DNA of 64,000 nt, taken from a virus. A program made the position numbers and the translations under genes. Each line of letters starts with the position of its first letter. The first letter of the stretch is position 1. Positions 1 through 64,000 of the stretch are shown one piece after another. Below the pieces are notes generated by a model. It saw only the letters and a list, made by a program, of their open reading frames with translations. It searched no databases and had not been told where the DNA came from. The DNA is taken from positions 1 through 64,000 of IMG/VR virus record IMGVR_UViG_3300035703_000079, one strand, 5' to 3'.

Positions 1-2
1 AC

Positions 3-152
3 GACCCTGCGGCCCGTAAAAGCGTTTTATGGGAGCCATACGCCGGATGGGTGCAAACAAGGGCCGGAATAGCGGAACGAATGAAACACGAAGCGATGTG
101 GCGGGAGGTGTTTCAGAAGGAGAACCAGAAGCAAACCAAGAAGAAGAAATGA
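3..152 (+). CDS. 3' end of an unknown protein, cut by window start
   Basis: An open frame enters from the left edge without a start codon and ends at TGA 150-152 in a Lys-rich tail (KQTKKKK). The next gene starts in an ATGA overlap at 149, as many neighbours do, which argues that this is the real C-terminus of an upstream phage gene. About 49 residues are visible and I do not recognise a family. Confidence 0.6.
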   Translation, partial: DPAARKSVLWEPYAGWVQTRAGIAERMKHEAMWREVFQKENQKQTKKKK

Positions 153-541
153 TTGACCTTTTAATTGATTTTGACAGCGACGTTGAAAAGCGTCGATTCT
201 ATTCGGTGCTCAAGGGATTGAAGGGGAAAAACGCTGTGCAAATCAAGAAATGGCGCAAGAAACGAAGTGACAGGCAGCGGGGATATTACTTTGCTTGCAT
301 TGTTCAGCCATTGGCGGACGCCTTTGGATATTTCCCGGACGAGATGCACGAGGAGTTGAAAAAGAAGTTCAATCCGGTGGAGCGAGTAAACAGAATCACG
401 GGAGAGGTGGTGGTTTTCGGCGGGTCAACTAAGGATTTTGATACGCTGCAAACGGAGGCTTATCACGAATCAATCCGGGTGTGGGCGTTGTCAGAATATT
501 CCATTCTTTTGCGACTTCCTAACGAATATATCGAAGACTAA
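149..541 (+). CDS. NinB-like recombination protein
   Basis: 130 aa if started at ATG 149, which overlaps the upstream stop; a longer in-frame start at 29 would run over the upstream gene and look non-coding. The order of features (RSDRQRGYYFACIV near 40, a DEMHEELKKKF helix near 65, STKDFDTL then a WALSEY helix, ending in RLPNEY) matches the NinB/YbcN single-strand DNA-binding recombination family. Likely role: phage recombination. An HNH nuclease gene follows after 6 bp. The family call is by motif memory only. Confidence 0.65.
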   Translation: MIDLLIDFDSDVEKRRFYSVLKGLKGKNAVQIKKWRKKRSDRQRGYYFACIVQPLADAFGYFPDEMHEELKKKFNPVERVNRITGEVVVFGGSTKDFDTLQTEAYHESIRVWALSEYSILLRLPNEYIED

Positions 542-547
542 CAGCAA

Positions 548-949
548 ATGAGACTCCCAAGACGTAAGCCCACCACCCCGAAAAAAGCCAAGAAGCCCGT
601 TGTTTCCCGAGTGCCGAGAACCCGCAATCTCAACACGGAAACCCAGAGTCAGCACATGGGCAAAATCCGGAGTGCTCTTCGCAACATCTCCCGTTTCTGG
701 AAGCCCATTCAAGCGAAACGCAAATCCGTTTCTGTGGGCGTAGGGAAAGCCCGGAAGTATTATTGCGAGAGCTGTAAGTCCCTCGTTTCGGAAATAGAAA
801 TTGACCATGCCACTCCCGCAGGAAGCCTTCGTTCGTACGAGGACCTGCCGGGGTTTTGCGAAAGACTTTTCGTAGAGGACGTTTCCTTGCTGGTGGCATT
901 ATGTAAGCCATGTCACCTCGAGAAAACCCACTCAAAGCCACTTATGTAG
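548..949 (+). CDS. HNH endonuclease
   Basis: 133 aa. A basic N-terminus of about 75 residues precedes a zinc-finger HNH core: CESC near 76, the EIDH catalytic-histidine segment near 88, and CKPCHLEKTH at 122-131. HNH nucleases commonly lie close to the terminase in phages and assist packaging cleavage. A strong terminator follows, so this gene ends a transcription unit. Confidence 0.8.
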   Translation: MRLPRRKPTTPKKAKKPVVSRVPRTRNLNTETQSQHMGKIRSALRNISRFWKPIQAKRKSVSVGVGKARKYYCESCKSLVSEIEIDHATPAGSLRSYEDLPGFCERLFVEDVSLLVALCKPCHLEKTHSKPLM

Positions 950-971
950 TTCGTTCTGTTCAGTAGAAAAC

Positions 972-997
972 GCCCGGGGGGATTTTCCGGGCTTTTT
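972..997 (+). terminator. Rho-independent terminator after the HNH gene
   Basis: Stem GCCCGG (972-977) pairs with CCGGGC (986-991), 8-nt loop, followed directly by TTTTTT. Confidence 0.85.
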
Positions 998-1049
998 TAT
1001 GTAAAAAACTCTGTTCAAATTTGCACTGCATAAAAGCGCAGATAAAAAC

Positions 1050-1334
1050 ATGAGTAATAGCCGTTACCCCGACATGATTGGGGAAAGAGTATTGATTAAA
1101 CCAGACCAAGCCCCGGAAGAAGTGGGGGGAATCGTCATTCCGGAAACCGTTCGCCGGGAAACCATGGCGCCCAACACCGGAGAAGTGCTGGCAGTAGGGC
1201 CGGACACCAAAATTGTAAAAGCCGGGCAACGGGTGTTGTGGACAAAAGGAACCGGGCAACGGGTGGAATACTTAGGGGAGAATTGCCTGATTCTCTTTGA
1301 ACGGGACATTCACTTTCAATTTCCAGTCGCCTAA
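1050..1334 (+). CDS. GroES-like co-chaperonin
   Basis: 94 aa, the usual GroES length. The GERVLIKPDQAPEE start, the mobile-loop signature GGIVIPETV (about 30-38), the GEVLAVGPDTKIVKAGQRVL strand pair and the closing CLILFERDI are all present. Phage co-chaperonins dock on host GroEL to fold virion proteins. No GroEL gene is visible, so the host chaperonin would be used. The next gene overlaps by one base (TAATG). Confidence 0.9.
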   Translation: MSNSRYPDMIGERVLIKPDQAPEEVGGIVIPETVRRETMAPNTGEVLAVGPDTKIVKAGQRVLWTKGTGQRVEYLGENCLILFERDIHFQFPVA

Positions 1335-1969
1335 TGAACCTGTTTGTCCATGAGGTGACGCCCGAAATGAAGCCCACGTGGTATTACCTTGTGGCCGTGG
1401 AGGGAATATACAACACCACCATAAAGCATGGAACGCTGGTGCTTCATGCCCCCTCAAACATCTACAATGAAACCGGGAATCTTTGTGAGGGCGGCACCGT
1501 TGTTGCTCTCCCGGAAGACAATCCCAACGAGGAGCTGCTGGGGGAAGAAGTGAAATTCTGGTACAGCGAGGCCCATACGACATACGTGGGAAATCGCCCG
1601 GCCCTTGAGAAACACTTGCTGGTGCAATACAACAGCATCATTTCCGTAGGGGACAAAACCATCGGGGAATACATCAAGTGCTCCCGGATTCCGCTTAACA
1701 CCACCGCAGCCGGGTTATTCCTGCCAAACATTGAAGTTGTTTCGTATGACACTCTGAAAACCCCGGACCAAAACATCCGGGACTACCATACGGACAAGGG
1801 CATTGTGAGCGCCGAGAACGACCATTTCCCCGTTGGCACCGTGTTGTATTGGGGAGAGGACGAGAACGCAAGGAATGACTGGGAAGGGGGCTTTTTGGTG
1901 AGAAAGCGTTTCGTTCAGGCCGCCGGGCCACAAGCGCAATTCCTATCGTTTACCAAGAAGAAGAAGTAA
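1334..1969 (+). CDS. possible second GroES-fold protein
   Basis: 211 aa, unrecognised at first sight. Two stretches resemble the GroES beta-barrel layout: an N-terminal one (HGTLVLHAP, then GGTVVALPEDN) and a C-terminal one (AAGLFLPNIE, DKGIVSAEN, PVGTVLYWGED). It is translationally coupled to the co-chaperonin gene. I infer a tandem co-chaperonin-like protein; it could equally be a packaging-region protein of unknown fold. It ends in a Lys run. Confidence 0.5.
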   Translation: MNLFVHEVTPEMKPTWYYLVAVEGIYNTTIKHGTLVLHAPSNIYNETGNLCEGGTVVALPEDNPNEELLGEEVKFWYSEAHTTYVGNRPALEKHLLVQYNSIISVGDKTIGEYIKCSRIPLNTTAAGLFLPNIEVVSYDTLKTPDQNIRDYHTDKGIVSAENDHFPVGTVLYWGEDENARNDWEGGFLVRKRFVQAAGPQAQFLSFTKKKK

Positions 1970-2322
1970 TGCCGAGAAAAAAGCGAAGGGGGCGGCCCAA
2001 GAAACGGGGGCCGAAGAAGAAGCCGAGATTTCGGGGCGTCAAGTTTTACCGCAAGGCAGCCATTGTGGATGCTCCGGTGTATAAGCCGGGTAAGCTCGGG
2101 CGTCCCGTCAAATACGACTTCACCCCTTTGCTTCGACCTACGGTGCACAAAGTAGTGTTCGAGGGTGCTTCCCTCAAGGACTACCCCAGCGTCCGGGTGT
2201 GTGCCCATTTGTTCAAAAAGAAACACAATCTGGAATATGGGCTGGAGTTTGACATTATGGAGCCCGAGGAGGACGCAAAGGGAATTGGGTTTATTGCCGT
2301 TTACAAAGCATCAATGGAATGA
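1969..2322 (+). CDS. basic protein with AT-hook-like N-terminus
   Basis: 117 aa. The first 20 residues are almost all Lys, Arg and Pro around an RRGRPKKRG core, which is the AT-hook pattern for binding the minor groove of AT-rich DNA; a second GRP core (KLGRPVKY) lies near 43. The rest is a small mixed alpha/beta domain I do not recognise. It is coupled to the next gene by an ATGA overlap at 2319. Confidence 0.6.
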   Translation: MPRKKRRGRPKKRGPKKKPRFRGVKFYRKAAIVDAPVYKPGKLGRPVKYDFTPLLRPTVHKVVFEGASLKDYPSVRVCAHLFKKKHNLEYGLEFDIMEPEEDAKGIGFIAVYKASME

Positions 2323-2798
2323 GGTTTGTAAAGAAGGATAAAATCAAGGACGAACGCCGGGCGGCTCAATACGACAACGCCCGCAGGGACGACCCATTGC
2401 TGGATGCAAGCTGGCAACGGCGTTGGTGGGTGGCGTATGGGACTAAGGCCCATCCCCGGTTTCGAATGTACTACTTCGACCAATACCAGCGGGAGGGCTG
2501 GCAATTCTTCCCCGAATCAAAACTTGAAGACATCGTAAAATCATGGAAAATCTATCGGAAAATAACCAAAACGAGAAGCAAAGCAATTTGCTGTCCCGGG
2601 ATGAAATCAGGCGTTCATGGCCACTTCGTGTTCAGGCGTCCAAAAACCTTTGGCGAAGAGTCTTTAATAAGTCAATTGGGGCTTATGAAATTTACGTCAG
2701 ATACACCAATATTCTTGTGGCTACCGGTATTAGCAGTAAAGCGGATAGCTTCGCAATTGCAACAATTCCGCACCTCACGGTTATACTCCAGGTCCTAA
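2319..2798 (+). CDS. hypothetical protein; C-terminal half doubtful
   Basis: Starts in an ATGA overlap. Roughly residues 1-80 read like normal phage protein (charged, aromatic-rich, WRRWWVAYG-type composition differences aside, no family known). After about nt 2560 the frame turns low-quality while the ORF beginning at 2543 in another frame takes over. Either the two genes overlap by 256 nt, or a frameshift joins them. The real C-terminus is uncertain. Confidence 0.5.
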   Translation: MRFVKKDKIKDERRAAQYDNARRDDPLLDASWQRRWWVAYGTKAHPRFRMYYFDQYQREGWQFFPESKLEDIVKSWKIYRKITKTRSKAICCPGMKSGVHGHFVFRRPKTFGEESLISQLGLMKFTSDTPIFLWLPVLAVKRIASQLQQFRTSRLYSRS

Positions 2799-3043
2799 TC
2801 GAACAAATTGAAACAGAAAGAGCAATAGATGAAAACGTCCTCAAAGAACTCCGCAACTGGCTTCGAGAGTATAAAGCCACTATCGTCAAAAGAGATGGAA
2901 TGGATCGGGACCTTATACAGCGAGTCGATTCCCCTGGACTTAACCTGGAAACAACGGGAGGAGGAAGCTACGAGGATGTCGGGCCATCAGCCGGACCCGG
3001 AAAGGAAACGGGAGATGAGCCGGATATACTTCCTTGCCCATGA
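2543..3043 (+). CDS. hypothetical helical protein overlapping both neighbours
   Basis: 166 aa. Residues 1-120 read as helical protein (ILQVLIEQIETERAIDEN then LKELRNWLREYK); the last 45 residues are Gly/Pro-rich and look like read-through of the frame used by the next gene. The base composition is more AT-rich than in neighbouring genes. No family recognised; a terminase-region accessory protein is possible from position alone. Confidence 0.5.
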   Translation: MENLSENNQNEKQSNLLSRDEIRRSWPLRVQASKNLWRRVFNKSIGAYEIYVRYTNILVATGISSKADSFAIATIPHLTVILQVLIEQIETERAIDENVLKELRNWLREYKATIVKRDGMDRDLIQRVDSPGLNLETTGGGSYEDVGPSAGPGKETGDEPDILPCP

Positions 3044-3350
3044 GGAGGCCGAAGCGTATTGGTCCATGAAACACCTCTACCACAACATTTGTCAATCCGT
3101 CCGCACCGAGGAAGACCCGGCCAAGCCCAATGAGAACAACTCCTACAAAACCAAAATGGAGAACGCCTTGAAACTCAAGGGGCTATGGAAGGAAATCAAG
3201 GACATGGAAAAGCAAGTGTTCAAGGGGAACACCGTGGCTGTTGCCGACTTCAACGACGGGAAAATCAAGCAGGAGAGCAGCAGCATTTTCGACCAGATAA
3301 AACTTGAGCAAAGCATAAAGAAAAATGGCGCTCATTCCCATCGCAGTTAA
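2895..3350 (+). CDS. hypothetical packaging-region protein
   Basis: Start chosen at ATG 2895 (MEWIGTLYSES), where the frame becomes convincing; an upstream ATG at 2829 is also open. About 151 aa, charged and helical with KMENALKLKGLWKEIKDMEK near the middle. By position ahead of the large terminase it could be a small-terminase candidate, but no HTH is evident. It overlaps the next gene by 26 nt. Confidence 0.55.
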   Translation: MEWIGTLYSESIPLDLTWKQREEEATRMSGHQPDPERKREMSRIYFLAHEEAEAYWSMKHLYHNICQSVRTEEDPAKPNENNSYKTKMENALKLKGLWKEIKDMEKQVFKGNTVAVADFNDGKIKQESSSIFDQIKLEQSIKKNGAHSHRS

Positions 3351-3645
3351 GCGACCCCCCAGACGCATGGTGACACGAAGGGAGTATTCCAAGCCCTTTT
3401 ATTACACCTTCCAGAAGATTCCTTTTGGCCACATCCGGGCTATTGCCAAGCGACATTTCATGTTGTTTTCCAAGCACCATAACCCAAAGCAATTCCTCAA
3501 GGATTGGAAGTACACGGAAGAGATTGAGTTTTTCGGGGAGAACGAGACGTTCTATTATTTCAAGAAAATCAAAGAGCATGAGAAAGACCAAGAAGGAACC
3601 GCCCATTCAGCCCGTAGAAGGGTTAGAGCTTTTCGCCGCAAGTAA
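3325..3645 (+). CDS. hypothetical basic protein
   Basis: 106 aa, rich in Lys, Arg, His and aromatic residues (FYYTFQKIPFGHIRAIAKRHF). It overlaps the gene before it by 26 nt and the gene after it by 68 nt. No family recognised; position suggests a packaging-module component. Confidence 0.55.
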   Translation: MALIPIAVKRPPRRMVTRREYSKPFYYTFQKIPFGHIRAIAKRHFMLFSKHHNPKQFLKDWKYTEEIEFFGENETFYYFKKIKEHEKDQEGTAHSARRRVRAFRRK

Positions 3646-4030
3646 TGGCCGGGTGTTTCGTTATGTTCTTAAAGAGACACGGGCAGGTCGCTTTCGCCCG
3701 GTTTTGCAGGATGCCAAGGAGCTATTGATTGCCAAACCGAAGAAAATGCCTTTGTGGCCCAAGAAAAGCCTTCCCCAGAACGCCTTTTGGGCGGGGATGC
3801 GCTGGAGAGTATGGGACCGCTACGTTGTTATGCTGTATAAAAAAGAATTACAGCGAGTAGCGGCATTCAACGACTTGCGGGTTTTTCTCAACTTTGCCGA
3901 GCATCGCATGAAAAAACGAGGCACCGTCGAGCGATATGTAACCATCCGGAAAGCCATAGCGGATTGCCGGGAGATTTTAACGAAGGCTTATGCAGGAAAA
4001 TATTCTCCGAGAGAAAATATGGACGCTTGA
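3578..4030 (+). CDS. hypothetical protein upstream of terminase
   Basis: 150 aa from ATG 3578 (MRKTKKEPP); the earlier in-frame ATG at 3425 would place half the protein in the frame of the preceding gene and look non-coding. Composition is basic and helical (FNDLRVFLNFAEHRMKKRG, then a C-terminal CREILTKAYAG helix). It overlaps the terminase start by about 40 nt. A small-terminase role is possible but unproven. Confidence 0.55.
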   Translation: MRKTKKEPPIQPVEGLELFAASNGRVFRYVLKETRAGRFRPVLQDAKELLIAKPKKMPLWPKKSLPQNAFWAGMRWRVWDRYVVMLYKKELQRVAAFNDLRVFLNFAEHRMKKRGTVERYVTIRKAIADCREILTKAYAGKYSPRENMDA

Positions 4031-6194
4031 TTGCGCTACCCCTCCCATCCCCTCGGATTTAACGAAGGTTCCTGGGTATGGGAGCAATTCTTACAAGTTC
4101 ACCCGGACAGAAATCCCGGCGTATATGGCCGTGGAGGCCCACCAGCGTAACCCGGACGGAACGGTGGAGTGGACTACGCAACAGAAAGAGTTCATCTTTC
4201 AGGAATACGACCGTTGCTATGAATCCGGATATTGGCTTTACATCCGGGGTGTTCTCACGTGGCTCACTCCATGGCAATACATGGGATTGAATTATTGGCG
4301 GCCAGCACTTGAAACCGAGGATGGGTTCATGGAATACCGGAACCGCCAACGCAAAATCCTGCATTTCTGCTGGAATGTCTTCAAGAACCAGAAGGAATTT
4401 GGCGTAGTGTACCTCAAGGGCCGTCAGGAGGGGCTTTCCACATGGGCGCACTTGATTATGTATTGGTTGGCTTCCAATAAGTCAAACCAGATTGTCGGGC
4501 TTTCAGCGTCGGATTTGGCCCTTGCTGAGTCCAACTTCGACGAACTTATGGCTAAGCCCATTGAGAATCTTCCGTTGTGGCTTTTGCCTACCCTTCGGGT
4601 GAACAAAGGGGAAATCCTTTTCCGGGAACCGAAGGAAAACATCTCGAAAAACAAGATGGTGAAGAGTATGAGTGGGGCGCTCAACTCAAAGCTTGAACTT
4701 GTAGCCCTTACTCCGAGAGGATGGGATGGGAAGCGTTTGAATGGCCTTTTTGCCGATGAGGGCGGAAAGTGGACCCGGGTGAATGTCAATAAGTGGTGGA
4801 GCAAGCAAATCCCGGCCCTAAGGATAAACGGGCGGAAAAGGGGCTTTGCGTTTTTCCCTTCGACAAACGAAGAGGGGGACAAAGGGGGACTTGAGTTCCA
4901 GAAGCTATTCCTGCAAGCGGACGTTTCTACCCGGGGGGACGGGAAATACCCGCACACCACCAACCAACTCATTTCGCTTTTCATTGATACAGCCGAGGGC
5001 TACCCGGGCTGGATTGATAAATACGGGAATGACATTGTGGACTACCCGGACGACGAGCAATGGCAGGATATGCAGGAGAACGGCCATACGGAGCGTATAG
5101 GCAGCCGGGACTACCTTGTTCGATATAGGCAACAACTTTTGGAGAGCGGGGATGACGAGGCGTATGCGGAGCAATTGCGGCAGAACCCGTTCAACCCTAC
5201 GGATGCGTTCAATAGCATGAACGAGCATTGCCCGTTCGACGTCACCATCCTTCAAAACCTCAAGAAAAACGCTTCGGCCCGGGATGTTCAGGACCGGATT
5301 ATGCGGGGCTATTTCAGCCCGATTGACCCGAACGACTTCTCCAAAGGGGCCAAGTGGAATCATTCGATCAAAGGCCCGATTGCCCGGACGTGGGAGCCGC
5401 ACCCTGATTTTATTAACGTACTGAAAGTTTCACGGGGTGAATACCACCCGGCAAACCTGAGCCTCGGAGCGTTTGGCCTTGACCCCTACCTGAAAGCGAT
5501 TGTCAAAACGAAGGGGTCGAAAATGGCGTTCTCGGGCAAGTTGTTTTTCAACGAAAAGTACGAAAGGGACAATTGGATGTATCGGATGGAACGAGGGGAG
5601 AACAAGCCCGACTATTTCCCCACTCCGGCGATATTCCTTCATTTCTGCCATCGGAGCGAAATGCAGCAGGACTTGGATCAGCTATTGCTTGCGGCCATTT
5701 ATTATTCTATGCCCATCGCAGCGGAGAACAACACGCTGATTGCCACGGAGAATTATTTTAAACAAAAAGGGTTTGGCGGCTTTTTGCTCAACGAAGCGGA
5801 CATTGAATGCTCTATAAGCCCTTCGGAAAAAATGTTTATGCAAAAGGGCGTTACTACGGGGGCTGAAAACCAGGGGAACGACGTTGTGCGAAAAGGGGCC
5901 ACCTATTTGAATGACTTCCTTCGAGGGAATAGTTTGTATCTGGGGCAGCACACTTACGAGATTCAGAATACGCCCTTGCGTTACCCGTTTATGGATGCGA
6001 TTGACGACAACATGAATTTCGACATTCACAACAGAACCAAGTCGGATACCACAATGAGTCAGGTGATGGTGCATTATTACGAGTTCAATAAGAACGACTA
6101 TTCTTCGCCTATCGGGGCAAAAATCCGGGGAGGAGCAAGCGTTGGAGCAAGGCTTATGCCCTCCGGTGTATTTGTTCGGAAAATCAGAAATTGA
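3990..6194 (+). CDS. terL: terminase large subunit (ATPase and nuclease)
   Basis: 734 aa, long as in podovirus-like phages of Bacteroidota. A modified Walker A (LKGRQEGLSTW, about 142-152), Walker B with catalytic Glu (GLFADEGGKW, about 251-260) and a nuclease-domain Asp in AFGLDPYL near 495 are visible, with further acidic residues in YPFMDAIDD near 668. It pumps DNA through the portal and cuts concatemers. Portal, scaffold and capsid lie 23-26 kb downstream, unusually far, because of the insertions described here. Confidence 0.9.
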   Translation: MQENILREKIWTLDCATPPIPSDLTKVPGYGSNSYKFTRTEIPAYMAVEAHQRNPDGTVEWTTQQKEFIFQEYDRCYESGYWLYIRGVLTWLTPWQYMGLNYWRPALETEDGFMEYRNRQRKILHFCWNVFKNQKEFGVVYLKGRQEGLSTWAHLIMYWLASNKSNQIVGLSASDLALAESNFDELMAKPIENLPLWLLPTLRVNKGEILFREPKENISKNKMVKSMSGALNSKLELVALTPRGWDGKRLNGLFADEGGKWTRVNVNKWWSKQIPALRINGRKRGFAFFPSTNEEGDKGGLEFQKLFLQADVSTRGDGKYPHTTNQLISLFIDTAEGYPGWIDKYGNDIVDYPDDEQWQDMQENGHTERIGSRDYLVRYRQQLLESGDDEAYAEQLRQNPFNPTDAFNSMNEHCPFDVTILQNLKKNASARDVQDRIMRGYFSPIDPNDFSKGAKWNHSIKGPIARTWEPHPDFINVLKVSRGEYHPANLSLGAFGLDPYLKAIVKTKGSKMAFSGKLFFNEKYERDNWMYRMERGENKPDYFPTPAIFLHFCHRSEMQQDLDQLLLAAIYYSMPIAAENNTLIATENYFKQKGFGGFLLNEADIECSISPSEKMFMQKGVTTGAENQGNDVVRKGATYLNDFLRGNSLYLGQHTYEIQNTPLRYPFMDAIDDNMNFDIHNRTKSDTTMSQVMVHYYEFNKNDYSSPIGAKIRGGASVGARLMPSGVFVRKIRN

Positions 6195-6241
6195 ATTTTG
6201 TGTATCTTTACCCCGTTTTACTTACAAACATTTTTCGAAAA

Positions 6242-6484
6242 ATGCCAATTCTAAACATTATGACAGTGGTTGGTCCGGGCTCTGGAGCCTCCCTCACTGC
6301 ATCCCGCTTGGTGTCCTACAACACTGATGAGATTTACTGGCCGTCTTTGGCTTCCCTCACCGGGACCACCGCTTCCTCTTCGTTCCTTTATCCGAACCCA
6401 AGTGGAGCCCTTTCCCCGGTTCAGGTGAAAGCCTCTGTATCAGGCATTCGGGCCGGGGCCTCTGCGTCCACACTCGCAGGGTAA
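6242..6484 (+). CDS. small Ser/Ala/Gly-rich protein
   Basis: 80 aa from ATG 6242; an earlier ATG at 6191 sits directly behind the terminase stop and adds a hydrophobic stretch that overlaps a plausible promoter. Low-complexity beta-type composition (SGASLTASRL, SVSGIRAGASAST). Possibly a minor virion protein; no family recognised. A two-way terminator follows. Confidence 0.5.
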   Translation: MPILNIMTVVGPGSGASLTASRLVSYNTDEIYWPSLASLTGTTASSSFLYPNPSGALSPVQVKASVSGIRAGASASTLAG

Positions 6485-6502
6485 CCCAGCCCAACTCCAA
6501 GG

Positions 6503-6532
6503 AAAAGCCGCTCCGCAAATGGGCGGCTTTTT
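6503..6532. terminator. bidirectional terminator between convergent genes
   Basis: Stem GCCGC (6507-6511) with GCGGC (6523-6527), flanked by AAAA on the left and TTTTT on the right. It lies between the converging 6242 gene (+) and the glycosyltransferase operon (-). Confidence 0.8.
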
Positions 6533-7575
6533 CATTTTAGCCCCTTGTAATACCTGTCGTATTGATCTGCCGTAGGCTCCCCCTCCCGGGTGATGGCTTC
6601 GGCAATCCGGAGGTTGTGCATATTCCCCTCTTTCCCTTCCTCGGACATCCATTTTTGCTCATGGGGGAAATGATAGCAAACGTTGTACGGGAGCTTATGC
6701 CGGATTTTATTGGCCCACACATTGTCCCATCCAGCCCTTCCCAGCAAAAACGGGGCTTTGAGTAATTCCGGGAGAAACGAAGCGTTTGGCCGGATGGCAA
6801 ACAAGTCAATCCCTTCGTATTCTGTTTTTCCGGCAATGTCCTTGTGCCATAAAAGGTGATTAGTTTGAACGTCCACCCGTTTTGCGAAGCAGCCTTCCAA
6901 GTTATGTGTATCCATGAAAGCCCGGATGATACCCGTTGCTTCGGGAACAAGGCAAATGTCCCGGTTGAGGATAATGAGAATGTCATCGGGGTGCTGGAAT
7001 TGTTGAATCCCCTCGTGTAACATTTCGTTTAGCTTAGGCCATTCTTCGCTGGTGTGCAGCAGGACGTTCGCATGAATGTCAAATTGCGCAAGGTGGTTCC
7101 ATGTGAAAGCAGCAAAGCCATTCCTTGCAATTGTCGCAGAATCGCCCGGAGTGAACTCGTTTGCCAGAATGAATGTCTTACACGGAGCAAGGTTATGATG
7201 CTGTCTGACGGGCTTATTTCGGGCAATACACGCAATGAATTGACTTGGCTCAAATGCAATCATTTCATGGGTGAAAATTCCGATGGTGGAGTTTTTTGGG
7301 GTAGATTCTACCCACGGGGTAAACCGGGTGAGCAGGATGTTTGGCTTTTCGCAAAGATGGAACGGAAGACTGTCGTTGAGAATGTAAAGGGCGTCCTCCT
7401 GATTCATTTCTTCCAGCAATAACTCCGGGGAGAATACGTCGTGCCTCTGGTGTATTTCCATGGGAATATGCAGGGCATTTAGGGCATACCGGATGTTAAT
7501 AAGAATCTGGTTCTCGTCGTTGATTTTGCTCGAATGCCCGTCGAGGGATACAATGGCTTTCTTAAAAACTTGCAT
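6532..7575 (-). CDS. glycosyltransferase-like protein
   Basis: 347 aa, last gene of a three-gene - strand operon, overlapping the upstream gene by 14 nt. The central block (HPDDILIILNRDICLVPEATG, then FAKRVDV) has the shape of a GT-A fold with an N-R-D in place of the DxD metal site; WDNVWANKI and a C-terminal His-rich HFPHEQKWMSEEG follow. No signal peptide. Acceptor unknown; the operon context points to glycan modification of virion, DNA or host surface. Confidence 0.55.
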   Translation of the reverse strand: MQVFKKAIVSLDGHSSKINDENQILINIRYALNALHIPMEIHQRHDVFSPELLLEEMNQEDALYILNDSLPFHLCEKPNILLTRFTPWVESTPKNSTIGIFTHEMIAFEPSQFIACIARNKPVRQHHNLAPCKTFILANEFTPGDSATIARNGFAAFTWNHLAQFDIHANVLLHTSEEWPKLNEMLHEGIQQFQHPDDILIILNRDICLVPEATGIIRAFMDTHNLEGCFAKRVDVQTNHLLWHKDIAGKTEYEGIDLFAIRPNASFLPELLKAPFLLGRAGWDNVWANKIRHKLPYNVCYHFPHEQKWMSEEGKEGNMHNLRIAEAITREGEPTADQYDRYYKGLK

Positions 7576-8605
7576 AGTGTTCTTGAAACGCTTGATAATT
7601 TCGGAAATGAGCCATGAGCTTCGGGTCTTGCCCGTTTTGCTGGCAGGTGATTACTTTCTTGTTGGGGTGTCGCATTCTTACGGAAGTTTCAGCGTTAGGG
7701 AGATTGTGCTCGTGTTCTTCGTCAATGTGTATCACTTTGTGTTGCGGGAATAGCCGCATGATGGCGGAAAAGCGCTGTAAACACGCAATTATAGAAGGCT
7801 GCTTGAGTGCCCGGGCCACCATGTAAATATCCCCCATGCGCCCCAGAATAACGTACACGGGCCATTCTTCGTCCATTTTTGCGGGCTTGTATTCCCAGAA
7901 CTCCAGCGGCCCGTCCGGATCAACAAGCCCGGCGGAGGTGGCTCCCGGCCACGCCCGGCCCCGGTGAGTGCCGCCAATTTCCCCGCAGTTGTACGCCCGG
8001 GCGATGGAAGGGAGAATTTCGTCCCGTCCGTTCAAATGGGAGGACATAATGACATCCCATGATGTGTCGTGGGAGTCGTCCCCCGTGGTCCATGTTTGCA
8101 GCATTTCTTCCCATCGGGAGCGCCACGTTCCCCAGCCCCAGCAAGTGAAATACTGCTGGCGCATCACTTTCCCGGCTTCCTTTGGGCTTAACGCTTGCCA
8201 TGGCTGGTACCCTTTGTTGTGGCCCCATAACCCGATGGTGCGAACGGAGGGGTCGTCTTTGTATTCCTTTGCGGCCCATTGGACGTACATGAGAGCATCC
8301 GGGGAAACAATAATGTCGTCTTCAATGAGCAGCACAAAGTCCGGGTTCCCGCTCCAAGCATGAACCAAAGCGCTTTTGATTGTACCATTGCACCCCTGCT
8401 TGGCTTCGGAGAGGATTAAGGGGCACTCGAAGCGCTTTGCTACGGCAAGCACAGCTTCGTTGTATGTCCCATCCGGGAGTTTATCCACGGCAACGCAAAT
8501 AGGCGTTTTAATGGCCTCTATGCCCTTCATTCCGAAGATGGCAGCCAAACAACGCTGGAGATATTCGGGCCGATTGTAGGCCGCAACAACAATGTCTATT
8601 CTCAT
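7562..8605 (-). CDS. GT2 family glycosyltransferase with GT-B-like C-terminal piece
   Basis: 347 aa. Residues 1-260 are a GT2 fold: IDIVVAAYNRPEYLQRCL at the N-terminus, metal-binding EDDI near 94, WGWGTWRSRW near 158. From about 250, PVYVILGRMGDIYMVARAL matches the N-terminal nucleotide-sugar motif of GT-B (GT9/heptosyltransferase-type) proteins but is followed by only about 80 residues, so this second unit looks truncated. It is coupled to the upstream gene by a 4-nt overlap. Confidence 0.75.
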   Translation of the reverse strand: MRIDIVVAAYNRPEYLQRCLAAIFGMKGIEAIKTPICVAVDKLPDGTYNEAVLAVAKRFECPLILSEAKQGCNGTIKSALVHAWSGNPDFVLLIEDDIIVSPDALMYVQWAAKEYKDDPSVRTIGLWGHNKGYQPWQALSPKEAGKVMRQQYFTCWGWGTWRSRWEEMLQTWTTGDDSHDTSWDVIMSSHLNGRDEILPSIARAYNCGEIGGTHRGRAWPGATSAGLVDPDGPLEFWEYKPAKMDEEWPVYVILGRMGDIYMVARALKQPSIIACLQRFSAIMRLFPQHKVIHIDEEHEHNLPNAETSVRMRHPNKKVITCQQNGQDPKLMAHFRNYQAFQEHYASF

Positions 8606-9717
8606 TTTCGTACCAACCAGCAGAACTCCGCTGTCTGAATGTTTTCTACGCCAAAAATTTCGTCCACGGCCCTTTTAACGCCGCTCCAATGTTCGTCCGG
8701 ATAGTAGTCATGTCCGGCAAGGAATCCGCCCGGTTTTACTTTCGGGAGCCACGCCTGAATGTCCGCTTTCACAGCGTCGTACTCATGGGCTGCATCAATG
8801 AACACAAAGTCAAGGGAATTATCCTCGTATCGTTTTGCGGCCTCAAGGGAGTCCATTCGAACAACATTCACGTAGGAACGAACGGGGGAAATATTCCGAA
8901 GGAATGTGTCGTAGAGCGAAGCAAGTTCCTCTTGGTCCTGATGTTCCGGGCTTCCCTCCCATGTATCCACAAGGTCAAGCAAAATGGTTTTCCCGGAGTT
9001 GATGATTTCTACGGCCATGAAGGCAGCGCTCCGGCCCTTCCATACGCCCACTTCGACAAAATGCGCCTTCACTGGGGCGATGCGAACCATCTGGCGATAG
9101 AGTGCCGGGAAGGTGAACCAATCCTGACCTTCGGTGAGGTGGTAGAAATGATCAATTGTTTTGACCCCTTTGAGTTCCTCGGTGGACTGCTGGAGCAGGA
9201 AAGGCTCGGTCCATCCCACGACAAGTCCGAGGGTTTCGATGTAATGATTCAGGGCGTGGTCAATGGGTTTGTCATGTATTTCCCCGGCTTCAATAATGCG
9301 TTTTGCGGCCACATGGGAAATCCAATATCCATGGGTGCAACGGGTTTTGTAGGAATAGTCGAAGTACACCAGCTTCCCATCCCGGAGCATTTCCGGGGAA
9401 ACACTGGCGGGTACGCCCCAGCGGGCTTCCACTTCCGGGCTTACGCCCCCGAAGAAAACAAGGTCAAGTCCTTGGAGAATCGCTTCGCTTTCGATTCGTT
9501 CGAATGGAAAATCCGGGGCGATGAGGATGTCATCCTCGACAATAAATGCGTCATTAAATTGCTTGAAAACGTGGTAGTGTTTCGTGTTCAACGATGAAGG
9601 CATTGGGAGGCTGTCTCCCTCGCTAATTATTTGATAATCATAGCCTTCTGGCAAATTCTTGAGTCTGTCCGGGTAGCCTTTGTAGTGGCATACGTGGAGT
9701 GTAATTGGCTTTTTCAT
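8602..9717 (-). CDS. fusion of GT25-like glycosyltransferase and methyltransferase
   Basis: 371 aa from ATG 9717; a longer start at 9825 would run through the promoter. Residues 1-190 resemble GT25 (VEDDILIAPDF near 60, then HGYWISHVAAKRIIEAG and an IDHALN segment). Residues about 215-371 are a class I SAM methyltransferase of the Methyltransf_24 kind: VEVGVWKGRSAAFMA, LDFVFIDAAHEYDAVKADI, and WLPKVKPGGFLAGHDYY. It is the first gene of the operon, behind a leaderless promoter. Confidence 0.75.
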   Translation of the reverse strand: MKKPITLHVCHYKGYPDRLKNLPEGYDYQIISEGDSLPMPSSLNTKHYHVFKQFNDAFIVEDDILIAPDFPFERIESEAILQGLDLVFFGGVSPEVEARWGVPASVSPEMLRDGKLVYFDYSYKTRCTHGYWISHVAAKRIIEAGEIHDKPIDHALNHYIETLGLVVGWTEPFLLQQSTEELKGVKTIDHFYHLTEGQDWFTFPALYRQMVRIAPVKAHFVEVGVWKGRSAAFMAVEIINSGKTILLDLVDTWEGSPEHQDQEELASLYDTFLRNISPVRSYVNVVRMDSLEAAKRYEDNSLDFVFIDAAHEYDAVKADIQAWLPKVKPGGFLAGHDYYPDEHWSGVKRAVDEIFGVENIQTAEFCWLVRK

Positions 9718-9723
9718 CGGACA

Positions 9724-9754
9724 CAAATGTACGGGGACTTTTTTAACAATGAAA
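9724..9754 (-). promoter_or_regulatory. Bacteroidota-type promoter of the glycosyltransferase operon
   Basis: Read on the - strand: TTTC (9754-9751), 19 bp, TACATTTG (9731-9724), and the ATG 6 nt further on. This fits -33 TTTG / -7 TAnnTTTG with one mismatch and predicts a nearly leaderless mRNA. A + strand promoter for the 9809 gene lies in the same 90-bp gap. Confidence 0.65.
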
Positions 9755-9808
9755 CGGGAAAAGTTCCTTTGCTTTTTTATTGCATACGCTTTGCGTATTT
9801 TCGCCCCC

Positions 9809-10501
9809 ATGCTTGAGCAACTCATTCAAACGATTCTGACCTACCTCAACGCTTCGAGTTATTACAAGAGCGCCGAGGAAATTCAGAACGCCATAAACAA
9901 CGCTCAAATCCTTTTGTACGAGGAACTTAGGGGCAACATGGCGGAATACAGACCGGGCGCTCCCGTTCCAAACATTGTGCCGCAAAGCACAAATGTTTCC
10001 TCCGAGGCTCTTGCAGAACTCTATCGGGTGTATCAATTCGACGGTCCAGGGCCTCTTTCTGTTGTCACCGAAGACGACCGGGTTGTGGATGTAATTCTTT
10101 CTGTCGAAATCCGGGAAACAATCACCTCTCTATACTATCCCGTCAATATTGTTCCCGACAATCAATATCTCAAACTCTTGCGCAACCCCGTTGTTCCTCC
10201 GACATTCGAGCATCCGTACGGGCGCACAAGTGGCTTAAATAGCGGGTCTCCGTCGTTTGATATTGCCCCGGAAGGGTACAACCGGGCGCAAGTGCGTTGC
10301 CTGACACTCCCTACCAATGTCGAGTTTACATTTACGGAATCCGGCGGGGCACTCCCGGACATCACTATTGCTGTGGATACGGACTATACGCCGGAGAAAC
10401 TTTCTCCGCTACTCTCCCGGACAATTGCGCAATTGGGCTTCAATTTGTCAAACGGGGTGCTTGTTCAGGCTGGAAACCAACAATCTAACGCTTCATTGTA
10501 A
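9809..10501 (+). CDS. virion structural protein (connector or ring type)
   Basis: 230 aa from ATG 9809; an earlier in-frame ATG at 9749 is rejected because it spans the divergent promoter region. N-terminal helix MLEQLIQTILTYLNASS, then a beta-rich body (VRCLTLPTNVEFTFTESGG). It overlaps the following gene by one base and opens the structural operon. Role inferred from position and beta-rich composition only. Confidence 0.6.
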   Translation: MLEQLIQTILTYLNASSYYKSAEEIQNAINNAQILLYEELRGNMAEYRPGAPVPNIVPQSTNVSSEALAELYRVYQFDGPGPLSVVTEDDRVVDVILSVEIRETITSLYYPVNIVPDNQYLKLLRNPVVPPTFEHPYGRTSGLNSGSPSFDIAPEGYNRAQVRCLTLPTNVEFTFTESGGALPDITIAVDTDYTPEKLSPLLSRTIAQLGFNLSNGVLVQAGNQQSNASL

Positions 10502-11118
10502 TGGACTATAACTACGTTGCCAACCAGATCATTCTCATGTTCATGGCCGGGCGACCCACCACAGAGGGTCCGGATGAAAGGGAAATTGAAGCGTTAGTAA
10601 AAGAAGCTCACGCCCGGGTGGGGGTGCAGGAGTATTTCGAGAACTACAAAGCGGAGAACCAATCGGAAGTGAACGGCAATTGGCTGGTGACATACCCCAT
10701 TGCCCTGACAACGGATTCCACCACCGGGTATAAGCAAGCGCCCCTCCCCGTGAATTACCTGCCTCTTCCGAAAAACCGGGGCGTAGTGCGGGTGACAGTT
10801 TCGGATGCCGGGTTTGCCAAGCGTCCAAAGCAACTCAAGATGATTCCCCTTGATTCGTATGAATTTATGAAAGGGGGAACAACGCTTCGCTTTTCCGGGG
10901 ACTATTTCTATTCCGTTTCAGCGGGGAAATTGTTTATTCTCCCGGCTTGCGATAAGACACTCCCGTTCAGCAACGTGAACGTCACGCTGGCGGTTCCTAA
11001 TGACGCTACGTTAAACGAGGCTCATGTGATGCTCATTATTTCGATGGTGATGCCCCAGATGATGCAGCGTTTTGGCCGGAAGGCGGATATGAACACAGAC
11101 TTCAACCCTAACAACTAA
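10501..11118 (+). CDS. virion structural protein, head-tail interface type
   Basis: 205 aa, starting on the A of the previous stop (TAATG). Helical N-terminus (YVANQIILMFMAGR), then strands (LPVNYLPLPKNRGVVRVTV). Such short proteins between terminase and portal blocks are usually ring or connector components in podovirus-like Bacteroidota phages. No specific family confirmed. Confidence 0.55.
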   Translation: MDYNYVANQIILMFMAGRPTTEGPDEREIEALVKEAHARVGVQEYFENYKAENQSEVNGNWLVTYPIALTTDSTTGYKQAPLPVNYLPLPKNRGVVRVTVSDAGFAKRPKQLKMIPLDSYEFMKGGTTLRFSGDYFYSVSAGKLFILPACDKTLPFSNVNVTLAVPNDATLNEAHVMLIISMVMPQMMQRFGRKADMNTDFNPNN

Positions 11119-11879
11119 TGGAGAACCTTCAAACCGTAGATGACATTGTAGCCACCACATTGCTGGAAATGGCCGCTCCTGCATCGGAAGCAATGCGGCT
11201 CACCTCCTTTGCGCTGGACTTTGTTAGGGACTTGCAGAAGGCCGCAAAAACCACCATCCCCAATCGGGACAAGGAATATTTCGTTGTCACCGACAGATAT
11301 GGCTATCAGGAAATTCCTTTGCCCAATGACTACTTCGAGCTTATCAGCGCAGGAACGCAAATAGGCCGGGTGGTGAAGGGGCTTGCATACAATTCTTACG
11401 TTACGTCCCATAAATACCAGGAACCGCCCCGTTACCTCCAGATACAAGCCCCGGCAAACGAGGAGGCAAGCCCATGGGTGTGGGGGCTAAACTCATGGTG
11501 GGGAATGGGCTGGGGGACGGACGGCGTTGTTCAGGCGTATGGCAATGGGTATGACTACGGGGACTTTTCGATTGACCTCGACAGAAAGCTCATTATCACC
11601 AGCCCGACATGGCGCTGGAAAAACATTGTCTTCCGCTACTACCCCAATTGCATAACGCCATCCGGCGATACCTGCATTCACACATGGTTCATTTCTTCGC
11701 TCAAGTATTGGCTCAATTGGAAATATTGGTTTATGCGGGGAGATAGCCGCTGGCAAGTGGCCAAAGTGGAATACGAAAAGGAGTTTATGTTTGCATTGCA
11801 AAGCGTTTACAGAAAGAACGTGAGCATTCCGACAATTGTGAAAACGATAGAAAGAACAAGAGGGTACCGACATGGCTGA
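11118..11879 (+). CDS. virion structural protein, connector/tail-tube-like
   Basis: 253 aa, again sharing one base with the previous stop. An alpha-helical start (SFALDFVRDLQKAAKTT) and an IPLPNDYFELIS segment resemble phage connector proteins; a Trp/Gly-rich middle (WVWGLNSWWGMGWG, near 121) and an aromatic C-terminal helix (LKYWLNWKYWFMRGDSRWQ) follow. Likely part of the neck or tail tube. Confidence 0.55.
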   Translation: MENLQTVDDIVATTLLEMAAPASEAMRLTSFALDFVRDLQKAAKTTIPNRDKEYFVVTDRYGYQEIPLPNDYFELISAGTQIGRVVKGLAYNSYVTSHKYQEPPRYLQIQAPANEEASPWVWGLNSWWGMGWGTDGVVQAYGNGYDYGDFSIDLDRKLIITSPTWRWKNIVFRYYPNCITPSGDTCIHTWFISSLKYWLNWKYWFMRGDSRWQVAKVEYEKEFMFALQSVYRKNVSIPTIVKTIERTRGYRHG

Positions 11880-13428
11880 AATGTATAACACGGCGGGGAA
11901 CCTGGTTCCCTTGGGACGGGAAGGAACGGGGGCGGCTACGGTGTTATCGCCGAATGTTCTCCCGCTTATTCAACAATTCCGAAGCGAACAAATCAAGCAA
12001 AGACAACTTGAGGAGGCGAAGCGTTACCAGAGGGAACAAGCGGCTCTGAAAGCCACTCAGGAGCAAAAGCCTAAAGAGTTTATTCCGGAAGCCTTTGCTG
12101 CCCCGGAATCCGGGTATTTCACTCCGCTTGTCGAGCAACAGCAGAAGCAAGTGATTGATTCCTACAAGGAATGGCTCAAGACAAACCCCAATGCGTCCAT
12201 GGCAGACAAAACCATGGCGTTTCAGGATGCAAACCGAAAGGTGCAGGGGCTTAATTCGTACAACAAGTTTCAAACGGAGCAGCTCCAGAAAACACTCCCG
12301 GAACTTCAGAAGTATTACAACACGAACGAATCGGACGCTTTCCGATATGTAACGAGCCGTCCGGGGCTTTCTGAGGCTCCCGTTGTGGAATTTCAGGAAA
12401 CAATTCGTTCCAATCCGGACCGATTCCGCTGGAGGGACGTAGGGGCTAACTTGTTCAAACCTTTGGGAAACAACAAGTATTCCTACACGGACAATCTGGG
12501 GCGCACCGTGGAAGTGGACAAGAATCAATTGTTTGAAACCGAGGAAGTGGTTGACCCGATTCTCAAGAAGAAGGTTCCGGTGAGCAAGCTCAATTACTCC
12601 AAAGCGGCTGCCGTTGCGTTTGCTGACCCGGAAGTACGAAACGCCCTTGAGCGGAACGCTGAGAAAGCCCTGCAAATCATCAATAGCGACCCGCAATACG
12701 CCAACGCCACAAAGGAGCAAAAGGAAGACCTTGCGGTGAAGGACGGGCTGGATAAGCTGTTTGAGGGCATGGGAGGTGTTGCGTATAAACGAAACATTCA
12801 AACGGAAATTAACAAAGCAGCACAAAAAGCAAAAGGGGAAAGACTGGCGGAAGTTGAGAAATTCATAGTGCCAATCACCGAAAGTTTTGTGGTGAAAGAT
12901 GTCAACGGGAAAAGCATTCAGAACGCTTCTGTCAACTTCGGGCAATCTCGGGTAGTGACATTACAAAAGGCAATTCCTGTTCAGGCCGGAACCACCGGAA
13001 CAATCCTTAGCGGAAATGAGCAAGTCTTGCAAACTTTGAGAGACAAGGGCTATGTCACTGCTTTGAGCGATGGAACCTACCGATTGAATTTTGGGTTCAA
13101 CGTCAATTCGGCAAAGCGCCCTGAAGCGGCCTATATGTCCACAAAGCCATTCCTTATTCAACACGTAGGAGGGCCAAAAATGGCAGCAGCAAACACGCTT
13201 CTCACCCCTAAACAAGTGAAACATTTCCTTGATAGGGGGCAAAGGGATATGGTGAAAAGAGTAGATTCATATATTGTCAGCCCGGAAACCTTCCGTGTAA
13301 ACGCTGAGGATGAAGAGTTGATTGGACCACAAATTCGTTCGCTGAAAATTATGATTCCAGCAACCAGAGTGCCCGAGATTAAAGCCGCAGACAAGGAACC
13401 AAAACAAGGGCTACAAAGCTGGAAGTAA
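11872..13428 (+). CDS. large helical virion protein
   Basis: 518 aa. The N-terminal 80 residues form a Gln/Lys-rich coiled coil (EQIKQRQLEEAKRYQREQAALKATQEQ), then a mixed domain with no recognised motif. It overlaps the upstream gene by 8 nt and sits 2 nt before the 1446-aa gene, suggesting an internal or tail-channel protein that travels with the giant proteins. Confidence 0.55.
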   Translation: MAEMYNTAGNLVPLGREGTGAATVLSPNVLPLIQQFRSEQIKQRQLEEAKRYQREQAALKATQEQKPKEFIPEAFAAPESGYFTPLVEQQQKQVIDSYKEWLKTNPNASMADKTMAFQDANRKVQGLNSYNKFQTEQLQKTLPELQKYYNTNESDAFRYVTSRPGLSEAPVVEFQETIRSNPDRFRWRDVGANLFKPLGNNKYSYTDNLGRTVEVDKNQLFETEEVVDPILKKKVPVSKLNYSKAAAVAFADPEVRNALERNAEKALQIINSDPQYANATKEQKEDLAVKDGLDKLFEGMGGVAYKRNIQTEINKAAQKAKGERLAEVEKFIVPITESFVVKDVNGKSIQNASVNFGQSRVVTLQKAIPVQAGTTGTILSGNEQVLQTLRDKGYVTALSDGTYRLNFGFNVNSAKRPEAAYMSTKPFLIQHVGGPKMAAANTLLTPKQVKHFLDRGQRDMVKRVDSYIVSPETFRVNAEDEELIGPQIRSLKIMIPATRVPEIKAADKEPKQGLQSWK

Positions 13429-13430
13429 CA

Positions 13431-16400
13431 ATGGCAGAGAATCCGAAGAAAAAACTCTACTCCCTTTTGTGGAACAACCCGGACAAGTCCGTTTCCGGGC
13501 CGTTCAAGAAATATTCCTATCCACAATTCGAGCAGAAGCTCAATGACCCTACGGCAAAGGAGGAGCTTGTTACCTTCATGCTGGAGAAAAACCTTGTGGC
13601 AGACCCCGTGGAGTTTGAGGTAAAATACATGGAAGGCCCTGCCAAGCCAGCGAGAAAACCCGTTTCCTTGGCTCCGCCAAAGCAGCAGGACATTTCCAGC
13701 GTCACCGCTTCGCAAATCGCCGGAACGCCCGTTCAGGTGGAGAAGCGCCCTATTGCCCCGAATGTTCCCGAGCCTACACTCCGGCAGCAAATGGGAGAAA
13801 TGTTTGGGATTGAAACGGAACCAGCGGCGAAGGAGGAGCCAGCAATTATTAGCCCTACTTCCGCAGACCCTTCGTTTTTCCAAAAGGTACAATCGTATGC
13901 GTCTGATATTGGGAAATCCATTGAGAGAGGCTGGAAACAAGGCGAAGCAATCCAACAGACAAAACTCACAGACCTATCCACCGGGAATTACCAGAACCTT
14001 GACTTCGACGCAATGGCGAAAGCCAACGCAGAACTCCGGGCGATTGGGCAAACAGCAACCGAGCAGGACTTCCAGAAAAGCGACGGGATTTGGGATGATG
14101 TTACGGATTGGGCCAAAATGGCCCTTCCTGTTGTTGCTGAATCATTTACGGCTCTTGGTAGGTCTGGGTGGGATGAAGCGATTGCTGGAGGTGCCTTAGC
14201 CGGGCTTGCGACTGCCGGGCGTGGTACGGGAACCGGGATTCAGGCTGGGCTTGCTGTTTCGTCCTATCAAATGGAACTCTATTCGTCCATCATGGATGAA
14301 TTGGAGGAGAAGGGGATTGACACGGGAAATGCTCAGGCGTTGAAAGCGGCGTTTCAGGATAAGGCTTTAATGGGTGAGGTGCTGAAAAAAGCCAACACCC
14401 GGGCCGGAGTGATTGCCGCAACGGACCTTATGTTTGGGTCTGGGGTGGGTAAGGTACTCAAAGCGTTTGCCCCGAAAACAGCCGTTGGAAAGGCCATACA
14501 GAAGGTTGGGTCTAAGGTGCTGGATAGTGAATTGGTTGGTGGGGCCGGAGGTGAGGCAGCGGCTCAATTGATTACCGAGGGGAAAATCAACCCGCAGGAC
14601 CTTGCGCTGGAAGCCATAGGCGAAACCGTAAACATTTCCGAAATTAAGCGTGCCCCTCGTGCGGCTCAAAAGGTTGTTGGTACGGTTCAGGAGATTGTGG
14701 GTGCCATGCGTAATCCCAAGGCCGTCAATACCATTGACGAAGTCCCCGTTGCGGCGCAGGAGTCGGTGGTAGAGGTCAATACGCCGGAGGGCAAGAAGTT
14801 GGTGTATGATGATATAAACATAACTGTCACCCCCGAAGAATTTCAGGCATATCAGGCGGGCACAATCGACCCGGAAAGACAAGCCGGGCTTGCCGACGAT
14901 GTGGCCAAGGGTGTAACGCCGGAGTCTGTTGCTGAGTCCGACCCGTTGTACGCCCGGATGCTGGCGGCTGAGTATGCGAAGCAAAGAGCGGCTAGAGATC
15001 AAAGGATTTCAGAAATAGAAAGTTTATTATCTAGCGACAATGCTTCTAGGGAAAAAACAGGCACAGGCAATTTAATTCCAGAAGGCAGACAAGAACTTTT
15101 AATCGAACTTCAAACACTAAGACAAGCCAATGATAATCAAAACCAACAAGGGGTATCAGGTGAAGTCCGAGAAGGGCAAGAACCTGTCCAAGGACAATCT
15201 CTCGAAGGAACAAGCGAAACACCGATTGGCCCAAGTGGAGATGTTCAAGTCAATGAAACGGAAGTAGCTCCCGGGTACGACGAGGAGGCTGCTCTCGACC
15301 TCGACGCCGAACTTGCGGCGTTGGAGGGCTTGGAATTGCCCGAAGAATCGCTACCATTGCCGGATGAAACTGGCCAAGAAGTGGATGCTTCAGGAGGAGA
15401 ACCTGTGGCGACTGAACCAGGAGGACCAGAAAACCAAGGCGAGGTGGTGCAGGGCGTGGAGCAAGCCTCCTCTGAAATAGGATTAACAAAAAAATCCGTT
15501 ACTGAAAGACTTGGTATAAACCACCCATTTTACCAAAAAGTTTCTGAGGCTCTTGCAAAATTAGGTCTTATTGAAAAGTACAATCCTGAAACACAAACAG
15601 GGGATGTTCTTGGCGGGTATGTTCAGAAAACGAGCACAGGAGGATTTAGTTCTGGCAAGTTTGTATTTAATAAGAATGGCGACATAACGTATTTTGACGG
15701 TGGTATTGAGGTTAAGTTTGACCAAGACGGAAATGTAATATCCGAAAATATAGCTGAAGCCAAGCAAGAAGCTGCCAAAGTTGAAATTGAAGGCAAAAAG
15801 TCTGCAATTGAGAGTCTGAAAAAAAACAGAGATTCTGAAGAGTTTAAATATAAAACGGGCATAGAAACCAATCCTTTTACTGGCGAGAAAAAGACCTTCA
15901 AAAGGTTGAAAACAGCCGAAGAATTAAAAGAAAGCACCGATAAAATCAATGCCGCTATATCAAAAGCAGAAAACGAATTAAATGACCTTCAATCGTCTCA
16001 AGCGATTTCCGAATTGGAGGGTGCTAACCCACAGCCTCAAGGCGAGGTGGTGCGCCAATTTGCTGACCGGATTAGGTCCGGAGAGCAAATGAGTGCGCCA
16101 GAGGACTTGCAATTCTACGAAAACAACAAAAAGGCGATTGAGGATGAATTAAAACAACCCATAGTTAAACAACCCGCCGTTCCCTTAACTACGGGGGAGG
16201 GGAAGGAAGGGGAGCTGGTAGAAAACAGTGAGTTGAAGGATGTGAGTTACATGGATGTCCCTGCCAAACAGGGGGGCGACCAAACTAAAGTAAAACAAAT
16301 TGAGGGAAAAATACAGTCCCTCCCGCCCGATGTTCAAATGCAACTTTACAAACAATCGGTTAAGGAGGAACATGAGTCAAGTGGCAGGGTTGAATTAAAA

Positions 16401-17771
16401 GAAAATAAAAAAGACGAATCTCTACAAACCCCTGAATTAAAAAGTATGGGGATAGTTCCATTGAATGTGAATGGGCTTGAAAATGTGTTTCGTGGGTCTT
16501 TAAATGAAAGCGTTAAATACGATAGTAATCAAGGAGTAGTAGACGCAATTAAAACTGGAACGCCAGAGAAAGGATACCATCCTTATTGGAAAGGAACAGG
16601 TGGGATTGGAATTGGAATTGGGAAAGAAGAGCAAGGCAATTGGCCTGCATTGGGTCGGTTTTTTGGAACATCAAGTTCAACAGCAGAATCGTATCCAATG
16701 ATGACGGCCTCTGACTTAGATGCTGGGGAAAAACCATTCTTGCATAAATTCTCGCTAAAAAGGACTCCTGTTATTATTTCTAAAGAGGATGCAAAAAAAA
16801 TAAGCAAGTATAAGTTTAGAACAATTGAGGAGTTAAATCAAACAACTCAAAAGTTTAAAGACCTTGGGATAGATGGGGTTTATGATAATCACGAACTTTT
16901 CTTGTTCAACCCTTCCGATATTCTGAAAACAGAAAAGACGAGAGGTTCGGCTAGAAGTATAGATAAGAGTGTTTATATTCCCGCAAATCACATTGCCGAA
17001 ACTTATGCAGCAGCAAAAAGAAATGGAACAAATCCAGAACTTGTAAAAACCATTGATAGTTTATTTGCCAATGCAGCACCCGCCGTTCCCTTAACTACGG
17101 GGGAGGGGAAGGAAGGGCAATCCCCCATCCAATCCTTCGACGCCGCCCAATCCCTGAAAGGGGAGGAAGGGAGAAACGCCCGGAAGGCGTGGGACGTAGC
17201 TAGGTATAAGGCCGAGATTCAAAAACTTCAAGCAGAAAACTTGGACAAAAACACTCCTTTGATTAACCAATTGATAACCGAGCTTGGCGAATTGGTCATG
17301 GAGTCATTAAAAGGATTTCAGCCACCAGCCCAAAAGCGTCAAAAGGTCAAGAAACAAACGGATTTAGAAAAGGCCATCTTTGAATACGAAGAAGGTTCGG
17401 ATACGTTTGGAGATTTGGTTAATAAAGTCGAAGGAATCGCTTTTGAAACAGAAAGCAAAACTCTTCAAGATGCGGTCGATGCATACCGTGCTGCGGAGCA
17501 AGAAGACTTCAAACTTTCTGGCAGAGGCGACATGGATGCCGCGCAGTCGCAATTCTTGGAAAAAATTCAGTCGTCCCCTAAAAAATCAATTGTCTCCGAG
17601 TTCGATTCAGCGCAGGCATTAAAAGGCGAAGAAGGGAGAAACGCCCGGAAGGCCCTGAAGGAATCCATGGGTAAAGAGCAATACAAGGACTTGGAAGCCA
17701 TTACCAACAAGTTTCCTCAGATTGCTAAAGATTTGGAATCCCGTGGGGCTTGGAAGATTGATTGTCCGTAG
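13431..17771 (+). CDS. giant multidomain virion protein with ADP-ribosyltransferase-like domain
   Basis: 1446 aa. An N-terminal Pro-rich region, an Ala/Gly hydrophobic stretch near 240-290 (AIAGGALAGLATAGRG), acidic linkers at 560-690, an AT-rich inserted block from about 680, and a domain at about 1006-1170 with an R-S-E layout of ADP-ribosyltransferases: Arg 1021 in VFRGS, FFGTSSSTAESY near 1077, Glu 1155 in NHELFLFNPSDI. The C-terminal part repeats GEEGRNARKA. This mosaic fits phage polyvalent proteins injected with DNA. It ends in KIDCP, the same end as the methyltransferase gene downstream. Confidence 0.65.
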   Translation: MAENPKKKLYSLLWNNPDKSVSGPFKKYSYPQFEQKLNDPTAKEELVTFMLEKNLVADPVEFEVKYMEGPAKPARKPVSLAPPKQQDISSVTASQIAGTPVQVEKRPIAPNVPEPTLRQQMGEMFGIETEPAAKEEPAIISPTSADPSFFQKVQSYASDIGKSIERGWKQGEAIQQTKLTDLSTGNYQNLDFDAMAKANAELRAIGQTATEQDFQKSDGIWDDVTDWAKMALPVVAESFTALGRSGWDEAIAGGALAGLATAGRGTGTGIQAGLAVSSYQMELYSSIMDELEEKGIDTGNAQALKAAFQDKALMGEVLKKANTRAGVIAATDLMFGSGVGKVLKAFAPKTAVGKAIQKVGSKVLDSELVGGAGGEAAAQLITEGKINPQDLALEAIGETVNISEIKRAPRAAQKVVGTVQEIVGAMRNPKAVNTIDEVPVAAQESVVEVNTPEGKKLVYDDINITVTPEEFQAYQAGTIDPERQAGLADDVAKGVTPESVAESDPLYARMLAAEYAKQRAARDQRISEIESLLSSDNASREKTGTGNLIPEGRQELLIELQTLRQANDNQNQQGVSGEVREGQEPVQGQSLEGTSETPIGPSGDVQVNETEVAPGYDEEAALDLDAELAALEGLELPEESLPLPDETGQEVDASGGEPVATEPGGPENQGEVVQGVEQASSEIGLTKKSVTERLGINHPFYQKVSEALAKLGLIEKYNPETQTGDVLGGYVQKTSTGGFSSGKFVFNKNGDITYFDGGIEVKFDQDGNVISENIAEAKQEAAKVEIEGKKSAIESLKKNRDSEEFKYKTGIETNPFTGEKKTFKRLKTAEELKESTDKINAAISKAENELNDLQSSQAISELEGANPQPQGEVVRQFADRIRSGEQMSAPEDLQFYENNKKAIEDELKQPIVKQPAVPLTTGEGKEGELVENSELKDVSYMDVPAKQGGDQTKVKQIEGKIQSLPPDVQMQLYKQSVKEEHESSGRVELKENKKDESLQTPELKSMGIVPLNVNGLENVFRGSLNESVKYDSNQGVVDAIKTGTPEKGYHPYWKGTGGIGIGIGKEEQGNWPALGRFFGTSSSTAESYPMMTASDLDAGEKPFLHKFSLKRTPVIISKEDAKKISKYKFRTIEELNQTTQKFKDLGIDGVYDNHELFLFNPSDILKTEKTRGSARSIDKSVYIPANHIAETYAAAKRNGTNPELVKTIDSLFANAAPAVPLTTGEGKEGQSPIQSFDAAQSLKGEEGRNARKAWDVARYKAEIQKLQAENLDKNTPLINQLITELGELVMESLKGFQPPAQKRQKVKKQTDLEKAIFEYEEGSDTFGDLVNKVEGIAFETESKTLQDAVDAYRAAEQEDFKLSGRGDMDAAQSQFLEKIQSSPKKSIVSEFDSAQALKGEEGRNARKALKESMGKEQYKDLEAITNKFPQIAKDLESRGAWKIDCP
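16173..16211 (+). repeat. 39-bp direct repeat inside the giant gene, copy 1
   Basis: Identical over 39 bp to 17079-17117. It encodes PAVPLTTGEGKEG and brackets the ADP-ribosyltransferase-like domain, so it could mediate loss or exchange of that domain. Confidence 0.9.
17079..17117 (+). repeat. 39-bp direct repeat inside the giant gene, copy 2
   Basis: Second identical copy, 906 bp downstream of the first and in the same reading frame (906 is a multiple of 3), so recombination between copies would delete the domain and keep the frame. Confidence 0.9.
17752..17767 (+). repeat. 16-bp direct repeat left of the methyltransferase
   Basis: GGAAGATTGATTGTCC; the same 16 bases recur at 18531-18546. 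Both copies encode the last residues (KIDC) of the gene they end. Confidence 0.85.
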
Positions 17772-17851
17772 TTATCGAGCAAAACATGGGATTGGTGGAT
17801 TAAATTCAGCCAAAAGTTCTGTCTTTGGTAGAATTGCGTATTCTTTAATTT

Positions 17852-18550
17852 ATGCAGCTATCCATTGACTACCCCGTTAAACTTGCCGACCCCTCAAAGA
17901 TAAAGGTGTTGATTGCCTGCGAAGAAAGTCAAGCAAGCACAATTGAATTTCGAAAGCGTGGATTTGATGCGTATAGCTGCGACATTCAAGATTGCAGCGG
18001 GGAACACCCCGAGTGGCATATAAAAGGCGACGCAATTGAACAGGCTTATAGTGGCAAATACGATTTAATGATTGCCCATCCGCCATGCACATATTTGACT
18101 AATTCAGGCGTTCGTTGGCTGAATATCGTAGATGGCCGCATTACAAATAAAGAGTGATTGCAAGAGATGTTATGGGCGTCGCAATTCTTTAAAAGTCTTT
18201 TGGAGGCACCAATCAATTTGATTGGAGTGGAAAATCCGATTCCTCACAAATATGCCGCCCTCCCGGATTATGACCAACTAATTCAGCCGTACCATTTTGG
18301 ACATCCAGAAAGCAAGGCAACTTGTTTTTGGCTTAAAGGTCTCCCGAAATTGCGACACACAAACGATGTGAAACAAGAATGGGAATCTTTGCCGATAAGT
18401 GAGTCTCAAAAGATTTTTTACATGAGCCCTGGTCCCGAAAGAACCAAGTTGAGATCAAAGACATACAAAGGGATTGCCGAAGCAATAGCGGATCAATGGG
18501 GGTGCCGGGCTATGGAATATTATGGGCACAGGAAGATTGATTGTCCATGA
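17852..18550 (+). pseudogene. phage DNA methyltransferase split by one in-frame TGA
   Basis: The full frame encodes about 232 residues of the phage cytosine-methyltransferase-like family: KVLIACEESQ at the SAM site, DCSGEHPEWHIKGD, catalytic-type HPPCTYLTNSG, then ENPIPHKYA, CFWLKGLP and a final AIADQWG. TGA at 18155-18157 breaks it after 101 residues, where a Trp (TGG) would fit relatives. ATG at 18158 directly follows in frame and could restart a C-terminal piece. Either a recent nonsense change or read-through. Flanking 16-bp direct repeats suggest cassette-like acquisition. Confidence 0.8.
18531..18546 (+). repeat. 16-bp direct repeat right of the methyltransferase
   Basis: Second copy of GGAAGATTGATTGTCC, exactly at the end of the methyltransferase frame; 779 bp from the first copy. 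Confidence 0.85.
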
Positions 18551-18687
18551 CCACCCATAAACGCATCCCCCGGCGGCTCAAGAATCCACGGTTAAGCTGG
18601 CTGATTTGCTGGTTCGTCGGGAGGAATAGTTGGAACATCGAGAAAATTAGCCCTTCCGGGTCCGGGAGGGTTTTTTTGTATCCATGA
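18547..18687 (+). CDS. small basic protein, 46 aa
   Basis: Its start overlaps the methyltransferase stop (ATGA at 18547) and its stop overlaps the next start (ATGA at 18684), the coupling typical of this genome. Composition: RIPRRLKNPRLSWLICWF, then WNIEK and SGSGRVFLYP. A hairpin at 18651-18670 with a T-run lies within the coding part, so it is probably not a terminator. Confidence 0.6.
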   Translation: MTTHKRIPRRLKNPRLSWLICWFVGRNSWNIEKISPSGSGRVFLYP

Positions 18688-18896
18688 GAGAACACATCAT
18701 CGGCCCACTAACCCCGGACCAAAAGTCCGAACTGCGGGGGCTATTAACCCGGCTGGGGGAGTCCGTGGAGGAGTCCTACAATTGGTCGCACACGAGCCTT
18801 ACAACGGTGCGCTGGAGTAACGCTGACAAGCAATGGATGGCAAGCCGTTACGAACCGAATATTACGTTTGAAGAGTTTAAAGCATTAAATCCATGA
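18684..18896 (+). CDS. hypothetical protein, 70 aa
   Basis: ATGA-coupled on both sides. It contains a LTPDQKSELRGLLTRLG helix and an aromatic middle (YNWSHTSLTTVRWSNADKQW). No family recognised. Confidence 0.6.
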   Translation: MREHIIGPLTPDQKSELRGLLTRLGESVEESYNWSHTSLTTVRWSNADKQWMASRYEPNITFEEFKALNP

Positions 18897-19363
18897 CCCT
18901 CCCCCAAATCTACGAAACACGCCCGGACGGAATGGAATGGCTGGCGTATAACGAGAAGCATCGCTTGTACCACCACCCGCAGCAAGAGACGTTTGGGTTC
19001 CTATACCGCCCGGGCCCAAACGAAAAATACGGGCCCGATAATCATTGGGAAATGGACAAAGACGAGCGGAATCATGATGGCTGGGAATGGCAGGAGGTAA
19101 GGCCGGAAATCAGGGAAATGGATAGTGAAAGAATAACGTCAAAAGGCCATTTTTACATCAACTGCTGGATTCTCTGCCGGGATGTCTATCTCGAAATCTT
19201 CCCGGACGGTCACATGGATTTTCGGGAGGAGTTGCATGAAACCCACTACACCCCGAAAGAGAAAGCGCAAATCCTTGAGATTGTCAAGGAACACTACCGG
19301 AAGGAAAAGGAGAAGGCCGAGCAGCGGATCAATGATTGTGTGAAATTTATCAGTTTTTTATGA
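18893..19363 (+). CDS. hypothetical protein, 156 aa
   Basis: Hydrophilic, rich in Trp, His and Tyr (MEWLAYNEKHRLYHHPQQETFGF), with a charged C-terminal helix of Glu/Lys (HYRKEKEKAEQRIND). It is ATGA-coupled to both neighbours. No family recognised. Confidence 0.6.
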   Translation: MTLPQIYETRPDGMEWLAYNEKHRLYHHPQQETFGFLYRPGPNEKYGPDNHWEMDKDERNHDGWEWQEVRPEIREMDSERITSKGHFYINCWILCRDVYLEIFPDGHMDFREELHETHYTPKEKAQILEIVKEHYRKEKEKAEQRINDCVKFISFL

Positions 19364-19542
19364 CAGCAAAATTCAAAATAGGCGACAAGGTTTGTAAGCC
19401 GAAGGGGTACGGGTTCGATGGAATCATTGTGTCCGTGTTCCAGAACACGAAAGGGGAGGTTCGCTACGTGGCGGAACTCGAAGGGAACGGGATGCTCCAT
19501 ATCTTTTCCGAGGGGCAGTTGGAGGTGCGGGACCCAAAATAA
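19360..19542 (+). CDS. small KOW/SH3-like barrel protein
   Basis: 60 aa from ATG 19360 (ATGA overlap). The pattern KFKIGDKVCKPKGYGFDGIIV, then GEVRYVAELEG and HIFSEGQLEV is that of small single-barrel proteins common in phages. It ends the four-gene insert after the methyltransferase. Confidence 0.6.
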   Translation: MTAKFKIGDKVCKPKGYGFDGIIVSVFQNTKGEVRYVAELEGNGMLHIFSEGQLEVRDPK

Positions 19543-19544
19543 TA

Positions 19545-19564
19545 ATATAGGGGATTCCCTATAT
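19545..19564. promoter_or_regulatory. 20-bp palindrome at the 3' side of the KilA-N gene
   Basis: ATATAGGG - GATT - CCCTATAT, perfect arms. A closely similar palindrome lies at 20042-20063 and a half-site (ATATAGGGAA) near 20286 in the KilA-N promoter region. Operator role is inferred. Confidence 0.5.
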
Positions 19565-19601
19565 CCTACTTGTCACGTATGACGACTAAGTTTCAGCCGG
19601 G

Positions 19602-20264
19602 TTACTTCACCCCGGCTGAATACAATTCCGAAAACATTTGAAGATTTCGGTGTCTTTCAATCTTTGACACGCCTTGATTTATCATTTTGATGTTGGCTAA
19701 CTGAAGCTGATTCATTAGGCTCAACTCTTCGGCTGTTGCTTCGTTGCGCTGATTGGCTTCAGCCCGGCCAAAAACTAACTTGTTCAGAAATTGCGCTTCC
19801 TTAACAAATACCAACGGGTCTGGCGCGGTGCTGTAAAAATCCTTGTACTTTAAAGCAATCGCTTCGCACATTTCTTTGTAATAGTCGCCCGCTTGGTTTC
19901 GGTATTCAATCAAATTGTCGTACACCCATTTGATGATTCGCACCTCCAATTCCGGCGATAACCACATGGCAAACTTGACAAACAGATACGGGTGCATCCA
20001 CGTTGCGCCCCCTTTCCCACGGGTTGTTTCGTAGGTTTTTAAATGTAGGGGAATCCCTACATTATGAGTAACTAACTCATTTTCAAGGGCCTCTATAAAT
20101 TCTGCGGTGTTTTTGTTCGACCAGAACTCCGCCAAGACTTTTTGCTTCCCGGACACAGAGTTGTAATGCTTGAGTAGTTCGGTGGCATTAAAGAAACTGT
20201 CTTTTGTGCGTTGCGAAACTTCGGCGTTGTCGAACTGTCGCTTCATTATTTGATTCGTTTTCAT
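19602..20264 (-). CDS. KilA-N domain protein
   Basis: 220 aa from ATG 20264; longer starts run through the divergent promoter. SFFNATELLKHYNSVSGKQK near 20, EFWSNKNTAEFIEAL and the core WMHPYLFVKFAMWLSPELEVRI near 105 define KilA-N, a DNA-binding or antirepressor-type domain. The C-terminal 100 residues are helical. It sits alone on the - strand inside the virion module, a typical accessory gene with its own promoter (TATATTTG about 20 nt upstream). Confidence 0.85.
   Translation of the reverse strand: MKTNQIMKRQFDNAEVSQRTKDSFFNATELLKHYNSVSGKQKVLAEFWSNKNTAEFIEALENELVTHNVGIPLHLKTYETTRGKGGATWMHPYLFVKFAMWLSPELEVRIIKWVYDNLIEYRNQAGDYYKEMCEAIALKYKDFYSTAPDPLVFVKEAQFLNKLVFGRAEANQRNEATAEELSLMNQLQLANIKMINQGVSKIERHRNLQMFSELYSAGVK
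20042..20063. promoter_or_regulatory. 22-bp palindrome inside the KilA-N gene
   Basis: AATGTAGGG - GAAT - CCCTACATT, perfect arms of 9 bp, related to the palindrome at 19545-19564. Confidence 0.45.
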
Positions 20265-20340
20265 AATGTATGGATTTGGCTGCAAATATAGGGAAGAAAG
20301 CATATAGTTAGATAAAAATTGTTTGTGGTATTTTAGCCCC

Positions 20341-20808
20341 ATGAAAAAGGAACTCCTCACCACATCGCAGCTTGACTTCCTGAACGACCGGGGGAAAGAC
20401 GAAATCTATGCCTCCCACGTTTACCGTTATGCCTCCCGCTGTATGGAAAAGCAGGGCTTATTCGGGTTTCAAGCCTTGTTTATGGATGAATCCAAAACCG
20501 AGTTGAAACACCGGGGTAAGCTGGAGGACTTCGCTAACAACATGGGATGTGAGCTGGATATGCCAGCGATTCCCGCCGTGGAGTTCAAGGACGAAACACC
20601 CGAAGGGATTCTTGCCTATGTGTTCAACATGGAAAAGAAGTTGCTGGAGGCATACGAGGAGGGATGCGAAATGGACGCCCGGCTCAAGCCCCTGATTCTG
20701 GAAATGATTGCGATTCAGGTGGAAGGTGTCGGGGAGATTGGCGACCTGATTGCCGCCGTGGAATCCAAAGGAGTTGCATTGGTTGATACCGATTTGTTGA
20801 AGAAATAA
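20341..20808 (+). CDS. ferritin-like protein
   Basis: 155 aa. Four-helix ferritin pattern with ferroxidase-type residues at spacings equal to bacterial ferritin FtnA: Glu 21 (KDEIYAS), Glu 54 and His 57 (TELKHRGKLEDF) and Glu 98 (NMEKKLLEAY); Gln 126 in IQVEG stands near the position of the FtnA Gln. The loop DMPAIPAVEF also matches. Likely role: iron binding or oxidation, or a structural four-helix unit. The stop overlaps the next start by one base. Upstream TATTTTAG ends 4 nt before the ATG. Confidence 0.75.
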   Translation: MKKELLTTSQLDFLNDRGKDEIYASHVYRYASRCMEKQGLFGFQALFMDESKTELKHRGKLEDFANNMGCELDMPAIPAVEFKDETPEGILAYVFNMEKKLLEAYEEGCEMDARLKPLILEMIAIQVEGVGEIGDLIAAVESKGVALVDTDLLKK

Positions 20809-23800
20809 TGAGCCTTACCCCCTGCAATTTTATTCTACCGGACCGGACGCTTACATTCGACGAAGCCCGGCAATACCTGCTGGATAATCCGGGGGTTTGG
20901 AAGAAATCCACGGCGAAAGAATCTGGACCGCTCTCGAGCGTCGAGGCTACGGCTAAGGCGTTGGAGGCATTGAGGCTATACAACCAAGACGAATTTGTAA
21001 GAGATTTTGCAAGCATAGACTTACCGTTTAAGCAGCAAAACATACAAGCAGGGGTGGATGACGCTACTCAAAAGCAGCTATTCCCTAATGAAAAAACAAG
21101 AAGAAAGTATCAGGAAAACATATACAGAGCAGTAGTTCGTTCGTCGGTATTCCCCGGTATTTTATCCGAAGCCTACCACGCCGCCAAGAAAGACGGGTCC
21201 AACCCGGAATTAGTCAAGGCGGTCGAGGAGTTGTTGGGCGGGAAGAAATCCACCATCGACTCCCTGATTGACCAAGCGGATCAACTCATAGCCGAAAACA
21301 AAAGGAAGCGGGGCGGGGCTGGGAGCGGGTTACAATCCATCGTATCTCCCGGCGCAGCCTACGATGCCCTATTGGGTGCTTACAAGGCCGTGCTACTCGC
21401 CGCCAAAGCCGCCGGGAAAGTCCTGACCCGGGCGCAGGCGATGTTGGAAGCCCGGAAGAAAATCGAGGGGAAGTTTGACGCCAAGGACATTGCTGCCGCC
21501 GAAGCGGCGTTGAACGAAAGGCTATCTGGGCAACCGCCAAAAGCCCCGGAGGCAAAACCGGAAACGCCAAAGCCTGCCGCTGAGTCCGGCGAAAAGAAGA
21601 AAACCTTGTTCGAAAGGGCTGCCCGTGGAGAAGCTGGAAAGGACGCCCCTCTCATGGAGAAACTCGACGAAATCGGGCGTACCCGGCTTTCCAAGCCATT
21701 TGCGGAAGTAATTCGGGAAGTGAAGGCAGCGACAAAAGGAGTGTCTGACGAAAAAGTGCTGGAAAGGGCCCGGGATAAAACCGTGGAACAAGAGGTTCGT
21801 GTGGCCCTCTATGGCGAATTGCTGGAGCGTAATAAGAACACGCCCTTCACGCAAGAAACGCAGCAGGAAATAGCCGAAAGACAAGCGTTATATATGAACG
21901 AACTTTCGGCCCTGCAAACAGCTTCCGGACGTGCCGGGGCTATCTCCCAATTGATTTACGAGAACCTCGAGGGCTACTTTAATTTCTCCAAGCAGCTTGT
22001 GGAGTTCCTTGGGAAAAACACCGGGATTGACGAAGGGGAAGTGAAGCGCCTGAAAGACCTTGTTGCCCGGCTGGAAAAGGCCAATGCAACCCTCAAGGAA
22101 AAGCAGGAGGCAAACGAAAAAGCCCGGATGCAGGAGGAGGAAGATTCGGCTGTCGAAAGGATAAGCGACGGAATGAAACGGGAAAAGCCCGTCACCAAAT
22201 CTGTTCTCAAGGAAAAAGCCAAAGAACTTCGCAAGAAACAATTCAGCCGTCCGGGGTATTTCTCCGCTGCTACGCCAGCGACACTTGCGTTTGATGCAGC
22301 CGTCGAAGGAATGGCCCTTGCGCTTGAAGCCGGGGGCGAAGTGGAGATAGCCATAAAGAAAGGCATTGAAGCTCTGAAGAAAACCGATTGGTACAAGGGG
22401 CATAACAATAAGGACAAGGCGGAAAAGGAATTTGAGAAATGGGCCCTTGGAGAACTCCTTCCAAAAGCGGAAGTGGACGAAAATGGCAAAGTGAAAGTTC
22501 CTTCGGCCCTGATTCGTTATTACGTTGGAAAGGGCGAAAAGGACATTGATGTCATTGCCGGGGAAATCAAGGAGGACTTGGCGAAGGAAGGGCATGAATT
22601 GTCCATCCGGGAAATCCGGGATGCCATTACGGGATATGCCCGGGAAATCAACCCTCGCAAGAATGAGCTTGAGGAGCAGATAAATACGCTCAAGCGGATT
22701 GGGCGCAAATTGTCCAATCTGGAGGATATTCGTCGCAACATTCAAAAAGCGAAAAGCCCTAAGCTCAAGAAAGAACTTTCGGACCGGGAGAAGATATTGG
22801 ACGAGCAAATTGAAACGGAGTTTTTCAATATGTTTGGGTATAAGCCCCGCCAAATGTCCGACGTGGAGCGATTGAAGGCGTTTAAGGAGCGTTCCCAGAA
22901 AGCCACAAAGGACCTCGAACGTCGTTTGCGGGAAGGGGACTTCGACAAGAAACCCCGGAGAGCAGCCGTGGAATTGGACGAAGAAGCCCGGAGGTTGGCC
23001 AACGAACGCTATGTGCTTCAGGAGGAATTCGACCGGGAACTCGAAAAGGCTTTTCGCAATACCGACGAAGGCCGGGTGGATACAGCAATACAATTGCTGC
23101 TTTCCAGCCTTTCAATCAAGCGGGCCTTCCAAACCGGGGTTGACTTAGGCGTTGTCTTTGTTCAGGGGGCCATGCTCCCGTTCTACGGCAAGGGAATGTT
23201 CTCGAAGGGCATAAGAGGCGCTGTGTCCTCCGCTAAAAGCGAAGAAGCGTTTCTTGCCATTGCAAGGGAAATGAAAAGCAACCCCTTGTACTACCTGATT
23301 AAGAAATCCGGACTTGACCTCGCCCTTCCTCATGCAAAATCCACGGCAACGGAGGAATTCCTCCAGAACCGGGCGATGGAAGCAATGTGGGACGTAATTG
23401 CCGAAGGTGTGGGAGCCGCTTCGCCAAAAACCGGAAACTTCCTCAAGAAAGCCAATCCAATTGCGTTTTTCAACCGGACGCAGCTTGGCTATTTGAACAC
23501 AATGAAAATGGCGATATTCCTTGACGGGGCGCAAAAGCTCATAGATCAGGGAATCACCTATGAAAACACGCCACAAGCGTACAAGGATCTTGCGGACATG
23601 ATTAACACCTTGTCCGGGAGAACGTCGCTCAAAGGGGCTGAATCGAGCAAATTCGTTATGGCCGGGCTGAACGCCTTGTTCTATTCAGCGAGAAACCTTG
23701 CGTCTGTATTGAAAATGGCCACGCCTATTGCGTTCTACCACGTTGGTCGCAGGAGGGCCGGGGCTGTCCCCGGACAAATGAGCGTTGCTCAAGGCGTATA

Positions 23801-24908
23801 TACAAAAATCTTTCTTCGGAGTATGGCTTCGACGATTGGCACGGTGCTGCTCCTGAAAGCACTCCGGGAGGCCATAGGGGACGACGAGGAGGAGGAGAAA
23901 ACCGGGGAACGCAAATGGGATGTAAGCACCGACCCTAAGAGTTCATTGTTTATGAAAATCCGGGTGGGCAATCAAACCATTGATCCGTTCCATGGATTCC
24001 AGCAGACAAGCGTTTTACAATCCCGTTATGCCTTGGCAGCCTTGGACCAAGAGGCATACACAAACACCCGCACGGGAATCCCGTATAAACTTGGGGAGAA
24101 ACCAGCCCCCACAAAAGCAGAATTGAGCTGGAGGTTTATTTCCGGCAAATTCTCCCCGCAAGCCTCGTTTGCAAAGGATTGGATTATGGGGGAGCCCGTG
24201 AAAGGCACCCCGTATTACAAATCGCCAAACGGGGAATATTTCACATTGTCCGGGAAATTGGTTGAGGATATGGCCCCATTGTCTTTCGGAGCCGTCGAGG
24301 AAACTTTTGAGGAACAACAGAACCCGGTGTTAATTGGGATATTCTCGGCCCTTGCGGTGGCGGGAGCAGGGTTAAACACCATGAAACCTAACGACAAAAC
24401 CGCTGGTGCTATGCGGGAGCGATTGGGGGTAGAGCCGGACGAAAAGAAAACATTCCGAGAAGCGTTCCTAAGCAGGGCGAAAACGGGAGAAGACCCCGTG
24501 AAAGCCCGGGAGTATTTCGACAAGAGTAAGCCCGAGGATAAGGATATTGCGCAATACACCTTGCAAATCTTCAAGGAGAACACTTCGGAAGATGTCCTCG
24601 ACAGCAAGTACAAAATCACCACCACCAGAGGGAAAACCCTTTTGGCGAAAATGGTGTTCGAGGGGTATAAACCAACTTCCTCAGACTACTTCATGCTTTC
24701 TCCCAAGGACGAACCAGCCTTGAAGAAATTTGCCGAATCCGGGACTGCTCAGGACATGGAGATATTGCGGGCCGAGATAAAAACGCAAGTGGCGGAATGG
24801 GACAATTTAGCCCGGACGCTTGGGGAATATCGAGGGGACAATGAGCGATATGTGGAGCGGCTTGAGAACAAGCCCTTGTTCCGGGCATACAAGGAAGTAG
24901 CCAAGTAA
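20808..24908 (+). CDS. giant virion protein, probably ejected or polyvalent
   Basis: 1366 aa. Residues about 55-145 are an AT-rich inserted block ending in AAKKDGSNPELVKAVEELL, a module also present in the 1446-aa protein. Then Ala/Lys-rich helices and long coiled coils (about 400-720), and a C-terminal half with hydrophobic patches (VDLGVVFVQGAMLPF near 780; MASTIGTVLLLKAL near 1010). This resembles internal proteins that cross the host envelope during DNA ejection. No enzymatic motif found. Confidence 0.6.
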   Translation: MSLTPCNFILPDRTLTFDEARQYLLDNPGVWKKSTAKESGPLSSVEATAKALEALRLYNQDEFVRDFASIDLPFKQQNIQAGVDDATQKQLFPNEKTRRKYQENIYRAVVRSSVFPGILSEAYHAAKKDGSNPELVKAVEELLGGKKSTIDSLIDQADQLIAENKRKRGGAGSGLQSIVSPGAAYDALLGAYKAVLLAAKAAGKVLTRAQAMLEARKKIEGKFDAKDIAAAEAALNERLSGQPPKAPEAKPETPKPAAESGEKKKTLFERAARGEAGKDAPLMEKLDEIGRTRLSKPFAEVIREVKAATKGVSDEKVLERARDKTVEQEVRVALYGELLERNKNTPFTQETQQEIAERQALYMNELSALQTASGRAGAISQLIYENLEGYFNFSKQLVEFLGKNTGIDEGEVKRLKDLVARLEKANATLKEKQEANEKARMQEEEDSAVERISDGMKREKPVTKSVLKEKAKELRKKQFSRPGYFSAATPATLAFDAAVEGMALALEAGGEVEIAIKKGIEALKKTDWYKGHNNKDKAEKEFEKWALGELLPKAEVDENGKVKVPSALIRYYVGKGEKDIDVIAGEIKEDLAKEGHELSIREIRDAITGYAREINPRKNELEEQINTLKRIGRKLSNLEDIRRNIQKAKSPKLKKELSDREKILDEQIETEFFNMFGYKPRQMSDVERLKAFKERSQKATKDLERRLREGDFDKKPRRAAVELDEEARRLANERYVLQEEFDRELEKAFRNTDEGRVDTAIQLLLSSLSIKRAFQTGVDLGVVFVQGAMLPFYGKGMFSKGIRGAVSSAKSEEAFLAIAREMKSNPLYYLIKKSGLDLALPHAKSTATEEFLQNRAMEAMWDVIAEGVGAASPKTGNFLKKANPIAFFNRTQLGYLNTMKMAIFLDGAQKLIDQGITYENTPQAYKDLADMINTLSGRTSLKGAESSKFVMAGLNALFYSARNLASVLKMATPIAFYHVGRRRAGAVPGQMSVAQGVYTKIFLRSMASTIGTVLLLKALREAIGDDEEEEKTGERKWDVSTDPKSSLFMKIRVGNQTIDPFHGFQQTSVLQSRYALAALDQEAYTNTRTGIPYKLGEKPAPTKAELSWRFISGKFSPQASFAKDWIMGEPVKGTPYYKSPNGEYFTLSGKLVEDMAPLSFGAVEETFEEQQNPVLIGIFSALAVAGAGLNTMKPNDKTAGAMRERLGVEPDEKKTFREAFLSRAKTGEDPVKAREYFDKSKPEDKDIAQYTLQIFKENTSEDVLDSKYKITTTRGKTLLAKMVFEGYKPTSSDYFMLSPKDEPALKKFAESGTAQDMEILRAEIKTQVAEWDNLARTLGEYRGDNERYVERLENKPLFRAYKEVAK

Positions 24909-24913
24909 AAGAG

Positions 24914-24936
24914 GCCCCGAAAATCCGGGGCTTTTT
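24914..24936 (+). terminator. terminator after the 1366-aa gene
   Basis: GCCCCG (24914-24919) pairs with CGGGGC (24926-24931), followed by TTTTT. The next gene starts 18 nt later, so it must have its own promoter overlapping this spot. Confidence 0.8.
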
Positions 24937-24953
24937 GCTTTAATTTGCAGGGT

Positions 24954-27900
24954 ATGGCAAAGCAAACAGAAACTCACCGCATTGACCGGGTAGTTCCGGA
25001 CCTTGACGACAACCTGATTCAGCCAAACATGGCGAGGTCAGCCAAGAATCTTCGCTTTGCTGCTTCCGTGAATAACACCGATAGGTCCGGCGGAACGCTT
25101 GTCAATGGAATGTCAGAGCTTTCCTACGCCCTTCCTAGCGGGGACAACAAAGTGATTGGCCGCCGGGAGGACTATGAGAACAACTCCGTTCTATTCGCCC
25201 TTTGGAACTCGGGAGGAAACCACGCCATCTATCGCATTTCTCAGGACGGCACCATTGTTAAAGTGGTGAACGCCGAAGGGTTTACAGAGGATATGCAGGT
25301 GAGCATTGCTGTAATCGACGGGAAGGTGTATTGGACTGCATCCGGGCTTAATGAGCCAAAGATGGTCAACATCGCCAAGGGGGTGGACAATCAATACCCT
25401 ACGCCATACGAGGAGTGGTATTACACGCAAATCAAGCGTCCCGGGGGTGTTCCATTGGAAGTGCTTGTTGCCACCAACCCATCTTTCCCCGACACATACG
25501 GGAACGCCCAGGAATGGCCGAGGGAATCTGTAAGCCTTGATTATCGGACGCTAATTTCCCTGGCCGCTTACGTTAATTTCAACACAGAAACCGGGTATCA
25601 ATTTTCGTATTACTATGTGTACGACAACAACGAAGAAAGCGTTTTAGCCCCGTTCTCCTTCCTTTGCTTTTACGAAACCAACTTGCGTTTGAGAATCCCT
25701 CAAAACGAGTTTGAAACGTATTTGCAAAACGCCAATCTGGTGAAGAAAGTTGTGTTTGTCTATCGCAAGGGCGACGACGGGGAATGGCTTTTGGCAGGAG
25801 AAAGAACCAATCCCGGAGATGGAACGGACACTTCGTTTTTCATTAACATCCCGGATATTCGGAAGGTTCCCACTTCCGTTATTGCCTCCGACATCACCGA
25901 CAGATTGTACGACGAGGTCCCGGTGGAAAGCCAATGCAACGAAATAGCGCAGAACAGGCTTTTCCATGCCAACTACGCCTCCAGCTACGACACGATAACA
26001 ACGCTCTCCATGAGTACTTCTGTTGTAGCTGCTGGGAATCCCGTGGCAAACTCGACATCCGGGATAAACCAGGTGCATAAGCCCGGAGGACAATACAGCG
26101 TTGGCATTGAAGCCCTTGACGAATACGGGCGAAGAATAGGTGTTGTAAACAGCGTTGGAATCCAGATTCCTACATACCAGAATTTTAACACGGCATACAC
26201 CCTCCCCTCACCATTTAAAGCAAGTCCGGACAATAAAGACTTGGAGGACAATTCCTATTGGATTGACTTTAACATTACCGGGAGCGTTCCTTCGTGGGTG
26301 AAATACCTTCGGATTGTGGAAACCCGGGCGCAATCAACGGTGAACTTCTATCGCTTCAGTTGCGTGATGATGTATTGGTATGTCGGGGATAATAACGTCA
26401 ACTACTATTCCCGGTTTTACCTCGGCCCCACATACGCTCAAGGGAATCGTCAGGATGCGCAATTCAAAGACGCTATGACGTTCTACCACCGGGGATATGC
26501 CTTGTTTCTCCCTGCTGGAAGTCCCATTAGCATTTCCTCGACAGAAAAAGGGTTTGTAACGCTGATTGGCAACTGGACCCCGAATGGCGATACGCTGTAT
26601 GACTTTCTTTTTGATAAGTTCGGGGGAGGCAAGAAGTATAAAGTGGCTTCTCAGGTAGATAATGCTTTGCTCTTTGAACTTCCGGATCAAATCCTGAACA
26701 ACCCTTCGCCTCCAGCGTCATACGAATATGGCCTTGTGGATTTTGCTTGGGGGCCATTGGTGTTCAACGTGGAAGTGGAAGTGGAGCAAAACATTGTTGA
26801 GCCTACGTTTTTCCAGCAAGGACCGCAGGGGAACACATACGTTGTCACAGACCCGGACAACGTTTCTTTTTCCGGGACGTTATACGGGGACTGTTACCTT
26901 TCCCAATACAGAAAAAACCTTCAGCCCTTGTATGTGTCATTCATTTACAACTATCTGGTAACGCCGGGGCCAACCCTCGACATTGAATACATTGACTATC
27001 AAACCACGCCGGACTTCCCGATTCCAAATGACGGGGAGATATGGGAAGGGGTGAACATCTCCATGAATCCGGGCGACATTTATGCGCAAACATGGAATGT
27101 CGGGGAAGGGCAGAGGTCAATTGTTAATACAGACCAAGCGCAAGTGAGGCTTTTGAATGGCATTTGCTTTTCGGAGGTGTTGCTGCAAGGGACAAAAATC
27201 AACGGGCTTTCCAAGTTTACAGCGGCAAACATTCGGCAGGCTCCGCTTGAGAACGGGGCGATTACAGCGATTGTCCGAACCAACGCTACACAGCGTGAGC
27301 CCGGGGTGATGCTCTCCATCGGCACAAACGCCGTAAGCTCGTTTTATTACGAAGGAACACAGCTCACAAACCTTGATGGAAGTACAAACGTCACCACCAC
27401 CGATAGTGTGCTGGCAAGCCAGCGTCCGCTCTTAGGGAACTATGGAACGCTCAAATTGAACAATGTGTGCGTCACGCCTTTAGGCACGGTGTATTATTGG
27501 TCGGAGAATATCCAGGATTGGATACGTTACACGCAAGCAGGGCTCGAGCAACTCGGGGAAACCTACTTGTTTATGAACTATGCCCGGGGCGCTCTTCAGA
27601 CTTCCAGCACATTCCCCTGCGTGTACGACCAAGTGACGGACGAAGCGATTTTGATAGGGAACGACGCCAAAGCCCTTGTTTTTTCGGAGCGATATAAGAC
27701 GCTCCAGCCCTCCCGGGACTATAACCAAGGGGAAGATTCTGTATGTCCGGAGTTAATGGCTTCGCTTGCGACAAGCACGTTTTTCTTTCTCAATGGCCAT
27801 GTATGGCGCATGACCCCGAGTAGCCCGGAAAACTCTTTCTTCGGGGAAATCAAAAACCCGGAACTTACGATTGTCACCAATCGTGCACCCACCGATGTTA

Positions 27901-28190
27901 AGCAATGGAGCGGGTATTCGGTTATTGGCCCTAAACCAACGACAACACAGCTAAACTCTGGTGAGGACGAAAGTCCGGTGAGACAGAGCTACATTGAACC
28001 CGGATGGTGGATGGACCGGAAGGGGAACTTTAGTGTCGCCATCCGAAGGGATGAAAATTCGACGGGAGGAGTGCTTGGCGGGAAGGTAATGGAAAGTCGG
28101 ATACTTATTTCTACTTTTGCGTGGGACGCCGAAACGTTCTACAAATTGAATTTCATACAAGTAATGTTCAACTCAGCCGTCGTTCAATAA
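24954..28190 (+). CDS. muzzle / tail-tubular-B-like propeller protein
   Basis: 1078 aa from ATG 24954. Repeating beta units with NxxVLFALWNSGGNHAIYRI, IAVIDGKVYWTASGLNEPKMVNI and related strands suggest propeller blades in the first 300 residues; several beta domains follow. In podovirus-like Bacteroidota phages a protein of this size and layout forms the tail muzzle or stabilises the tube. An alternative start at 24945 adds three residues. Confidence 0.65.
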   Translation: MAKQTETHRIDRVVPDLDDNLIQPNMARSAKNLRFAASVNNTDRSGGTLVNGMSELSYALPSGDNKVIGRREDYENNSVLFALWNSGGNHAIYRISQDGTIVKVVNAEGFTEDMQVSIAVIDGKVYWTASGLNEPKMVNIAKGVDNQYPTPYEEWYYTQIKRPGGVPLEVLVATNPSFPDTYGNAQEWPRESVSLDYRTLISLAAYVNFNTETGYQFSYYYVYDNNEESVLAPFSFLCFYETNLRLRIPQNEFETYLQNANLVKKVVFVYRKGDDGEWLLAGERTNPGDGTDTSFFINIPDIRKVPTSVIASDITDRLYDEVPVESQCNEIAQNRLFHANYASSYDTITTLSMSTSVVAAGNPVANSTSGINQVHKPGGQYSVGIEALDEYGRRIGVVNSVGIQIPTYQNFNTAYTLPSPFKASPDNKDLEDNSYWIDFNITGSVPSWVKYLRIVETRAQSTVNFYRFSCVMMYWYVGDNNVNYYSRFYLGPTYAQGNRQDAQFKDAMTFYHRGYALFLPAGSPISISSTEKGFVTLIGNWTPNGDTLYDFLFDKFGGGKKYKVASQVDNALLFELPDQILNNPSPPASYEYGLVDFAWGPLVFNVEVEVEQNIVEPTFFQQGPQGNTYVVTDPDNVSFSGTLYGDCYLSQYRKNLQPLYVSFIYNYLVTPGPTLDIEYIDYQTTPDFPIPNDGEIWEGVNISMNPGDIYAQTWNVGEGQRSIVNTDQAQVRLLNGICFSEVLLQGTKINGLSKFTAANIRQAPLENGAITAIVRTNATQREPGVMLSIGTNAVSSFYYEGTQLTNLDGSTNVTTTDSVLASQRPLLGNYGTLKLNNVCVTPLGTVYYWSENIQDWIRYTQAGLEQLGETYLFMNYARGALQTSSTFPCVYDQVTDEAILIGNDAKALVFSERYKTLQPSRDYNQGEDSVCPELMASLATSTFFFLNGHVWRMTPSSPENSFFGEIKNPELTIVTNRAPTDVKQWSGYSVIGPKPTTTQLNSGEDESPVRQSYIEPGWWMDRKGNFSVAIRRDENSTGGVLGGKVMESRILISTFAWDAETFYKLNFIQVMFNSAVVQ

Positions 28191-28191
28191 T

Positions 28192-28995
28192 ATGCCATTC
28201 AATCCCGTCACCCTTGGAATTGGAGCCGCAGCCTCGGTTCCCTCGTTTGTTCAGGCATACAACCAGAACAAGGCCCTAAAGAATTTGCTCAAACAAGGCC
28301 CGCAAGACCTTGCTCCGGTGTCTTTCCGGCAAATGCAGCAGGGATTGGAGAATCAAGCCAACAACGCCCAGATTGCGGGGTATGGCTCGGCGATTGAGGA
28401 TATTAACCAGCAGCAGGCGGATACGCTTGGGCAGGCCCGTAGGGCTGCATTAACGCCCGGGTCGCTATTGAATGTTCTTTCCCGGCTGGATAGGTCCGGG
28501 CGCAACTCCAGACGTTCCCTTGCAATGCAGGGGGCGCAAATGAAGGAGGCACGCCTCAACCGGGCATTGGCAGCAAGAGAGCGCCGGGCTGGATTCCAGG
28601 AACAAGGACGTCAGGAGTTCAACCGGACAGTTGGCGCTTTGAGGGGAGCAAGGGACCAAAACATTAACGCCGGGGTTCAGAACTTGCTTGGCGCGGGGCT
28701 AATGAGCTATACGCCGAAAGCAGCGCCTACGCCGGCGCCTACGCCGGAAATGATGAAGGGAAAGACGCCGCAATTTGACTTGGCTCCAAACTTCGTTCCT
28801 CCGGCTACGCTCCGAAGGGAAAATGTTTCGGGAATGCCTGAGTATCAGGAAAATAGCGAAACGCCTTATTTAAACTCCATGTATAGGAACGCCCTTGACC
28901 CAGATGTGGTGGCTGCAAGAATCCGCGCAAGCAGAGAGCCTCAGCCATTAAATCCAAGCCAAATGCTTCGGACGCAACCTTACAACTCTTTCTAA
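28192..28995 (+). CDS. internal virion protein
   Basis: 267 aa. A hydrophobic Ala/Gly start (VTLGIGAAASVPSFVQAYNQNKALKNLL), long Gln/Arg/Ala helices, and a Pro-rich linker with APTPAPTPE near 185. This is the make-up of short DNA-ejection or internal core proteins. It starts 1 nt after the previous stop. Confidence 0.55.
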   Translation: MPFNPVTLGIGAAASVPSFVQAYNQNKALKNLLKQGPQDLAPVSFRQMQQGLENQANNAQIAGYGSAIEDINQQQADTLGQARRAALTPGSLLNVLSRLDRSGRNSRRSLAMQGAQMKEARLNRALAARERRAGFQEQGRQEFNRTVGALRGARDQNINAGVQNLLGAGLMSYTPKAAPTPAPTPEMMKGKTPQFDLAPNFVPPATLRRENVSGMPEYQENSETPYLNSMYRNALDPDVVAARIRASREPQPLNPSQMLRTQPYNSF

Positions 28996-28998
28996 CCA

Positions 28999-31317
28999 AT
29001 GTTTCAACCGGACCTTAACGCCCCTCTCTCGGAAAAACGGGACAAGAAGTTTGGCTTGGCGTTTGCCAGAGGGCTGGAAACGTGGCATTTGATGCAAATT
29101 CAAAGCCCGAACTTCCCTCGCTCAAAGTGGGCAGAGAACTATCAATACGCCCATGGAACGCAAAGTTACCTCCGGACAATCCAGCCCGTAGAGAACCTTG
29201 CAGGCAACGATAGCCAGACATTACCCGGGGCTGACCTTCGGAACATGAAACTCCTTTCCACCATTCTGGAAAGTGTTGTAGGGAAGCTCAACAAGCAATC
29301 CTTTAAGCCTACGGTGACAATGGTGGATTCGTTGGCAGAGGACCAACGGAACGACATGAAGGCCCGGCTGGAATTAGCCATGATTGCCCGGCAACAAGGG
29401 GCGGAAATGGACGCCTACCTGAAAAACCTTGGGCTGAGCCCGGACGACGTTCCTATTAGTCAGGAAGACCTCAACCTCACCCTTGCCACTCTCCCGCAAT
29501 TCCGGGAGGAAATGGCGCTGGAACTTGCCCTTTCGAAAGTGAACAAGGAAAGCGCCTTGGACACCCTGCTTCGCATGACCGATTATGATGATGCGATCAC
29601 CGGGACAAGGTGTTTGTATGTGAACACTTCCAGAGGTCAGCAGCAGATTGAATGGGTGGATGTGTTGAATGCAGGGCATTCGATGTCCATGTATCCGGAT
29701 GGTCGGGATATTGTTTGGTCCTATCGGATTCGCCCGGTGCCCGTCGAAACCATCAAACTCGAAGCAGCCGGGGACTTAACGCCGGAACAACTCAAGAGCA
29801 TCCGGGGCGGCAATTGGACCACGCTTTACAACGTTCTTTATTTCTGGGACCAAAACCAAGGCAACAATGGATATACACCATATTTCTATAACACATACAC
29901 CGACTACGCTTTGGTGTTGGACTTTGAGTTTGTTTCCACAGAAACACAGAACATCAATTACAAGAACGGGAAACTTTTCCCTCCCTCAAGCCGCAAGCGC
30001 GTGGAAGGAAGGGACGGAGAAGTGTATGACACAAAGATTCAGCACCTTTTCGGAGGGAGTTATATCATAGGGAACCAATTCTTGTATAACTACGGGCAAA
30101 AGGAGGGCATACGCCAGCCATTGCCTATGAATCTCCGGGATGCCACAAGGGTGAATGCCTCTAAGGTGTACGGCTCATTCATCTGGCAACATTCCAGCAT
30201 GATACGGGGCTCAAGTACAACGCTTGTTGACCGGGCCAAGCCACATCTTGACAGCATTGAAACGCTGTTTAAGAAATTCAAAACGTATTCAGCGGAGTTT
30301 CTCCCTTGGATTATTAAAGTGGATCAGGATGCCGTTGTGGACCTTGCCTTCAAAGAAGGAAGCGAAGTGACGCCGGAAGACCTTATGACCACCCTTTTGA
30401 CAAAAGGTGTTGGCGTTGTGAGTTCCAGCGCCTATCGAGGGTTTCATAATGCGTCCATCAAAGACGCCATCACCATCATTGAAAACGCCGGAGGGGCCAA
30501 CCTTCAAATGGTTTGGAACCTGATTCTCCAGCAAATCAATCTGGTGCGTGACGTTATGGGCGTTCCTTCTGTTGAAATGGGAGGAAGTGTAAACCCGGAA
30601 CAAGGGAAGGCCGTTACGCAAAGCATTATTGCCGGGAGTGACAATGTTCTTTCCGGGCTCATGGACGCCCGTGTTCGCCTTGTGAGCAACCTTTGGGAGA
30701 ACCGGATGTACCACATCCTTGCGTCCGGGGAAAGCGGCATTAGCCCCGAAGGGCTGCCCTTTGACGTTCCCGTTGGTAATCCTGACGGACGTATTCCGAA
30801 TTTGATTGTGGAACCCGTTCCGCAGGAACAAGAGTGGATGGTGCTGTATAATGCAGCCAACCAAGCCCTTGCAGCCAAGACGCTTACAATGGACCAATTT
30901 GCGTTCATTAAGAACATCACCAACCTCAAGCAGGCATGGGCATACCTTGCTACGCAACAGCGCCGGGGAGAAATGCGTCAGAGTCAGCAACAACAAATGA
31001 TTGACCAGACGAACACCGAAAGGCAAATGCTTTCCAACCAGCAGGCACAAGCCGGGAAGATGGAGTTGGAAAGGGCCAAGGGCTTTAATGCTGTTGTAGC
31101 CGAATGGGCGAAGATGGCTTTTGCCCCGCCACAAACGGACGAAAACGGCAAAACCAAGAAAGTTGCAAGTATGGAGGAAGCAACGCTACTTTTGCAGCAA
31201 GCGATAAGCACACTAACAAGTATTTATGGAGAATCAGGAACCACAAGTGGAGGAGCAAGTCCAGAACTTGCCGCCGGAGCAGAATCCGGAGAACTCCCCG
31301 CACCCCTCGAGCAATAA
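28999..31317 (+). CDS. portal protein
   Basis: 772 aa. Size, position directly before scaffold and capsid, and features such as the helical SKVNKESALDTLLRMTDYDDAITGT stem-like segment near 180, the LYVNTS-EWVDVLNAGHSM region and a long C-terminal Gln-rich tail (SQQQQMIDQTNTERQMLSNQQAQ) fit portals of podovirus-like Bacteroidota phages. It forms the dodecameric gate used by the terminase. Confidence 0.8.
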   Translation: MFQPDLNAPLSEKRDKKFGLAFARGLETWHLMQIQSPNFPRSKWAENYQYAHGTQSYLRTIQPVENLAGNDSQTLPGADLRNMKLLSTILESVVGKLNKQSFKPTVTMVDSLAEDQRNDMKARLELAMIARQQGAEMDAYLKNLGLSPDDVPISQEDLNLTLATLPQFREEMALELALSKVNKESALDTLLRMTDYDDAITGTRCLYVNTSRGQQQIEWVDVLNAGHSMSMYPDGRDIVWSYRIRPVPVETIKLEAAGDLTPEQLKSIRGGNWTTLYNVLYFWDQNQGNNGYTPYFYNTYTDYALVLDFEFVSTETQNINYKNGKLFPPSSRKRVEGRDGEVYDTKIQHLFGGSYIIGNQFLYNYGQKEGIRQPLPMNLRDATRVNASKVYGSFIWQHSSMIRGSSTTLVDRAKPHLDSIETLFKKFKTYSAEFLPWIIKVDQDAVVDLAFKEGSEVTPEDLMTTLLTKGVGVVSSSAYRGFHNASIKDAITIIENAGGANLQMVWNLILQQINLVRDVMGVPSVEMGGSVNPEQGKAVTQSIIAGSDNVLSGLMDARVRLVSNLWENRMYHILASGESGISPEGLPFDVPVGNPDGRIPNLIVEPVPQEQEWMVLYNAANQALAAKTLTMDQFAFIKNITNLKQAWAYLATQQRRGEMRQSQQQQMIDQTNTERQMLSNQQAQAGKMELERAKGFNAVVAEWAKMAFAPPQTDENGKTKKVASMEEATLLLQQAISTLTSIYGESGTTSGGASPELAAGAESGELPAPLEQ

Positions 31318-32311
31318 ACTTGAGATTGTAGGGGTGAAGATGCAGGGCCAAGAGGAAACGGCCCCAGAGAATCGTGCCCCGGAAGCGCCTGCCGCTTCGC
31401 AAGAAAGCACAGCACAGCCCTCAAGTTCGGAACAAACATCCGCAAGTCAAGAGGGGGCCGCAACTAATTCCGACAAACTGAAGGAATTGGAGGACGAACT
31501 ATCCCGTTTGCGGGCCGAACAAAAACAAGTCAGGGTGGAAAAGATTGTCCCTGACGAAGTGAAGGCTCTTTTGGACAACCCAAAGGAACTTTCGATTTTG
31601 ATGGAAGATTTCGCTCAGCGGGATATTCTGTCGCTGCTCATTGATAAAACCCAGCAGGAGAATCCGTGGATAAAGAATGAGCAATCAGCATTGGCTTTTC
31701 TACAACGCAAATACCCCGACTTAGACCCTGAAATCCCAGAGAATCTCGGCCTTAGCGAATTGGACTATGAACAAGCGAAGTATGAGTCCGACGGACACAG
31801 AAACGCTTTGATTGCCAAGCAAGACGAGGTGAAAGGGAAAATCAAGGAACTAACGCAAACTAAAGAGGGGCAAGCTCCTGCTTTTGACCAGGAAGCCTAC
31901 AACAAGCTATACGCTGAGAAGGTGGCTGAAGGGATTAAGCAACTTGCCGCTCCGGCAATCGCTCTGGATATTCCGGGGTATGACTTGCCTAAGTTTGACT
32001 TAGAAAAAGTCTGGGAGATTGCGTACTCCGAGAACACTCCTTTGAAACTTGATGAGGAAGGGAACTTGTGGCCGGACATGGAATCTGCGTACAAAATCGC
32101 TTTGGCGGACTATCTCTCGCAAATCTTCACACCGACGGTGGAAGCGGCGAAAAGAGCAGCCCCGAAGGAAACAGCAGAAGCTATTGCTCAGGCATTACGA
32201 GGGAACAACACGCAAGTGACATCTCCGGGGATTCCAGGGGCTCCAGCCAACGGGAAATCCGCTGCAAGCGTAAGAGGTGTTCCGGTGGTGGGCGTAAAAG
32301 CAAACTTTTAA
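31226..32311 (+). CDS. scaffolding protein
   Basis: 361 aa. Acidic, Pro/Glu/Gln-rich start, a coiled coil near 85-105 (KLKELEDELSRLRAEQKQVRVEK), and lack of any enzyme motif, immediately upstream of the capsid gene: the standard scaffold pattern. It begins inside the portal gene with a 92-nt overlap; a shorter start at ATG 31340 (MQGQEE) would remove the overlap. Confidence 0.7.
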   Translation: MENQEPQVEEQVQNLPPEQNPENSPHPSSNKLEIVGVKMQGQEETAPENRAPEAPAASQESTAQPSSSEQTSASQEGAATNSDKLKELEDELSRLRAEQKQVRVEKIVPDEVKALLDNPKELSILMEDFAQRDILSLLIDKTQQENPWIKNEQSALAFLQRKYPDLDPEIPENLGLSELDYEQAKYESDGHRNALIAKQDEVKGKIKELTQTKEGQAPAFDQEAYNKLYAEKVAEGIKQLAAPAIALDIPGYDLPKFDLEKVWEIAYSENTPLKLDEEGNLWPDMESAYKIALADYLSQIFTPTVEAAKRAAPKETAEAIAQALRGNNTQVTSPGIPGAPANGKSAASVRGVPVVGVKANF

Positions 32312-32344
32312 ATTTCTTTTCACTTGTAAATTTTTCAAACAACC

Positions 32345-33769
32345 ATGGCAGAACCACAGTATAGCCAGCTTAATGCACTCAGCCCGCAGAACATTGCGAG
32401 TGCGAGTGATCTCTCCGGGTTAGCGGACACCGTGTCCCAGACCCGTTCCTTTTGGCCCACTCTTTTGAGCCGCTACCAAGACCGTCAGTACATCGAAAAC
32501 GGCATGATTGCCGACTTGGTGGACAATGCCGGATTCGTTGGTGTGCCTATGGGTACCGCCAATGTATTCCACGCTGAACAGGATAGTGTTCTCAGCACTT
32601 CCACAGTAGTGAGCCTTACTGGCGGAGGAACCGCTGGCGCACAAGCCACCATCACCATTGAAGTGGTGACTGTTGACGGGGCGTATTTCAACTACGCAAA
32701 CGTTGGTCAACGCTTCCAAGTGGCTAACAATCCGGGGGTGACATTCACCGTTGATAGCACTTCGTTTGACGAATCATCAACCATTCACACCATCACAGTA
32801 ACGCCTCCCCCTACTGTAACGCTGGCAACTTCCGTTTCCGATGGCGACACCCTGCTTCCAATTGACGCTGTTCAGGCCGAAGGGTCTGACTTCCCGAACG
32901 GAGCTGTTCGTGGCTGGGCACGTTTTGGCGTGAACTTCCAGTACATGATGACTTCTTCCGCTTTGATGGGCCCAAGCGCTTACAGCCAGAACTTCGAGTT
33001 CACTTTGGCTGATGGTCGCACCATCCTTGCCCCTAAAAACTTTGCTGATGCCGTTCTTACCGCCTACCTGCGTAAGTCTGCTGCCATCACCATTGGTAAA
33101 GGGGTGACATACGGAGGAAAATCCACCACCACCGGGCTTGTTACTGCTGCTCAAACATTCGGACTCACCGCTGATTACCTTGCAGGTGGTGTTCAGATGG
33201 ATGACTTCCAGAACATCTTCTATAAGCTGCAAAACCGGGGTGCTGGCTCAAAACTGAAAGTGTACGGCGGATATGCGTTCCTGCAATCCTTCCAGAAAAA
33301 CTCGGTTTCAGGATTGAGCAACGGAGCCATCCAATACATCTCTGGCGAATTGAACCAGAAAGACGAAGCCACTTCGCTGCGTCAGAAGTTCGGAAAATTC
33401 AACATTGGTGGATTCGAGGTGACGCTCACCGAAGCAACCGAATGGCGCCACAAGGAAATGTACACTCCTGACCTTGGCGGGGACAGCCTTGCCACCGGAT
33501 ACTGGGCCAACTCTTTCGTTGTAATGCCTGATGAGCAAGTGGCTGTTGCCCGTGAGCTGACTCAAACCAGCTTCACCGTAACTGCTCCGATGTTCCGGGT
33601 GTTGCAACTGCAAGCTCCTGTTGAGCCGGGTGCAGCCGTAACTTCCAGCCGTGTGTATGCACGAGGAGGTGTGAACTTTGGTAAGGAAAACTACCAAATC
33701 ACCCACGTTGAGCAATTCGCTGCTCAAACAATGATGGCAAACAAGCTGTATTTCGGAGGAACGCTTTAA
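32345..33769 (+). CDS. major capsid protein
   Basis: 474 aa, HK97-type size. SQTRSFWPTLLSRYQDRQYIENG near 30 as an N-arm/E-loop region, an internal beta insertion at about 85-160 (Thr/Val-rich), DGRTILAPKNFADAVLTAYL and a closing FRVLQLQAPVEPG. Position between scaffold and a strong terminator, and codon usage typical of a highly expressed gene, support the call. Confidence 0.85.
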   Translation: MAEPQYSQLNALSPQNIASASDLSGLADTVSQTRSFWPTLLSRYQDRQYIENGMIADLVDNAGFVGVPMGTANVFHAEQDSVLSTSTVVSLTGGGTAGAQATITIEVVTVDGAYFNYANVGQRFQVANNPGVTFTVDSTSFDESSTIHTITVTPPPTVTLATSVSDGDTLLPIDAVQAEGSDFPNGAVRGWARFGVNFQYMMTSSALMGPSAYSQNFEFTLADGRTILAPKNFADAVLTAYLRKSAAITIGKGVTYGGKSTTTGLVTAAQTFGLTADYLAGGVQMDDFQNIFYKLQNRGAGSKLKVYGGYAFLQSFQKNSVSGLSNGAIQYISGELNQKDEATSLRQKFGKFNIGGFEVTLTEATEWRHKEMYTPDLGGDSLATGYWANSFVVMPDEQVAVARELTQTSFTVTAPMFRVLQLQAPVEPGAAVTSSRVYARGGVNFGKENYQITHVEQFAAQTMMANKLYFGGTL

Positions 33770-33801
33770 TCGTTCGTCGGAGAAATCTGGCAATTCATCG
33801 A

Positions 33802-33837
33802 AGAGAGGGGCTTAGCGGTCCCTCTCTTTTTGTTTTT
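33802..33837 (+). terminator. strong terminator after the capsid gene
   Basis: AGAGAGGG (33802-33809) pairs with CCCTCTCT (33820-33827), followed by a long T-rich tract. Confidence 0.9.
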
Positions 33838-33860
33838 TTGTAGAGCAGAATAAATAACGT

Positions 33861-34832
33861 ATGCAACGAAAAAGTTCAACAACAATTGAAATGGTGCGGG
33901 AGGTGTACTACAATGACATCCCCGACGAGCTCAAAGAGAAAGCGAAGCCATTCCCGGAGAACGGGATTGCCAAGTTCCGAATCAATCCCATCTGGTTCAC
34001 CAGCGTTCAGGAGCAACGAGGCACCGGGGAAGTGGGGCAGAATGTGACATTCTCCGGAACCACGCAGAAAGTGGGAACCCATGAAATATTGGGACAATGG
34101 CCAATCCGCTACAAGGGCAAAACCTACAACCTTGGATTCATTGACGGGGAAACCATGGACGGCCCTACATTCCGGATGTATAGTAATGATTCCCGGGGCA
34201 ATCTCTACATCACCAAAAACGACAACAACTACGAGGAGCACTTCCTTGCCATTCAGTTTCACCCTCAAATGCGCTTTGATCCCATCACTGGGGAGCAACG
34301 TAAGAACTGGAAATGGGAATATGTTGACGAGGAGGCCGCTGGCGAAGCCATCATCACCACGGCAGAACGAGAGCTTGCCCTGAGCACTCAAATCATGTCG
34401 GAGCTCACCGCGTCGCAGCTTGACCTTTTGGTGAAACCGATGTACAACGGCATAGCGTTCTTCAACCAGCCTTCATTGATTGGAAAGCCGAAGGGCATCA
34501 AAGCGTTCTTGTATAACAAGGTGAAATCCGGGGAGAAAGGATTCCGGGAAGTGGAGCAAGCGATTGCCCGGATGAATAAAGCCCTTGAGGTGGACCTTGT
34601 GAAAGAAGGGTTGCGGCAGAATCATTTGATTTGGGCCAAGGAGAAGATTTCGCTGGCGAACGGCAAAGTGTTGTTCGAGGGAGCCATGGACATTCCCGTG
34701 AGTGTTGATGACAAGGCGAAAACGTTGTTTGATACGTTCGGGCGTCAAGCGTGGTGGAAGGACGAAATGATTCCATTTCTTTCCGGGTATGCCTCAGCGG
34801 CCAATTCAAAATCCAAACCAGCGGGTAAATAA
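33861..34832 (+). CDS. hypothetical virion-associated protein
   Basis: 323 aa. N-terminal half beta-rich with IAKFRINPIWFTSVQEQRG and NLGFIDGETMDGPTF; C-terminal half helical (FREVEQAIARMNKALEVDLV, ISLANGKVLFEG). It stands alone between two terminators directly after the capsid gene, so it is probably a head or decoration-related protein. No family recognised. Confidence 0.55.
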   Translation: MQRKSSTTIEMVREVYYNDIPDELKEKAKPFPENGIAKFRINPIWFTSVQEQRGTGEVGQNVTFSGTTQKVGTHEILGQWPIRYKGKTYNLGFIDGETMDGPTFRMYSNDSRGNLYITKNDNNYEEHFLAIQFHPQMRFDPITGEQRKNWKWEYVDEEAAGEAIITTAERELALSTQIMSELTASQLDLLVKPMYNGIAFFNQPSLIGKPKGIKAFLYNKVKSGEKGFREVEQAIARMNKALEVDLVKEGLRQNHLIWAKEKISLANGKVLFEGAMDIPVSVDDKAKTLFDTFGRQAWWKDEMIPFLSGYASAANSKSKPAGK

Positions 34833-34857
34833 CGCTGGGAGTGAGTGAAAAGAAGAA

Positions 34858-34880
34858 GGGGCCCGTAAGCCCCTTTTTTC
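34858..34880 (+). terminator. terminator, two convergent units
   Basis: GGGGC (34858-34862) and GCCCC (34869-34873) with TTTTTT after it. It closes the 33861 gene and faces the small - strand gene that ends at 34879. Confidence 0.8.
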
Positions 34881-35004
34881 ATTTTATCGCCACCCATTCA
34901 GAAATGGCCCTTGTGAGCCAGAAACACATAAACGGGAAGAATACAGCAAACATAATTGCAATAAGGCCCAAGAGCCATCCGGGGAGTTTTTTTGGTGTTT
35001 TCAT
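34879..35004 (-). CDS. single-span membrane peptide, 41 aa
   Basis: Starts at ATG 35004 (MKTPKKLPGWLLGLIA). One long hydrophobic segment (about 9-34) flanked by basic residues on the N-side. On the strand opposite to its neighbours. Could be a small inner-membrane protein in superinfection exclusion or lysis; function unknown. The reading frame extends further upstream but that part covers the divergent promoter region. Confidence 0.5.
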   Translation of the reverse strand: MKTPKKLPGWLLGLIAIMFAVFFPFMCFWLTRAISEWVAIK

Positions 35005-35051
35005 GTTCAAAACAGCGTGTATTCCCCTTGAATTACAATCTCTTTCGACGG

Positions 35052-35084
35052 ATTGAAAAAAGTCCCGGACAAACATTACTTTTG
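35052..35084 (+). promoter_or_regulatory. Bacteroidota-type promoter of the tail-gene unit
   Basis: ATTG (35052-35055), 21 bp, TACTTTTG (35077-35084), then the ATG of the next gene 5 nt later. Predicts a leaderless or near-leaderless start. Confidence 0.6.
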
Positions 35085-35089
35085 CCTAC

Positions 35090-35446
35090 ATGAACGCTAT
35101 ACGCATCGGATGTCACTTGTTCCCCTCGGGGAAGGCTTCATGGGAGCCATCCGAGGTGTTAGCCCTGATTCTTTCATGCGAGGCATGGGACGCCTCCAAT
35201 GGCCCTATGTTAGCCCATTGCGACGAAGTGGTGGCAGAATTTCTCATGGAATCCGGGCTTTATGAGCTTTACATTGAATGTATTCACGAAAGGGAACCCA
35301 TCCCTTCGGATGTAGAGCGCATTTCCCCTTTCTCCGGACATGACTTGCTAAACTTCGAGGAAGCGCAACAAGCATTGTCCCCGGAGAATCTGGCGTTGTA
35401 CAAAGAAATCGAGCAATCACTACTCACCCTTAAAGCCCTTTCGTAG
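35090..35446 (+). CDS. hypothetical protein, 118 aa
   Basis: First gene of the tail-fibre unit. Acidic and helical (EVLALILSCEAWDASNGPM, EAQQALSPENLALYKEIEQSLL). No family recognised. The following gene starts 2 nt after its stop. Confidence 0.6.
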   Translation: MNAIRIGCHLFPSGKASWEPSEVLALILSCEAWDASNGPMLAHCDEVVAEFLMESGLYELYIECIHEREPIPSDVERISPFSGHDLLNFEEAQQALSPENLALYKEIEQSLLTLKALS

Positions 35447-35448
35447 CC

Positions 35449-35652
35449 ATGGCCATAGACACTTCCTTGATTAACGCCTTTCAGCTCCGGGTTTACACCT
35501 TGAGTGCCACTAACGGCAAAAGGACAAACGAAGGGCCAGACCAAACGGCGTTTGACGCCCAATCGGTGCTGGATGACATTGCGTACAGCCTTGAGATAAA
35601 CGACGAAGTGCGGGCTGAATATTTACTTCAAAAACTCCGGGAAAATTTCTAA
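35449..35652 (+). CDS. hypothetical protein, 67 aa
   Basis: Small acidic protein with SVLDDIAYSLEINDEVRAEYLLQKL at the C-terminus. Tight spacing on both sides (2 and 3 nt) supports it being real. Function unknown. Confidence 0.6.
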   Translation: MAIDTSLINAFQLRVYTLSATNGKRTNEGPDQTAFDAQSVLDDIAYSLEINDEVRAEYLLQKLRENF

Positions 35653-35655
35653 GCC

Positions 35656-36333
35656 ATGCCGTATTCTGATTTGATTGTCAAGCCCATTATTGTTTCCGTC
35701 GCCGACGACGGCACTTCCATTGTTGTGGGAGATGATACGGGCACCTATCCGGAAAGCCCGGGAGGCTACGCCCCTACGGGGGAAGGAACGGCGACACGCC
35801 CGGCTTTAAACCAAGTGCTGCGCTGGGTGATTTACCGGAAGGCCCCTTTTGACGATGTTGATTTTGTCCGGATACCCGCCGAGCAAACGGGAGTCCCGAT
35901 TGAGCTTCCGACAATAGGACTTGATGGGGAGTCCCTGATTGGGGCATGGCAGATATGCCTGCTTGTGGTGTCTGATTCGCTTAGTTATGCTGAGTTGTTG
36001 GACGAGGGGTATGGCTTCGAGCAGTTCGTTGAAGCGGCGCAAAATGGCGGGGCTGTGGGCCAAGTGGGGCTGGCACTGAACACTTTCGGGGCTAATTGCT
36101 TCAATGATGCCCGGAGAAGGTATAATAATGCGCTTTTTCAGGGCGATTGCGACTCTACGGAGTATGAAACGCTGCTGGCCCTATGGCAGGGCGCTACGTC
36201 AAGTATTGTCGTAGGGCAAGCGTACGAGAACCCTTTGGACACAACGGGGGCTGCTTTCTATGAATCCGGGGATACAATTCTCCAATCCATAACGACATTC
36301 TGTAACACTCCGGGCTGTAAATGCAATTGTTAA
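35656..36333 (+). CDS. hypothetical tail-region protein
   Basis: 225 aa. Beta-type N-terminus (LIVKPIIVSVADDGTSIVVGDDTGTY), acidic middle, and a Cys-rich tail (CNTPGCKCNC). Several Asn/Tyr-rich helices (CFNDARRRYNNALFQ). Directly upstream of the fibre gene, whose ATG follows the stop without a gap. It may be a fibre-attachment protein. Confidence 0.55.
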   Translation: MPYSDLIVKPIIVSVADDGTSIVVGDDTGTYPESPGGYAPTGEGTATRPALNQVLRWVIYRKAPFDDVDFVRIPAEQTGVPIELPTIGLDGESLIGAWQICLLVVSDSLSYAELLDEGYGFEQFVEAAQNGGAVGQVGLALNTFGANCFNDARRRYNNALFQGDCDSTEYETLLALWQGATSSIVVGQAYENPLDTTGAAFYESGDTILQSITTFCNTPGCKCNC

Positions 36334-39300
36334 ATGGCAACCTACTTAGATACCCTCTCTGAATTTACCACCAAGGCCCATGTCCGGATGTCGGAATTGG
36401 GCCTTGAGGCGGCAATCATCATCAATAACCAAGGGATGCCATGGAGTCAAATTCAGGCAATCAATTGGTATAACATTTTGCTCACGGGAGCAAACAATAC
36501 GACACTCCCGGGGCTGACAGACGACATTCGTCTGGAGTTGCTTACGGTGTTGGTGGACAATGCCCGGCTGAATGAGATTCCGATTGTTTTCGGGGTGAAT
36601 GGTCTTGTCCAAACGATAAGTGGGACGGTGATTTCCGAAGTGGCATGGGGGAGTATAACGGGGAACATCAATTCTCAATCCGACCTGATTGCCAAGTTCA
36701 ACACCTATCTGCCGCTGGCGGGCGGCATTATGACGGGTGGCATTGACTTTAACGGGGACGGGCTTGGCATCGACGTATTCAACGAAGGCGACACCCTAAA
36801 CATCGGGGCTTCGGCGGGGGTAATCCAACTTGGTCCTGATGCAGAGGTTAAGCTCAACATTGTGACAGAGGGGGCGTGGCAAGCGACCCCTATTCAACCT
36901 GCCTACGGCGGCCTTGGGGCTTTGACTTTGACGGGTCAGGCCGGAAAGGCGATTGTGGTGAATGGCGGGGAGAATGGGTATGGGTTTGCGACGATTCCTG
37001 ACGGGTCGTTGTATGTATTGAAAGCCGGAAGCACCATGACGGGCAACCTGCTTTTTGATGCCAGCACCAAAATCGACGCTTCTTCCGGGATTCCGTTAGT
37101 GCTGGGAGGTACGGCCTCTCAAATTACGGTGAACTCCCTGCTGGTGACGGGCAACATCGACGCTGCCACCATCACCGGAACGTGGGGCGGTGATGTTATC
37201 CCGTTTAGCAAGGGCGGCCTGAATGCGCCCCTAAGCGCCCCGGCGGGAAACCGTCTGGTTGGCTATTACAATTCCGGGTCTGGATTTGTAACGCTCTCCA
37301 ACCTCGCCCTTAACAACTCTGGAGTTTTAAGCCTTGCCTCTACGCTTACGGGCGTGACTTGGGGCGGGTCCACAATTGGCGTTGGATTCGGGGGTACGGG
37401 TCTTAATTCATTGGGGAGTGCCTTACAATACCTACGGGTGAACGCCGGGGGTACAGCGCTCGAATACGCTACCCTGACGGCTCTTTCCAACCCCATGACT
37501 ACGCTGGGGGATATTATCTACGGGGCTGCTTCTGGAACGCCTACACGGCTTGCTGGAAACACTTCTACAACCCGGCGATTCTTACGGCAAACGGGCGACG
37601 GCACCAATTCCGCCGCCCCGGCATGGGATGTCCTTTCAGCAAGCGATATTCCAAACATTGCCATTTCGCAAGTAACCAACCTCACTTCCCAACTTTCCGG
37701 CAAACTCTCCACCACGCTTTCAAACACGTATATGTTTGTGGGCAACGGGGCTGGGGTTGCCGTGGGAGTAGCGATGTCTGGGGATGCCACGCTGGCAAAC
37801 ACGGGCGCTCTCACCATAGCCAATTCAGCCGTTACCTTTGCCAAATTCCAGAATATTTCGTCTGGCAACCTTTTGGGCCGTTATTCGGCTGGAAGCGGGG
37901 CGGTGCAGGAAATTACGTTGGGATCGGGCCTTACCCTTTCCGGGGCTGGAGTGCTTTCTGCTTCTGGCGGCGGCGGGGGTAGTCCCGGCGGGGCTTCTGG
38001 CGAAGTGCAATGGAATAACAGCGGGGCTTTTGATGGCCTATCCATTTTCACTTACGATGGGGCGGACCTGAATGCCACAGCCGACAATTTCTTTTTCATT
38101 GACGCCACCAACCCCACCTCAAGGGCTTGGTTTTTACTGAGCAACATTACGCCCGGCACAGACCGTAGGATTACCATTCAGGATTCCAACGGTACCATGG
38201 CCTATCTGGAAAACAAACTTGACGCCTTTGCCTCCACTACTTCGGCAGAACTGGCTTCGGTTATTTCCGATGAAACGGGGTCCGGGGCGTTGGTGTTTGC
38301 AACACAGCCTACGCTTCGCACCCCTCGAATTGGTTCTGGCGGCGGGAACGGGCACATTCATTTGCATTATGCTACAAGCGCCCCGTCCGGCATTGCAAGT
38401 TTTACCACCCACTACACGCAAGCAAACACGCTGGGCTGGATATTTGGCACCAATGCCTTTCAGTCGGTGTTTTCTTTTGCTGGCACCGCAACCCGCACTT
38501 ACACTTTCCCGGATGCAAGCGGGGAAGTTGTGCTGGGTTCGGCTACGCAAACCCTCTCTAATAAAACCCTAACAAGCCCGGTTATCAACGTGGGCAGCGA
38601 TGCCACCGGGGATGTGTACTATCGGGATTCTGGCGGGTTGTTTACCCGTTTGGGCATAGGTACCACGGGGCAGGTGCTCACTGTTTCTGCGGGCGGTATT
38701 CCTGAATGGGCTGCTGGTGGCGGAGGTGGAGGCGGCGTAACCACCGTAGGCACATTTTCTGCTTCGGCTCAGGCCAACGGGGCAAGTATTTCCGGGGTTA
38801 CGATTACCTTCGGGCCTGCGGACGCTTCTACGCCCGGCATGGTATCAACCGGCACACAAACATGGGCTGGGGCCAAAACGCTTACCTCGGCGCTGACGAT
38901 TACGCCGGGGACAAACCAAATTGTGTTGGGAACAACCCGGACGGCTACTATTACGGCCCCAATTCCAAGCACATCGTCCCGGACATGGACCATGCCGGAT
39001 GTTGCTGGCTATACGGGTAACTATACGTTTGCTGCTTTAGAGGGCGCCCAAACCTTCTCCGGGGCTAAAACCTTTTCCGGCGCCATCACTCTCACCCGTG
39101 CGGGGTCTGGGATTGATTCCGGGGCTCAGATTGTTTTTTCGGGGGCTACATCCAACTGGATAATGTTCGGGGCTACTGGTGCAGGGGCGCCTACTTTTTC
39201 TGGATCGGGGCGTTCCGCAGGGACTAAATTGGTGTTATTTAATGCCATAGGGGTTTCTTCTGCGGATTATGCCATTGGCTACGCCTCTACGGAATTGTGG

Positions 39301-39603
39301 ATTGGAACGGCTACGACATCCACCACCGTTGGGATTTATGCCGGAACTACTCGGGTTGCTCGGTTTGGTGGCAGCGCAAGCACGGCTATGACCATTACAG
39401 ATGGGTTTAACGTGGTGCTTGGCACGACTACCGGAACTCAATTTGGGACGGCCAGCACACAGCGGATTGGATTCTTGGGCGTAACCCCCGCCGTTGCTCA
39501 AACCGGGGCTGCCCAAACCGCTGGGGCCACTTATGGGGCCACAGAACAGGATATGCTTCAAAAGGCGTATAATGCGCTCAGAACTTTTGGATTTTTACAA
39601 TAA
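36334..39603 (+). CDS. tail fibre / receptor-binding protein
   Basis: 1089 aa. Gly/Ser/Thr-rich beta repeats through the whole length: GSTMTGNLLF, LVLGGTASQITVN, SAVTFAKFQNISSGNLLGRY, GAQTFSGAKTFSGA. Gly-runs near 547 and 793. The C-terminus (ATYGATEQDMLQKAYNALRTFGFLQ) has the form of a conserved fibre tip or assembly end. These features are those of trimeric phage fibres that recognise host glycans. Confidence 0.8.
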   Translation: MATYLDTLSEFTTKAHVRMSELGLEAAIIINNQGMPWSQIQAINWYNILLTGANNTTLPGLTDDIRLELLTVLVDNARLNEIPIVFGVNGLVQTISGTVISEVAWGSITGNINSQSDLIAKFNTYLPLAGGIMTGGIDFNGDGLGIDVFNEGDTLNIGASAGVIQLGPDAEVKLNIVTEGAWQATPIQPAYGGLGALTLTGQAGKAIVVNGGENGYGFATIPDGSLYVLKAGSTMTGNLLFDASTKIDASSGIPLVLGGTASQITVNSLLVTGNIDAATITGTWGGDVIPFSKGGLNAPLSAPAGNRLVGYYNSGSGFVTLSNLALNNSGVLSLASTLTGVTWGGSTIGVGFGGTGLNSLGSALQYLRVNAGGTALEYATLTALSNPMTTLGDIIYGAASGTPTRLAGNTSTTRRFLRQTGDGTNSAAPAWDVLSASDIPNIAISQVTNLTSQLSGKLSTTLSNTYMFVGNGAGVAVGVAMSGDATLANTGALTIANSAVTFAKFQNISSGNLLGRYSAGSGAVQEITLGSGLTLSGAGVLSASGGGGGSPGGASGEVQWNNSGAFDGLSIFTYDGADLNATADNFFFIDATNPTSRAWFLLSNITPGTDRRITIQDSNGTMAYLENKLDAFASTTSAELASVISDETGSGALVFATQPTLRTPRIGSGGGNGHIHLHYATSAPSGIASFTTHYTQANTLGWIFGTNAFQSVFSFAGTATRTYTFPDASGEVVLGSATQTLSNKTLTSPVINVGSDATGDVYYRDSGGLFTRLGIGTTGQVLTVSAGGIPEWAAGGGGGGGVTTVGTFSASAQANGASISGVTITFGPADASTPGMVSTGTQTWAGAKTLTSALTITPGTNQIVLGTTRTATITAPIPSTSSRTWTMPDVAGYTGNYTFAALEGAQTFSGAKTFSGAITLTRAGSGIDSGAQIVFSGATSNWIMFGATGAGAPTFSGSGRSAGTKLVLFNAIGVSSADYAIGYASTELWIGTATTSTTVGIYAGTTRVARFGGSASTAMTITDGFNVVLGTTTGTQFGTASTQRIGFLGVTPAVAQTGAAQTAGATYGATEQDMLQKAYNALRTFGFLQ

Positions 39604-39956
39604 TGGAAAACGAAAACATTCTCTCCGTCTATTCACATCCCGACTACCCATCGCTGGCAAGGCAGGTGGACCTAACGGAAGTAGGGTTTACTTATGACCC
39701 CAAGAATAAGATTGTGGTGCTGGAGGTCCCGGTGCAAACATTAGACCCGGACGGGAACACAATCAAAGAGATGTCAAAGCCTTATTTCCTCAATGCCACC
39801 AACGAAACGAAGGTGAATCAATTAGGGCAGCCGGACCCGCAGGGGGAGATTGGGGAATTTGACTTTTTTCAAGCACTGGCGAAAAGCCCCGTTGTTATAT
39901 TTGACCTTTTGAAAGGCAAGGTGCAATGGGCCGATGCCACAAACAGACTTCATTAA
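39603..39956 (+). CDS. hypothetical protein following the fibre
   Basis: 117 aa, overlapping the fibre stop by one base (TAATG). YDPKNKIVVLEVPVQTLDPDG strands and a C-terminal helical end. Small genes in this place often encode fibre chaperones or tail accessory proteins, but no family is recognised. Confidence 0.55.
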   Translation: MENENILSVYSHPDYPSLARQVDLTEVGFTYDPKNKIVVLEVPVQTLDPDGNTIKEMSKPYFLNATNETKVNQLGQPDPQGEIGEFDFFQALAKSPVVIFDLLKGKVQWADATNRLH

Positions 39957-39959
39957 ATC

Positions 39960-40301
39960 ATGGAAATACAACCATACGAGGCGGCAAAGGCCGCATTTGC
40001 GCTCAGGGAGTTGAGCTTGCAGAAAATGAGTTTCAAGGCCGCCTATGCGGTGAAGCGCAACCTCGACTTTTTGGGCGGATATGCCGAAAAGTATGAGGCA
40101 GACCTCAAAGCTAAAGAGGTGAAGACCCCGGCGGAGTTTGTTGCCGCCGATGCCGAAATCAAGGCCAAATGGCTGGAACTGCCCAAAGAGAACGTCCAGA
40201 CTTACGCCATTGACTTCTCCACCGAAGGGCCGGACTTCCAGATTGCCCCGGACATTTTAAGCCGTATCTCTTTTTTGTTGAAAGATGAAACACCAGCCTG
40301 A
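39960..40301 (+). CDS. hypothetical protein, 113 aa
   Basis: Helical and charged (YEAAKAAFALRELSLQKMSF, EFVAADAEIKAKWLELPKENV). It overlaps the next gene by 17 nt. No family recognised. Confidence 0.55.
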   Translation: MEIQPYEAAKAAFALRELSLQKMSFKAAYAVKRNLDFLGGYAEKYEADLKAKEVKTPAEFVAADAEIKAKWLELPKENVQTYAIDFSTEGPDFQIAPDILSRISFLLKDETPA

Positions 40302-40755
40302 AGCCTTCGACGTGCGCCTGATGCGGGTGCCTCGGGAGCGATTCGTTAAAAAGACCAAAGCCTACATTTTCGGCCTTTTCCCGGAAACCAGATGGGAGCG
40401 GGAAGTGGAAATCCGGGATGAAGCCTGGATTGCCCTTAAAATCTCCCTCACCGACCGGGATACGCCCACCCTCTATTGGGCCGGGATGACCGAAAAGGGA
40501 TTTGCCATCATGCTCGATGGCCCGCAGCTTGCCGGTGAAATTACCTCAAAGGGGTGGGATGTCCTTGATACTTTCCGCATCGACGGCTTTGCCAGCCTCG
40601 ACAAAATCAAGCGGGTAATTGGGAGAACCCGGCTGGAGGGAGTGGACCTCACCGACGCCCGGGCCATTGCCTACATTTTCAGCCTTCCGGATTGGGAGAA
40701 AGCCACGGTGAAGAGTTTAACCCTGAGTGCCAAGAAGGACGATGAGGTTTATTGA
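40285..40755 (+). CDS. hypothetical protein, 156 aa
   Basis: Mixed alpha/beta (VEIRDEAWIALKISLTDRDTP, KRVIGRTRLEGVDLTDARAIAY). It overlaps the holin candidate by 14 nt. No family recognised. Confidence 0.55.
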   Translation: MKHQPEAFDVRLMRVPRERFVKKTKAYIFGLFPETRWEREVEIRDEAWIALKISLTDRDTPTLYWAGMTEKGFAIMLDGPQLAGEITSKGWDVLDTFRIDGFASLDKIKRVIGRTRLEGVDLTDARAIAYIFSLPDWEKATVKSLTLSAKKDDEVY

Positions 40756-41005
40756 CATCTACCGATACGCAACCGATTGGAGTTGCGAGCACAAAAGGGC
40801 GTTCTGGGGAGCGCTCCTTCTAATGGATGGTCCATTGCTTACAATTGACTTCAGCATTCTCTATGTTTGGTTTTGGGCCCCGGAGGCCCTCACCTACTTT
40901 GGGCAAGGGCTGGGAATTGTGGCTTCCGGGTCAGGCATCTACCTGACTTGGCTTAGAATTAAGCAGGTGCGGCGTGATTTAAACAAGAAGAAAGATGATG
41001 GTTGA
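40742..41005 (+). CDS. holin candidate
   Basis: 87 aa from ATG 40742 (MRFIDIYRYATDW). Two hydrophobic segments (about 22-48, ALLLMDGPLLTIDFSILYVWFW, and 52-72) and a strongly basic tail (KQVRRDLNKKKDDG) match class II holins. It lies 0.9 kb before the spanin and endolysin genes, and a terminator follows. Function is inferred from topology and context. Confidence 0.6.
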   Translation: MRFIDIYRYATDWSCEHKRAFWGALLLMDGPLLTIDFSILYVWFWAPEALTYFGQGLGIVASGSGIYLTWLRIKQVRRDLNKKKDDG

Positions 41006-41077
41006 TAGTTCTGATTATCGCCATCATTCACCTTATGCTTAGGGTGTATCTTTGGTGGCTTCGGAAACAAAAAAAAG

Positions 41078-41102
41078 GCCCGGGATAACTCTCCGGGCTT
41101 TT
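41078..41102 (+). terminator. terminator after the holin candidate
   Basis: GCCCGG (41078-41083) pairs with CCGGGC (41093-41098), followed by TTTT. The A-run on the left would give a U-tract for - strand transcripts too. Confidence 0.75.
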
Positions 41103-41132
41103 CGCATTTTAATACACCAAGATTAACCAAAT

Positions 41133-41534
41133 TTACAAGTCTTTCAATCTCTCAATTACATCCTTTGTCGTATGCCCGTCGAAGGGCGGGGCTTTGTCCA
41201 ATATGTCATTGTGTGGAAAATCATCCCACATCTCAATCGGGAGATGAAAGGAGATTTGCCTGCCTGATTCTTGATTTATCCCAGCAAGGAAATATCCCTC
41301 AAGCTCAACCCCATTCGGGTGGCGTTTTGAGCGCCATAGAAAGTCATTGCCGGAAAAAATATACTCACCATACGCCGCACTAATCGCCGCACTAATCGCC
41401 GCACACAGCGCCACAAACAAAGCGTTCCTCGTTTCATACAACTCCTCGAAGGAATGAAAGCCATCGGATAGTTGCGCCCGGTCCTCGGAGGGTAGGGCGT
41501 CGATAAAGCGTTGGACGGTGGATGTTGGTTCCAT
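41133..41534 (-). CDS. conserved phage protein (WDGHT-type C-terminus)
   Basis: 133 aa from ATG 41534. GVELEGYFLAGINQESGRQISFHLPIEMWDDF followed by LDKAPPFDGHTTKDVIERL is a signature I recall from small proteins shared by many phages and mobile elements of unknown role. An in-frame 12-bp tandem repeat gives AAISAAISAAY in the middle. The frame is open far upstream, but that part crosses the tRNA-like gene. Confidence 0.65.
   Translation of the reverse strand: MEPTSTVQRFIDALPSEDRAQLSDGFHSFEELYETRNALFVALCAAISAAISAAYGEYIFSGNDFLWRSKRHPNGVELEGYFLAGINQESGRQISFHLPIEMWDDFPHNDILDKAPPFDGHTTKDVIERLKDL
41373..41404. repeat. tandem 12-bp repeat
   Basis: CGCCGCACTAAT occurs twice in a row and then partly again (8 of 12 bases), inside the coding region on the - strand. 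Confidence 0.85.
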
Positions 41535-41647
41535 ATTGTGTTTTGTTTGAAATTCCCGGCTATTACGGATTCCCGAAGGAAGCGTGAGTTTCGCAATTCG
41601 ATGCCCCGCCCATTTGCGCATTGTTAAGAGGCGTGGCGGGGGACTTG

Positions 41648-41720
41648 TGGACGGGAAGGGACTCGAACCCTTAGCTTTCGGAATCGTGCCGAATATGTTA
41701 CCAATTACACCACATATCCA
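41648..41720 (-). tRNA. tRNA-like gene with abnormal anticodon loop
   Basis: On the - strand: D-arm GTGT-AATTGGTA-ACAT, anticodon stem TTCGG/CCGAA, 4-nt variable loop, T-arm AAGGG-TTCGAGT-CCCTT, 7-bp acceptor (GGATATG/CCCGTCC) with two mismatches. The anticodon loop reads CACGATT, so position 33 is A instead of the nearly invariant U; positions 34-36 would be CGA. No CCA is encoded. It resembles the Gln/Glu tRNA group in the D-arm. Either a decayed tRNA or a tRNA-like decoy. Confidence 0.6.
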
Positions 41721-41822
41721 TTTTTTAAGAACACTTTGCCTTTCAGCGATGCCCCGACGTTGTACTTTCCTCCATTCGTCGGGGTGGTACCCCTCTTTCG
41801 AGATCAATGCAAAAGTACCCCC

Positions 41823-41853
41823 CTTGCCCCATCTCAACAAACTATTATCTTTG
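41823..41853 (+). promoter_or_regulatory. Bacteroidota-type promoter of the lysis genes
   Basis: CTTG (41823-41826), exactly 19 bp, TATCTTTG (41846-41853). The spanin-like gene begins 18 nt downstream. Confidence 0.75.
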
Positions 41854-41871
41854 ACCCAAACGAAACACCCC

Positions 41872-42153
41872 ATGAAATACCTCATTTTCTCGATAATCGT
41901 TTTAACCGGGTGCCACGAAGCCCGCATCAAACAACTAGAAAAACAAGATTCCCTCAAAACCGAACGACAATTCCTGCTTGAAGCCTATGTCGGGGCGCAG
42001 TCCGAACGAATCGACTCCCTCGAATCCGCCATTTACGCACAAGGACAAGGGCTTGTCTATCTGGATTCTATCGTTCAAGAACGCAAGTTCAAGCGGGACC
42101 GCTGGGGCAAAGCCGGGGCGTTTATCGGGGGTGTTATTAAGGCGGTGAAATGA
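41872..42153 (+). CDS. spanin-like lipoprotein
   Basis: 93 aa from ATG 41872; the frame is open further upstream but there it crosses the tRNA-like gene and promoter. MKYLIFSIIVLTGC is a lipoprotein signal with LTGC lipobox; a coiled coil follows (about 20-70) and a short hydrophobic GAFIGGVIKAV end that could act as a second membrane anchor, as in unimolecular spanins. It overlaps the endolysin start by 4 nt. Outer-membrane disruption in the final lysis step is the likely role. Confidence 0.7.
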   Translation: MKYLIFSIIVLTGCHEARIKQLEKQDSLKTERQFLLEAYVGAQSERIDSLESAIYAQGQGLVYLDSIVQERKFKRDRWGKAGAFIGGVIKAVK

Positions 42154-42602
42154 GCTTCTTCAAAATAACCGAGCTTGTCCCGCAGGCCACCTATCAGGAG
42201 TTCGGGGAGGATTCCATCCAATTCCTGCACCCCGACCTTATTCCGTCCCTAAACGCCCTGCGGGAGAAACTCGGGTATGGCCTGATTGCAAACAATTGGG
42301 ATTCCGGTGGTACATTCAACTTCCGGGGGTATCGCCCGGATTGGTACAAGGGCGGTGCGCCACGTTCCCTGCATCGCAAGGGGATGGCCATTGACTTCCA
42401 CGGGGCCGGGGTGCCCATGAAACAGCTATGTATTGACATCTGGCAACTCCGGGATTGGATACCGGAAAACACGGCGTTCCACCGGATTGAATCCTTTGAG
42501 GTTACGGCTCGGAAAAACAGGCGTGGGGAGATTGTTTCGGGTTGGTGTCACCTAGACATGGGAGGCCCTAAGCCGAAGGAATTGGTGGTGTTTATGCCAT
42601 AA
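42150..42602 (+). CDS. endolysin, M15-type peptidase
   Basis: 150 aa. The zinc-site pattern of M15 D-Ala-D-Ala/L-Ala-D-Glu peptidases is visible: SLHRKGMAIDFHG (about 72-84; His and Asp ligands) and WCHLDMG near 137. No signal peptide, so export needs a holin. It is coupled to the spanin-like gene (ATGA) and ends just before a hairpin. Confidence 0.85.
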   Translation: MSFFKITELVPQATYQEFGEDSIQFLHPDLIPSLNALREKLGYGLIANNWDSGGTFNFRGYRPDWYKGGAPRSLHRKGMAIDFHGAGVPMKQLCIDIWQLRDWIPENTAFHRIESFEVTARKNRRGEIVSGWCHLDMGGPKPKELVVFMP

Positions 42603-42627
42603 AAAAGCCCCGGATATTACTCGGGGC
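42601..42627 (-). terminator. terminator for - strand transcripts
   Basis: GCCCCG (42607-42612) pairs with CGGGGC (42622-42627); on the - strand it is followed by TTTTTT. It closes the small gene and the cassette array read from the right. Confidence 0.75.
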
Positions 42628-42733
42628 CCTTCCAAATCCTCTTAGCGACTCGCCAAGCGGCGCGGGGTCCAATTCTTGCTCCGTGGAAGTCCCGGAAGAC
42701 AATCCGGACAAAGAGCCAAAGGGCGTTTAACAT
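42617..42733 (-). CDS. small basic protein, 38 aa
   Basis: ATG 42733 to TAA 42617-42619: MLNALWLFVRIVFRDFHG, then RAAWRVAKRIWKGPE. Amphipathic and basic; composition and GC match the phage, not the cassette array. Its first codons coincide with a GTTAAAC box that would be the right end of the array, so the array may have inserted immediately in front of it. Confidence 0.55.
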   Translation of the reverse strand: MLNALWLFVRIVFRDFHGARIGPRAAWRVAKRIWKGPE

Positions 42734-42800
42734 AGGTTTTATGGTTTAGGCCCCACCGTTTTGGCAGGGCTGGAGTTGCGTTTAGCGAATTGTTATAAGC
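42725..42800 (-). repeat. attC-like site 5 (right end of array)
   Basis: R-double-prime GCTTATAAC (42800-42792), a CCCTGCC/GGTGGGG hairpin in the middle, and a perfect GTTRRRY box GTTAAAC (42731-42725) at the start of the 38-aa phage gene. 76 bp. Confidence 0.55.
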
Positions 42801-43095
42801 AATTGCTAAGAACCTGCTTCCAATTGAGTTTTTCGCCACAATAAGGGCAGTAAACAAATCTACTTAAATAACCTTTTCTGCCATCTACTATTTGACTTTT
42901 AGTTTGTGGTTCTCCATTCAATAAACCATACTTTTTAAAAGTCGGCTGAATATTTACAATCTTTTCTACTTCAAAATCAATAGTAGATTTGTTTACTTTT
43001 TCTCCACTAAGAAATCCTACCAAGCAATCGCAACTGCTTATAACAGCAGTCTTGCGTAATGCGGGGTTCTGTGGTTTATCAATCTTTTGTCCCAT
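42793..43095 (-). CDS. cassette ORF 4: zinc-ribbon protein
   Basis: 100 aa from ATG 43095 (MGQKIDKPQNPALRKTAV). The C-terminus holds a CPYC motif (FVYCPYCGEKLNW); a CDC pair lies near 24. The start codon and about the first 18 residues lie inside the preceding attC-like site, so the protein is a hybrid of attC leader and cassette body. Function unknown. Confidence 0.6.
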   Translation of the reverse strand: MGQKIDKPQNPALRKTAVISSCDCLVGFLSGEKVNKSTIDFEVEKIVNIQPTFKKYGLLNGEPQTKSQIVDGRKGYLSRFVYCPYCGEKLNWKQVLSNCL

Positions 43096-43170
43096 AATTG
43101 AATATTTGTGCTTTAACAAAGTGTAGTGCATTTTAAGCCCGCACTAACGCAAGGCTGCGAAACGTTACAG
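43038..43170 (-). repeat. attC-like site 4
   Basis: R-double-prime CTGTAAC (43170-43164), left arm GCAGCCTTGCGTTAGTGCGG, long loop, right arm CCCCGCATTACGCAAGACTGC, and R-prime GTTATAA (43044-43038). The two arms pair over about 20 bp with few mismatches. 133 bp, inside the known attC range. Confidence 0.7.
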
Positions 43171-43177
43171 GCAAGTG

Positions 43178-43894
43178 TTACCGACCTGCTACGATTTGAA
43201 AGTATCTATCTTTTAATGCTCTTAAATAAATATCATTGGGAATACCGTAGTTGCCTATTGCCCACATATCATTAAATTCTACAACGACATTCTCATTGCT
43301 TTCTAAAACAGCAATATCAACCGTGTAAGCACAAGGAAATTTGCCTTTATTATTAGCGATAACCGTCAAAGCATATTCATAATTTGGAGAAACTATAAAC
43401 TCACCAGAGTAATTTCTTGCATCAATAAGTTTGTCCTTATGCACATATAAACGCCATTCACTAACAATCTTACTATTGAATACATCATAAGCCATTACTT
43501 TAGTTTCAGGTGGTAAATTGGATAAGCAAGAGTATTGCATACCATCAAGAATTAAACCTGTAAACAGTTTTATCTCAATTGGCTTAACAAATAACTTACT
43601 GCCATTTGCAACTCTTTTATGAGCATCTTCAAGTGTAATTATCTCACAATCTCTATTTGAGTTTATAGGTAATCTTACGTCATCTAATCCAATTCTCTTG
43701 AAAACCTCTCTCATAAATTCAGTTGAACCTACAAATAAGCTTTTCTTGATAAGCATATCAAACTTACCACTTGCAACTTCTTCAAAAGATGTTAAACGAT
43801 AATCCATAGCGTTATCAATTGCACCATATAATGCACAAGAGCAATCAAAATGATGTGCTAATGTTCTTTCTGTATTTGACTGTATATAAATCAT
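43178..43894 (-). CDS. cassette ORF 3: ATP-grasp protein (R2K/DUF4343-like)
   Basis: 238 aa from ATG 43894; an in-frame GTG at 43915 is less likely. KLFVKPIEIKLFTGLIL (about 92-108), SEWRLYVHKDKLIDARNYSGEF, AYTVDIAVLESN and VVVEFNDMWAIGNYG match the ATP-grasp core of the R2K clade. Such enzymes ligate amino groups and turn up in phage-host conflict loci. AT-rich, unlike phage genes. First residues (MIYIQSNTERTLAHHF) may be a substrate-binding part. Confidence 0.7.
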   Translation of the reverse strand: MIYIQSNTERTLAHHFDCSCALYGAIDNAMDYRLTSFEEVASGKFDMLIKKSLFVGSTEFMREVFKRIGLDDVRLPINSNRDCEIITLEDAHKRVANGSKLFVKPIEIKLFTGLILDGMQYSCLSNLPPETKVMAYDVFNSKIVSEWRLYVHKDKLIDARNYSGEFIVSPNYEYALTVIANNKGKFPCAYTVDIAVLESNENVVVEFNDMWAIGNYGIPNDIYLRALKDRYFQIVAGR

Positions 43895-43919
43895 AATTTG
43901 TTTATTAACCCACACCTGC

Positions 43920-44052
43920 CTGTAACATCGGTTTGCCGCAAGGCGGGGTTCATTTCTTCGTTTGACATTGTGTTGTTATTTAAAAGTTAGTAATTCTAAT
44001 CAAGTTCTGTGGTTAAATACCCGCCCTGACGGCAAGCCGAGAACCGTTATGG
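43920..44052 (-). repeat. attC-like site 3
   Basis: R-double-prime CCATAAC (44052-44046), left arm TCGGCTTGCCGTCAGGGCGGG, right arm CCCCGCCTTGCGGCAAACCGA, R-prime GTTACAG (43926-43920). 133 bp. Its right arm is nearly the same as that of site 4. Confidence 0.7.
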
Positions 44053-44057
44053 GCAAT

Positions 44058-44306
44058 TTAAAACCGACAATCAAAAAGATGGTCAATTATGTCTAACATT
44101 TCATCAAATGTTTTTGAAATTTGTAAAACTTCATCACAATCATTTGTATTATAAGCACACCATTTATTTTCCTGTTTCCTGCTATAATCATAATCAAACT
44201 CTTTTATTTCATATCCTCGATAAATAAATAAACGATTTGCTAACAGCGGTTTTGTGCTATTGCCGTTTTGGTTAATAATTTGAACGTTGTTTTTTTCTTC
44301 AATCAT
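44058..44306 (-). CDS. cassette ORF 2: hypothetical, 82 aa
   Basis: MIEEKNNVQIINQNGNSTKP opens inside attC-like site 2; the cassette body begins at about residue 22 (ANRLFIYRGYEIKEFDYDYSRK). Acidic C-terminus (KTFDEMLDIIDHLFD). No family recognised. AT-rich. Confidence 0.6.
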   Translation of the reverse strand: MIEEKNNVQIINQNGNSTKPLLANRLFIYRGYEIKEFDYDYSRKQENKWCAYNTNDCDEVLQISKTFDEMLDIIDHLFDCRF

Positions 44307-44372
44307 TTGTCTTAAATTTAAAAGTTAGTGTGTGTTTTTTCGGCAACATCACAAAGCCACATAACGTTATGC
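44238..44372 (-). repeat. attC-like site 2
   Basis: R-double-prime GCATAAC (44372-44366), left arm TATGTGGCTTTGTGATGTTGCCG, right arm CGGCAATAGCACAAAACCGC inside cassette ORF 2, R-prime GTTAGCA (44244-44238). 135 bp. Confidence 0.65.
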
Positions 44373-44378
44373 ACAAAG

Positions 44379-44669
44379 CTAATAAAGCGTTTCCATATCA
44401 GACGAAAAGTCTCTAACATAATCATTTATATAATCAAAATTGACCATATCTCTAAAAGGATTTTCGCTATCAAATTCTATTTTAGCACCCACCAATTGAA
44501 GTTGCTGAACATGAATTACGTGCATTAACAATCTGATTGCTTCGTGTTTATCCATTTTGTCAAGCAACCTTATTGTTTGGTGCATTTCTTCACAGTAGTG
44601 GATATTGTCAGCTTGAACTCCCATGTGGTTCAACCCAATTATTTGCTTGCATAATTCTTTTAATTCCAT
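44379..44669 (-). CDS. cassette ORF 1: hypothetical, 96 aa
   Basis: All-helical protein (MELKELCKQIIGLNHMGVQ, LLDKMDKHEAIRLLMHVIHV) with a charged end. It starts 12 nt after the putative R-prime box of attC-like site 1. No family recognised. AT-rich. Confidence 0.6.
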   Translation of the reverse strand: MELKELCKQIIGLNHMGVQADNIHYCEEMHQTIRLLDKMDKHEAIRLLMHVIHVQQLQLVGAKIEFDSENPFRDMVNFDYINDYVRDFSSDMETLY

Positions 44670-44680
44670 TTCGTTTTCAA

Positions 44681-44727
44681 ATTAAACTTAGTGCTGATAG
44701 TCCGCCCAGCACTTTTAGGCGTTAATC
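44681..44727 (-). repeat. attC-like site 1 (left end of array, compact)
   Basis: GATTAAC (44727-44721), hairpin AGTGCTG - 10 nt - CAGCACT, and GTTTAAT (44687-44681). The GATTAAC box overlaps the stop codon of the phage gene at 44722. Less regular than sites 2-4. Confidence 0.5.
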
Positions 44728-44985
44728 AATCAGTCTCTCAAAATTTGCATTTACCCAATCCCACGCTTTATTCAGGTCAGCATCCGTAACCTTATAGCCA
44801 TCGGGACCGGATACTTCAAGCGAAATAATCTGGCATTCACGCTCCATTACTCCAGCATCAAAGCCTTGTTCCCCATGGTACTCATAGGACCCAATGCCTG
44901 ACATTCCGGTTTCAATCACCTCAATTTCGCCGGAAACTTCGAGGTTTAGTTCGGGGATGTAGTAGGATTCGAATTCGTGGCTCAT
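44722..44985 (-). CDS. hypothetical phage protein, 87 aa
   Basis: Acidic, with YYIPELNLEVSGEIEVIETG at the start and DADLNKAWDWVNANFERLID at the end. ATGA-coupled to the gene upstream. Phage-like composition; the cassette array begins at its stop codon. Confidence 0.65.
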   Translation of the reverse strand: MSHEFESYYIPELNLEVSGEIEVIETGMSGIGSYEYHGEQGFDAGVMERECQIISLEVSGPDGYKVTDADLNKAWDWVNANFERLID

Positions 44986-45146
44986 ACATTCTCTTCGCTT
45001 ATCTCCTTACACAATTCAATCAAGGCCCGGGCGAACTCCTGCTCACGCTCGGACAGCGATTCGATGCCTTTGTCCCTTAGTGCCGTCTGGCAGTCCTGAA
45101 GGTCCACAAAGGTGTTCTCGAATCGGGTGTAGGTCATGTTGCTCAT
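44982..45146 (-). CDS. hypothetical protein, 54 aa
   Basis: From ATG 45146 (MSNMTYTRFENTF); ATG 45137 is also possible. One long helix (SEREQEFARALIELCKEISEE). A GACTTTTG -7-like box ends 5 nt before ATG 45146, and the divergent holin gene has its own promoter in the same gap. Confidence 0.6.
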   Translation of the reverse strand: MSNMTYTRFENTFVDLQDCQTALRDKGIESLSEREQEFARALIELCKEISEENV

Positions 45147-45199
45147 GGGTACAAAAGTCTGGTTTTGGGGCGCCCCTATAAACTTTCTTCGACAAGTGT

Positions 45200-45207
45200 T
45201 ACCTTTG
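45200..45207 (+). promoter_or_regulatory. -7 box TACCTTTG of the second holin candidate
   Basis: TACCTTTG 5 nt before the ATG at 45213; no clear TTTG at -33. Leaderless arrangement as elsewhere in this genome. Confidence 0.55.
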
Positions 45208-45212
45208 GGTCG

Positions 45213-45449
45213 ATGAACGCCCGGTCCACATACACGAAACGAATGCAGGTGGTAGCCTACATCGCCGCCACAATCTCTCTCTGGGGCGTTATCCCTGGTT
45301 TGGGAGTGGCAAGTAAGCACTTAGGGCTTGATATTCCTGACGGGGTTGTAATGATGCTTGTAGGCGGGTTATTAACCCAATGGCAGCGACTCACCGATAA
45401 GATATTCCGGATATTCACCGCCGGGGAGCAACAAAAAAACCCGGAGTAA
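45213..45449 (+). CDS. second holin candidate
   Basis: 78 aa from ATG 45213. Two hydrophobic segments (VVAYIAATISLWGVIPGLGV and GVVMMLVGGLLTQW) separated by a short turn, with a charged tail, as in two-span holins. It converges on the - strand operon that ends at 45485. With the 40742 gene the region has two holin-type genes, perhaps holin and antiholin. Confidence 0.6.
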   Translation: MNARSTYTKRMQVVAYIAATISLWGVIPGLGVASKHLGLDIPDGVVMMLVGGLLTQWQRLTDKIFRIFTAGEQQKNPE

Positions 45450-45459
45450 GCACCCCGGG
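45433..45459 (-). terminator. terminator of the long - strand operon
   Basis: CCCGG (45440-45444) with CCGGG (45455-45459), followed on the - strand by TTTTTTT (45439-45433). It overlaps the 3' end of the convergent holin gene. Confidence 0.65.
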
Positions 45460-45484
45460 CCTTTCGTGTTTGTTCAATCGTTGT

Positions 45485-45772
45485 TTATTTCTGCTTTCTC
45501 TCCTCATAAAATCCCCTCAGCAACTCCCCATACCCCTTCAAGTCCTGAATGGTATCGGCGATCCCTTCGTGGTTGGGGGTGTGCCCCGCCTGACTTTTCC
45601 TGACCAGACTAATCAGGCGCAACACCTTCTTTACCACTTCCTGCACAATGGCCTTCTCCGGGCCTTCAATCCCTTCCGTCAGCCGGGCCGCCTCCTCGAA
45701 TATCCAGAATTTCCCCTGCCCGAAGCAATAGTCGGAGGATTTGGAGGCCAATAATTTATCAAGCTGTTCCAT
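45485..45772 (-). CDS. MazG-like / DUF1599-type protein
   Basis: 95 aa from ATG 45772. SSDYCFGQGKFWIFEEAARL, VVKKVLRLISLVR and a closing ADTIQDLKGYGELL follow the helical pattern of DUF1599/DUF6378 all-alpha NTP-pyrophosphohydrolase relatives (acidic residues after KxxRL and DTxxDLxxY). It may cleanse the nucleotide pool. Overlaps the upstream gene by 14 nt. Confidence 0.55.
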   Translation of the reverse strand: MEQLDKLLASKSSDYCFGQGKFWIFEEAARLTEGIEGPEKAIVQEVVKKVLRLISLVRKSQAGHTPNHEGIADTIQDLKGYGELLRGFYEERKQK

Positions 45773-46103
45773 ACTTCTCGTTGAATTTTTTTGCCATTTC
45801 GTTATACATCTCCTGAAACGCCTTGGACCGTTCCTCATCTTGGTCCAATAGGTTCTCCACGATATTGAACAGGATTGTGTTCATATCGTCCTCCAGATGG
45901 GCCTTATCGCCCAACAAGCGGTCCATCGTTTTTTCCAGCTTTCGACAAGCGTTTATCGCAGCATTGGTATCTCTCCGAACCTCATGGACAAGCTGCTTGG
46001 TTGTGTCCCGCTGGATTACGTCCCCCAGAATCGAGGCGCTCTTGACGTGGAAATAAAGATGGCTGTAAAGGGCCACTTGGGCCGGGGTCATTCTCACTAT
46101 CAT
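45759..46103 (-). CDS. hypothetical helical protein, 114 aa
   Basis: Coiled-coil-like throughout (RRDTNAAINACRKLEKTMDRLLGDK). ATGA-coupled to the LytTR gene. No family recognised; start may be M5 (MTPAQ). Confidence 0.6.
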   Translation of the reverse strand: MIVRMTPAQVALYSHLYFHVKSASILGDVIQRDTTKQLVHEVRRDTNAAINACRKLEKTMDRLLGDKAHLEDDMNTILFNIVENLLDQDEERSKAFQEMYNEMAKKFNEKYGTA

Positions 46104-46426
46104 TGGTCAATCAATTGTTTCACTTTTTTCTTGTACTCACCGTACCCAATCCGGGCACGAAACTTTGAATCTCTCATGTAAATCATCCGGCTTATCACGT
46201 CAATCCGGTCAATGTGCTGAATGTTTACAGCATACTCGTTATGCACCCGGAGAATTACCTCCGGGCACTTGCTCATAAAAACGCCCATGGGGCCCGCAAA
46301 CGAAAAAGAGTCTATGGCCCGGGTGGTGAACACCTCCACCGTATCTCCATGGCTCACAGCCATAATGATTTCTTCCGGCAATACGTTGTAAAAAACCGGA
46401 TGGGGTTGGAGGACTTTCAGGAACAT
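46100..46426 (-). CDS. LytTR-domain DNA-binding protein
   Basis: 108 aa from ATG 46426. HGDTVEVFTTRAIDSFSF, then VHNEYAVNIQHIDRIDVIS and MIYMRDSKFRARIGYGEYKKKVKQL follow the LytTR beta layout (R.H.S..VN...I..I pattern). No receiver domain. LytTR proteins bind paired direct repeats near promoters, so this is a candidate regulator of phage transcription. Confidence 0.6.
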   Translation of the reverse strand: MFLKVLQPHPVFYNVLPEEIIMAVSHGDTVEVFTTRAIDSFSFAGPMGVFMSKCPEVILRVHNEYAVNIQHIDRIDVISRMIYMRDSKFRARIGYGEYKKKVKQLIDQ

Positions 46427-46533
46427 AGCTCTCTCAATACAACAACAAAACACAACCCCGCCGGGACCGTTTCCCCGGTGACAAGGCAGGCGAGGCCGCA
46501 TAGGACGATGAGCCAGAGGAGGAGGGGTTTCAT
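46417..46533 (-). CDS. small hydrophobic protein, 38 aa
   Basis: MKPLLLWLIVLCGLACLVTG then VPAGLCFVVVLREL: one to two membrane spans. It overlaps the LytTR start by 10 nt and lies just after the dUTPase gene, in operon orientation. Could be a signal-peptide-like or small membrane protein. Confidence 0.45.
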   Translation of the reverse strand: MKPLLLWLIVLCGLACLVTGETVPAGLCFVVVLRELCS

Positions 46534-46546
46534 GTCACAAAAGTCT

Positions 46547-47230
46547 TTATCCCTTGTCGTTTGTAGAAATCCCCTCGACAATCGGCCCGGTTTGCTCGTT
46601 GGTTGAACCGAAACCCCCGATGCGTTCGTTGGTTAAAACCGGGATGCAGGCAGGTCTTTCAACCTTTGAGAATACCCCCTGAGCAATTCGTTCTCCCCGT
46701 TTGCATCGGAATGTATCTTCGCCCAAATTGATTAGCAGAACCTTGACCTCCAAAGCAAAATCTGCATCCACAGTCCCCGGGCTATTCAGCACGGTGATTC
46801 CATGCTTAAAAGCATTCCCGGACCTTGGTCGGATTTGCAGTTCTGTATCGGCTGGCATATTGTGAACGAAGATGCCCGTAGAAACCAGCATACGCTTCAT
46901 TGGGCGCAATTCAATGTCCTGGTTACAGGCAATATCAAACCCCGCACTTCCGCTTGTCTGGTAGGCTGGAATGAGGTCTGAGGGGTGCGTGAGGTGGAAG
47001 GGGTTTGGATCGAAAATATCAAACTCCGGGACGTCCAACCCTTCGGCTGCAATCTCTTTATTGCCAAAACAGTCAATATAATCCGGGTATTCCATTGGTT
47101 CTTCTTTGGTCGGCAATTCCCCGCTTGACCACCAAGTATACCCATCCGCTTCCAGCATGGGGGCAATCTTGTTCCATTCTTCGTTGTTTTCCACCCGAAC
47201 GGAAAAGGGTGGTTTTGGAAGTGTTTTCAT
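46547..47230 (-). CDS. dut: dUTPase with N-terminal extension
   Basis: 227 aa from ATG 47230. After about 80 unrecognised residues the trimeric dUTPase motifs occur in order: SGSAGFDI (motif 1), RPRSGNAFKHGI (2), NSPGTVDADF (3, catalytic Asp), RIAQGVFSKVE (4) and GGFGSTN (5, glycine-rich). It makes dUMP from dUTP, limiting uracil in phage DNA and feeding dTTP synthesis. Confidence 0.9.
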   Translation of the reverse strand: MKTLPKPPFSVRVENNEEWNKIAPMLEADGYTWWSSGELPTKEEPMEYPDYIDCFGNKEIAAEGLDVPEFDIFDPNPFHLTHPSDLIPAYQTSGSAGFDIACNQDIELRPMKRMLVSTGIFVHNMPADTELQIRPRSGNAFKHGITVLNSPGTVDADFALEVKVLLINLGEDTFRCKRGERIAQGVFSKVERPACIPVLTNERIGGFGSTNEQTGPIVEGISTNDKG

Positions 47231-47235
47231 TTTGT

Positions 47236-48513
47236 TTACTGAATTAAAACCTCTCTCCATCTGTTGTTAGCCTGATCATTCCCCTCTACCACCACCGAAC
47301 GAACTCTTCGGAAAATCCGAACAGTTGTATCAGGTTTGCTGGTTGTTGCTGAGAAAACCACAACCCCATCGGCCAGAACTCTAACCGGCTGAATTGGACT
47401 GCCCCATCGGTTATTTGAAAAGAACCCGGAAACAACCCTGACCGAATTAACCCGCACCGAATCGGAATAGGCAATGGTAACGGTACTCCTTCCGGTCGTT
47501 ACCCATCTGGTGTCGGTGTTCCCGTCGTTTACGTTGGATGTGGTTCCCGAATGAGTCGTGCCTGAAAATGTCCAGGTTGTTGTAATGGGCGTTGGTGGGG
47601 GTGTATTGCCGGGCGTGAAGGTCGGTAGGGTGGAGTAGAATAGGGACTGATTCAGAACCGCTACAATAGCCGGGTGAATCTTCCAGGACTGGGAGTTCCA
47701 AAAATGGCCATAACCCATAATATCCGCTTCGTGCCGCCTGGAAGTAGTGCGGCATAGTGGGGAAGGGGTACAAGTGCGTTCTCCGGCCCAGGTTGAATCA
47801 AGTCTTCCCAATTGTCTTCCGTTCTTATCCAGCCAAACACAACAGTTGAAAGCATGGCTCAGGCCCAAATTATGCCCGATTTCATGCACAATGTTGTATT
47901 CCAGCTTGCCGGGTGTAGTGGTGTTCCCCATCGGAACAAATCCCATACCAAGTACCGCCCATTTTGCACTGGTTACTGAACCTCTCGACAAATAAGCCGA
48001 CCCGCCAATGTTTTTGCCGGAAAGTCGCAATTTGAAAATGGTAGGGTCAAGGGTTGGATATTCGGTTGTCCATGCGTACAGCATGGGTGTTGCGGCTGTG
48101 GCTCGATAGGTTTGATCGGATCGGGTCCTGATTAGGATAGAAACAATCTCCATGCGAATGCCATATCTTGGCTCACATACCCGGTTTATCAAGGCAATAC
48201 GGCTACGAATGGCCTGTTCGGCACTATCCTTATACAATGCCCGGAAAAGCGTATCAGCTTCAATGTAGAGCCTGATTACCCGGTTAGGTCGGTAGTTTGG
48301 GTCCCAGAAGTCGGGAATGCTTGCCAGTCGCATGGCAATACGTGGTTCGGCTGTGGTATCAATTTCACAGGTAGGGTTGATTTTGACCGAATCTGTGAAA
48401 GTTTGTTGGACGGTTCGTTCGGGGGTTGGTTGGCAGCCGATAAGCAAAAAAGCCAAGCCGAAACAAGCTACCCATAACAGGGAAAAGCCAATGAATTTTA
48501 CAAGATTTTTCAT
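47236..48513 (-). CDS. secreted zinc metallopeptidase lipoprotein with discoidin-like domain
   Basis: 425 aa. Lipoprotein signal ending in LLIGC (about residues 9-27); catalytic HEIGHNLGLSH near 214 (HExxHxxGxxH metzincin site) with a Met-turn ADIMGYG near 265; C-terminal beta domain from about 315 (DGNTDTRWVTTG, NRWREVLIQ) typical of F5/8C (discoidin) binding modules. It would act outside the host cell or in the periplasm, a rare function for an early-region phage gene. Confidence 0.8.
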   Translation of the reverse strand: MKNLVKFIGFSLLWVACFGLAFLLIGCQPTPERTVQQTFTDSVKINPTCEIDTTAEPRIAMRLASIPDFWDPNYRPNRVIRLYIEADTLFRALYKDSAEQAIRSRIALINRVCEPRYGIRMEIVSILIRTRSDQTYRATAATPMLYAWTTEYPTLDPTIFKLRLSGKNIGGSAYLSRGSVTSAKWAVLGMGFVPMGNTTTPGKLEYNIVHEIGHNLGLSHAFNCCVWLDKNGRQLGRLDSTWAGERTCTPSPLCRTTSRRHEADIMGYGHFWNSQSWKIHPAIVAVLNQSLFYSTLPTFTPGNTPPPTPITTTWTFSGTTHSGTTSNVNDGNTDTRWVTTGRSTVTIAYSDSVRVNSVRVVSGFFSNNRWGSPIQPVRVLADGVVVFSATTSKPDTTVRIFRRVRSVVVEGNDQANNRWREVLIQ

Positions 48514-48523
48514 GCGTGTGTGT

Positions 48524-48766
48524 TTAATTATTGTTTTTGTGTTTGACCTTTTTCCTGACGTCAGGAATTTGGTTGGTGACTTTTACCAAATCTTTCATCG
48601 CTGCCATGTACTGCCGCACCCAATATTCCCGAATCCGGATTTCGCCCTTGATGATTTCATTGATGATGCGAATCTTTTCCTTGAAAGGCTTTTCCGGGTC
48701 TGACAAAGCTACTTTCAACAATGGCTCGTAAGCCTTGATTTGTTTTTTGATTTCTTTTTGTGTCAT
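48524..48766 (-). CDS. hypothetical protein, 80 aa
   Basis: Basic helical protein (PEKPFKEKIRIINEIIKGEIRIREYWVRQYMAAMKDL). It contains the palindrome TTCCTGACGTCAGGAA near its 3' end. No family recognised. Confidence 0.6.
   Translation of the reverse strand: MTQKEIKKQIKAYEPLLKVALSDPEKPFKEKIRIINEIIKGEIRIREYWVRQYMAAMKDLVKVTNQIPDVRKKVKHKNNN
48552..48567. promoter_or_regulatory. 16-bp perfect palindrome
   Basis: TTCCTGACGTCAGGAA. A second copy differing at one central base lies at 48782-48797, 230 bp away; together they bracket the 80-aa gene. Confidence 0.5.
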
Positions 48767-48781
48767 GGTTTTTAGATCAGT

Positions 48782-48797
48782 TTCCTGATGTCAGGAA
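48782..48797. promoter_or_regulatory. second copy of the TTCCTGA-TCAGGAA palindrome
   Basis: TTCCTGATGTCAGGAA, overlapping the stop region of the 48791 gene, just upstream of the 48766 start on the - strand, where an operator would be expected. Confidence 0.5.
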
Positions 48798-49129
48798 GGT
48801 GATGTTTGCCCTTGCTCAGGATCGGCGGGTTTGTGAATAATGCTTTCAACTGCCGGGCGAATAAAATCAACAAATTCGCTACGATTGGCAAGAATTTTTT
48901 GCCAGTCCAAAAGTCGGTTAATCAACCCGGCCAAACTTTCTTCCGTAAGCAAAAAACGAATATCAGCAATCGGGCCCGGTTCAGTAATTAGTTCCTCGTT
49001 TTCAATTTTGTACGCCTTCCCGTCTCGGTAGGCAATGACAAGCTCGATAAACGGCATTAAACTGTTTTGGCCAGTTGGGTCAAGGTCGGCAAACCGGAAA
49101 TTTGCCCGTACGTCGGTTAGTGTTTTCAT
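48791..49129 (-). CDS. hypothetical protein, 112 aa
   Basis: Acidic; LMPFIELVIAYRDGKAYKIENEELI and LAGLINRLLDWQKILANRSEF. ATGA-coupled to the 59-aa gene upstream. No family recognised. Confidence 0.6.
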   Translation of the reverse strand: MKTLTDVRANFRFADLDPTGQNSLMPFIELVIAYRDGKAYKIENEELITEPGPIADIRFLLTEESLAGLINRLLDWQKILANRSEFVDFIRPAVESIIHKPADPEQGQTSPS

Positions 49130-49305
49130 TCTTCTTTCAGGATAAGTGCAAAAGTTTCTTGGTCTTCCCGGCCCTCTAAATAAACGGGGTCAATGGTAAC
49201 GCTATTTACAAGCCCGTAGCGTTCTTCGGTAAGTCGTCTATCCATATACACCTCCATTTCGTTCGGAAGGTCTTGGATGGCTCTTTTGAGGTCTTGGATG
49301 GTCAT
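49126..49305 (-). CDS. hypothetical protein, 59 aa
   Basis: ATG 49305 to TGA 49126-49128, with ATGA overlaps at both ends. MTIQDLKRAIQDLPNEMEVY, then VTIDPVYLEGREDQETFALIL. Good codon use and the double coupling make it real; function unknown. Confidence 0.7.
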   Translation of the reverse strand: MTIQDLKRAIQDLPNEMEVYMDRRLTEERYGLVNSVTIDPVYLEGREDQETFALILKEE

Positions 49306-49730
49306 AGCGGGTCAGCGGTAAATTCGAGTTCGGTTCCGTATATCCCAAATACAGTGTTTTGAAGCACATGAACATGGCTCGGTTTCACAATGAAAGCGTC
49401 GCCCTTGACACCCATTGAAAACCCTTCTACCTCTGGGTGTTCCCATACCTGAACCAACATAAAATTTACATGCTTCCAAAACATTCCAAGTTTCACAAAC
49501 CCCGCCCTTCTCAGCCACGTCTCGTCGAGTGGGATGGGTTCCAATTCATCCAGACAAACCCAGAATGAATCCGGGGGGTTGATTTCAACAATCCATTTGT
49601 CCTTAAATCGGTCAGGCGTTGGTTCTGGCTGTCGGATGCTTACAACCTTGTTGTACGCCCCGTTGTAAAGGATTCCAGACCCAATTCGTAATTCGTTTGC
49701 GTTCATTTCGTTTTGTTCGGATGGGTTCAT
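49302..49730 (-). CDS. conserved phage protein (NELRIG-type)
   Basis: 142 aa from ATG 49730. NANELRIGSGILYNGAYNKV, a central PIPLDETWLRRAGFVK and a C-terminal HVLQNTVFGIYGTEL are the landmarks of a small protein common in Bacteroidota phages and mobile elements; role unknown. ATGA-coupled on both sides. Confidence 0.7.
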   Translation of the reverse strand: MNPSEQNEMNANELRIGSGILYNGAYNKVVSIRQPEPTPDRFKDKWIVEINPPDSFWVCLDELEPIPLDETWLRRAGFVKLGMFWKHVNFMLVQVWEHPEVEGFSMGVKGDAFIVKPSHVHVLQNTVFGIYGTELEFTADPL

Positions 49731-49966
49731 GGCTTTATCCATCTGACCTTGTAGTGTTCACACATCATTTCAAAATGAGCCTTGCTGCTGTTTTCGTGAA
49801 AGGACACGGGATTTTTTGAGTCAATCCAATAGCCTTCTTTTTTGAAAATCAATGCTGGCGAATCGTGGTTTTCTTTGTATTCACAAATTCCAGCAATCGC
49901 CGTCTCATCCTGAATCAAATCAAACAGTTCGGCGTAATCGGTGGAAAGGGTGTAGGGGGTTTTCAT
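49727..49966 (-). CDS. hypothetical protein, 79 aa
   Basis: Mixed composition with ELFDLIQDETAIAGICEYKE and a C-terminal FEMMCEHYKVRWIKP. ATGA overlap with both neighbours. No family recognised. Confidence 0.6.
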   Translation of the reverse strand: MKTPYTLSTDYAELFDLIQDETAIAGICEYKENHDSPALIFKKEGYWIDSKNPVSFHENSSKAHFEMMCEHYKVRWIKP

Positions 49967-50241
49967 TTTAGCTCTGGGAATAATCTGTTTACAATCATAA
50001 CATAGGCATAGAACGAGTCTTTACGGACCATCATTTCGTAAAACACATATCCCACTCCGTTAATAACCCTTTTGAAGTCATATTTTGCAGTTGCCGGATA
50101 TGCTCGAATTTGGCGAATCAATACGGCTTCATCTGCATTTACTCCTTTCATAACGCCAACAATATGCAATGCCCGACCTGTCTTTTCTCCGGTCTCAAGA
50201 TTGATTATGTCGTTTTTAAAACTTTGATAAAATACTTTCAT
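49963..50241 (-). CDS. hypothetical protein, 92 aa
   Basis: Start at ATG 50241 (MKVFYQSFKNDII). RALHIVGVMKGVNADEAVLI and YDFKRVINGVGYVFYEMM. ATGA-coupled upstream. No family recognised. Confidence 0.6.
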   Translation of the reverse strand: MKVFYQSFKNDIINLETGEKTGRALHIVGVMKGVNADEAVLIRQIRAYPATAKYDFKRVINGVGYVFYEMMVRKDSFYAYVMIVNRLFPELK

Positions 50242-50510
50242 GGTTTTCTGGTTTTGATTCGGAAGCAAGCAACATATTGTCCATTGTCAGACATTAACAA
50301 AACATGATCCATCCGATAGGAATAGAGAAGCACCCCATATTCTGAAACTACGGCATCTTTTTCATCCATTGGCGCAGGAACAACCGCCCCGCACTCCCTC
50401 ACATTCCTTTCGTAAGTCTCCGGTTCATTGGCCCGGATATGCTCAAGCACTCGAATCAATTGGTCTCGATTCGGCTGGTTGGCTGGGATTTGGTTGTATG
50501 GATTATTCAT
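50238..50510 (-). CDS. hypothetical protein, 90 aa
   Basis: DQLIRVLEHIRANEPETYERNV helix followed by VVSEYGVLLYSYRMDHVLLM. No family recognised. Confidence 0.6.
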   Translation of the reverse strand: MNNPYNQIPANQPNRDQLIRVLEHIRANEPETYERNVRECGAVVPAPMDEKDAVVSEYGVLLYSYRMDHVLLMSDNGQYVACFRIKTRKP

Positions 50511-50540
50511 GGCTTAATCGTAGTTAAATACGGGGTCCTA

Positions 50541-50708
50541 TCAATCTCTGGCTGACCAAATTGATTGTACTCCAATGGCATAATCACGACAAAAAAATCC
50601 TCCCCAATCCCTCCCTTTGAGTAATTCGACCAACTCAGGCCACTCCTGTTCATTCAGAGCAATCCGCTCCCGGCGCAATTGCTCTCGTTTTGTTTCGATG
50701 AATTTCAT
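50541..50708 (-). CDS. hypothetical protein, 55 aa
   Basis: Start at ATG 50708 (MKFIETKREQLRRERIAL), ATGA-coupled to the upstream zinc-ribbon gene. EWPELVELLKGRDWGGFFC follows. No family recognised. Confidence 0.55.
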   Translation of the reverse strand: MKFIETKREQLRRERIALNEQEWPELVELLKGRDWGGFFCRDYAIGVQSIWSARD

Positions 50709-51037
50709 GTCATTCCAATTAAATTGTTGAAACATCCCTCGCAATACCCCTCGTGGAGAACCTCTGGGGCCTTTCCGCAGGATTTGCAGAGGGAGTCTTT
50801 TATGTTTTGCAGGAAGTATCTCAGGAGTATCGCCGTGTATTCCTCGGCTTCTTCCCGAGAGGGCGCAACATGGGTTCGGGCACGATAGTGGGAATTGTAT
50901 GAAAGACCCCCCTTAAACGGGTTATCGGAGAGAGATATATTCACCCCATGTTCCTCCCACGCCCATTCCCGGAATTGCTCCCACGTGGTTCCCGGGAACC
51001 CGATGGATTGCGCAAGGGATAGTGCTTCGTTGTTCAT
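50705..51037 (-). CDS. small protein with C-terminal zinc ribbon
   Basis: 110 aa from ATG 51037. LSLAQSIGFPGTTWEQFREWAW, then a C-terminal CKSC - 12 residues - CEGC pair that should bind zinc. ATGA-coupled on both sides. Role unknown; possibly nucleic-acid binding. Confidence 0.6.
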   Translation of the reverse strand: MNNEALSLAQSIGFPGTTWEQFREWAWEEHGVNISLSDNPFKGGLSYNSHYRARTHVAPSREEAEEYTAILLRYFLQNIKDSLCKSCGKAPEVLHEGYCEGCFNNLIGMT

Positions 51038-51231
51038 GCTGCAAATCTGCCCAATCCCGGGGCTGCCAGCATTTTTTCTCGACCAAACTTTCGAATTTTC
51101 GGACAAAATTGTGTTTTCAAGGGAATATTCCATAAGGAATAACGCAGAATACTCCAAAAGGTCCTATAATCCGGGGTAAATCCCCTCAGTTGCACCGAGC
51201 CTTTGTATCGCTTTTTATTTCCCCCGTTCAT
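51034..51231 (-). CDS. small basic protein, 65 aa
   Basis: ATG 51231 lies 3 nt past the stop of the 293-aa gene and its TGA overlaps the next ATG. GGNKKRYKGSVQLRGF and RTFWSILRYSLWNI; basic. Coupling supports it, composition is less typical. Confidence 0.5.
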   Translation of the reverse strand: MNGGNKKRYKGSVQLRGFTPDYRTFWSILRYSLWNIPLKTQFCPKIRKFGREKMLAAPGLGRFAA

Positions 51232-51233
51232 TA

Positions 51234-52115
51234 TCAGCCATTTACCCGATGTCTGTTCCTTTTTAGTTCAACTTTCGGCAACACTTTGTCGGCCATGCGA
51301 AGCACGTCTTTTCCCTGATAAGTGGTGAGACAATGCCCTTCTTCGGGGTAAAGCAGAAAGAAAACAGATTTGTCCATGCCTTCCGGGAGTTTCTTGAAGC
51401 GTTTGTAATGCTCCAGAAGATTATGCCCTTTCGCTTGTCGCTTCATCCGGGAAGCAAACATTCTGCTTCGACCAAATGGGGCACAAAGGAGGGAACATGA
51501 GACAGCGTTATATTCTGCGTAAGAGGAAACAAAAGGAGAATGAAAGTCGGCACCAATAGCAACACTTCTTCTTATTTCTTTTGATTTCTCTTCCGTCCGA
51601 ATGATTTTGTTTATGCGTCGCCTTGCGTTATCTGCAAGCAACTTGTAGGACTCCAAGGTGTGTCCCAGAGATGGCAACGCTTGTTTGAGTTTTTCTTCTT
51701 TCCGGGCTTCCCCCAATTTTCTGTCCATGTGTTTCGCTTCAGCAGCAAAAACCAGAGACTTGAAATGGGCGGCACTTTCGATGTTGTCCGGAAGGACAAT
51801 GGAAGTGCTTGTGTAAAGTTTTTTTCGACTTGCAATTTTTCTCAGGCTCACAACCCACCACCTTCCGAATTTCTTATACATAAATCCGGCCTCTACAAGG
51901 GCGCATCGGTATTTCCGGAATTGGGAATAGGACATTCCCAGAGAAGTGGCTATAAGTCGATTGTGGGCCTCTGAGCCGTCCCAGTTTCCGCCTTTGTATG
52001 TTTTCCAGAGGGGGATGTAAACAAGAGGAACTGCCCGCTGTAAACGCACGTTTCTTTCCCGGAATATTTCCGTTGCTAAGTGGAGAGGAAAGAAGCGGTG
52101 TTGTGTGTTGTCCAT
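51234..52115 (-). CDS. putative winged-helix DNA-binding protein
   Basis: 293 aa, basic. The N-terminal 100 residues (YIPLWKTYKGGNWDGSEAHNRL, LGMSYSQFRKYRCALVEAGFMYKK, RWWVVSLRKI) follow a winged-helix arrangement as in phage and plasmid replication or regulatory proteins; the remainder is basic helices. First gene of its transcription unit behind a 300-bp gap with a strong hairpin. Confidence 0.5.
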   Translation of the reverse strand: MDNTQHRFFPLHLATEIFRERNVRLQRAVPLVYIPLWKTYKGGNWDGSEAHNRLIATSLGMSYSQFRKYRCALVEAGFMYKKFGRWWVVSLRKIASRKKLYTSTSIVLPDNIESAAHFKSLVFAAEAKHMDRKLGEARKEEKLKQALPSLGHTLESYKLLADNARRRINKIIRTEEKSKEIRRSVAIGADFHSPFVSSYAEYNAVSCSLLCAPFGRSRMFASRMKRQAKGHNLLEHYKRFKKLPEGMDKSVFFLLYPEEGHCLTTYQGKDVLRMADKVLPKVELKRNRHRVNG

Positions 52116-52124
52116 AAACAGTTC

Positions 52125-52164
52125 GGCCCCGAAAAACTAGTAGCACTTTGTAGTTTCCGGGGCC
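52125..52164 (-). promoter_or_regulatory. long hairpin in the leader of the 293-aa gene
   Basis: GGCCCCGAAAAACTA (52125-52139) pairs with TAGTTTCCGGGGCC (52151-52164), 11-nt loop. In the - strand leader about 10 nt before the ATG. Could be a terminator relic, attenuator or protein-binding hairpin. Nothing else is evident in 52165-52415 apart from AT-rich spacer. Confidence 0.55.
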
Positions 52165-52415
52165 TTGATGTTTGTGGCACGAGGGGGACGAAGGTGCTAC
52201 TCTTAATCCGTTGGAACAAAAGTAACTTTCCCCCATCGCTTTGCAAAGAAATTCTCAAAATTTTACTCCGGCAAGTTCTTCTCTATATTTTCCGGGATTC
52301 TCTCGACAGAATAACAAAAAAGCTCGAGGGACGCCCCCGAGCCTTTCCATTCCTAGTACCTCTTGAAACAAGTTAGTTCGCAATTCTGACGTTCATTTGC
52401 TTCCCCAATAATAGC

Positions 52416-52904
52416 TTAATCAATGGCTTTCGGAAGGGAAACAGCAATCCCCGTTTTGCTCGTTTTGTACGGAGGGAATATTTTCACCACTTCCCCCGTG
52501 TTGGCATCAACAAAATCCATAGGCTCTTTCAGCGCCTTGAGGAAATCCTGTCGATCCTTCTCCTTGGCTTTCGCTTGTTCTGCCTCGGATTGAAGGGAGA
52601 ATAACACGGCATCATTCGTTTTGTCGAAATGCCATTTCGCCCCCACTTCCTTCACTTGAATTTTGCAGCCCTTGTATTCCGTTGTTTTTGTGCGTCCAGA
52701 GAGTTCCTCGGCTTCTTTGAGGGCTTTCTCCCCAACCATTTCCATGGCCTTATCCAGGGCCGCAGAAAGGCCCTTCATGGCAATGTATAGCGGAAGGGCG
52801 TCTTCCCCTTCGTCCATCACAGCGTTTCTCACGCTTACAGCTTCGTCAGCGGCAGCCACTTCATTCAGAATGGCGTTGTCCCGCAGGTATTCGTATAGAT
52901 TCAT
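52416..52904 (-). CDS. conserved phage replication-region protein
   Basis: 162 aa. Acidic N-terminus, KALKEAEELSGRTKTTEYKGCKIQVKEVGAKW with FDKTNDAVLFSLQSEAEQAKAK, then a beta end. The YKGCKIQVKEVG segment resembles proteins found next to phage recombination genes; role unknown. ATGA-coupled to the gene upstream. Confidence 0.55.
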   Translation of the reverse strand: MNLYEYLRDNAILNEVAAADEAVSVRNAVMDEGEDALPLYIAMKGLSAALDKAMEMVGEKALKEAEELSGRTKTTEYKGCKIQVKEVGAKWHFDKTNDAVLFSLQSEAEQAKAKEKDRQDFLKALKEPMDFVDANTGEVVKIFPPYKTSKTGIAVSLPKAID

Positions 52905-53125
52905 TTGCTTTCTCTTGGAATAATTTTCACAACACTCCTTTGTTCAACACGCTTTATCATCCGGGAGAAGTCCCCTCCCGGCTCCCGGAAGAGCCTGTAC
53001 GCCCCTCCCATTTTCTCGAGGACATACACTTCGTACATCCCCGCCACCATGCGTATAAACTCCGTAGGGACAACAGAGCCCTTCGCCCCGTTTATCAGAA
53101 TGTAATCTCCTTTCGTTGGTTTCAT
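52901..53125 (-). CDS. hypothetical protein, 74 aa
   Basis: Small beta-type protein (KGDYILINGAKGSVVPTEFIR, MYEVYVLEKMGGAYRLF). It follows a terminator hairpin, so it would need its own promoter or read-through. Confidence 0.55.
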   Translation of the reverse strand: MKPTKGDYILINGAKGSVVPTEFIRMVAGMYEVYVLEKMGGAYRLFREPGGDFSRMIKRVEQRSVVKIIPRESK

Positions 53126-53134
53126 AGAAAAAAG

Positions 53135-53154
53135 CCCCGTGTTTCAGGGGCTTG
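53135..53154 (-). terminator. terminator after the 53163 gene
   Basis: GCCCC / GGGGC hairpin (about 53141-53145 and 53150-53154) with TTTTTT on the - strand (rc of the A-run just left). Confidence 0.7.
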
Positions 53155-53162
53155 TCTTTGGT

Positions 53163-53984
53163 TTAGAACGGAAGAAAGAAGCTCTCAATTTCTGCCCGCT
53201 GCTCGGCAGACAGCACAATGTTAAAACGCTTTTCCAGCTCAGGGACATCTCCAATACTTCCCCCGTTTGTTTTCACGTATTCCAGCATTTCGGCGTAGCC
53301 GGGGGGTGTAGCAGCGACAGCCGCAGGGGCCGCAGGAGCGGGCTTGGCTTGCGCTTCGAAGGCAGAAACAGCAGGATTGGTAGCGGGGGGAACAACGGCT
53401 TGCTGTGCCCCTTGTGTGGCCTGCCATTCAGCGCTCGTCTTGGCTTTCTCCTGAAGGAAAGCAGGCAATTTCTCGAAGGCGGCAATGTGCTCGGCATTTC
53501 CAGCCAAATATTCCCGGACATCAAAGAGCAATGTGGGATTGACAGCCGCAGGGCAGGAGAGCCCGGCCATGAGCTTTGTGATGGACAGGATTTCAGCCCT
53601 TGTAGAGCCAGACTTGCTTGTCTTGTGCACCACCTGCACCTGCGCAGGAGCACCAAGCAGCTTTGACATATCAAACTCCCCGGCTTCATCATCCGTCAGG
53701 GGTTTTCCTCTCCACGCTCCCAGCGTCTTTCTGAGGTTGGCGTTTTCTCCCATGTAATAGGAGAACTCCCGGCTTACAACAAAGGGCTGAGGGCCGTTTT
53801 CCTCCTTGAAAACGTGTGTAGCGTTCGGGAGCTCAAAGCTCAAATACACCTTGGGCGTGTTCTTGGCTTGGCCTTGGTATTCGTCAGCAATAATGCCAAC
53901 ATACACCATTTGGTAACAACGGGCAATGTGTGTGTCTTCTGGCGGAAGTGTGCGAGGAGAAGATGGAAGGACAGGCGCTTTCAT
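53163..53984 (-). CDS. phage replication/recombination protein, OB-fold-like
   Basis: 273 aa. Residues 1-130 (YVGIIADEYQGQAKNTPKVYLSFELP, PFVVSREFSYYMGENANLRKTLGAW) match a family of single-strand-binding-like proteins seen in phages; VQVVHKTSKSGSTRAEILSITKL ends the domain. An Ala/Pro/Gln linker (about 190-230) and a short helical acidic tail, the layout of SSB-type proteins. Role: DNA replication or annealing. Confidence 0.6.
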   Translation of the reverse strand: MKAPVLPSSPRTLPPEDTHIARCYQMVYVGIIADEYQGQAKNTPKVYLSFELPNATHVFKEENGPQPFVVSREFSYYMGENANLRKTLGAWRGKPLTDDEAGEFDMSKLLGAPAQVQVVHKTSKSGSTRAEILSITKLMAGLSCPAAVNPTLLFDVREYLAGNAEHIAAFEKLPAFLQEKAKTSAEWQATQGAQQAVVPPATNPAVSAFEAQAKPAPAAPAAVAATPPGYAEMLEYVKTNGGSIGDVPELEKRFNIVLSAEQRAEIESFFLPF

Positions 53985-54170
53985 AGAATTGAATTGTTTT
54001 TAGAATGTTAAAAAAAGATGGACAAAGTTGGACATTTAATTTCGTTCTCCCTCTCCCTTCTCCACGTCCAATCAATTACGCTCGACAAGCGTTTGATATT
54101 CAACGACGAATGTAGCAGATTTTCCAAGGGAAAACAAAAAGAATTTTTGATGGAAAAATGGAACAAAATT

Positions 54171-54560
54171 TCAGACAATAGAGCGAGGGGGTAATTCCTG
54201 CAAATAAACGGGCAATCTGGCGCTTTTCCCTTGTCGGTGGAGCGTAACACAAGTGAGGTCGCTTGACGTTATTTCCTTTGGCCAGCGTATTCCATGTTCT
54301 TTCTCAGAGGAATGAATGCAGAGCCCTTGTTGTATGTCCGGCAATGGCTTGTAGGGCTTTTCCAGCGCCTCAGCAAGCAGTTCAAACGCAAGGGAGGCTG
54401 CCCCTTCAGCATTTAGGGCCATAGCCCGGGCCGCTTTCGGGAAATCGGAGAGGGCAATGTGCTTTCTCCGGAGCATTTGTGTTGGCAATGGAAGCCCGGA
54501 CGCTTCCCACGTGGCAAGCAAATGATTCAGCTTGCGGACGTATTCGTTTGACGTATTCAT
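54171..54560 (-). CDS. hypothetical protein, 129 aa
   Basis: Start at ATG 54560 (MNTSNEYVRKLNHLLATW), ATGA-coupled upstream. Helical first half, PKEITSSDLTCVTLHRQGKS near the end. No family recognised. The 186 bp downstream hold no gene. Confidence 0.6.
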   Translation of the reverse strand: MNTSNEYVRKLNHLLATWEASGLPLPTQMLRRKHIALSDFPKAARAMALNAEGAASLAFELLAEALEKPYKPLPDIQQGLCIHSSEKEHGIRWPKEITSSDLTCVTLHRQGKSARLPVYLQELPPRSIV

Positions 54561-54778
54561 TGATTTTCGATTTGTTTTCCGAAGTGCTTGGTTTTCCAGA
54601 ATTTGTCTCGGGCCGGGATATGCCAGCCAAGCAAGGCAAGGACAGCCGAAGGGATGAACGCCAGGACAAACCAAAGGATACCCCAAGGGTATGTGGCGTA
54701 AAGCGGGGACAGGAACACGGCAACAGCCGTCAGGGCCGCAATTAAGCGGAAGATGGTGTTTTTAGAAGCGGGCGACAT
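54557..54778 (-). CDS. two-span membrane protein
   Basis: 73 aa with hydrophobic segments (IFRLIAALTAVAVFLSPLYA and GILWFVLAFIPSAVLALLGW) and a basic tail. Early-region membrane protein; possibly superinfection exclusion or metabolite transport. Overlaps its upstream neighbour by 17 nt. Confidence 0.65.
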   Translation of the reverse strand: MSPASKNTIFRLIAALTAVAVFLSPLYATYPWGILWFVLAFIPSAVLALLGWHIPARDKFWKTKHFGKQIENQ

Positions 54779-54986
54779 ATTGACGGGACTTAAAGCGTTC
54801 GTATTGCGTTTGCGTGGCTTGGATGTGATTCCAGGCGTTGTCGTATTCCTGCTGCCCTATTGGGGCTTTGCGGAGCTTTTCCCGGAATTCCTCTGCGGGC
54901 ATTTCGTCCGGGGCATTGAGGGCAATAGCGGCCTGCAAAAGGAGCGTATTGCGCAAATGGCTGTGTTTTATGTCTTGTGCTTTCAT
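54762..54986 (-). CDS. hypothetical protein, 74 aa
   Basis: Start at ATG 54986 (MKAQDIKHSHLRNTLLLQAA). Helical; EYDNAWNHIQATQTQYERFK. No family recognised. Confidence 0.6.
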   Translation of the reverse strand: MKAQDIKHSHLRNTLLLQAAIALNAPDEMPAEEFREKLRKAPIGQQEYDNAWNHIQATQTQYERFKSRQYVARF

Positions 54987-54990
54987 GGCA

Positions 54991-55236
54991 TTAGTTCTCC
55001 CAATTTCCTTGACCTGATTGTACGCCCCGGTATTTCGCAATAAACCCGCTTGGACTAATCGTAGGGGTAAATTCATTGGTTCGGGTCCACTCCCCGAACA
55101 TTTCAGAGTAGCGCAGGGAATGCCCCGCCCTTGGCATAGTGCTCAGGAGTATCTTCTCCCCCAGCCTTTCCAGATGGGCTTTCAGGGGTAGGAATGTAGC
55201 GGTGTCCGGGAAGGGCCCGATTATTTCGTGGTGCAT
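54991..55236 (-). CDS. hypothetical protein, 81 aa
   Basis: Start at ATG 55236 (MHHEIIGPFPDTATFLPLK). Overlaps the gene upstream by 16 nt. No family recognised. Confidence 0.6.
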   Translation of the reverse strand: MHHEIIGPFPDTATFLPLKAHLERLGEKILLSTMPRAGHSLRYSEMFGEWTRTNEFTPTISPSGFIAKYRGVQSGQGNWEN

Positions 55237-55517
55237 GGCTCGAAGTATTTGGTGATGAAGTCTTGGAAGGTGATGGTGGGAGTTCGGTCCGCAAGAGAGC
55301 AAGTGTCCCATTCTTTCGCATTTACAGCCTTAAAATTGTGGTAGTATGCCGCCACTTTTTCCTTCATCCACAGCCAAAGCCAATATTTATTTGGGGCTAC
55401 TTCTTCCGAAGACTGTTCAAAAATGGCTTTTAGTTCGGGCAAATCGCTTGAATGAACTTCGATAACCTCGCCCCGCATTTCCCGCAGGTCCGCCCCCGGT
55501 TTCAGTTGGTATTTCAT
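55221..55517 (-). CDS. hypothetical protein, 98 aa
   Basis: DLREMRGEVIEVHSSDLPELKAIF, Trp-rich YWLWLWMKEK, DFITKYFEPCT. ATGA-coupled upstream. No family recognised. Confidence 0.6.
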   Translation of the reverse strand: MKYQLKPGADLREMRGEVIEVHSSDLPELKAIFEQSSEEVAPNKYWLWLWMKEKVAAYYHNFKAVNAKEWDTCSLADRTPTITFQDFITKYFEPCTTK

Positions 55518-55759
55518 GGCTTTAATTCTTTCAGTCTTTCATTCATCCCCCTTTGCCAAATCTCCTGGGCTCGTTGTGAGAGGTTCCAGCCTATTTGCTC
55601 CGGGCTGTATCCCGGGGCTTCCAACACGATGGATATTTCCAGCATTTGACTACCCAAATCCCGGGTTTCGACCAAAGGGGTTTGCAGCGGGAATAGTTCT
55701 TTCAGGGCCTTTCTCACGTAGGGAAGAGAGGTTTGGACGATGGATAAAATCAATTTCAT
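55514..55759 (-). CDS. hypothetical protein, 81 aa
   Basis: Start at ATG 55759 (MKLILSIVQTSLPYVRKAL); ATGA-coupled both sides. Helical with PGYSPEQIGWNLSQRAQEIW. No family recognised. Confidence 0.6.
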   Translation of the reverse strand: MKLILSIVQTSLPYVRKALKELFPLQTPLVETRDLGSQMLEISIVLEAPGYSPEQIGWNLSQRAQEIWQRGMNERLKELKP

Positions 55760-56025
55760 AACCCTTTCACCCATTCCTGCACCTCTTTCGGGGCGTTTGT
55801 TATTTCAATCTCCACGCCTATCCAATCCGGGTCCGCCCGGTATGCCTCCAGCATGGTGTGAATAGGCTTATTCCAGTCTTGCCGGATGTTGCCTGTAAAT
55901 TGCCCGAATCCAGCCGGATGGGTTGGGTTTTCAGAGGCTCCAAACATATCGCCGGACCTCCGATTGATGATGGTAAAGCGGTCGTAAGTCTTGCCGCCAT
56001 TGTCAAAGATTGCGGGGTTTTTCAT
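55756..56025 (-). CDS. conserved small phage protein (NPAIFDNGGKT-type)
   Basis: 89 aa from ATG 56025. KNPAIFDNGGKTYDRFTIIN is a start I associate with a small family in phages and mobile elements; DWIGVEIEITNAPKEVQEW ends it. Function unknown. Confidence 0.6.
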   Translation of the reverse strand: MKNPAIFDNGGKTYDRFTIINRRSGDMFGASENPTHPAGFGQFTGNIRQDWNKPIHTMLEAYRADPDWIGVEIEITNAPKEVQEWVKGL

Positions 56026-56111
56026 GGTGTCATTCAATTTGATTTAGCCCCCTCGCCTGATGCCGAATCGTGCCCGCCCGTGTTTCAGGCGGGGGTGAGG
56101 GGTGGGCTGCA

Positions 56112-56780
56112 TTAAATAGCCGCTAATTGCCCGGCCAGCTCAAAAATTTTATCCAGATTGGGCCGCTTCTTTTTAGGCAGGAAGTAGTGCACCCGGGACG
56201 CCCCTATTTTTGACTCCGCCCCCATTTCCCGTAATAGTCCAATGGTGCGGGGGTGCGCCTGAATGTTTTTCGCCTCAAGGGCCGCCAGAAAGTCAATAAT
56301 TGAGGCCATTTCCCCCGCTTTGATTGTGTCAATAGCTTTTTGTGCGGATTCGTGCAGCGCCTTTTCCTGCGCCTCTTTGCGCTCGATTGCGGCCCGTTCC
56401 TTTGCTTCCTTTTCGGCCTGCGCTTTCTGTTCCCGCTCCGCTTTAATTTGCTCCCTGCGGGCCCACATTGGCGCCGTATCAATCCCGGCCATATTTGCGG
56501 CCTCGATATGTAGTAAGCTAATCCAAGGGAAAGACATAATGCCAGAAAGGAAGTTTTCCGCCGTTTCGTCAATTCGGGCTGCGTTGCTTTCAAGGGTTTG
56601 CAGGTAGTACGTGCCCTCGCAGATATACACACCCTCAGCAACCCGCAAGACCAGCCAGTAATATCGCCCCTCGTCCGGAACGCTAAACCCGTATTTTGAG
56701 CCGGGGACAGGGGTCAATTCCATGTTTTTAAGGCAGACAGTGTTTTGATCTGCCTTGTAGGTTAGAACTTTCGTTTTCAT
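56112..56780 (-). CDS. hypothetical coiled-coil protein, 222 aa
   Basis: Residues 1-95 mixed beta with YYWLVLRVAEGVYICEGTYY; 120-170 a long Glu/Lys/Ala coiled coil (KAEREQKAQAEKEAKERAAIE); the last 60 residues form a small basic wHTH-like end (AHPRTIGLLREMGAESKIG). No family recognised. Confidence 0.55.
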   Translation of the reverse strand: MKTKVLTYKADQNTVCLKNMELTPVPGSKYGFSVPDEGRYYWLVLRVAEGVYICEGTYYLQTLESNAARIDETAENFLSGIMSFPWISLLHIEAANMAGIDTAPMWARREQIKAEREQKAQAEKEAKERAAIERKEAQEKALHESAQKAIDTIKAGEMASIIDFLAALEAKNIQAHPRTIGLLREMGAESKIGASRVHYFLPKKKRPNLDKIFELAGQLAAI

Positions 56781-56852
56781 GGTGTTAAAAATGGTTAGCC
56801 CCCAGCTTGTTCCGATGTTGAAGCGTGCGGCCCGTAGGCATGGGGGTGTGTT

Positions 56853-56975
56853 TTATTTATTATCCCTTTGAGCCCCGGCCCACAACAGCCCCGCAAGGCA
56901 GGCAACAAGGCACATGAAAGGCCAAACGATGGACAGAATCACGGCAATGGAGAGAAGGAGGAAGGCGGTTTTCAT
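56853..56975 (-). CDS. small membrane protein, 40 aa
   Basis: MKTAFLLLSIAVILSIVWPF then MCLVACLAGLLWAG: hydrophobic nearly throughout. ATGA overlap with the upstream gene supports it. Function unknown. Confidence 0.55.
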   Translation of the reverse strand: MKTAFLLLSIAVILSIVWPFMCLVACLAGLLWAGAQRDNK

Positions 56976-57139
56976 GCGTTCTCAATACTTAAACGTTCAA
57001 CAATACACCCAGCCGCCCAACCTTCAATTTCCGGATTGTAGGCATGAAGTTTGTGAGGTTCCACATGAAACACTTTGGTTTCTCCGATTCGCTCAGGGGT
57101 TTTGAAGTCCTGACGAATGATGTAGGTTATTTTTAGCAT
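56972..57139 (-). CDS. hypothetical protein, 55 aa
   Basis: ATG 57139 to TGA 56972. MLKITYIIRQDFKTPERIG, then VEPHKLHAYNPEIEGW. Overlaps the upstream gene by 7 nt and the downstream one by 4 nt. No family recognised. Confidence 0.6.
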   Translation of the reverse strand: MLKITYIIRQDFKTPERIGETKVFHVEPHKLHAYNPEIEGWAAGCIVERLSIENA

Positions 57140-57459
57140 TGGATTAGGTGTTTAGCAGCCCGGTATAAATTTTGGTCGTCCTCTATTTCATCAAGAGTAT
57201 AGGCCCGGACAACAAAGTCCCCAAATTCGCCGGACGTATCGCCCTGCTCCCATACAACCCGCTCAGAGGCGCATTCAATCAGTTTTCCCGGTTCTTTGTC
57301 GGTTAGGTCATATCCAGGCCCTAAAAGCCATTTTTCCATCGCTTCGGGCTTATTTGGTGCGTCAATCAGTCCGACAGCCTCAAATCCGCCCGTGTGCCGG
57401 AATTGCTGGTAACGTAGGGTGCACTCGCTGTGTTGCTCAAAGATGTAGTAGGTTTTCAT
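57133..57459 (-). CDS. hypothetical protein, 108 aa
   Basis: Start at ATG 57459 (MKTYYIFEQHSECTLRYQQF). Acidic; FGDFVVRAYTLDEIEDDQNLY. No family recognised. Confidence 0.6.
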   Translation of the reverse strand: MKTYYIFEQHSECTLRYQQFRHTGGFEAVGLIDAPNKPEAMEKWLLGPGYDLTDKEPGKLIECASERVVWEQGDTSGEFGDFVVRAYTLDEIEDDQNLYRAAKHLIQC

Positions 57460-57472
57460 TGGTAAATCGGTT

Positions 57473-57826
57473 TTAATTTTCACAATTGTTACAGCCGTAT
57501 TTCCCCGGCCTTTGCTCCAGCATTACCCCAGCATTGCAAACGGGGCAGACTTGGGGCAGGAAATGGAAGAAGGCCCCCATTTCATAAATTCTTTTCTCTG
57601 TAAAACAGGAGCGAGAAGTATAATACCAATACCCCCAGCCTGCTTTCTCTACGAAATCCGGCTTTTCTCCCTTTGGCAACATTGCACAAAATCGGGTTTC
57701 TGACACAAGCCATTGCCCCCCGACAAAGCGGGCATGAAGCCGGATTTTCTGCACCCCTATTTCCTCCCCCGTTTGGAAGGAATACAGGGGAGCAACAAAA
57801 ACACGGATGTAAGGAAGAACCACCAT
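57473..57826 (-). CDS. zinc-ribbon protein
   Basis: 117 aa. Aromatic beta body (WGYWYYTSRSCFTEKR) and a C-terminal CPVC - CNNC pair that should bind zinc. Shares one base with the upstream stop. Role unknown. Confidence 0.6.
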   Translation of the reverse strand: MVVLPYIRVFVAPLYSFQTGEEIGVQKIRLHARFVGGQWLVSETRFCAMLPKGEKPDFVEKAGWGYWYYTSRSCFTEKRIYEMGAFFHFLPQVCPVCNAGVMLEQRPGKYGCNNCEN

Positions 57827-58098
57827 TATTTTAGCGTCAAATAATGGCCAGTATCAAGAATAAGGTATTTGCGGCCCCGGTAGAGGTAGATGGGGGGGAA
57901 TAAGTCAATGCGGCAGCCTTCGACATAGGCAAATTCAGTAGAATGTCGTGTGCAGTATATGGCTTTAGGGAAGTCCCATAATTCTTTGAGGTTGCCAGTG
58001 CCTAAAAGCTTACCCCTGAATTGGGCAAAAATGCTTTCCTGCGTTTCAGGACGTAGGCCCCGACTAACGCGGCCAAATGTTGTGTTTCTTGTTTTCAT
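57826..58098 (-). CDS. hypothetical protein, 90 aa
   Basis: Start at ATG 58098 (MKTRNTTFGRVSRGLRPET). YLYRGRKYLILDTGHYLTLK at the end. No family recognised. Confidence 0.6.
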   Translation of the reverse strand: MKTRNTTFGRVSRGLRPETQESIFAQFRGKLLGTGNLKELWDFPKAIYCTRHSTEFAYVEGCRIDLFPPIYLYRGRKYLILDTGHYLTLK

Positions 58099-58176
58099 GT
58101 CAGTAAATTGGTAAAAATTGGCCCCTTTGCCCCGCATTGAAGGGCAGCCCCGAAGGCAGCAAAGGGGGTGTTTTAT

Positions 58177-59040
58177 TTAGGCCGGCAATTGAATGCCTAA
58201 CAAACTACGAACAGTAGACCGCCCGTTCATTGTGTTTTGCCGTTGCCAAGCCTGGTTAGTCGGGCTCCATTTCAGGCCGTTTCTCTTGAGCTTCTGAATG
58301 GTTTCAGCGTCCGGCCTTGCATCGTGCTTAATGCGTATGCGGTCGGCCTCCCAATCAATCTCTACAACTCCATCAGCAAAAGGCACAACCACTACACCTA
58401 CGGTTTCGGTGCGCTCCTGCTTTTTCTCAAGCTCCTTTATCCGGTCCTCCACTCTTTTAATGTTAGCCAGATTGTTAGGCAAATGAAAACCAAAACGCAT
58501 GGTCCAATCCAACATATGCGGCTCAATGCCAAAAGTTTCTGTCAGGTATGCATCAATATTTCCCCCCGTCCGCTTCGCCTGTGAAATCCGGCGGTTTCCT
58601 TCTTTCATAAGTTCATGCGACTTTTTCAGACTTGCCAATTCAGCCCGGTAACGGTCCAATTCCGAAAGGTGCGTTTTAGCCGGGCCCGCATTGCGTAAAA
58701 TGGCTTTCTTTGCACGTTCCCGCCATTGCATAAAAAGTTCATAGTGCTTCTGCTCACTCATTTGCCGCTTGCGGTTACGCTCTACGGGAAACCTTGCCGG
58801 ACCTGTTACCGCTACACTTGCCGTTCTGGATAATGCGCCCAACCAAGTGGTAAAAAGCCGCTCAAATTTGTTTTGGTAGTCCGTCCGGCTTTCCTCCGGT
58901 AATTCCTGCAAATCGGCTTCTAGGATGGCGGAAAACTCTTTAATGGTGCGTTCTCCACGTGCTTCAGGATTGAACGAAACCCAATAATAAGCCCGGCGGG
59001 CTGCCTCTGTGTGGTGTGCTAAGATCATATTAGTATCCAA
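58177..59040 (-). CDS. conserved phage/mobile-element protein (GPARFP, RWSPTxxAWQR)
   Basis: 287 aa. Residues 70-130 hold VAVTGPARFPVERNRKR and FMQWRERAKKAILR, the middle is coiled coil, and the C-terminal 70 residues carry a small beta domain ending in LKRNGLKWSPTNQAWQRQ. Both blocks are familiar from proteins spread over many phages and conjugative elements; the role is not known to me. Overlaps the upstream gene by 11 nt. Confidence 0.65.
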   Translation of the reverse strand: MDTNMILAHHTEAARRAYYWVSFNPEARGERTIKEFSAILEADLQELPEESRTDYQNKFERLFTTWLGALSRTASVAVTGPARFPVERNRKRQMSEQKHYELFMQWRERAKKAILRNAGPAKTHLSELDRYRAELASLKKSHELMKEGNRRISQAKRTGGNIDAYLTETFGIEPHMLDWTMRFGFHLPNNLANIKRVEDRIKELEKKQERTETVGVVVVPFADGVVEIDWEADRIRIKHDARPDAETIQKLKRNGLKWSPTNQAWQRQNTMNGRSTVRSLLGIQLPA

Positions 59041-59260
59041 ATTCTTGTTTCAACTCGCTGCCCTCAAACATTAACGCCAAATCTTTCTTGGACACCCTTT
59101 TGGGTTTGCCGTTCCGAAAGTCGAAAATCTTGAAATACCCAGGCTTACAGCCGTCAAACTTTATCACCTCATTGAGTTGGGTGATGTTGCAGAAATAGTC
59201 CCGTCCTAATGTGGTGCGGACGTGGAAAACCCGTAGGTTGTTGTCGATGGTAGTGTTCAT
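59030..59260 (-). CDS. hypothetical protein, 76 aa
   Basis: VFHVRTTLGRDYFCNITQLNEVI and basic KPKRVSKKDLALMFEG. No family recognised. Confidence 0.6.
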   Translation of the reverse strand: MNTTIDNNLRVFHVRTTLGRDYFCNITQLNEVIKFDGCKPGYFKIFDFRNGKPKRVSKKDLALMFEGSELKQEFGY

Positions 59261-59371
59261 GGAGTAAATTGGTTTTAAAATTGGCCCCCTCGCCTGTTCC
59301 GATGTTAAGGCTTGCTACCCGTGTTAGGGTGAGGGGAAACCGCTTCCTGAACTTGCAGGAAACAGGAAGAT

Positions 59372-59653
59372 TTATGCTAACCTTTCGGCAATGTCGCAGG
59401 CACTAATCCAAACCCAACGGATTAAGCTTTCTTGATGGTCCGCTAATTGCTCAGCATCCCAGGCCCCGTATTCTTTTAATTCCTTCGCCAAATTTTCAGG
59501 GCTTAATAAAGCCAATTGCTTTTTCACATAGGGTTTTTGGCTCACCTCTATTACATCCCGCTCACAGTCCCCTGAATGGGAACACCTCAAAGCGTCCGAT
59601 TTTGTTAGGCTTAATTCATTGCCATAGTTGCCGGTGTTGTAATGCGTTTTCAT
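59372..59653 (-). CDS. conserved small protein (CSHSGDCExDV, EYGAWDxEQL)
   Basis: 93 aa. ALRCSHSGDCERDVIEV, LAKELKEYGAWDAEQLADH and a closing WVWISACDIAERL form a pattern known from many Bacteroidota phages and mobile elements; function unknown. Confidence 0.7.
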   Translation of the reverse strand: MKTHYNTGNYGNELSLTKSDALRCSHSGDCERDVIEVSQKPYVKKQLALLSPENLAKELKEYGAWDAEQLADHQESLIRWVWISACDIAERLA

Positions 59654-59704
59654 GTTGCAAGTTTTTTGTTCGTTTTTGATGGGACAAACATAACACCCCC
59701 CAAT

Positions 59705-59941
59705 CTAATTCTCCAAACTTTTTTTTATCTTTTTTTTCAAATAATCTGTAAGTTCCTCACGTACAGCCTCTAAGCCTCCCAAAGTTTCTATCTCAAACCC
59801 GGTAACCCATAAACGAACAACCTGTTTTTTATCCTGTTCTTTCATAGGCTTTCTCCCCGCGTTCCTGTAATGGCCCACGCGTTTTTCCCTTTCGTTGCTC
59901 CCCTGAATACTCCTTCCGTTTTTCATAGCGTTCTTTTCCAT
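59705..59941 (-). CDS. small regulator-like protein (NAGRKP-type)
   Basis: 78 aa from ATG 59941. YRNAGRKPMKEQDKKQVVRLWV followed by LGGLEAVREELTDYLKK is the pattern of small ribbon-helix-helix-like proteins frequent in mobile elements. Start chosen because the upstream extension is hydrophobic and non-conserved. It is the first gene of the long - strand unit, next to the repeat region. Confidence 0.65.
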   Translation of the reverse strand: MEKNAMKNGRSIQGSNEREKRVGHYRNAGRKPMKEQDKKQVVRLWVTGFEIETLGGLEAVREELTDYLKKKIKKSLEN

Positions 59942-60947
59942 GCTACAAAGGAACAAACAAAGGGAAACACGAAAGGAACTTTCCCGACGAAATACAAGGG
60001 GAAACACGACAAACCAAACAGAAGGCTAGACGAATAATTAAGCGGAAAACCAGCAATACTCCAAAGGGGCCCGAAAGGGACAAGAAAGGCGGATTTTTGG
60101 GGCGGGGAAAAAATTGTCCCTTTTTCGTTTCCCCTCTTTTCCCTTTGGTTTCCCCTTTGGACCTTTCCTGGTTCTTCCCTTGGTGCTTCCCTTGGTGCTT
60201 CCTTTGGTCGGTCCCTTCGTTGCCTTTCGTTCTTCCCTTGGTGCTTCCCTTTGGTTATCCCCTTTCCTTTTCCCCTTCGTTACTCCTTTGTGCTTTGAAA
60301 GGAATACTCCCTGGAAATTCGAAAGGGACAAACGAAAGGGGTTTCCCTCTGAAACGAAAGGGGCAAACATTCGACAAACGAAAGGGAACGGAAGATCCTT
60401 CTTTCGGGTTTTCCTTTGAGTTCCCCTTTCGACAATCCGGGAGAGAGGTTTCTTCGGACCTTCCAAAGACAAACGAAAGGAAAAGACGAAAGGAATGCAC
60501 GGGGTTTAACAGGATGGATTCCGGGAAACCAGGGACACCCCGGGGTGGGAGGGGGTCATACTTCCGCTATGTGTAACGATACTTCCGCTGGAAGGGCTGG
60601 GATTAAAAATCCCTACTTTCGCTGTATGGTACGTTGTGGATTTTCGCAGTGTTCTCCGGTGTCCCTTTCTTTCGCTATGAATTTCCATTCTCCCTTTCGA
60701 ATGTTCCTTTTTGGTCCGAAGTGTTTTTCTGTGGGATTGCTTTCGTTTTTCGAAAGGAGTTTTGAAAGGGAGAATTGAAAGGAATAACGAAAGGGACGGG
60801 AGTGTTTCGAAAGGGAGTAATGAGAGGGGGAATCAGAGGGAGTAGTGAAAGGGTGTAACGCTTGTATTATACATAGCGAAACAGTAAAAGTGGCGAAAAA
60901 GAGGCTTAAATATGTGAGTATCAGGGAGAAACGTGATGTGTTTTGCC

Positions 60948-60962
60948 GTCGGGATTTCCGAC
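60948..60962. promoter_or_regulatory. palindromic operator GTCGG-N5-CCGAC, copy 1
   Basis: GTCGG GATTT CCGAC. The second copy is 41 bp away (about four helical turns), about 290 bp upstream of the RepL-like gene. Confidence 0.55.
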
Positions 60963-60988
60963 TTTAGGGGCTAAAAAAGGGGTTGGAA

Positions 60989-61003
60989 GTCGGGAATACC
61001 GAC
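60989..61003. promoter_or_regulatory. palindromic operator GTCGG-N5-CCGAC, copy 2
   Basis: GTCGG GAATA CCGAC. Same arms and spacing as copy 1. Confidence 0.55.
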
Positions 61004-61044
61004 GCTAACGAAGTGGAAAAACGAAAGGGGTAAACATTCCCATT

Positions 61045-61062
61045 TCGGGAATAAATTCCCGA
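61045..61062. promoter_or_regulatory. 18-bp palindrome
   Basis: TCGGGAAT AA ATTCCCGA, 8-bp perfect arms, 42 bp past operator copy 2. Possibly a third site of the same control region. Confidence 0.45.
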
Positions 61063-61277
61063 TTCGGGGGAATTTTCAGGGGAATAACGAAAAGGGGAGA
61101 GATGGAGGAACGAAGGGAGTATTGAGAGGTACACTATAGGAGATATATAATAGGAAGCCGAAGATTTTTCATTTTTTGTTTGTAAGTGAGTGATTTTAAA
61201 AAAGATGGGATATTTTTGCCCTTGTCAAGATAATTAACGCAGAAATGTTACCTTTGTCAATAATATTGACACGGGGT

Positions 61278-61763
61278 ATGAGTGAGGAAAAATGGGGGCC
61301 TGATTTTATCCGAGCGATTGTTAAGACAGCTGACATTGGTCTTAGTAAGTTTGTGTCGGAGAAACATATTCCTGTAAGAATGGTGAGAGGCAAAGTAGTT
61401 GAACGGCGAGGCAGGGTTCGGGTGAATCGGTCGCCGGAGTATAGAAACGCTGTATTGTCGTTGTCTGGTCCTGCATGGAAGCTATGGACGTGGATATGTT
61501 GTGAGATGACGATTGACGCTGATAGGGTGTGGGTGAATCGCAAGCATTTTGTCAGTACAATTGGGGTGAAGGAGGGGATATTCCGGCTTGCTGTCCGGGA
61601 ATTGTGCGAAAAAGGGTTTATTCAGAAGGTGGAAGAGAACAAGTTCCCTAAGCCGATTAAAGATGTCTTTTTCGTCAATCCTCATTACGTGTTCTGCGGG
61701 AACATTACGGAGCGATTCAAGCATTTTCTCCATTTCGAAGGGGATGTTGATAGGGCAAAGTGA
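61278..61763 (+). CDS. RepL-like replication initiation protein (winged helix)
   Basis: 161 aa from ATG 61278; an in-frame ATG at 61245 overlaps a TACCTTTG promoter box (61249-61256) and is rejected. WVNRKHFVSTIGVKEGIFRLAVRELCEKGFIQKV is a winged-helix, and the following KDVFFVNPHYVFCGN resembles the VNP block of RepL-type plasmid initiators. Probably binds the adjacent repeat region. Confidence 0.65.
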   Translation: MSEEKWGPDFIRAIVKTADIGLSKFVSEKHIPVRMVRGKVVERRGRVRVNRSPEYRNAVLSLSGPAWKLWTWICCEMTIDADRVWVNRKHFVSTIGVKEGIFRLAVRELCEKGFIQKVEENKFPKPIKDVFFVNPHYVFCGNITERFKHFLHFEGDVDRAK

Positions 61764-61843
61764 GGAATAGTTGGAGTTTTTTGGTTTATTCGGAATTGTG
61801 CCACACCTTTGCCTGCCCGGTTTTTTTGTATTCATCGCAAGAG

Positions 61844-61868
61844 CCCTTGGATATTTCCGAGGGTTTTT
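61844..61868 (+). terminator. terminator after the RepL-like gene
   Basis: CCCTTGG (61844-61850) pairs with CCGAGGG (61857-61863) apart from one mismatch, then TTTTT. I see nothing else in 61764-61944. Confidence 0.7.
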
Positions 61869-61944
61869 GCGTTTTAGTCGCCCCATTCTGTCATTCCGTC
61901 GAAAGAAATAGCCGGAACGAGGGGCCGCCGGGATATTTGGGGGA

Positions 61945-62133
61945 ATGACAAAACAGCAATACACATTAGGGGGAGTGTCGTTAGAGCTCCCTATGAGCCA
62001 TCAGGAGGCCAAAAAGTTCGTTCTGGGGCTATGTCCCTCCGCCCGGATTGACGTGCTTACAGCGGTGCTTTCTGGGGGAATTACGGAGCAAACGCAGGAT
62101 ATTCCCAATTACAACACAGAAGGAGCGGAATGA
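61945..62133 (+). CDS. hypothetical protein, 62 aa
   Basis: MTKQQYTLGGVSLELPMSHQ, then AKKFVLGLCPSARIDVLTAVL. GATATTTG lies 5 nt before the ATG. ATGA-coupled to the next gene. No family recognised. Confidence 0.6.
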   Translation: MTKQQYTLGGVSLELPMSHQEAKKFVLGLCPSARIDVLTAVLSGGITEQTQDIPNYNTEGAE

Positions 62134-62330
62134 CATTCGACTGGAACACAGCTCACGAGTGGTGGGAGCGCCACAGGGGCATTGACACATTCCGGGCGTC
62201 CCCGCAAGTGCGGGAGGCCATGGATAAGGCCCGGAGTGCCATGCTAACGAAGGAATTGTCGGAAGTGAAAACGCTTCAGGAAGCGTTTAGCCAGGTTTGG
62301 GAGGAATACCAGAAAGGAATCAAAAAGTAG
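62130..62330 (+). CDS. hypothetical protein, 66 aa
   Basis: Helical (FDWNTAHEWWERHRGID, LQEAFSQVWEEYQKGIKK). ATGA-coupled. A terminator lies about 30 nt downstream. No family recognised. Confidence 0.6.
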   Translation: MTFDWNTAHEWWERHRGIDTFRASPQVREAMDKARSAMLTKELSEVKTLQEAFSQVWEEYQKGIKK

Positions 62331-62358
62331 ATAGTGTTTCATTGTCAAAAAGGGAAAG

Positions 62359-62383
62359 GGTCGGGTGCTTCATCCGGCCTTTT
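62359..62383 (+). terminator. terminator
   Basis: GGTCGGGTG (62359-62367), 3-nt loop, CATCCGGCC (62371-62379) with two G-U pairs, then TTTT. Confidence 0.7.
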
Positions 62384-62427
62384 ATTCATTCTGTCGAGAA
62401 ACACGCCCGGTGTAACGCCCGGGAAAC

Positions 62428-62435
62428 TAAGTTTG
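62428..62435 (+). promoter_or_regulatory. -7 box TAAGTTTG
   Basis: TAAGTTTG ends 4 nt before ATG 62440; no clear -33 element. Leaderless arrangement. Confidence 0.5.
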
Positions 62436-62439
62436 CCCC

Positions 62440-62595
62440 ATGGAAAAACGTTTGCCCCTTTCGATAAAACAAGAAATCCGGCTGGAAGCGGAGCTGCTCT
62501 CCCGGGAACTCGGGAAAGGGGCCGAGCGTAACATCCGGCAACTCGTCCGAAACAGAATTGAGGCCTTCTGGGCCTCGAAAGGACGGAGAGGGTAG
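62440..62595 (+). CDS. small basic helical protein, 51 aa
   Basis: EKRLPLSIKQEIRLEAELL then ERNIRQLVRNRIEAFWASK: looks like a small ribbon-helix-helix or helix-bundle DNA-binding protein. Between two terminators with its own promoter box, so an independent unit, as fits a regulator. Confidence 0.6.
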   Translation: MEKRLPLSIKQEIRLEAELLSRELGKGAERNIRQLVRNRIEAFWASKGRRG

Positions 62596-62642
62596 GGAGA
62601 AGTCTTGTAAGTAGTTTTTCATTTGTTCCATAGTGTCGAAAG

Positions 62643-62667
62643 AACCCGGTGTTTCGCCGGGTTTTTT
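62643..62667 (+). terminator. terminator
   Basis: AACCCGG (62643-62649) pairs with CCGGGTT (62657-62663), followed by TTTT. Confidence 0.85.
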
Positions 62668-62687
62668 CATGTAATCCCAAAAATAAA

Positions 62688-62718
62688 TTTGACAGGTTGT
62701 AAAAGTGTTATACCTTTG
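62688..62718 (+). promoter_or_regulatory. consensus Bacteroidota promoter
   Basis: TTTG (62688-62691), exactly 19 bp, TACCTTTG (62711-62718). A perfect match to -33 TTTG / -7 TAnnTTTG. The ATG of the HTH gene follows after 5 nt. Confidence 0.9.
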
Positions 62719-62723
62719 CACTC

Positions 62724-62894
62724 ATGGAACAGAGACCAGCGCAAGAATTTATGACCCCAGCACGGAAGGTGCTGACAATCATTGATTATGCCCGGGAAAA
62801 CAAGATTACCCGGCAGACGGTGTACAACTACATTAAGCAAGGGAAACTCAAGACAATCAAATTGGGTAACCAGCAATTCATCCAAGTCGGGTGA
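62724..62894 (+). CDS. MerR/excisionase-type HTH protein, 56 aa
   Basis: VLTIIDYARENKITRQTVYNYIKQGKLKTIKLGNQQFIQ spans an HTH_17-type fold (helix-turn-helix plus wing). Expressed from a consensus promoter; probably a regulator of the right-hand early genes. Shorter than the 60 codons usually used as a cut-off. Confidence 0.8.
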   Translation: MEQRPAQEFMTPARKVLTIIDYARENKITRQTVYNYIKQGKLKTIKLGNQQFIQVG

Positions 62895-62928
62895 TTTTTT
62901 TTCTCCAAACGTTTGACAAAGTGTAAAA

Positions 62929-63570
62929 ATGGCATTGCAACAGAAGTATCAAGATTTGGTGTTGGAAGCAAAAAAACAGCATTACGCAGTTTTGCGGGGG
63001 ATTTACGAAAAAGCCTTTTCGGATGTTGATATTAAGATTGGCGATTACGTAAGAACCGATAAAATAGGTTGTGGCAAGTTTTTGTGGAACGTTGTGAATA
63101 TAAGGTTGTTAGACTATGCGAAAGACGACTTTAACACGATAGACATGGATATTGTGGTTGACATTAAGAGAGTTAACAAGTTTGGCATTCTTAGTCCTTA
63201 CGTTAAGACGGTTTTGGTTTCAGACGTAAAAAAAGACAGTGCTGCGGGGTTAGAACCAAAATGCCATTCTAAGGACAAAACGTTTGTGTATGTGATGTTT
63301 GACGCAAATACTTGTTTATTTAAGATAGGGAGGAGTAAAACCCCGGTTTTTAGAGAAAGAACGCTCCAGTCTGAAAAGCCTTCAATTTCTTTAGTGTTTT
63401 ATTTTGAGGGGTTAAAGGAAACGGAACGAGCGCTTCATAAAAAGTACAAGAAAAAGCAAATAAGAGGGGAGTGGTTTGCCCTGACAAATCAAGACATAAA
63501 AGACCTTCGAAGTGAGTTCAAAGGCGATGGATTGGTAGAAGTGTTAGACCAAAACCAAGCGAAGAAATGA
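62929..63570 (+). CDS. T5orf172 / GIY-YIG-like domain protein
   Basis: 213 aa, AT-rich. The C-terminal half (TFVYVMFDANTCLFKIGRSKTP, LVFYFEGLKETERALHKKYKKK, RGEWFAL) has the Y-x-G-R-E landmarks of the T5orf172/MUG113 nuclease-like domain. The N-terminal half is unrecognised. The base composition differs from neighbours, suggesting recent transfer. ATGA-coupled to the next gene. Confidence 0.75.
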   Translation: MALQQKYQDLVLEAKKQHYAVLRGIYEKAFSDVDIKIGDYVRTDKIGCGKFLWNVVNIRLLDYAKDDFNTIDMDIVVDIKRVNKFGILSPYVKTVLVSDVKKDSAAGLEPKCHSKDKTFVYVMFDANTCLFKIGRSKTPVFRERTLQSEKPSISLVFYFEGLKETERALHKKYKKKQIRGEWFALTNQDIKDLRSEFKGDGLVEVLDQNQAKK

Positions 63571-64000
63571 AGCGGAAATCTTTCATCCTACACATGGACA
63601 GCTTGGACGTTTTGAGTGAGTTGAGCCACGAACAAGTCGGACAATTGTTTATTGCAATGCGTGATTACAACAATGACGAAGAGGTGAAACTCGAAGGTTT
63701 GCTCAAGGCGGTATTTATCCCTTTCAAAAATCAATTTGACAGGGATGCGGAAAAGTATGAAGCTATCGTATTGAGAAACAGGGAGAACGGGAAAAACGGA
63801 GGCAAACCCAAGAAAACCCAAACAAACCCAGTGGGTATTTTGGGAACCCAGCCGAACCCAGACAAACCCGATAATGATAGTGATAGTAAGAGTGATAGTA
63901 AGAGTGATAGTGATAATGAAAGTGATAGTGGTATTACCCCCTTACCCCCAGAGGGGGAATTGAGCGCTACACCGCCGGAGGAGGAGAAACCTACCCCTAA
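63567..64000 (+). CDS. DUF6291-type phage protein, cut by window end
   Basis: First 144 residues only. RKSFILHMDSLDVLSELSHEQVGQLFIAMRDYN, then FKNQFDRDAEKYEAI and NRENGKNGGKPKK fit the DUF6291 family found in phages and prophages, where it often precedes a replication-initiator domain. A low-complexity Asp/Ser/Lys linker (nt 63873-63932, repeated GATAGT/AAGAGT units) follows. Confidence 0.7.
   Translation, partial: MKRKSFILHMDSLDVLSELSHEQVGQLFIAMRDYNNDEEVKLEGLLKAVFIPFKNQFDRDAEKYEAIVLRNRENGKNGGKPKKTQTNPVGILGTQPNPDKPDNDSDSKSDSKSDSDNESDSGITPLPPEGELSATPPEEEKPTP

Follow-up and report, generated by a model that had tools for sequence, protein, structure and literature searches.

An AT-rich block of small genes directly behind the endolysin gene of a phage raises the question of whether genes are captured there in the manner of an integron and, if so, by which enzyme. 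The block belongs to a virus record of 68,010 bp, of which 64 kb (hereafter the window) were analysed. An initial annotation had described it as an integron-type array of five attC-like sites and four ORFs in a phage. Integrons are usually treated as IntI-based systems, rare in Bacteroidota. A complete integron was reported by IntegronFinder 2.0 in only one Bacteroidetes genome, that of Salinibacter ruber (PMC9024848), and clusters of cassettes lacking an integrase (CALINs) in phages, and their recombination by IntI1, are already known (PMC9892861). Our results make it highly probable that the region from 42793 to ca. 44720 is a phage-borne, recombinase-less cassette cluster of an integron-like system, residing in a Bacteroidota phage and most likely served in trans by a XerA-like enzyme.

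Results and discussion

The phage and the position of the array

Annotated genes of the window include those for a terminase large subunit (phrog_6681), an endolysin, a dUTPase and a primase. The closest relatives of the terminase belong to phages of Flavobacterium, Cellulophaga, Tenacibaculum and Maribacter, so that a Bacteroidota host is likely for this phage. The left neighbour of the array, an endolysin of M15-type peptidase (42150..42602, plus strand), matched phrog_894 (E 3e-11) and, below the cutoff, Pfam M15_3 (E 0.0017). The coding strand switches directly after this gene, and the AT-rich block that follows, between the endolysin and the early genes, carries four small ORFs that all lie on the minus strand, as initially annotated. 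No tyrosine recombinase was found in the whole 68,010-bp record.

Other features of this genome were also observed. An RNA of the abiF family (Rfam RF03085, E 4e-9) was matched at 41604-41640 on the minus strand, adjoining a tRNA-Ser(CGA) at 41647-41719; the family name suggests a tie to abortive-infection genes, here inside a phage. Both RNAs are overlapped on the same strand by a 274-aa ORF with a WDGH domain (41133-41957; PF25311, E 1e-23), the start of which may have been placed too far upstream. An unusual cargo gene at 47236-48513 (minus strand) encodes a secreted-looking metallopeptidase of the Reprolysin family (E 7e-7).

Three hairpin sites belong to one family

A structural scan of the window for AAC...GTT boxes with pairing arms gave scores of at least 40 at two places only, 43042-43164 and 43924-44046, and no such score in 15 trials with Markov-resampled 64-kb sequence. 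A third annotated site scored 30.5, a value that chance reaches about six times per 64 kb on the scan alone. A covariance model, R1, was then available for all three, built from an alignment of 46 sites of other viral contigs with no window site included. It matched attC-a (43036..43172; 91.1 bits, E 1.4e-19), with the R'' box GCTTATAAC and the R' box GTTACAGGC and the corresponding fold, attC-b (43918..44054; 86.9 bits, E 1.5e-18) and attC-c (44236..44374; 83.8 bits, E 8.3e-18), which are the sites of cassettes 1, 2 and 3, respectively. The three matches are on the plus strand; when the filters were switched off for 35000-55000, scores on the reverse strand were just 12.5 bits at attC-a and 19.8 bits at attC-b. 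Nothing comparable was found by R1 over the rest of the window, and no Rfam family matched the sites.

Five sites had been annotated, and three of them stand. At the first (42725-42792) there was neither an R1 match nor a matching fold, and the last (44690-44727) consists of a 7-bp hairpin with a partial R1 match at E 0.6-1.9. The AAC and GTT boxes are present in all three remaining sites, at a spacing of ca. 122 bp. Among the sites of the family the outer stem is paired in 90% of cases, with two-sided changes at nearly every pair, and the covariation score was 0.45 versus 0.16 for shuffled sequences, the sites having been preselected for complementarity. The bottom strand of each window site folds alike, into an R box, a 4-nt bulge and an L stem. 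Folding z-scores were strong, and the free energy clearly better than for shuffles, at only one of the three sites.

Close relatives of attC-c (81-85% DNA identity) are located beside other genes in the Flavobacterium phages 11b, snusmum6-1 and filifjonk9-1, and in isolated phages of Flavobacterium the number of R1 sites reaches ca. 15. In Polaribacter phage P12002L, which carries a published CALIN, R1 found no match with default filters, filters that can miss true sites. A methyltransferase block of that phage (L019:28000-33000) lies right behind the endolysin, in the part of the genome where the window has its array. A genome-contig search with the protein of cassette 2 led to a cyanobacterium without R1 sites, and R1 had no match in 19 cyanobacterial genomes, a set that serves purely as a specificity control.

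The units between the sites are mobile

Cassette 1 (42793..43164) includes attC-a and runs from one G/TT to the next (the stroke marks the cut). Its left cut point, G/TTATAAGC, lies after 42792 (42792..42800, plus strand), and homology with the viral contigs L015 and L017 begins at 42791-42792; to the left of it there is no attC or attI of this site family. The unit recurs in L015 (92% identity), L017 (95%) and L016 (81%), with different flanks on both sides, and the homology begins and stops at G/TT. Cassette 2 (43165..44046) recurs with 93-94% identity in L002/L014 and L003/L026, from the cut at GTTACAGGC. Cassette 3 (44047..44366) is bounded by attC-b and attC-c. A probable cassette 4 (44367..44720) begins at G/TTATGCAC; its right end is uncertain and its own site is degenerate, with a partial R1 match at 44655-44701 (E 0.6-1.9). 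The starts of cassettes 1 and 2 are the complement of the R'' box at their own ends (GTTATAAGC and GCTTATAAC; GTTACAGGC and GCCTGTAAC), as had been noticed from the start. Considering all loci, right-hand homology ended at the cut in both partners in 21 of 43 comparisons, versus a chance expectation of 0.009 per end. The window units are therefore mobile cassettes bounded at G/TT with R''/R' complementarity, and a cassette cluster without an integrase inside a phage, as first proposed, is supported.

The four genes are all on the minus strand. That of cassette 1 (42793..43131, 112 aa) has a weak zinc-ribbon match and its start codon within attC-a; that of cassette 2 (43178..43915, 245 aa, or 238 aa from an alternative ATG at 43894) encodes an R2K-clade ATP-grasp protein (PF18299, E 3e-23; PF14243, E 3e-15; phrog_7313). 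ORF and domain searches assigned no function to the genes of cassette 3 (44058..44306, 82 aa, start codon within attC-c) and cassette 4 (44379..44669, 96 aa). The minus strand of attC-b encodes a short leader ORF of 25 codons (MSNEEMNPALRQTDVTGRCGLINKL); the stop of the leader and the ATG of the R2K gene overlap as ATGA, which suggests translational coupling of the two. An orientation of the gene antisense to its site was counted in 84 of 94 cassettes overall and in 83 of 90 from viral loci; the mobile unit takes in the site located upstream of the gene start.

Such an arrangement could mean that the hairpins serve as signals for transcription or translation, with genes swapped between them by homologous recombination: the sites overlap gene starts, 33 antisense ORFs begin inside a site, and a few sites are common to different gene neighbourhoods. 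We consider this very improbable, since the flanks of cassette 1 are unrelated beyond G/TT on both sides and both of its ends are R-box cuts. In addition, a related gene of Riemerella anatipestifer, also a member of the Bacteroidota, integrates together with an attC-like 3' segment. This gene, aph(3')-IVb, is captured by natural transformation with a 140-bp segment and no flanking homology, through an enzyme that is unknown in that paper (PMC13148043, 2026).

Variation at the recombination points, named at first as a test of the array, was found, with one cassette in different neighbourhoods and a related phage that bears a different array after its lysis genes. This phage, G016, was the one relative retrieved with the terminase as bait; its eight sites lie directly behind its own lysis genes and, like the window, it has no recombinase. 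Searches for related phages with an unoccupied site, for which the endolysin (42150-42602) and the right neighbour of the array (44722-44985) served as bait, gave no usable matches, and no empty site was seen with the terminase either, G016 having a different array there.

A XerA-like recombinase adjoins related arrays

Recombinase genes were found in two contigs with shared sequences, G002, with portal and terminase genes, and G009, with a phage-type polymerase and a helicase. With these recombinases as one alignment query, 16 viral loci were retrieved, and an array is located beside the recombinase in L036-L044, L047 and L050/L051, most of these links being in metagenome contigs. The order is recombinase gene, an attI-like sequence ACATATA(N)TA/GTTR (present in most) and then the array. 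R1 with default filters missed the arrays of L039 and L050, which were recovered in other runs; no array was detected beside the recombinase in L045/L046 and L048, and L049 had one weak match. The first cassette opens with a sequence exactly complementary to its R'' box in L036, L038, L039, L043, L044, L047 and L050 (GTTAGGCGA and TCGCCTAAC in the latter).

These proteins of 265-287 aa retain the catalytic residues R132, K157, H221, R224, H247 and Y256. An insertion in the catalytic domain is the defining feature of IntI. Matches of IntI HMMs in the viral contigs had suggested that the recombinases were IntI proteins, an assignment that was rejected because the insertion, of about 40 residues, is missing in the alignment. 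Their scores are below the TIGR02249 cutoff, and in the tree the IntI proteins stand apart in a clade of their own, with support of 98/95. The best family match is XerA (NCBIfam NF040815), with 195 bits versus a curated cut-off of 220. XerA was likewise the top match of the predicted fold (PDB 5hxy, 4a8e; pLDDT 82), with the integron integrase IntI4 as a close second; an earlier prediction from two sequences (pLDDT 60) was set aside. In family and fold the array enzyme comes closest to XerA-like recombinases, whose domain plan it shares; it differs from them in falling below the curated cut-off and in being tied to cassette arrays, not to chromosome dimer resolution.

The XerA-like recombinase and the attI-like site beside an array, absent from the window record, are present in L036-L044, L047, L050 and the plasmid L052, and for this reason we regard the window array as a recombinase-less cluster of the proposed system. 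Activity must come from outside in a phage without a recombinase. General XerC/XerD of the host, or some other recombinase it encodes, could provide this activity, in which case the adjoining XerA-like gene would be a passenger; Xer-type modules with resistance genes are known elsewhere (PMC7399989). This appears unlikely to us, because in most of the loci found by the recombinase alone the array starts at the 5' side of this gene with a conserved attI-like sequence, and because two plasmids, described below, split exactly at that site.

Site architecture differs from that of IntI-type attC sites

In 45 of the 46 sites that were aligned, the spacer has 1 nt on the R'' side versus 4-6 nt on the R' side, and these sites also bear the extra base on the R'-L' arm, as do the window sites. 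In VCR the two spacers are of equal length and the extra bases lie on the R''-L'' arm, which is the opposite arrangement. Shifting the extrahelical bases of VCR to the other arm moves recombination to R'' (PMC2727003). Since exchange in the present arrays remains at R' despite the extra bases on the R' arm, the polarity rule seems to be reversed relative to VCR, and this would fit a different enzyme.

In class 1 and Vibrio arrays R1 found nothing convincing (best E 0.85, filters off), nor did it in a Shewanella array. These data bear on whether the cluster could be an ordinary CALIN, in which a classical host IntI mobilizes genuine attC sites. The logic of the R boxes and the geometry are the same (recombinase, attI, G/TT cassettes), and phage CALINs with sites recombined by IntI1 exist. 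This explanation is nevertheless rather unlikely, given the unconvincing R1 results, the reversed asymmetry of spacers and extra bases, and linked recombinases without the IntI insertion. The arrays have in common with integrons and with CALINs, those of phages among them (Qi et al. 2023, PMC9892861), one-gene cassettes, a hairpin site with R'' and R', exchange at G/TTRRRY, a side-by-side recombinase, attI and array, and integrase-less clusters in phages, whereas the phage genes are here almost all antisense. The system is, then, integron-like in its working, yet not an IntI integron by the two criteria tested, enzyme and site architecture; neither the canonical attC sites nor the classical integrase that the first description implied could be upheld.

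Sites of this family and a XerA-like recombinase on Bacteroidota plasmids with resistance genes

Plasmids L052 and L053 (Flagellimonas marinaquae and Arenibacter algicola) share 99.99% identity along 7,902 bp, up to and including the recombinase, and part company immediately behind the G/TT of attI, with erm(F) on one and another gene on the other. An attI differently filled on otherwise identical replicons is thus observed for this plasmid pair, not for the window. The erm(F) unit, which is 97% identical between L052 and a Myroides plasmid (L059), begins and ends at G/TT. On plasmids of Myroides, Sphingobacterium and Bacteroides (loci L059, L060, L070 and L071), the resistance genes OXA-347, erm(F), tet(X2), aadS and ere(D) lie between R1-family sites, and one such site is found in 13 plasmids, including some of Riemerella, Salmonella and Acinetobacter. 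Orientation is mixed in the plasmid cassettes, with tet(X2) sense and erm(F) antisense.

Other plasmid recombinases were also noted. A Chryseobacterium plasmid encodes a 347-aa XerA-like protein with an N-terminal extension (L054:6758-7801, plus strand), with sites at its 3' side, a geometry opposite to that of the phage arrays. On the Aeromonas plasmid p158496, a truncated XerA-like recombinase (L055:5133-5744, plus strand; 41.8% identity to the array recombinase) directly precedes blaVEB-3; R1 detected no site near it, and similar recombinase matches were found in Klebsiella plasmids. That the recombinases tied to the Chryseobacterium genes and to blaVEB sit on the other side of the genes counts against our preferred explanation, as do the absence of a recombinase from the window and from G016, the metagenomic origin of most links between recombinase and array, the loci L045/L046, L048 and L049, and the folding z-scores.

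Cargo and its possible use

N6/N4 DNA methylases account for 7 of 76 cassette proteins, most of the 76 being without a Pfam match, and the order of units varies among phages. Defence functions had been considered as cargo of the window array, but none of its cassette genes matched a defence family. The Muminvirus phages of Baltic Flavobacterium, which are isolated phages, bear at least eight of these sites and methyltransferase cassettes; their methyltransferase content correlates with plating efficiency, lower efficiency accompanying the lack of a methyltransferase, and the authors' text mentions neither integron nor cassette (PMC7077304). We propose that phages swap modification and accessory genes through these cassettes. 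Because the cargo of the sister arrays is rich in DNA methyltransferases, its use is likely to be the evasion of host restriction.

Conclusions

In the mechanism that we envisage, each cassette consists of one gene and one hairpin site, and units are exchanged at G/TT, apparently via the bottom strand folded in single-stranded form, a route known from integrons. The enzyme would most likely be a XerA-like tyrosine recombinase whose source is the host, a plasmid or another phage infecting the same cell; its supply in trans is proposed because the phage has no recombinase, while related viral contigs and Bacteroidota plasmids have one, beside an attI-like site and arrays. In phages the cassette gene nearly always points back to the recombinase, the site provides the 5' region and often the start codon, and the cargo turns over rapidly. 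The sites, the precise boundaries of exchange, the linkage to a recombinase and the orientation of the genes are observed, whereas the action of this recombinase on the sites, the use of the bottom strand, the supply in trans and the function of the cargo are inferred.

No description of a XerA-linked cassette system was found in the literature searched, subscription journals and preprints being outside the search, so that the system appears to be undescribed and its novelty is provisional. A broader proposal, which we hold to be about as likely as not, is that integron-like capture arose a second time, or split early, with a XerA-like enzyme without the IntI insertion and folded single-stranded sites of reversed polarity, and that it constitutes the main cassette exchange of Bacteroidota, their plasmids and phages, accounting also for the spread of erm(F), tet(X), ere(D), aadS and OXA-347. 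If this is true, Bacteroidota and their phages would own a cassette system with a different enzyme. Such a system would explain the varying order in which erm(F), tet(X2), ere(D), aadS and OXA-347 neighbour one another on plasmids, and would suggest an enzyme for the gene capture without homology in Riemerella, so far unexplained. A further question would be how a folded single strand is handled by an integrase that lacks the insertion specific to IntI, and phages would be vehicles by which modification genes are traded.
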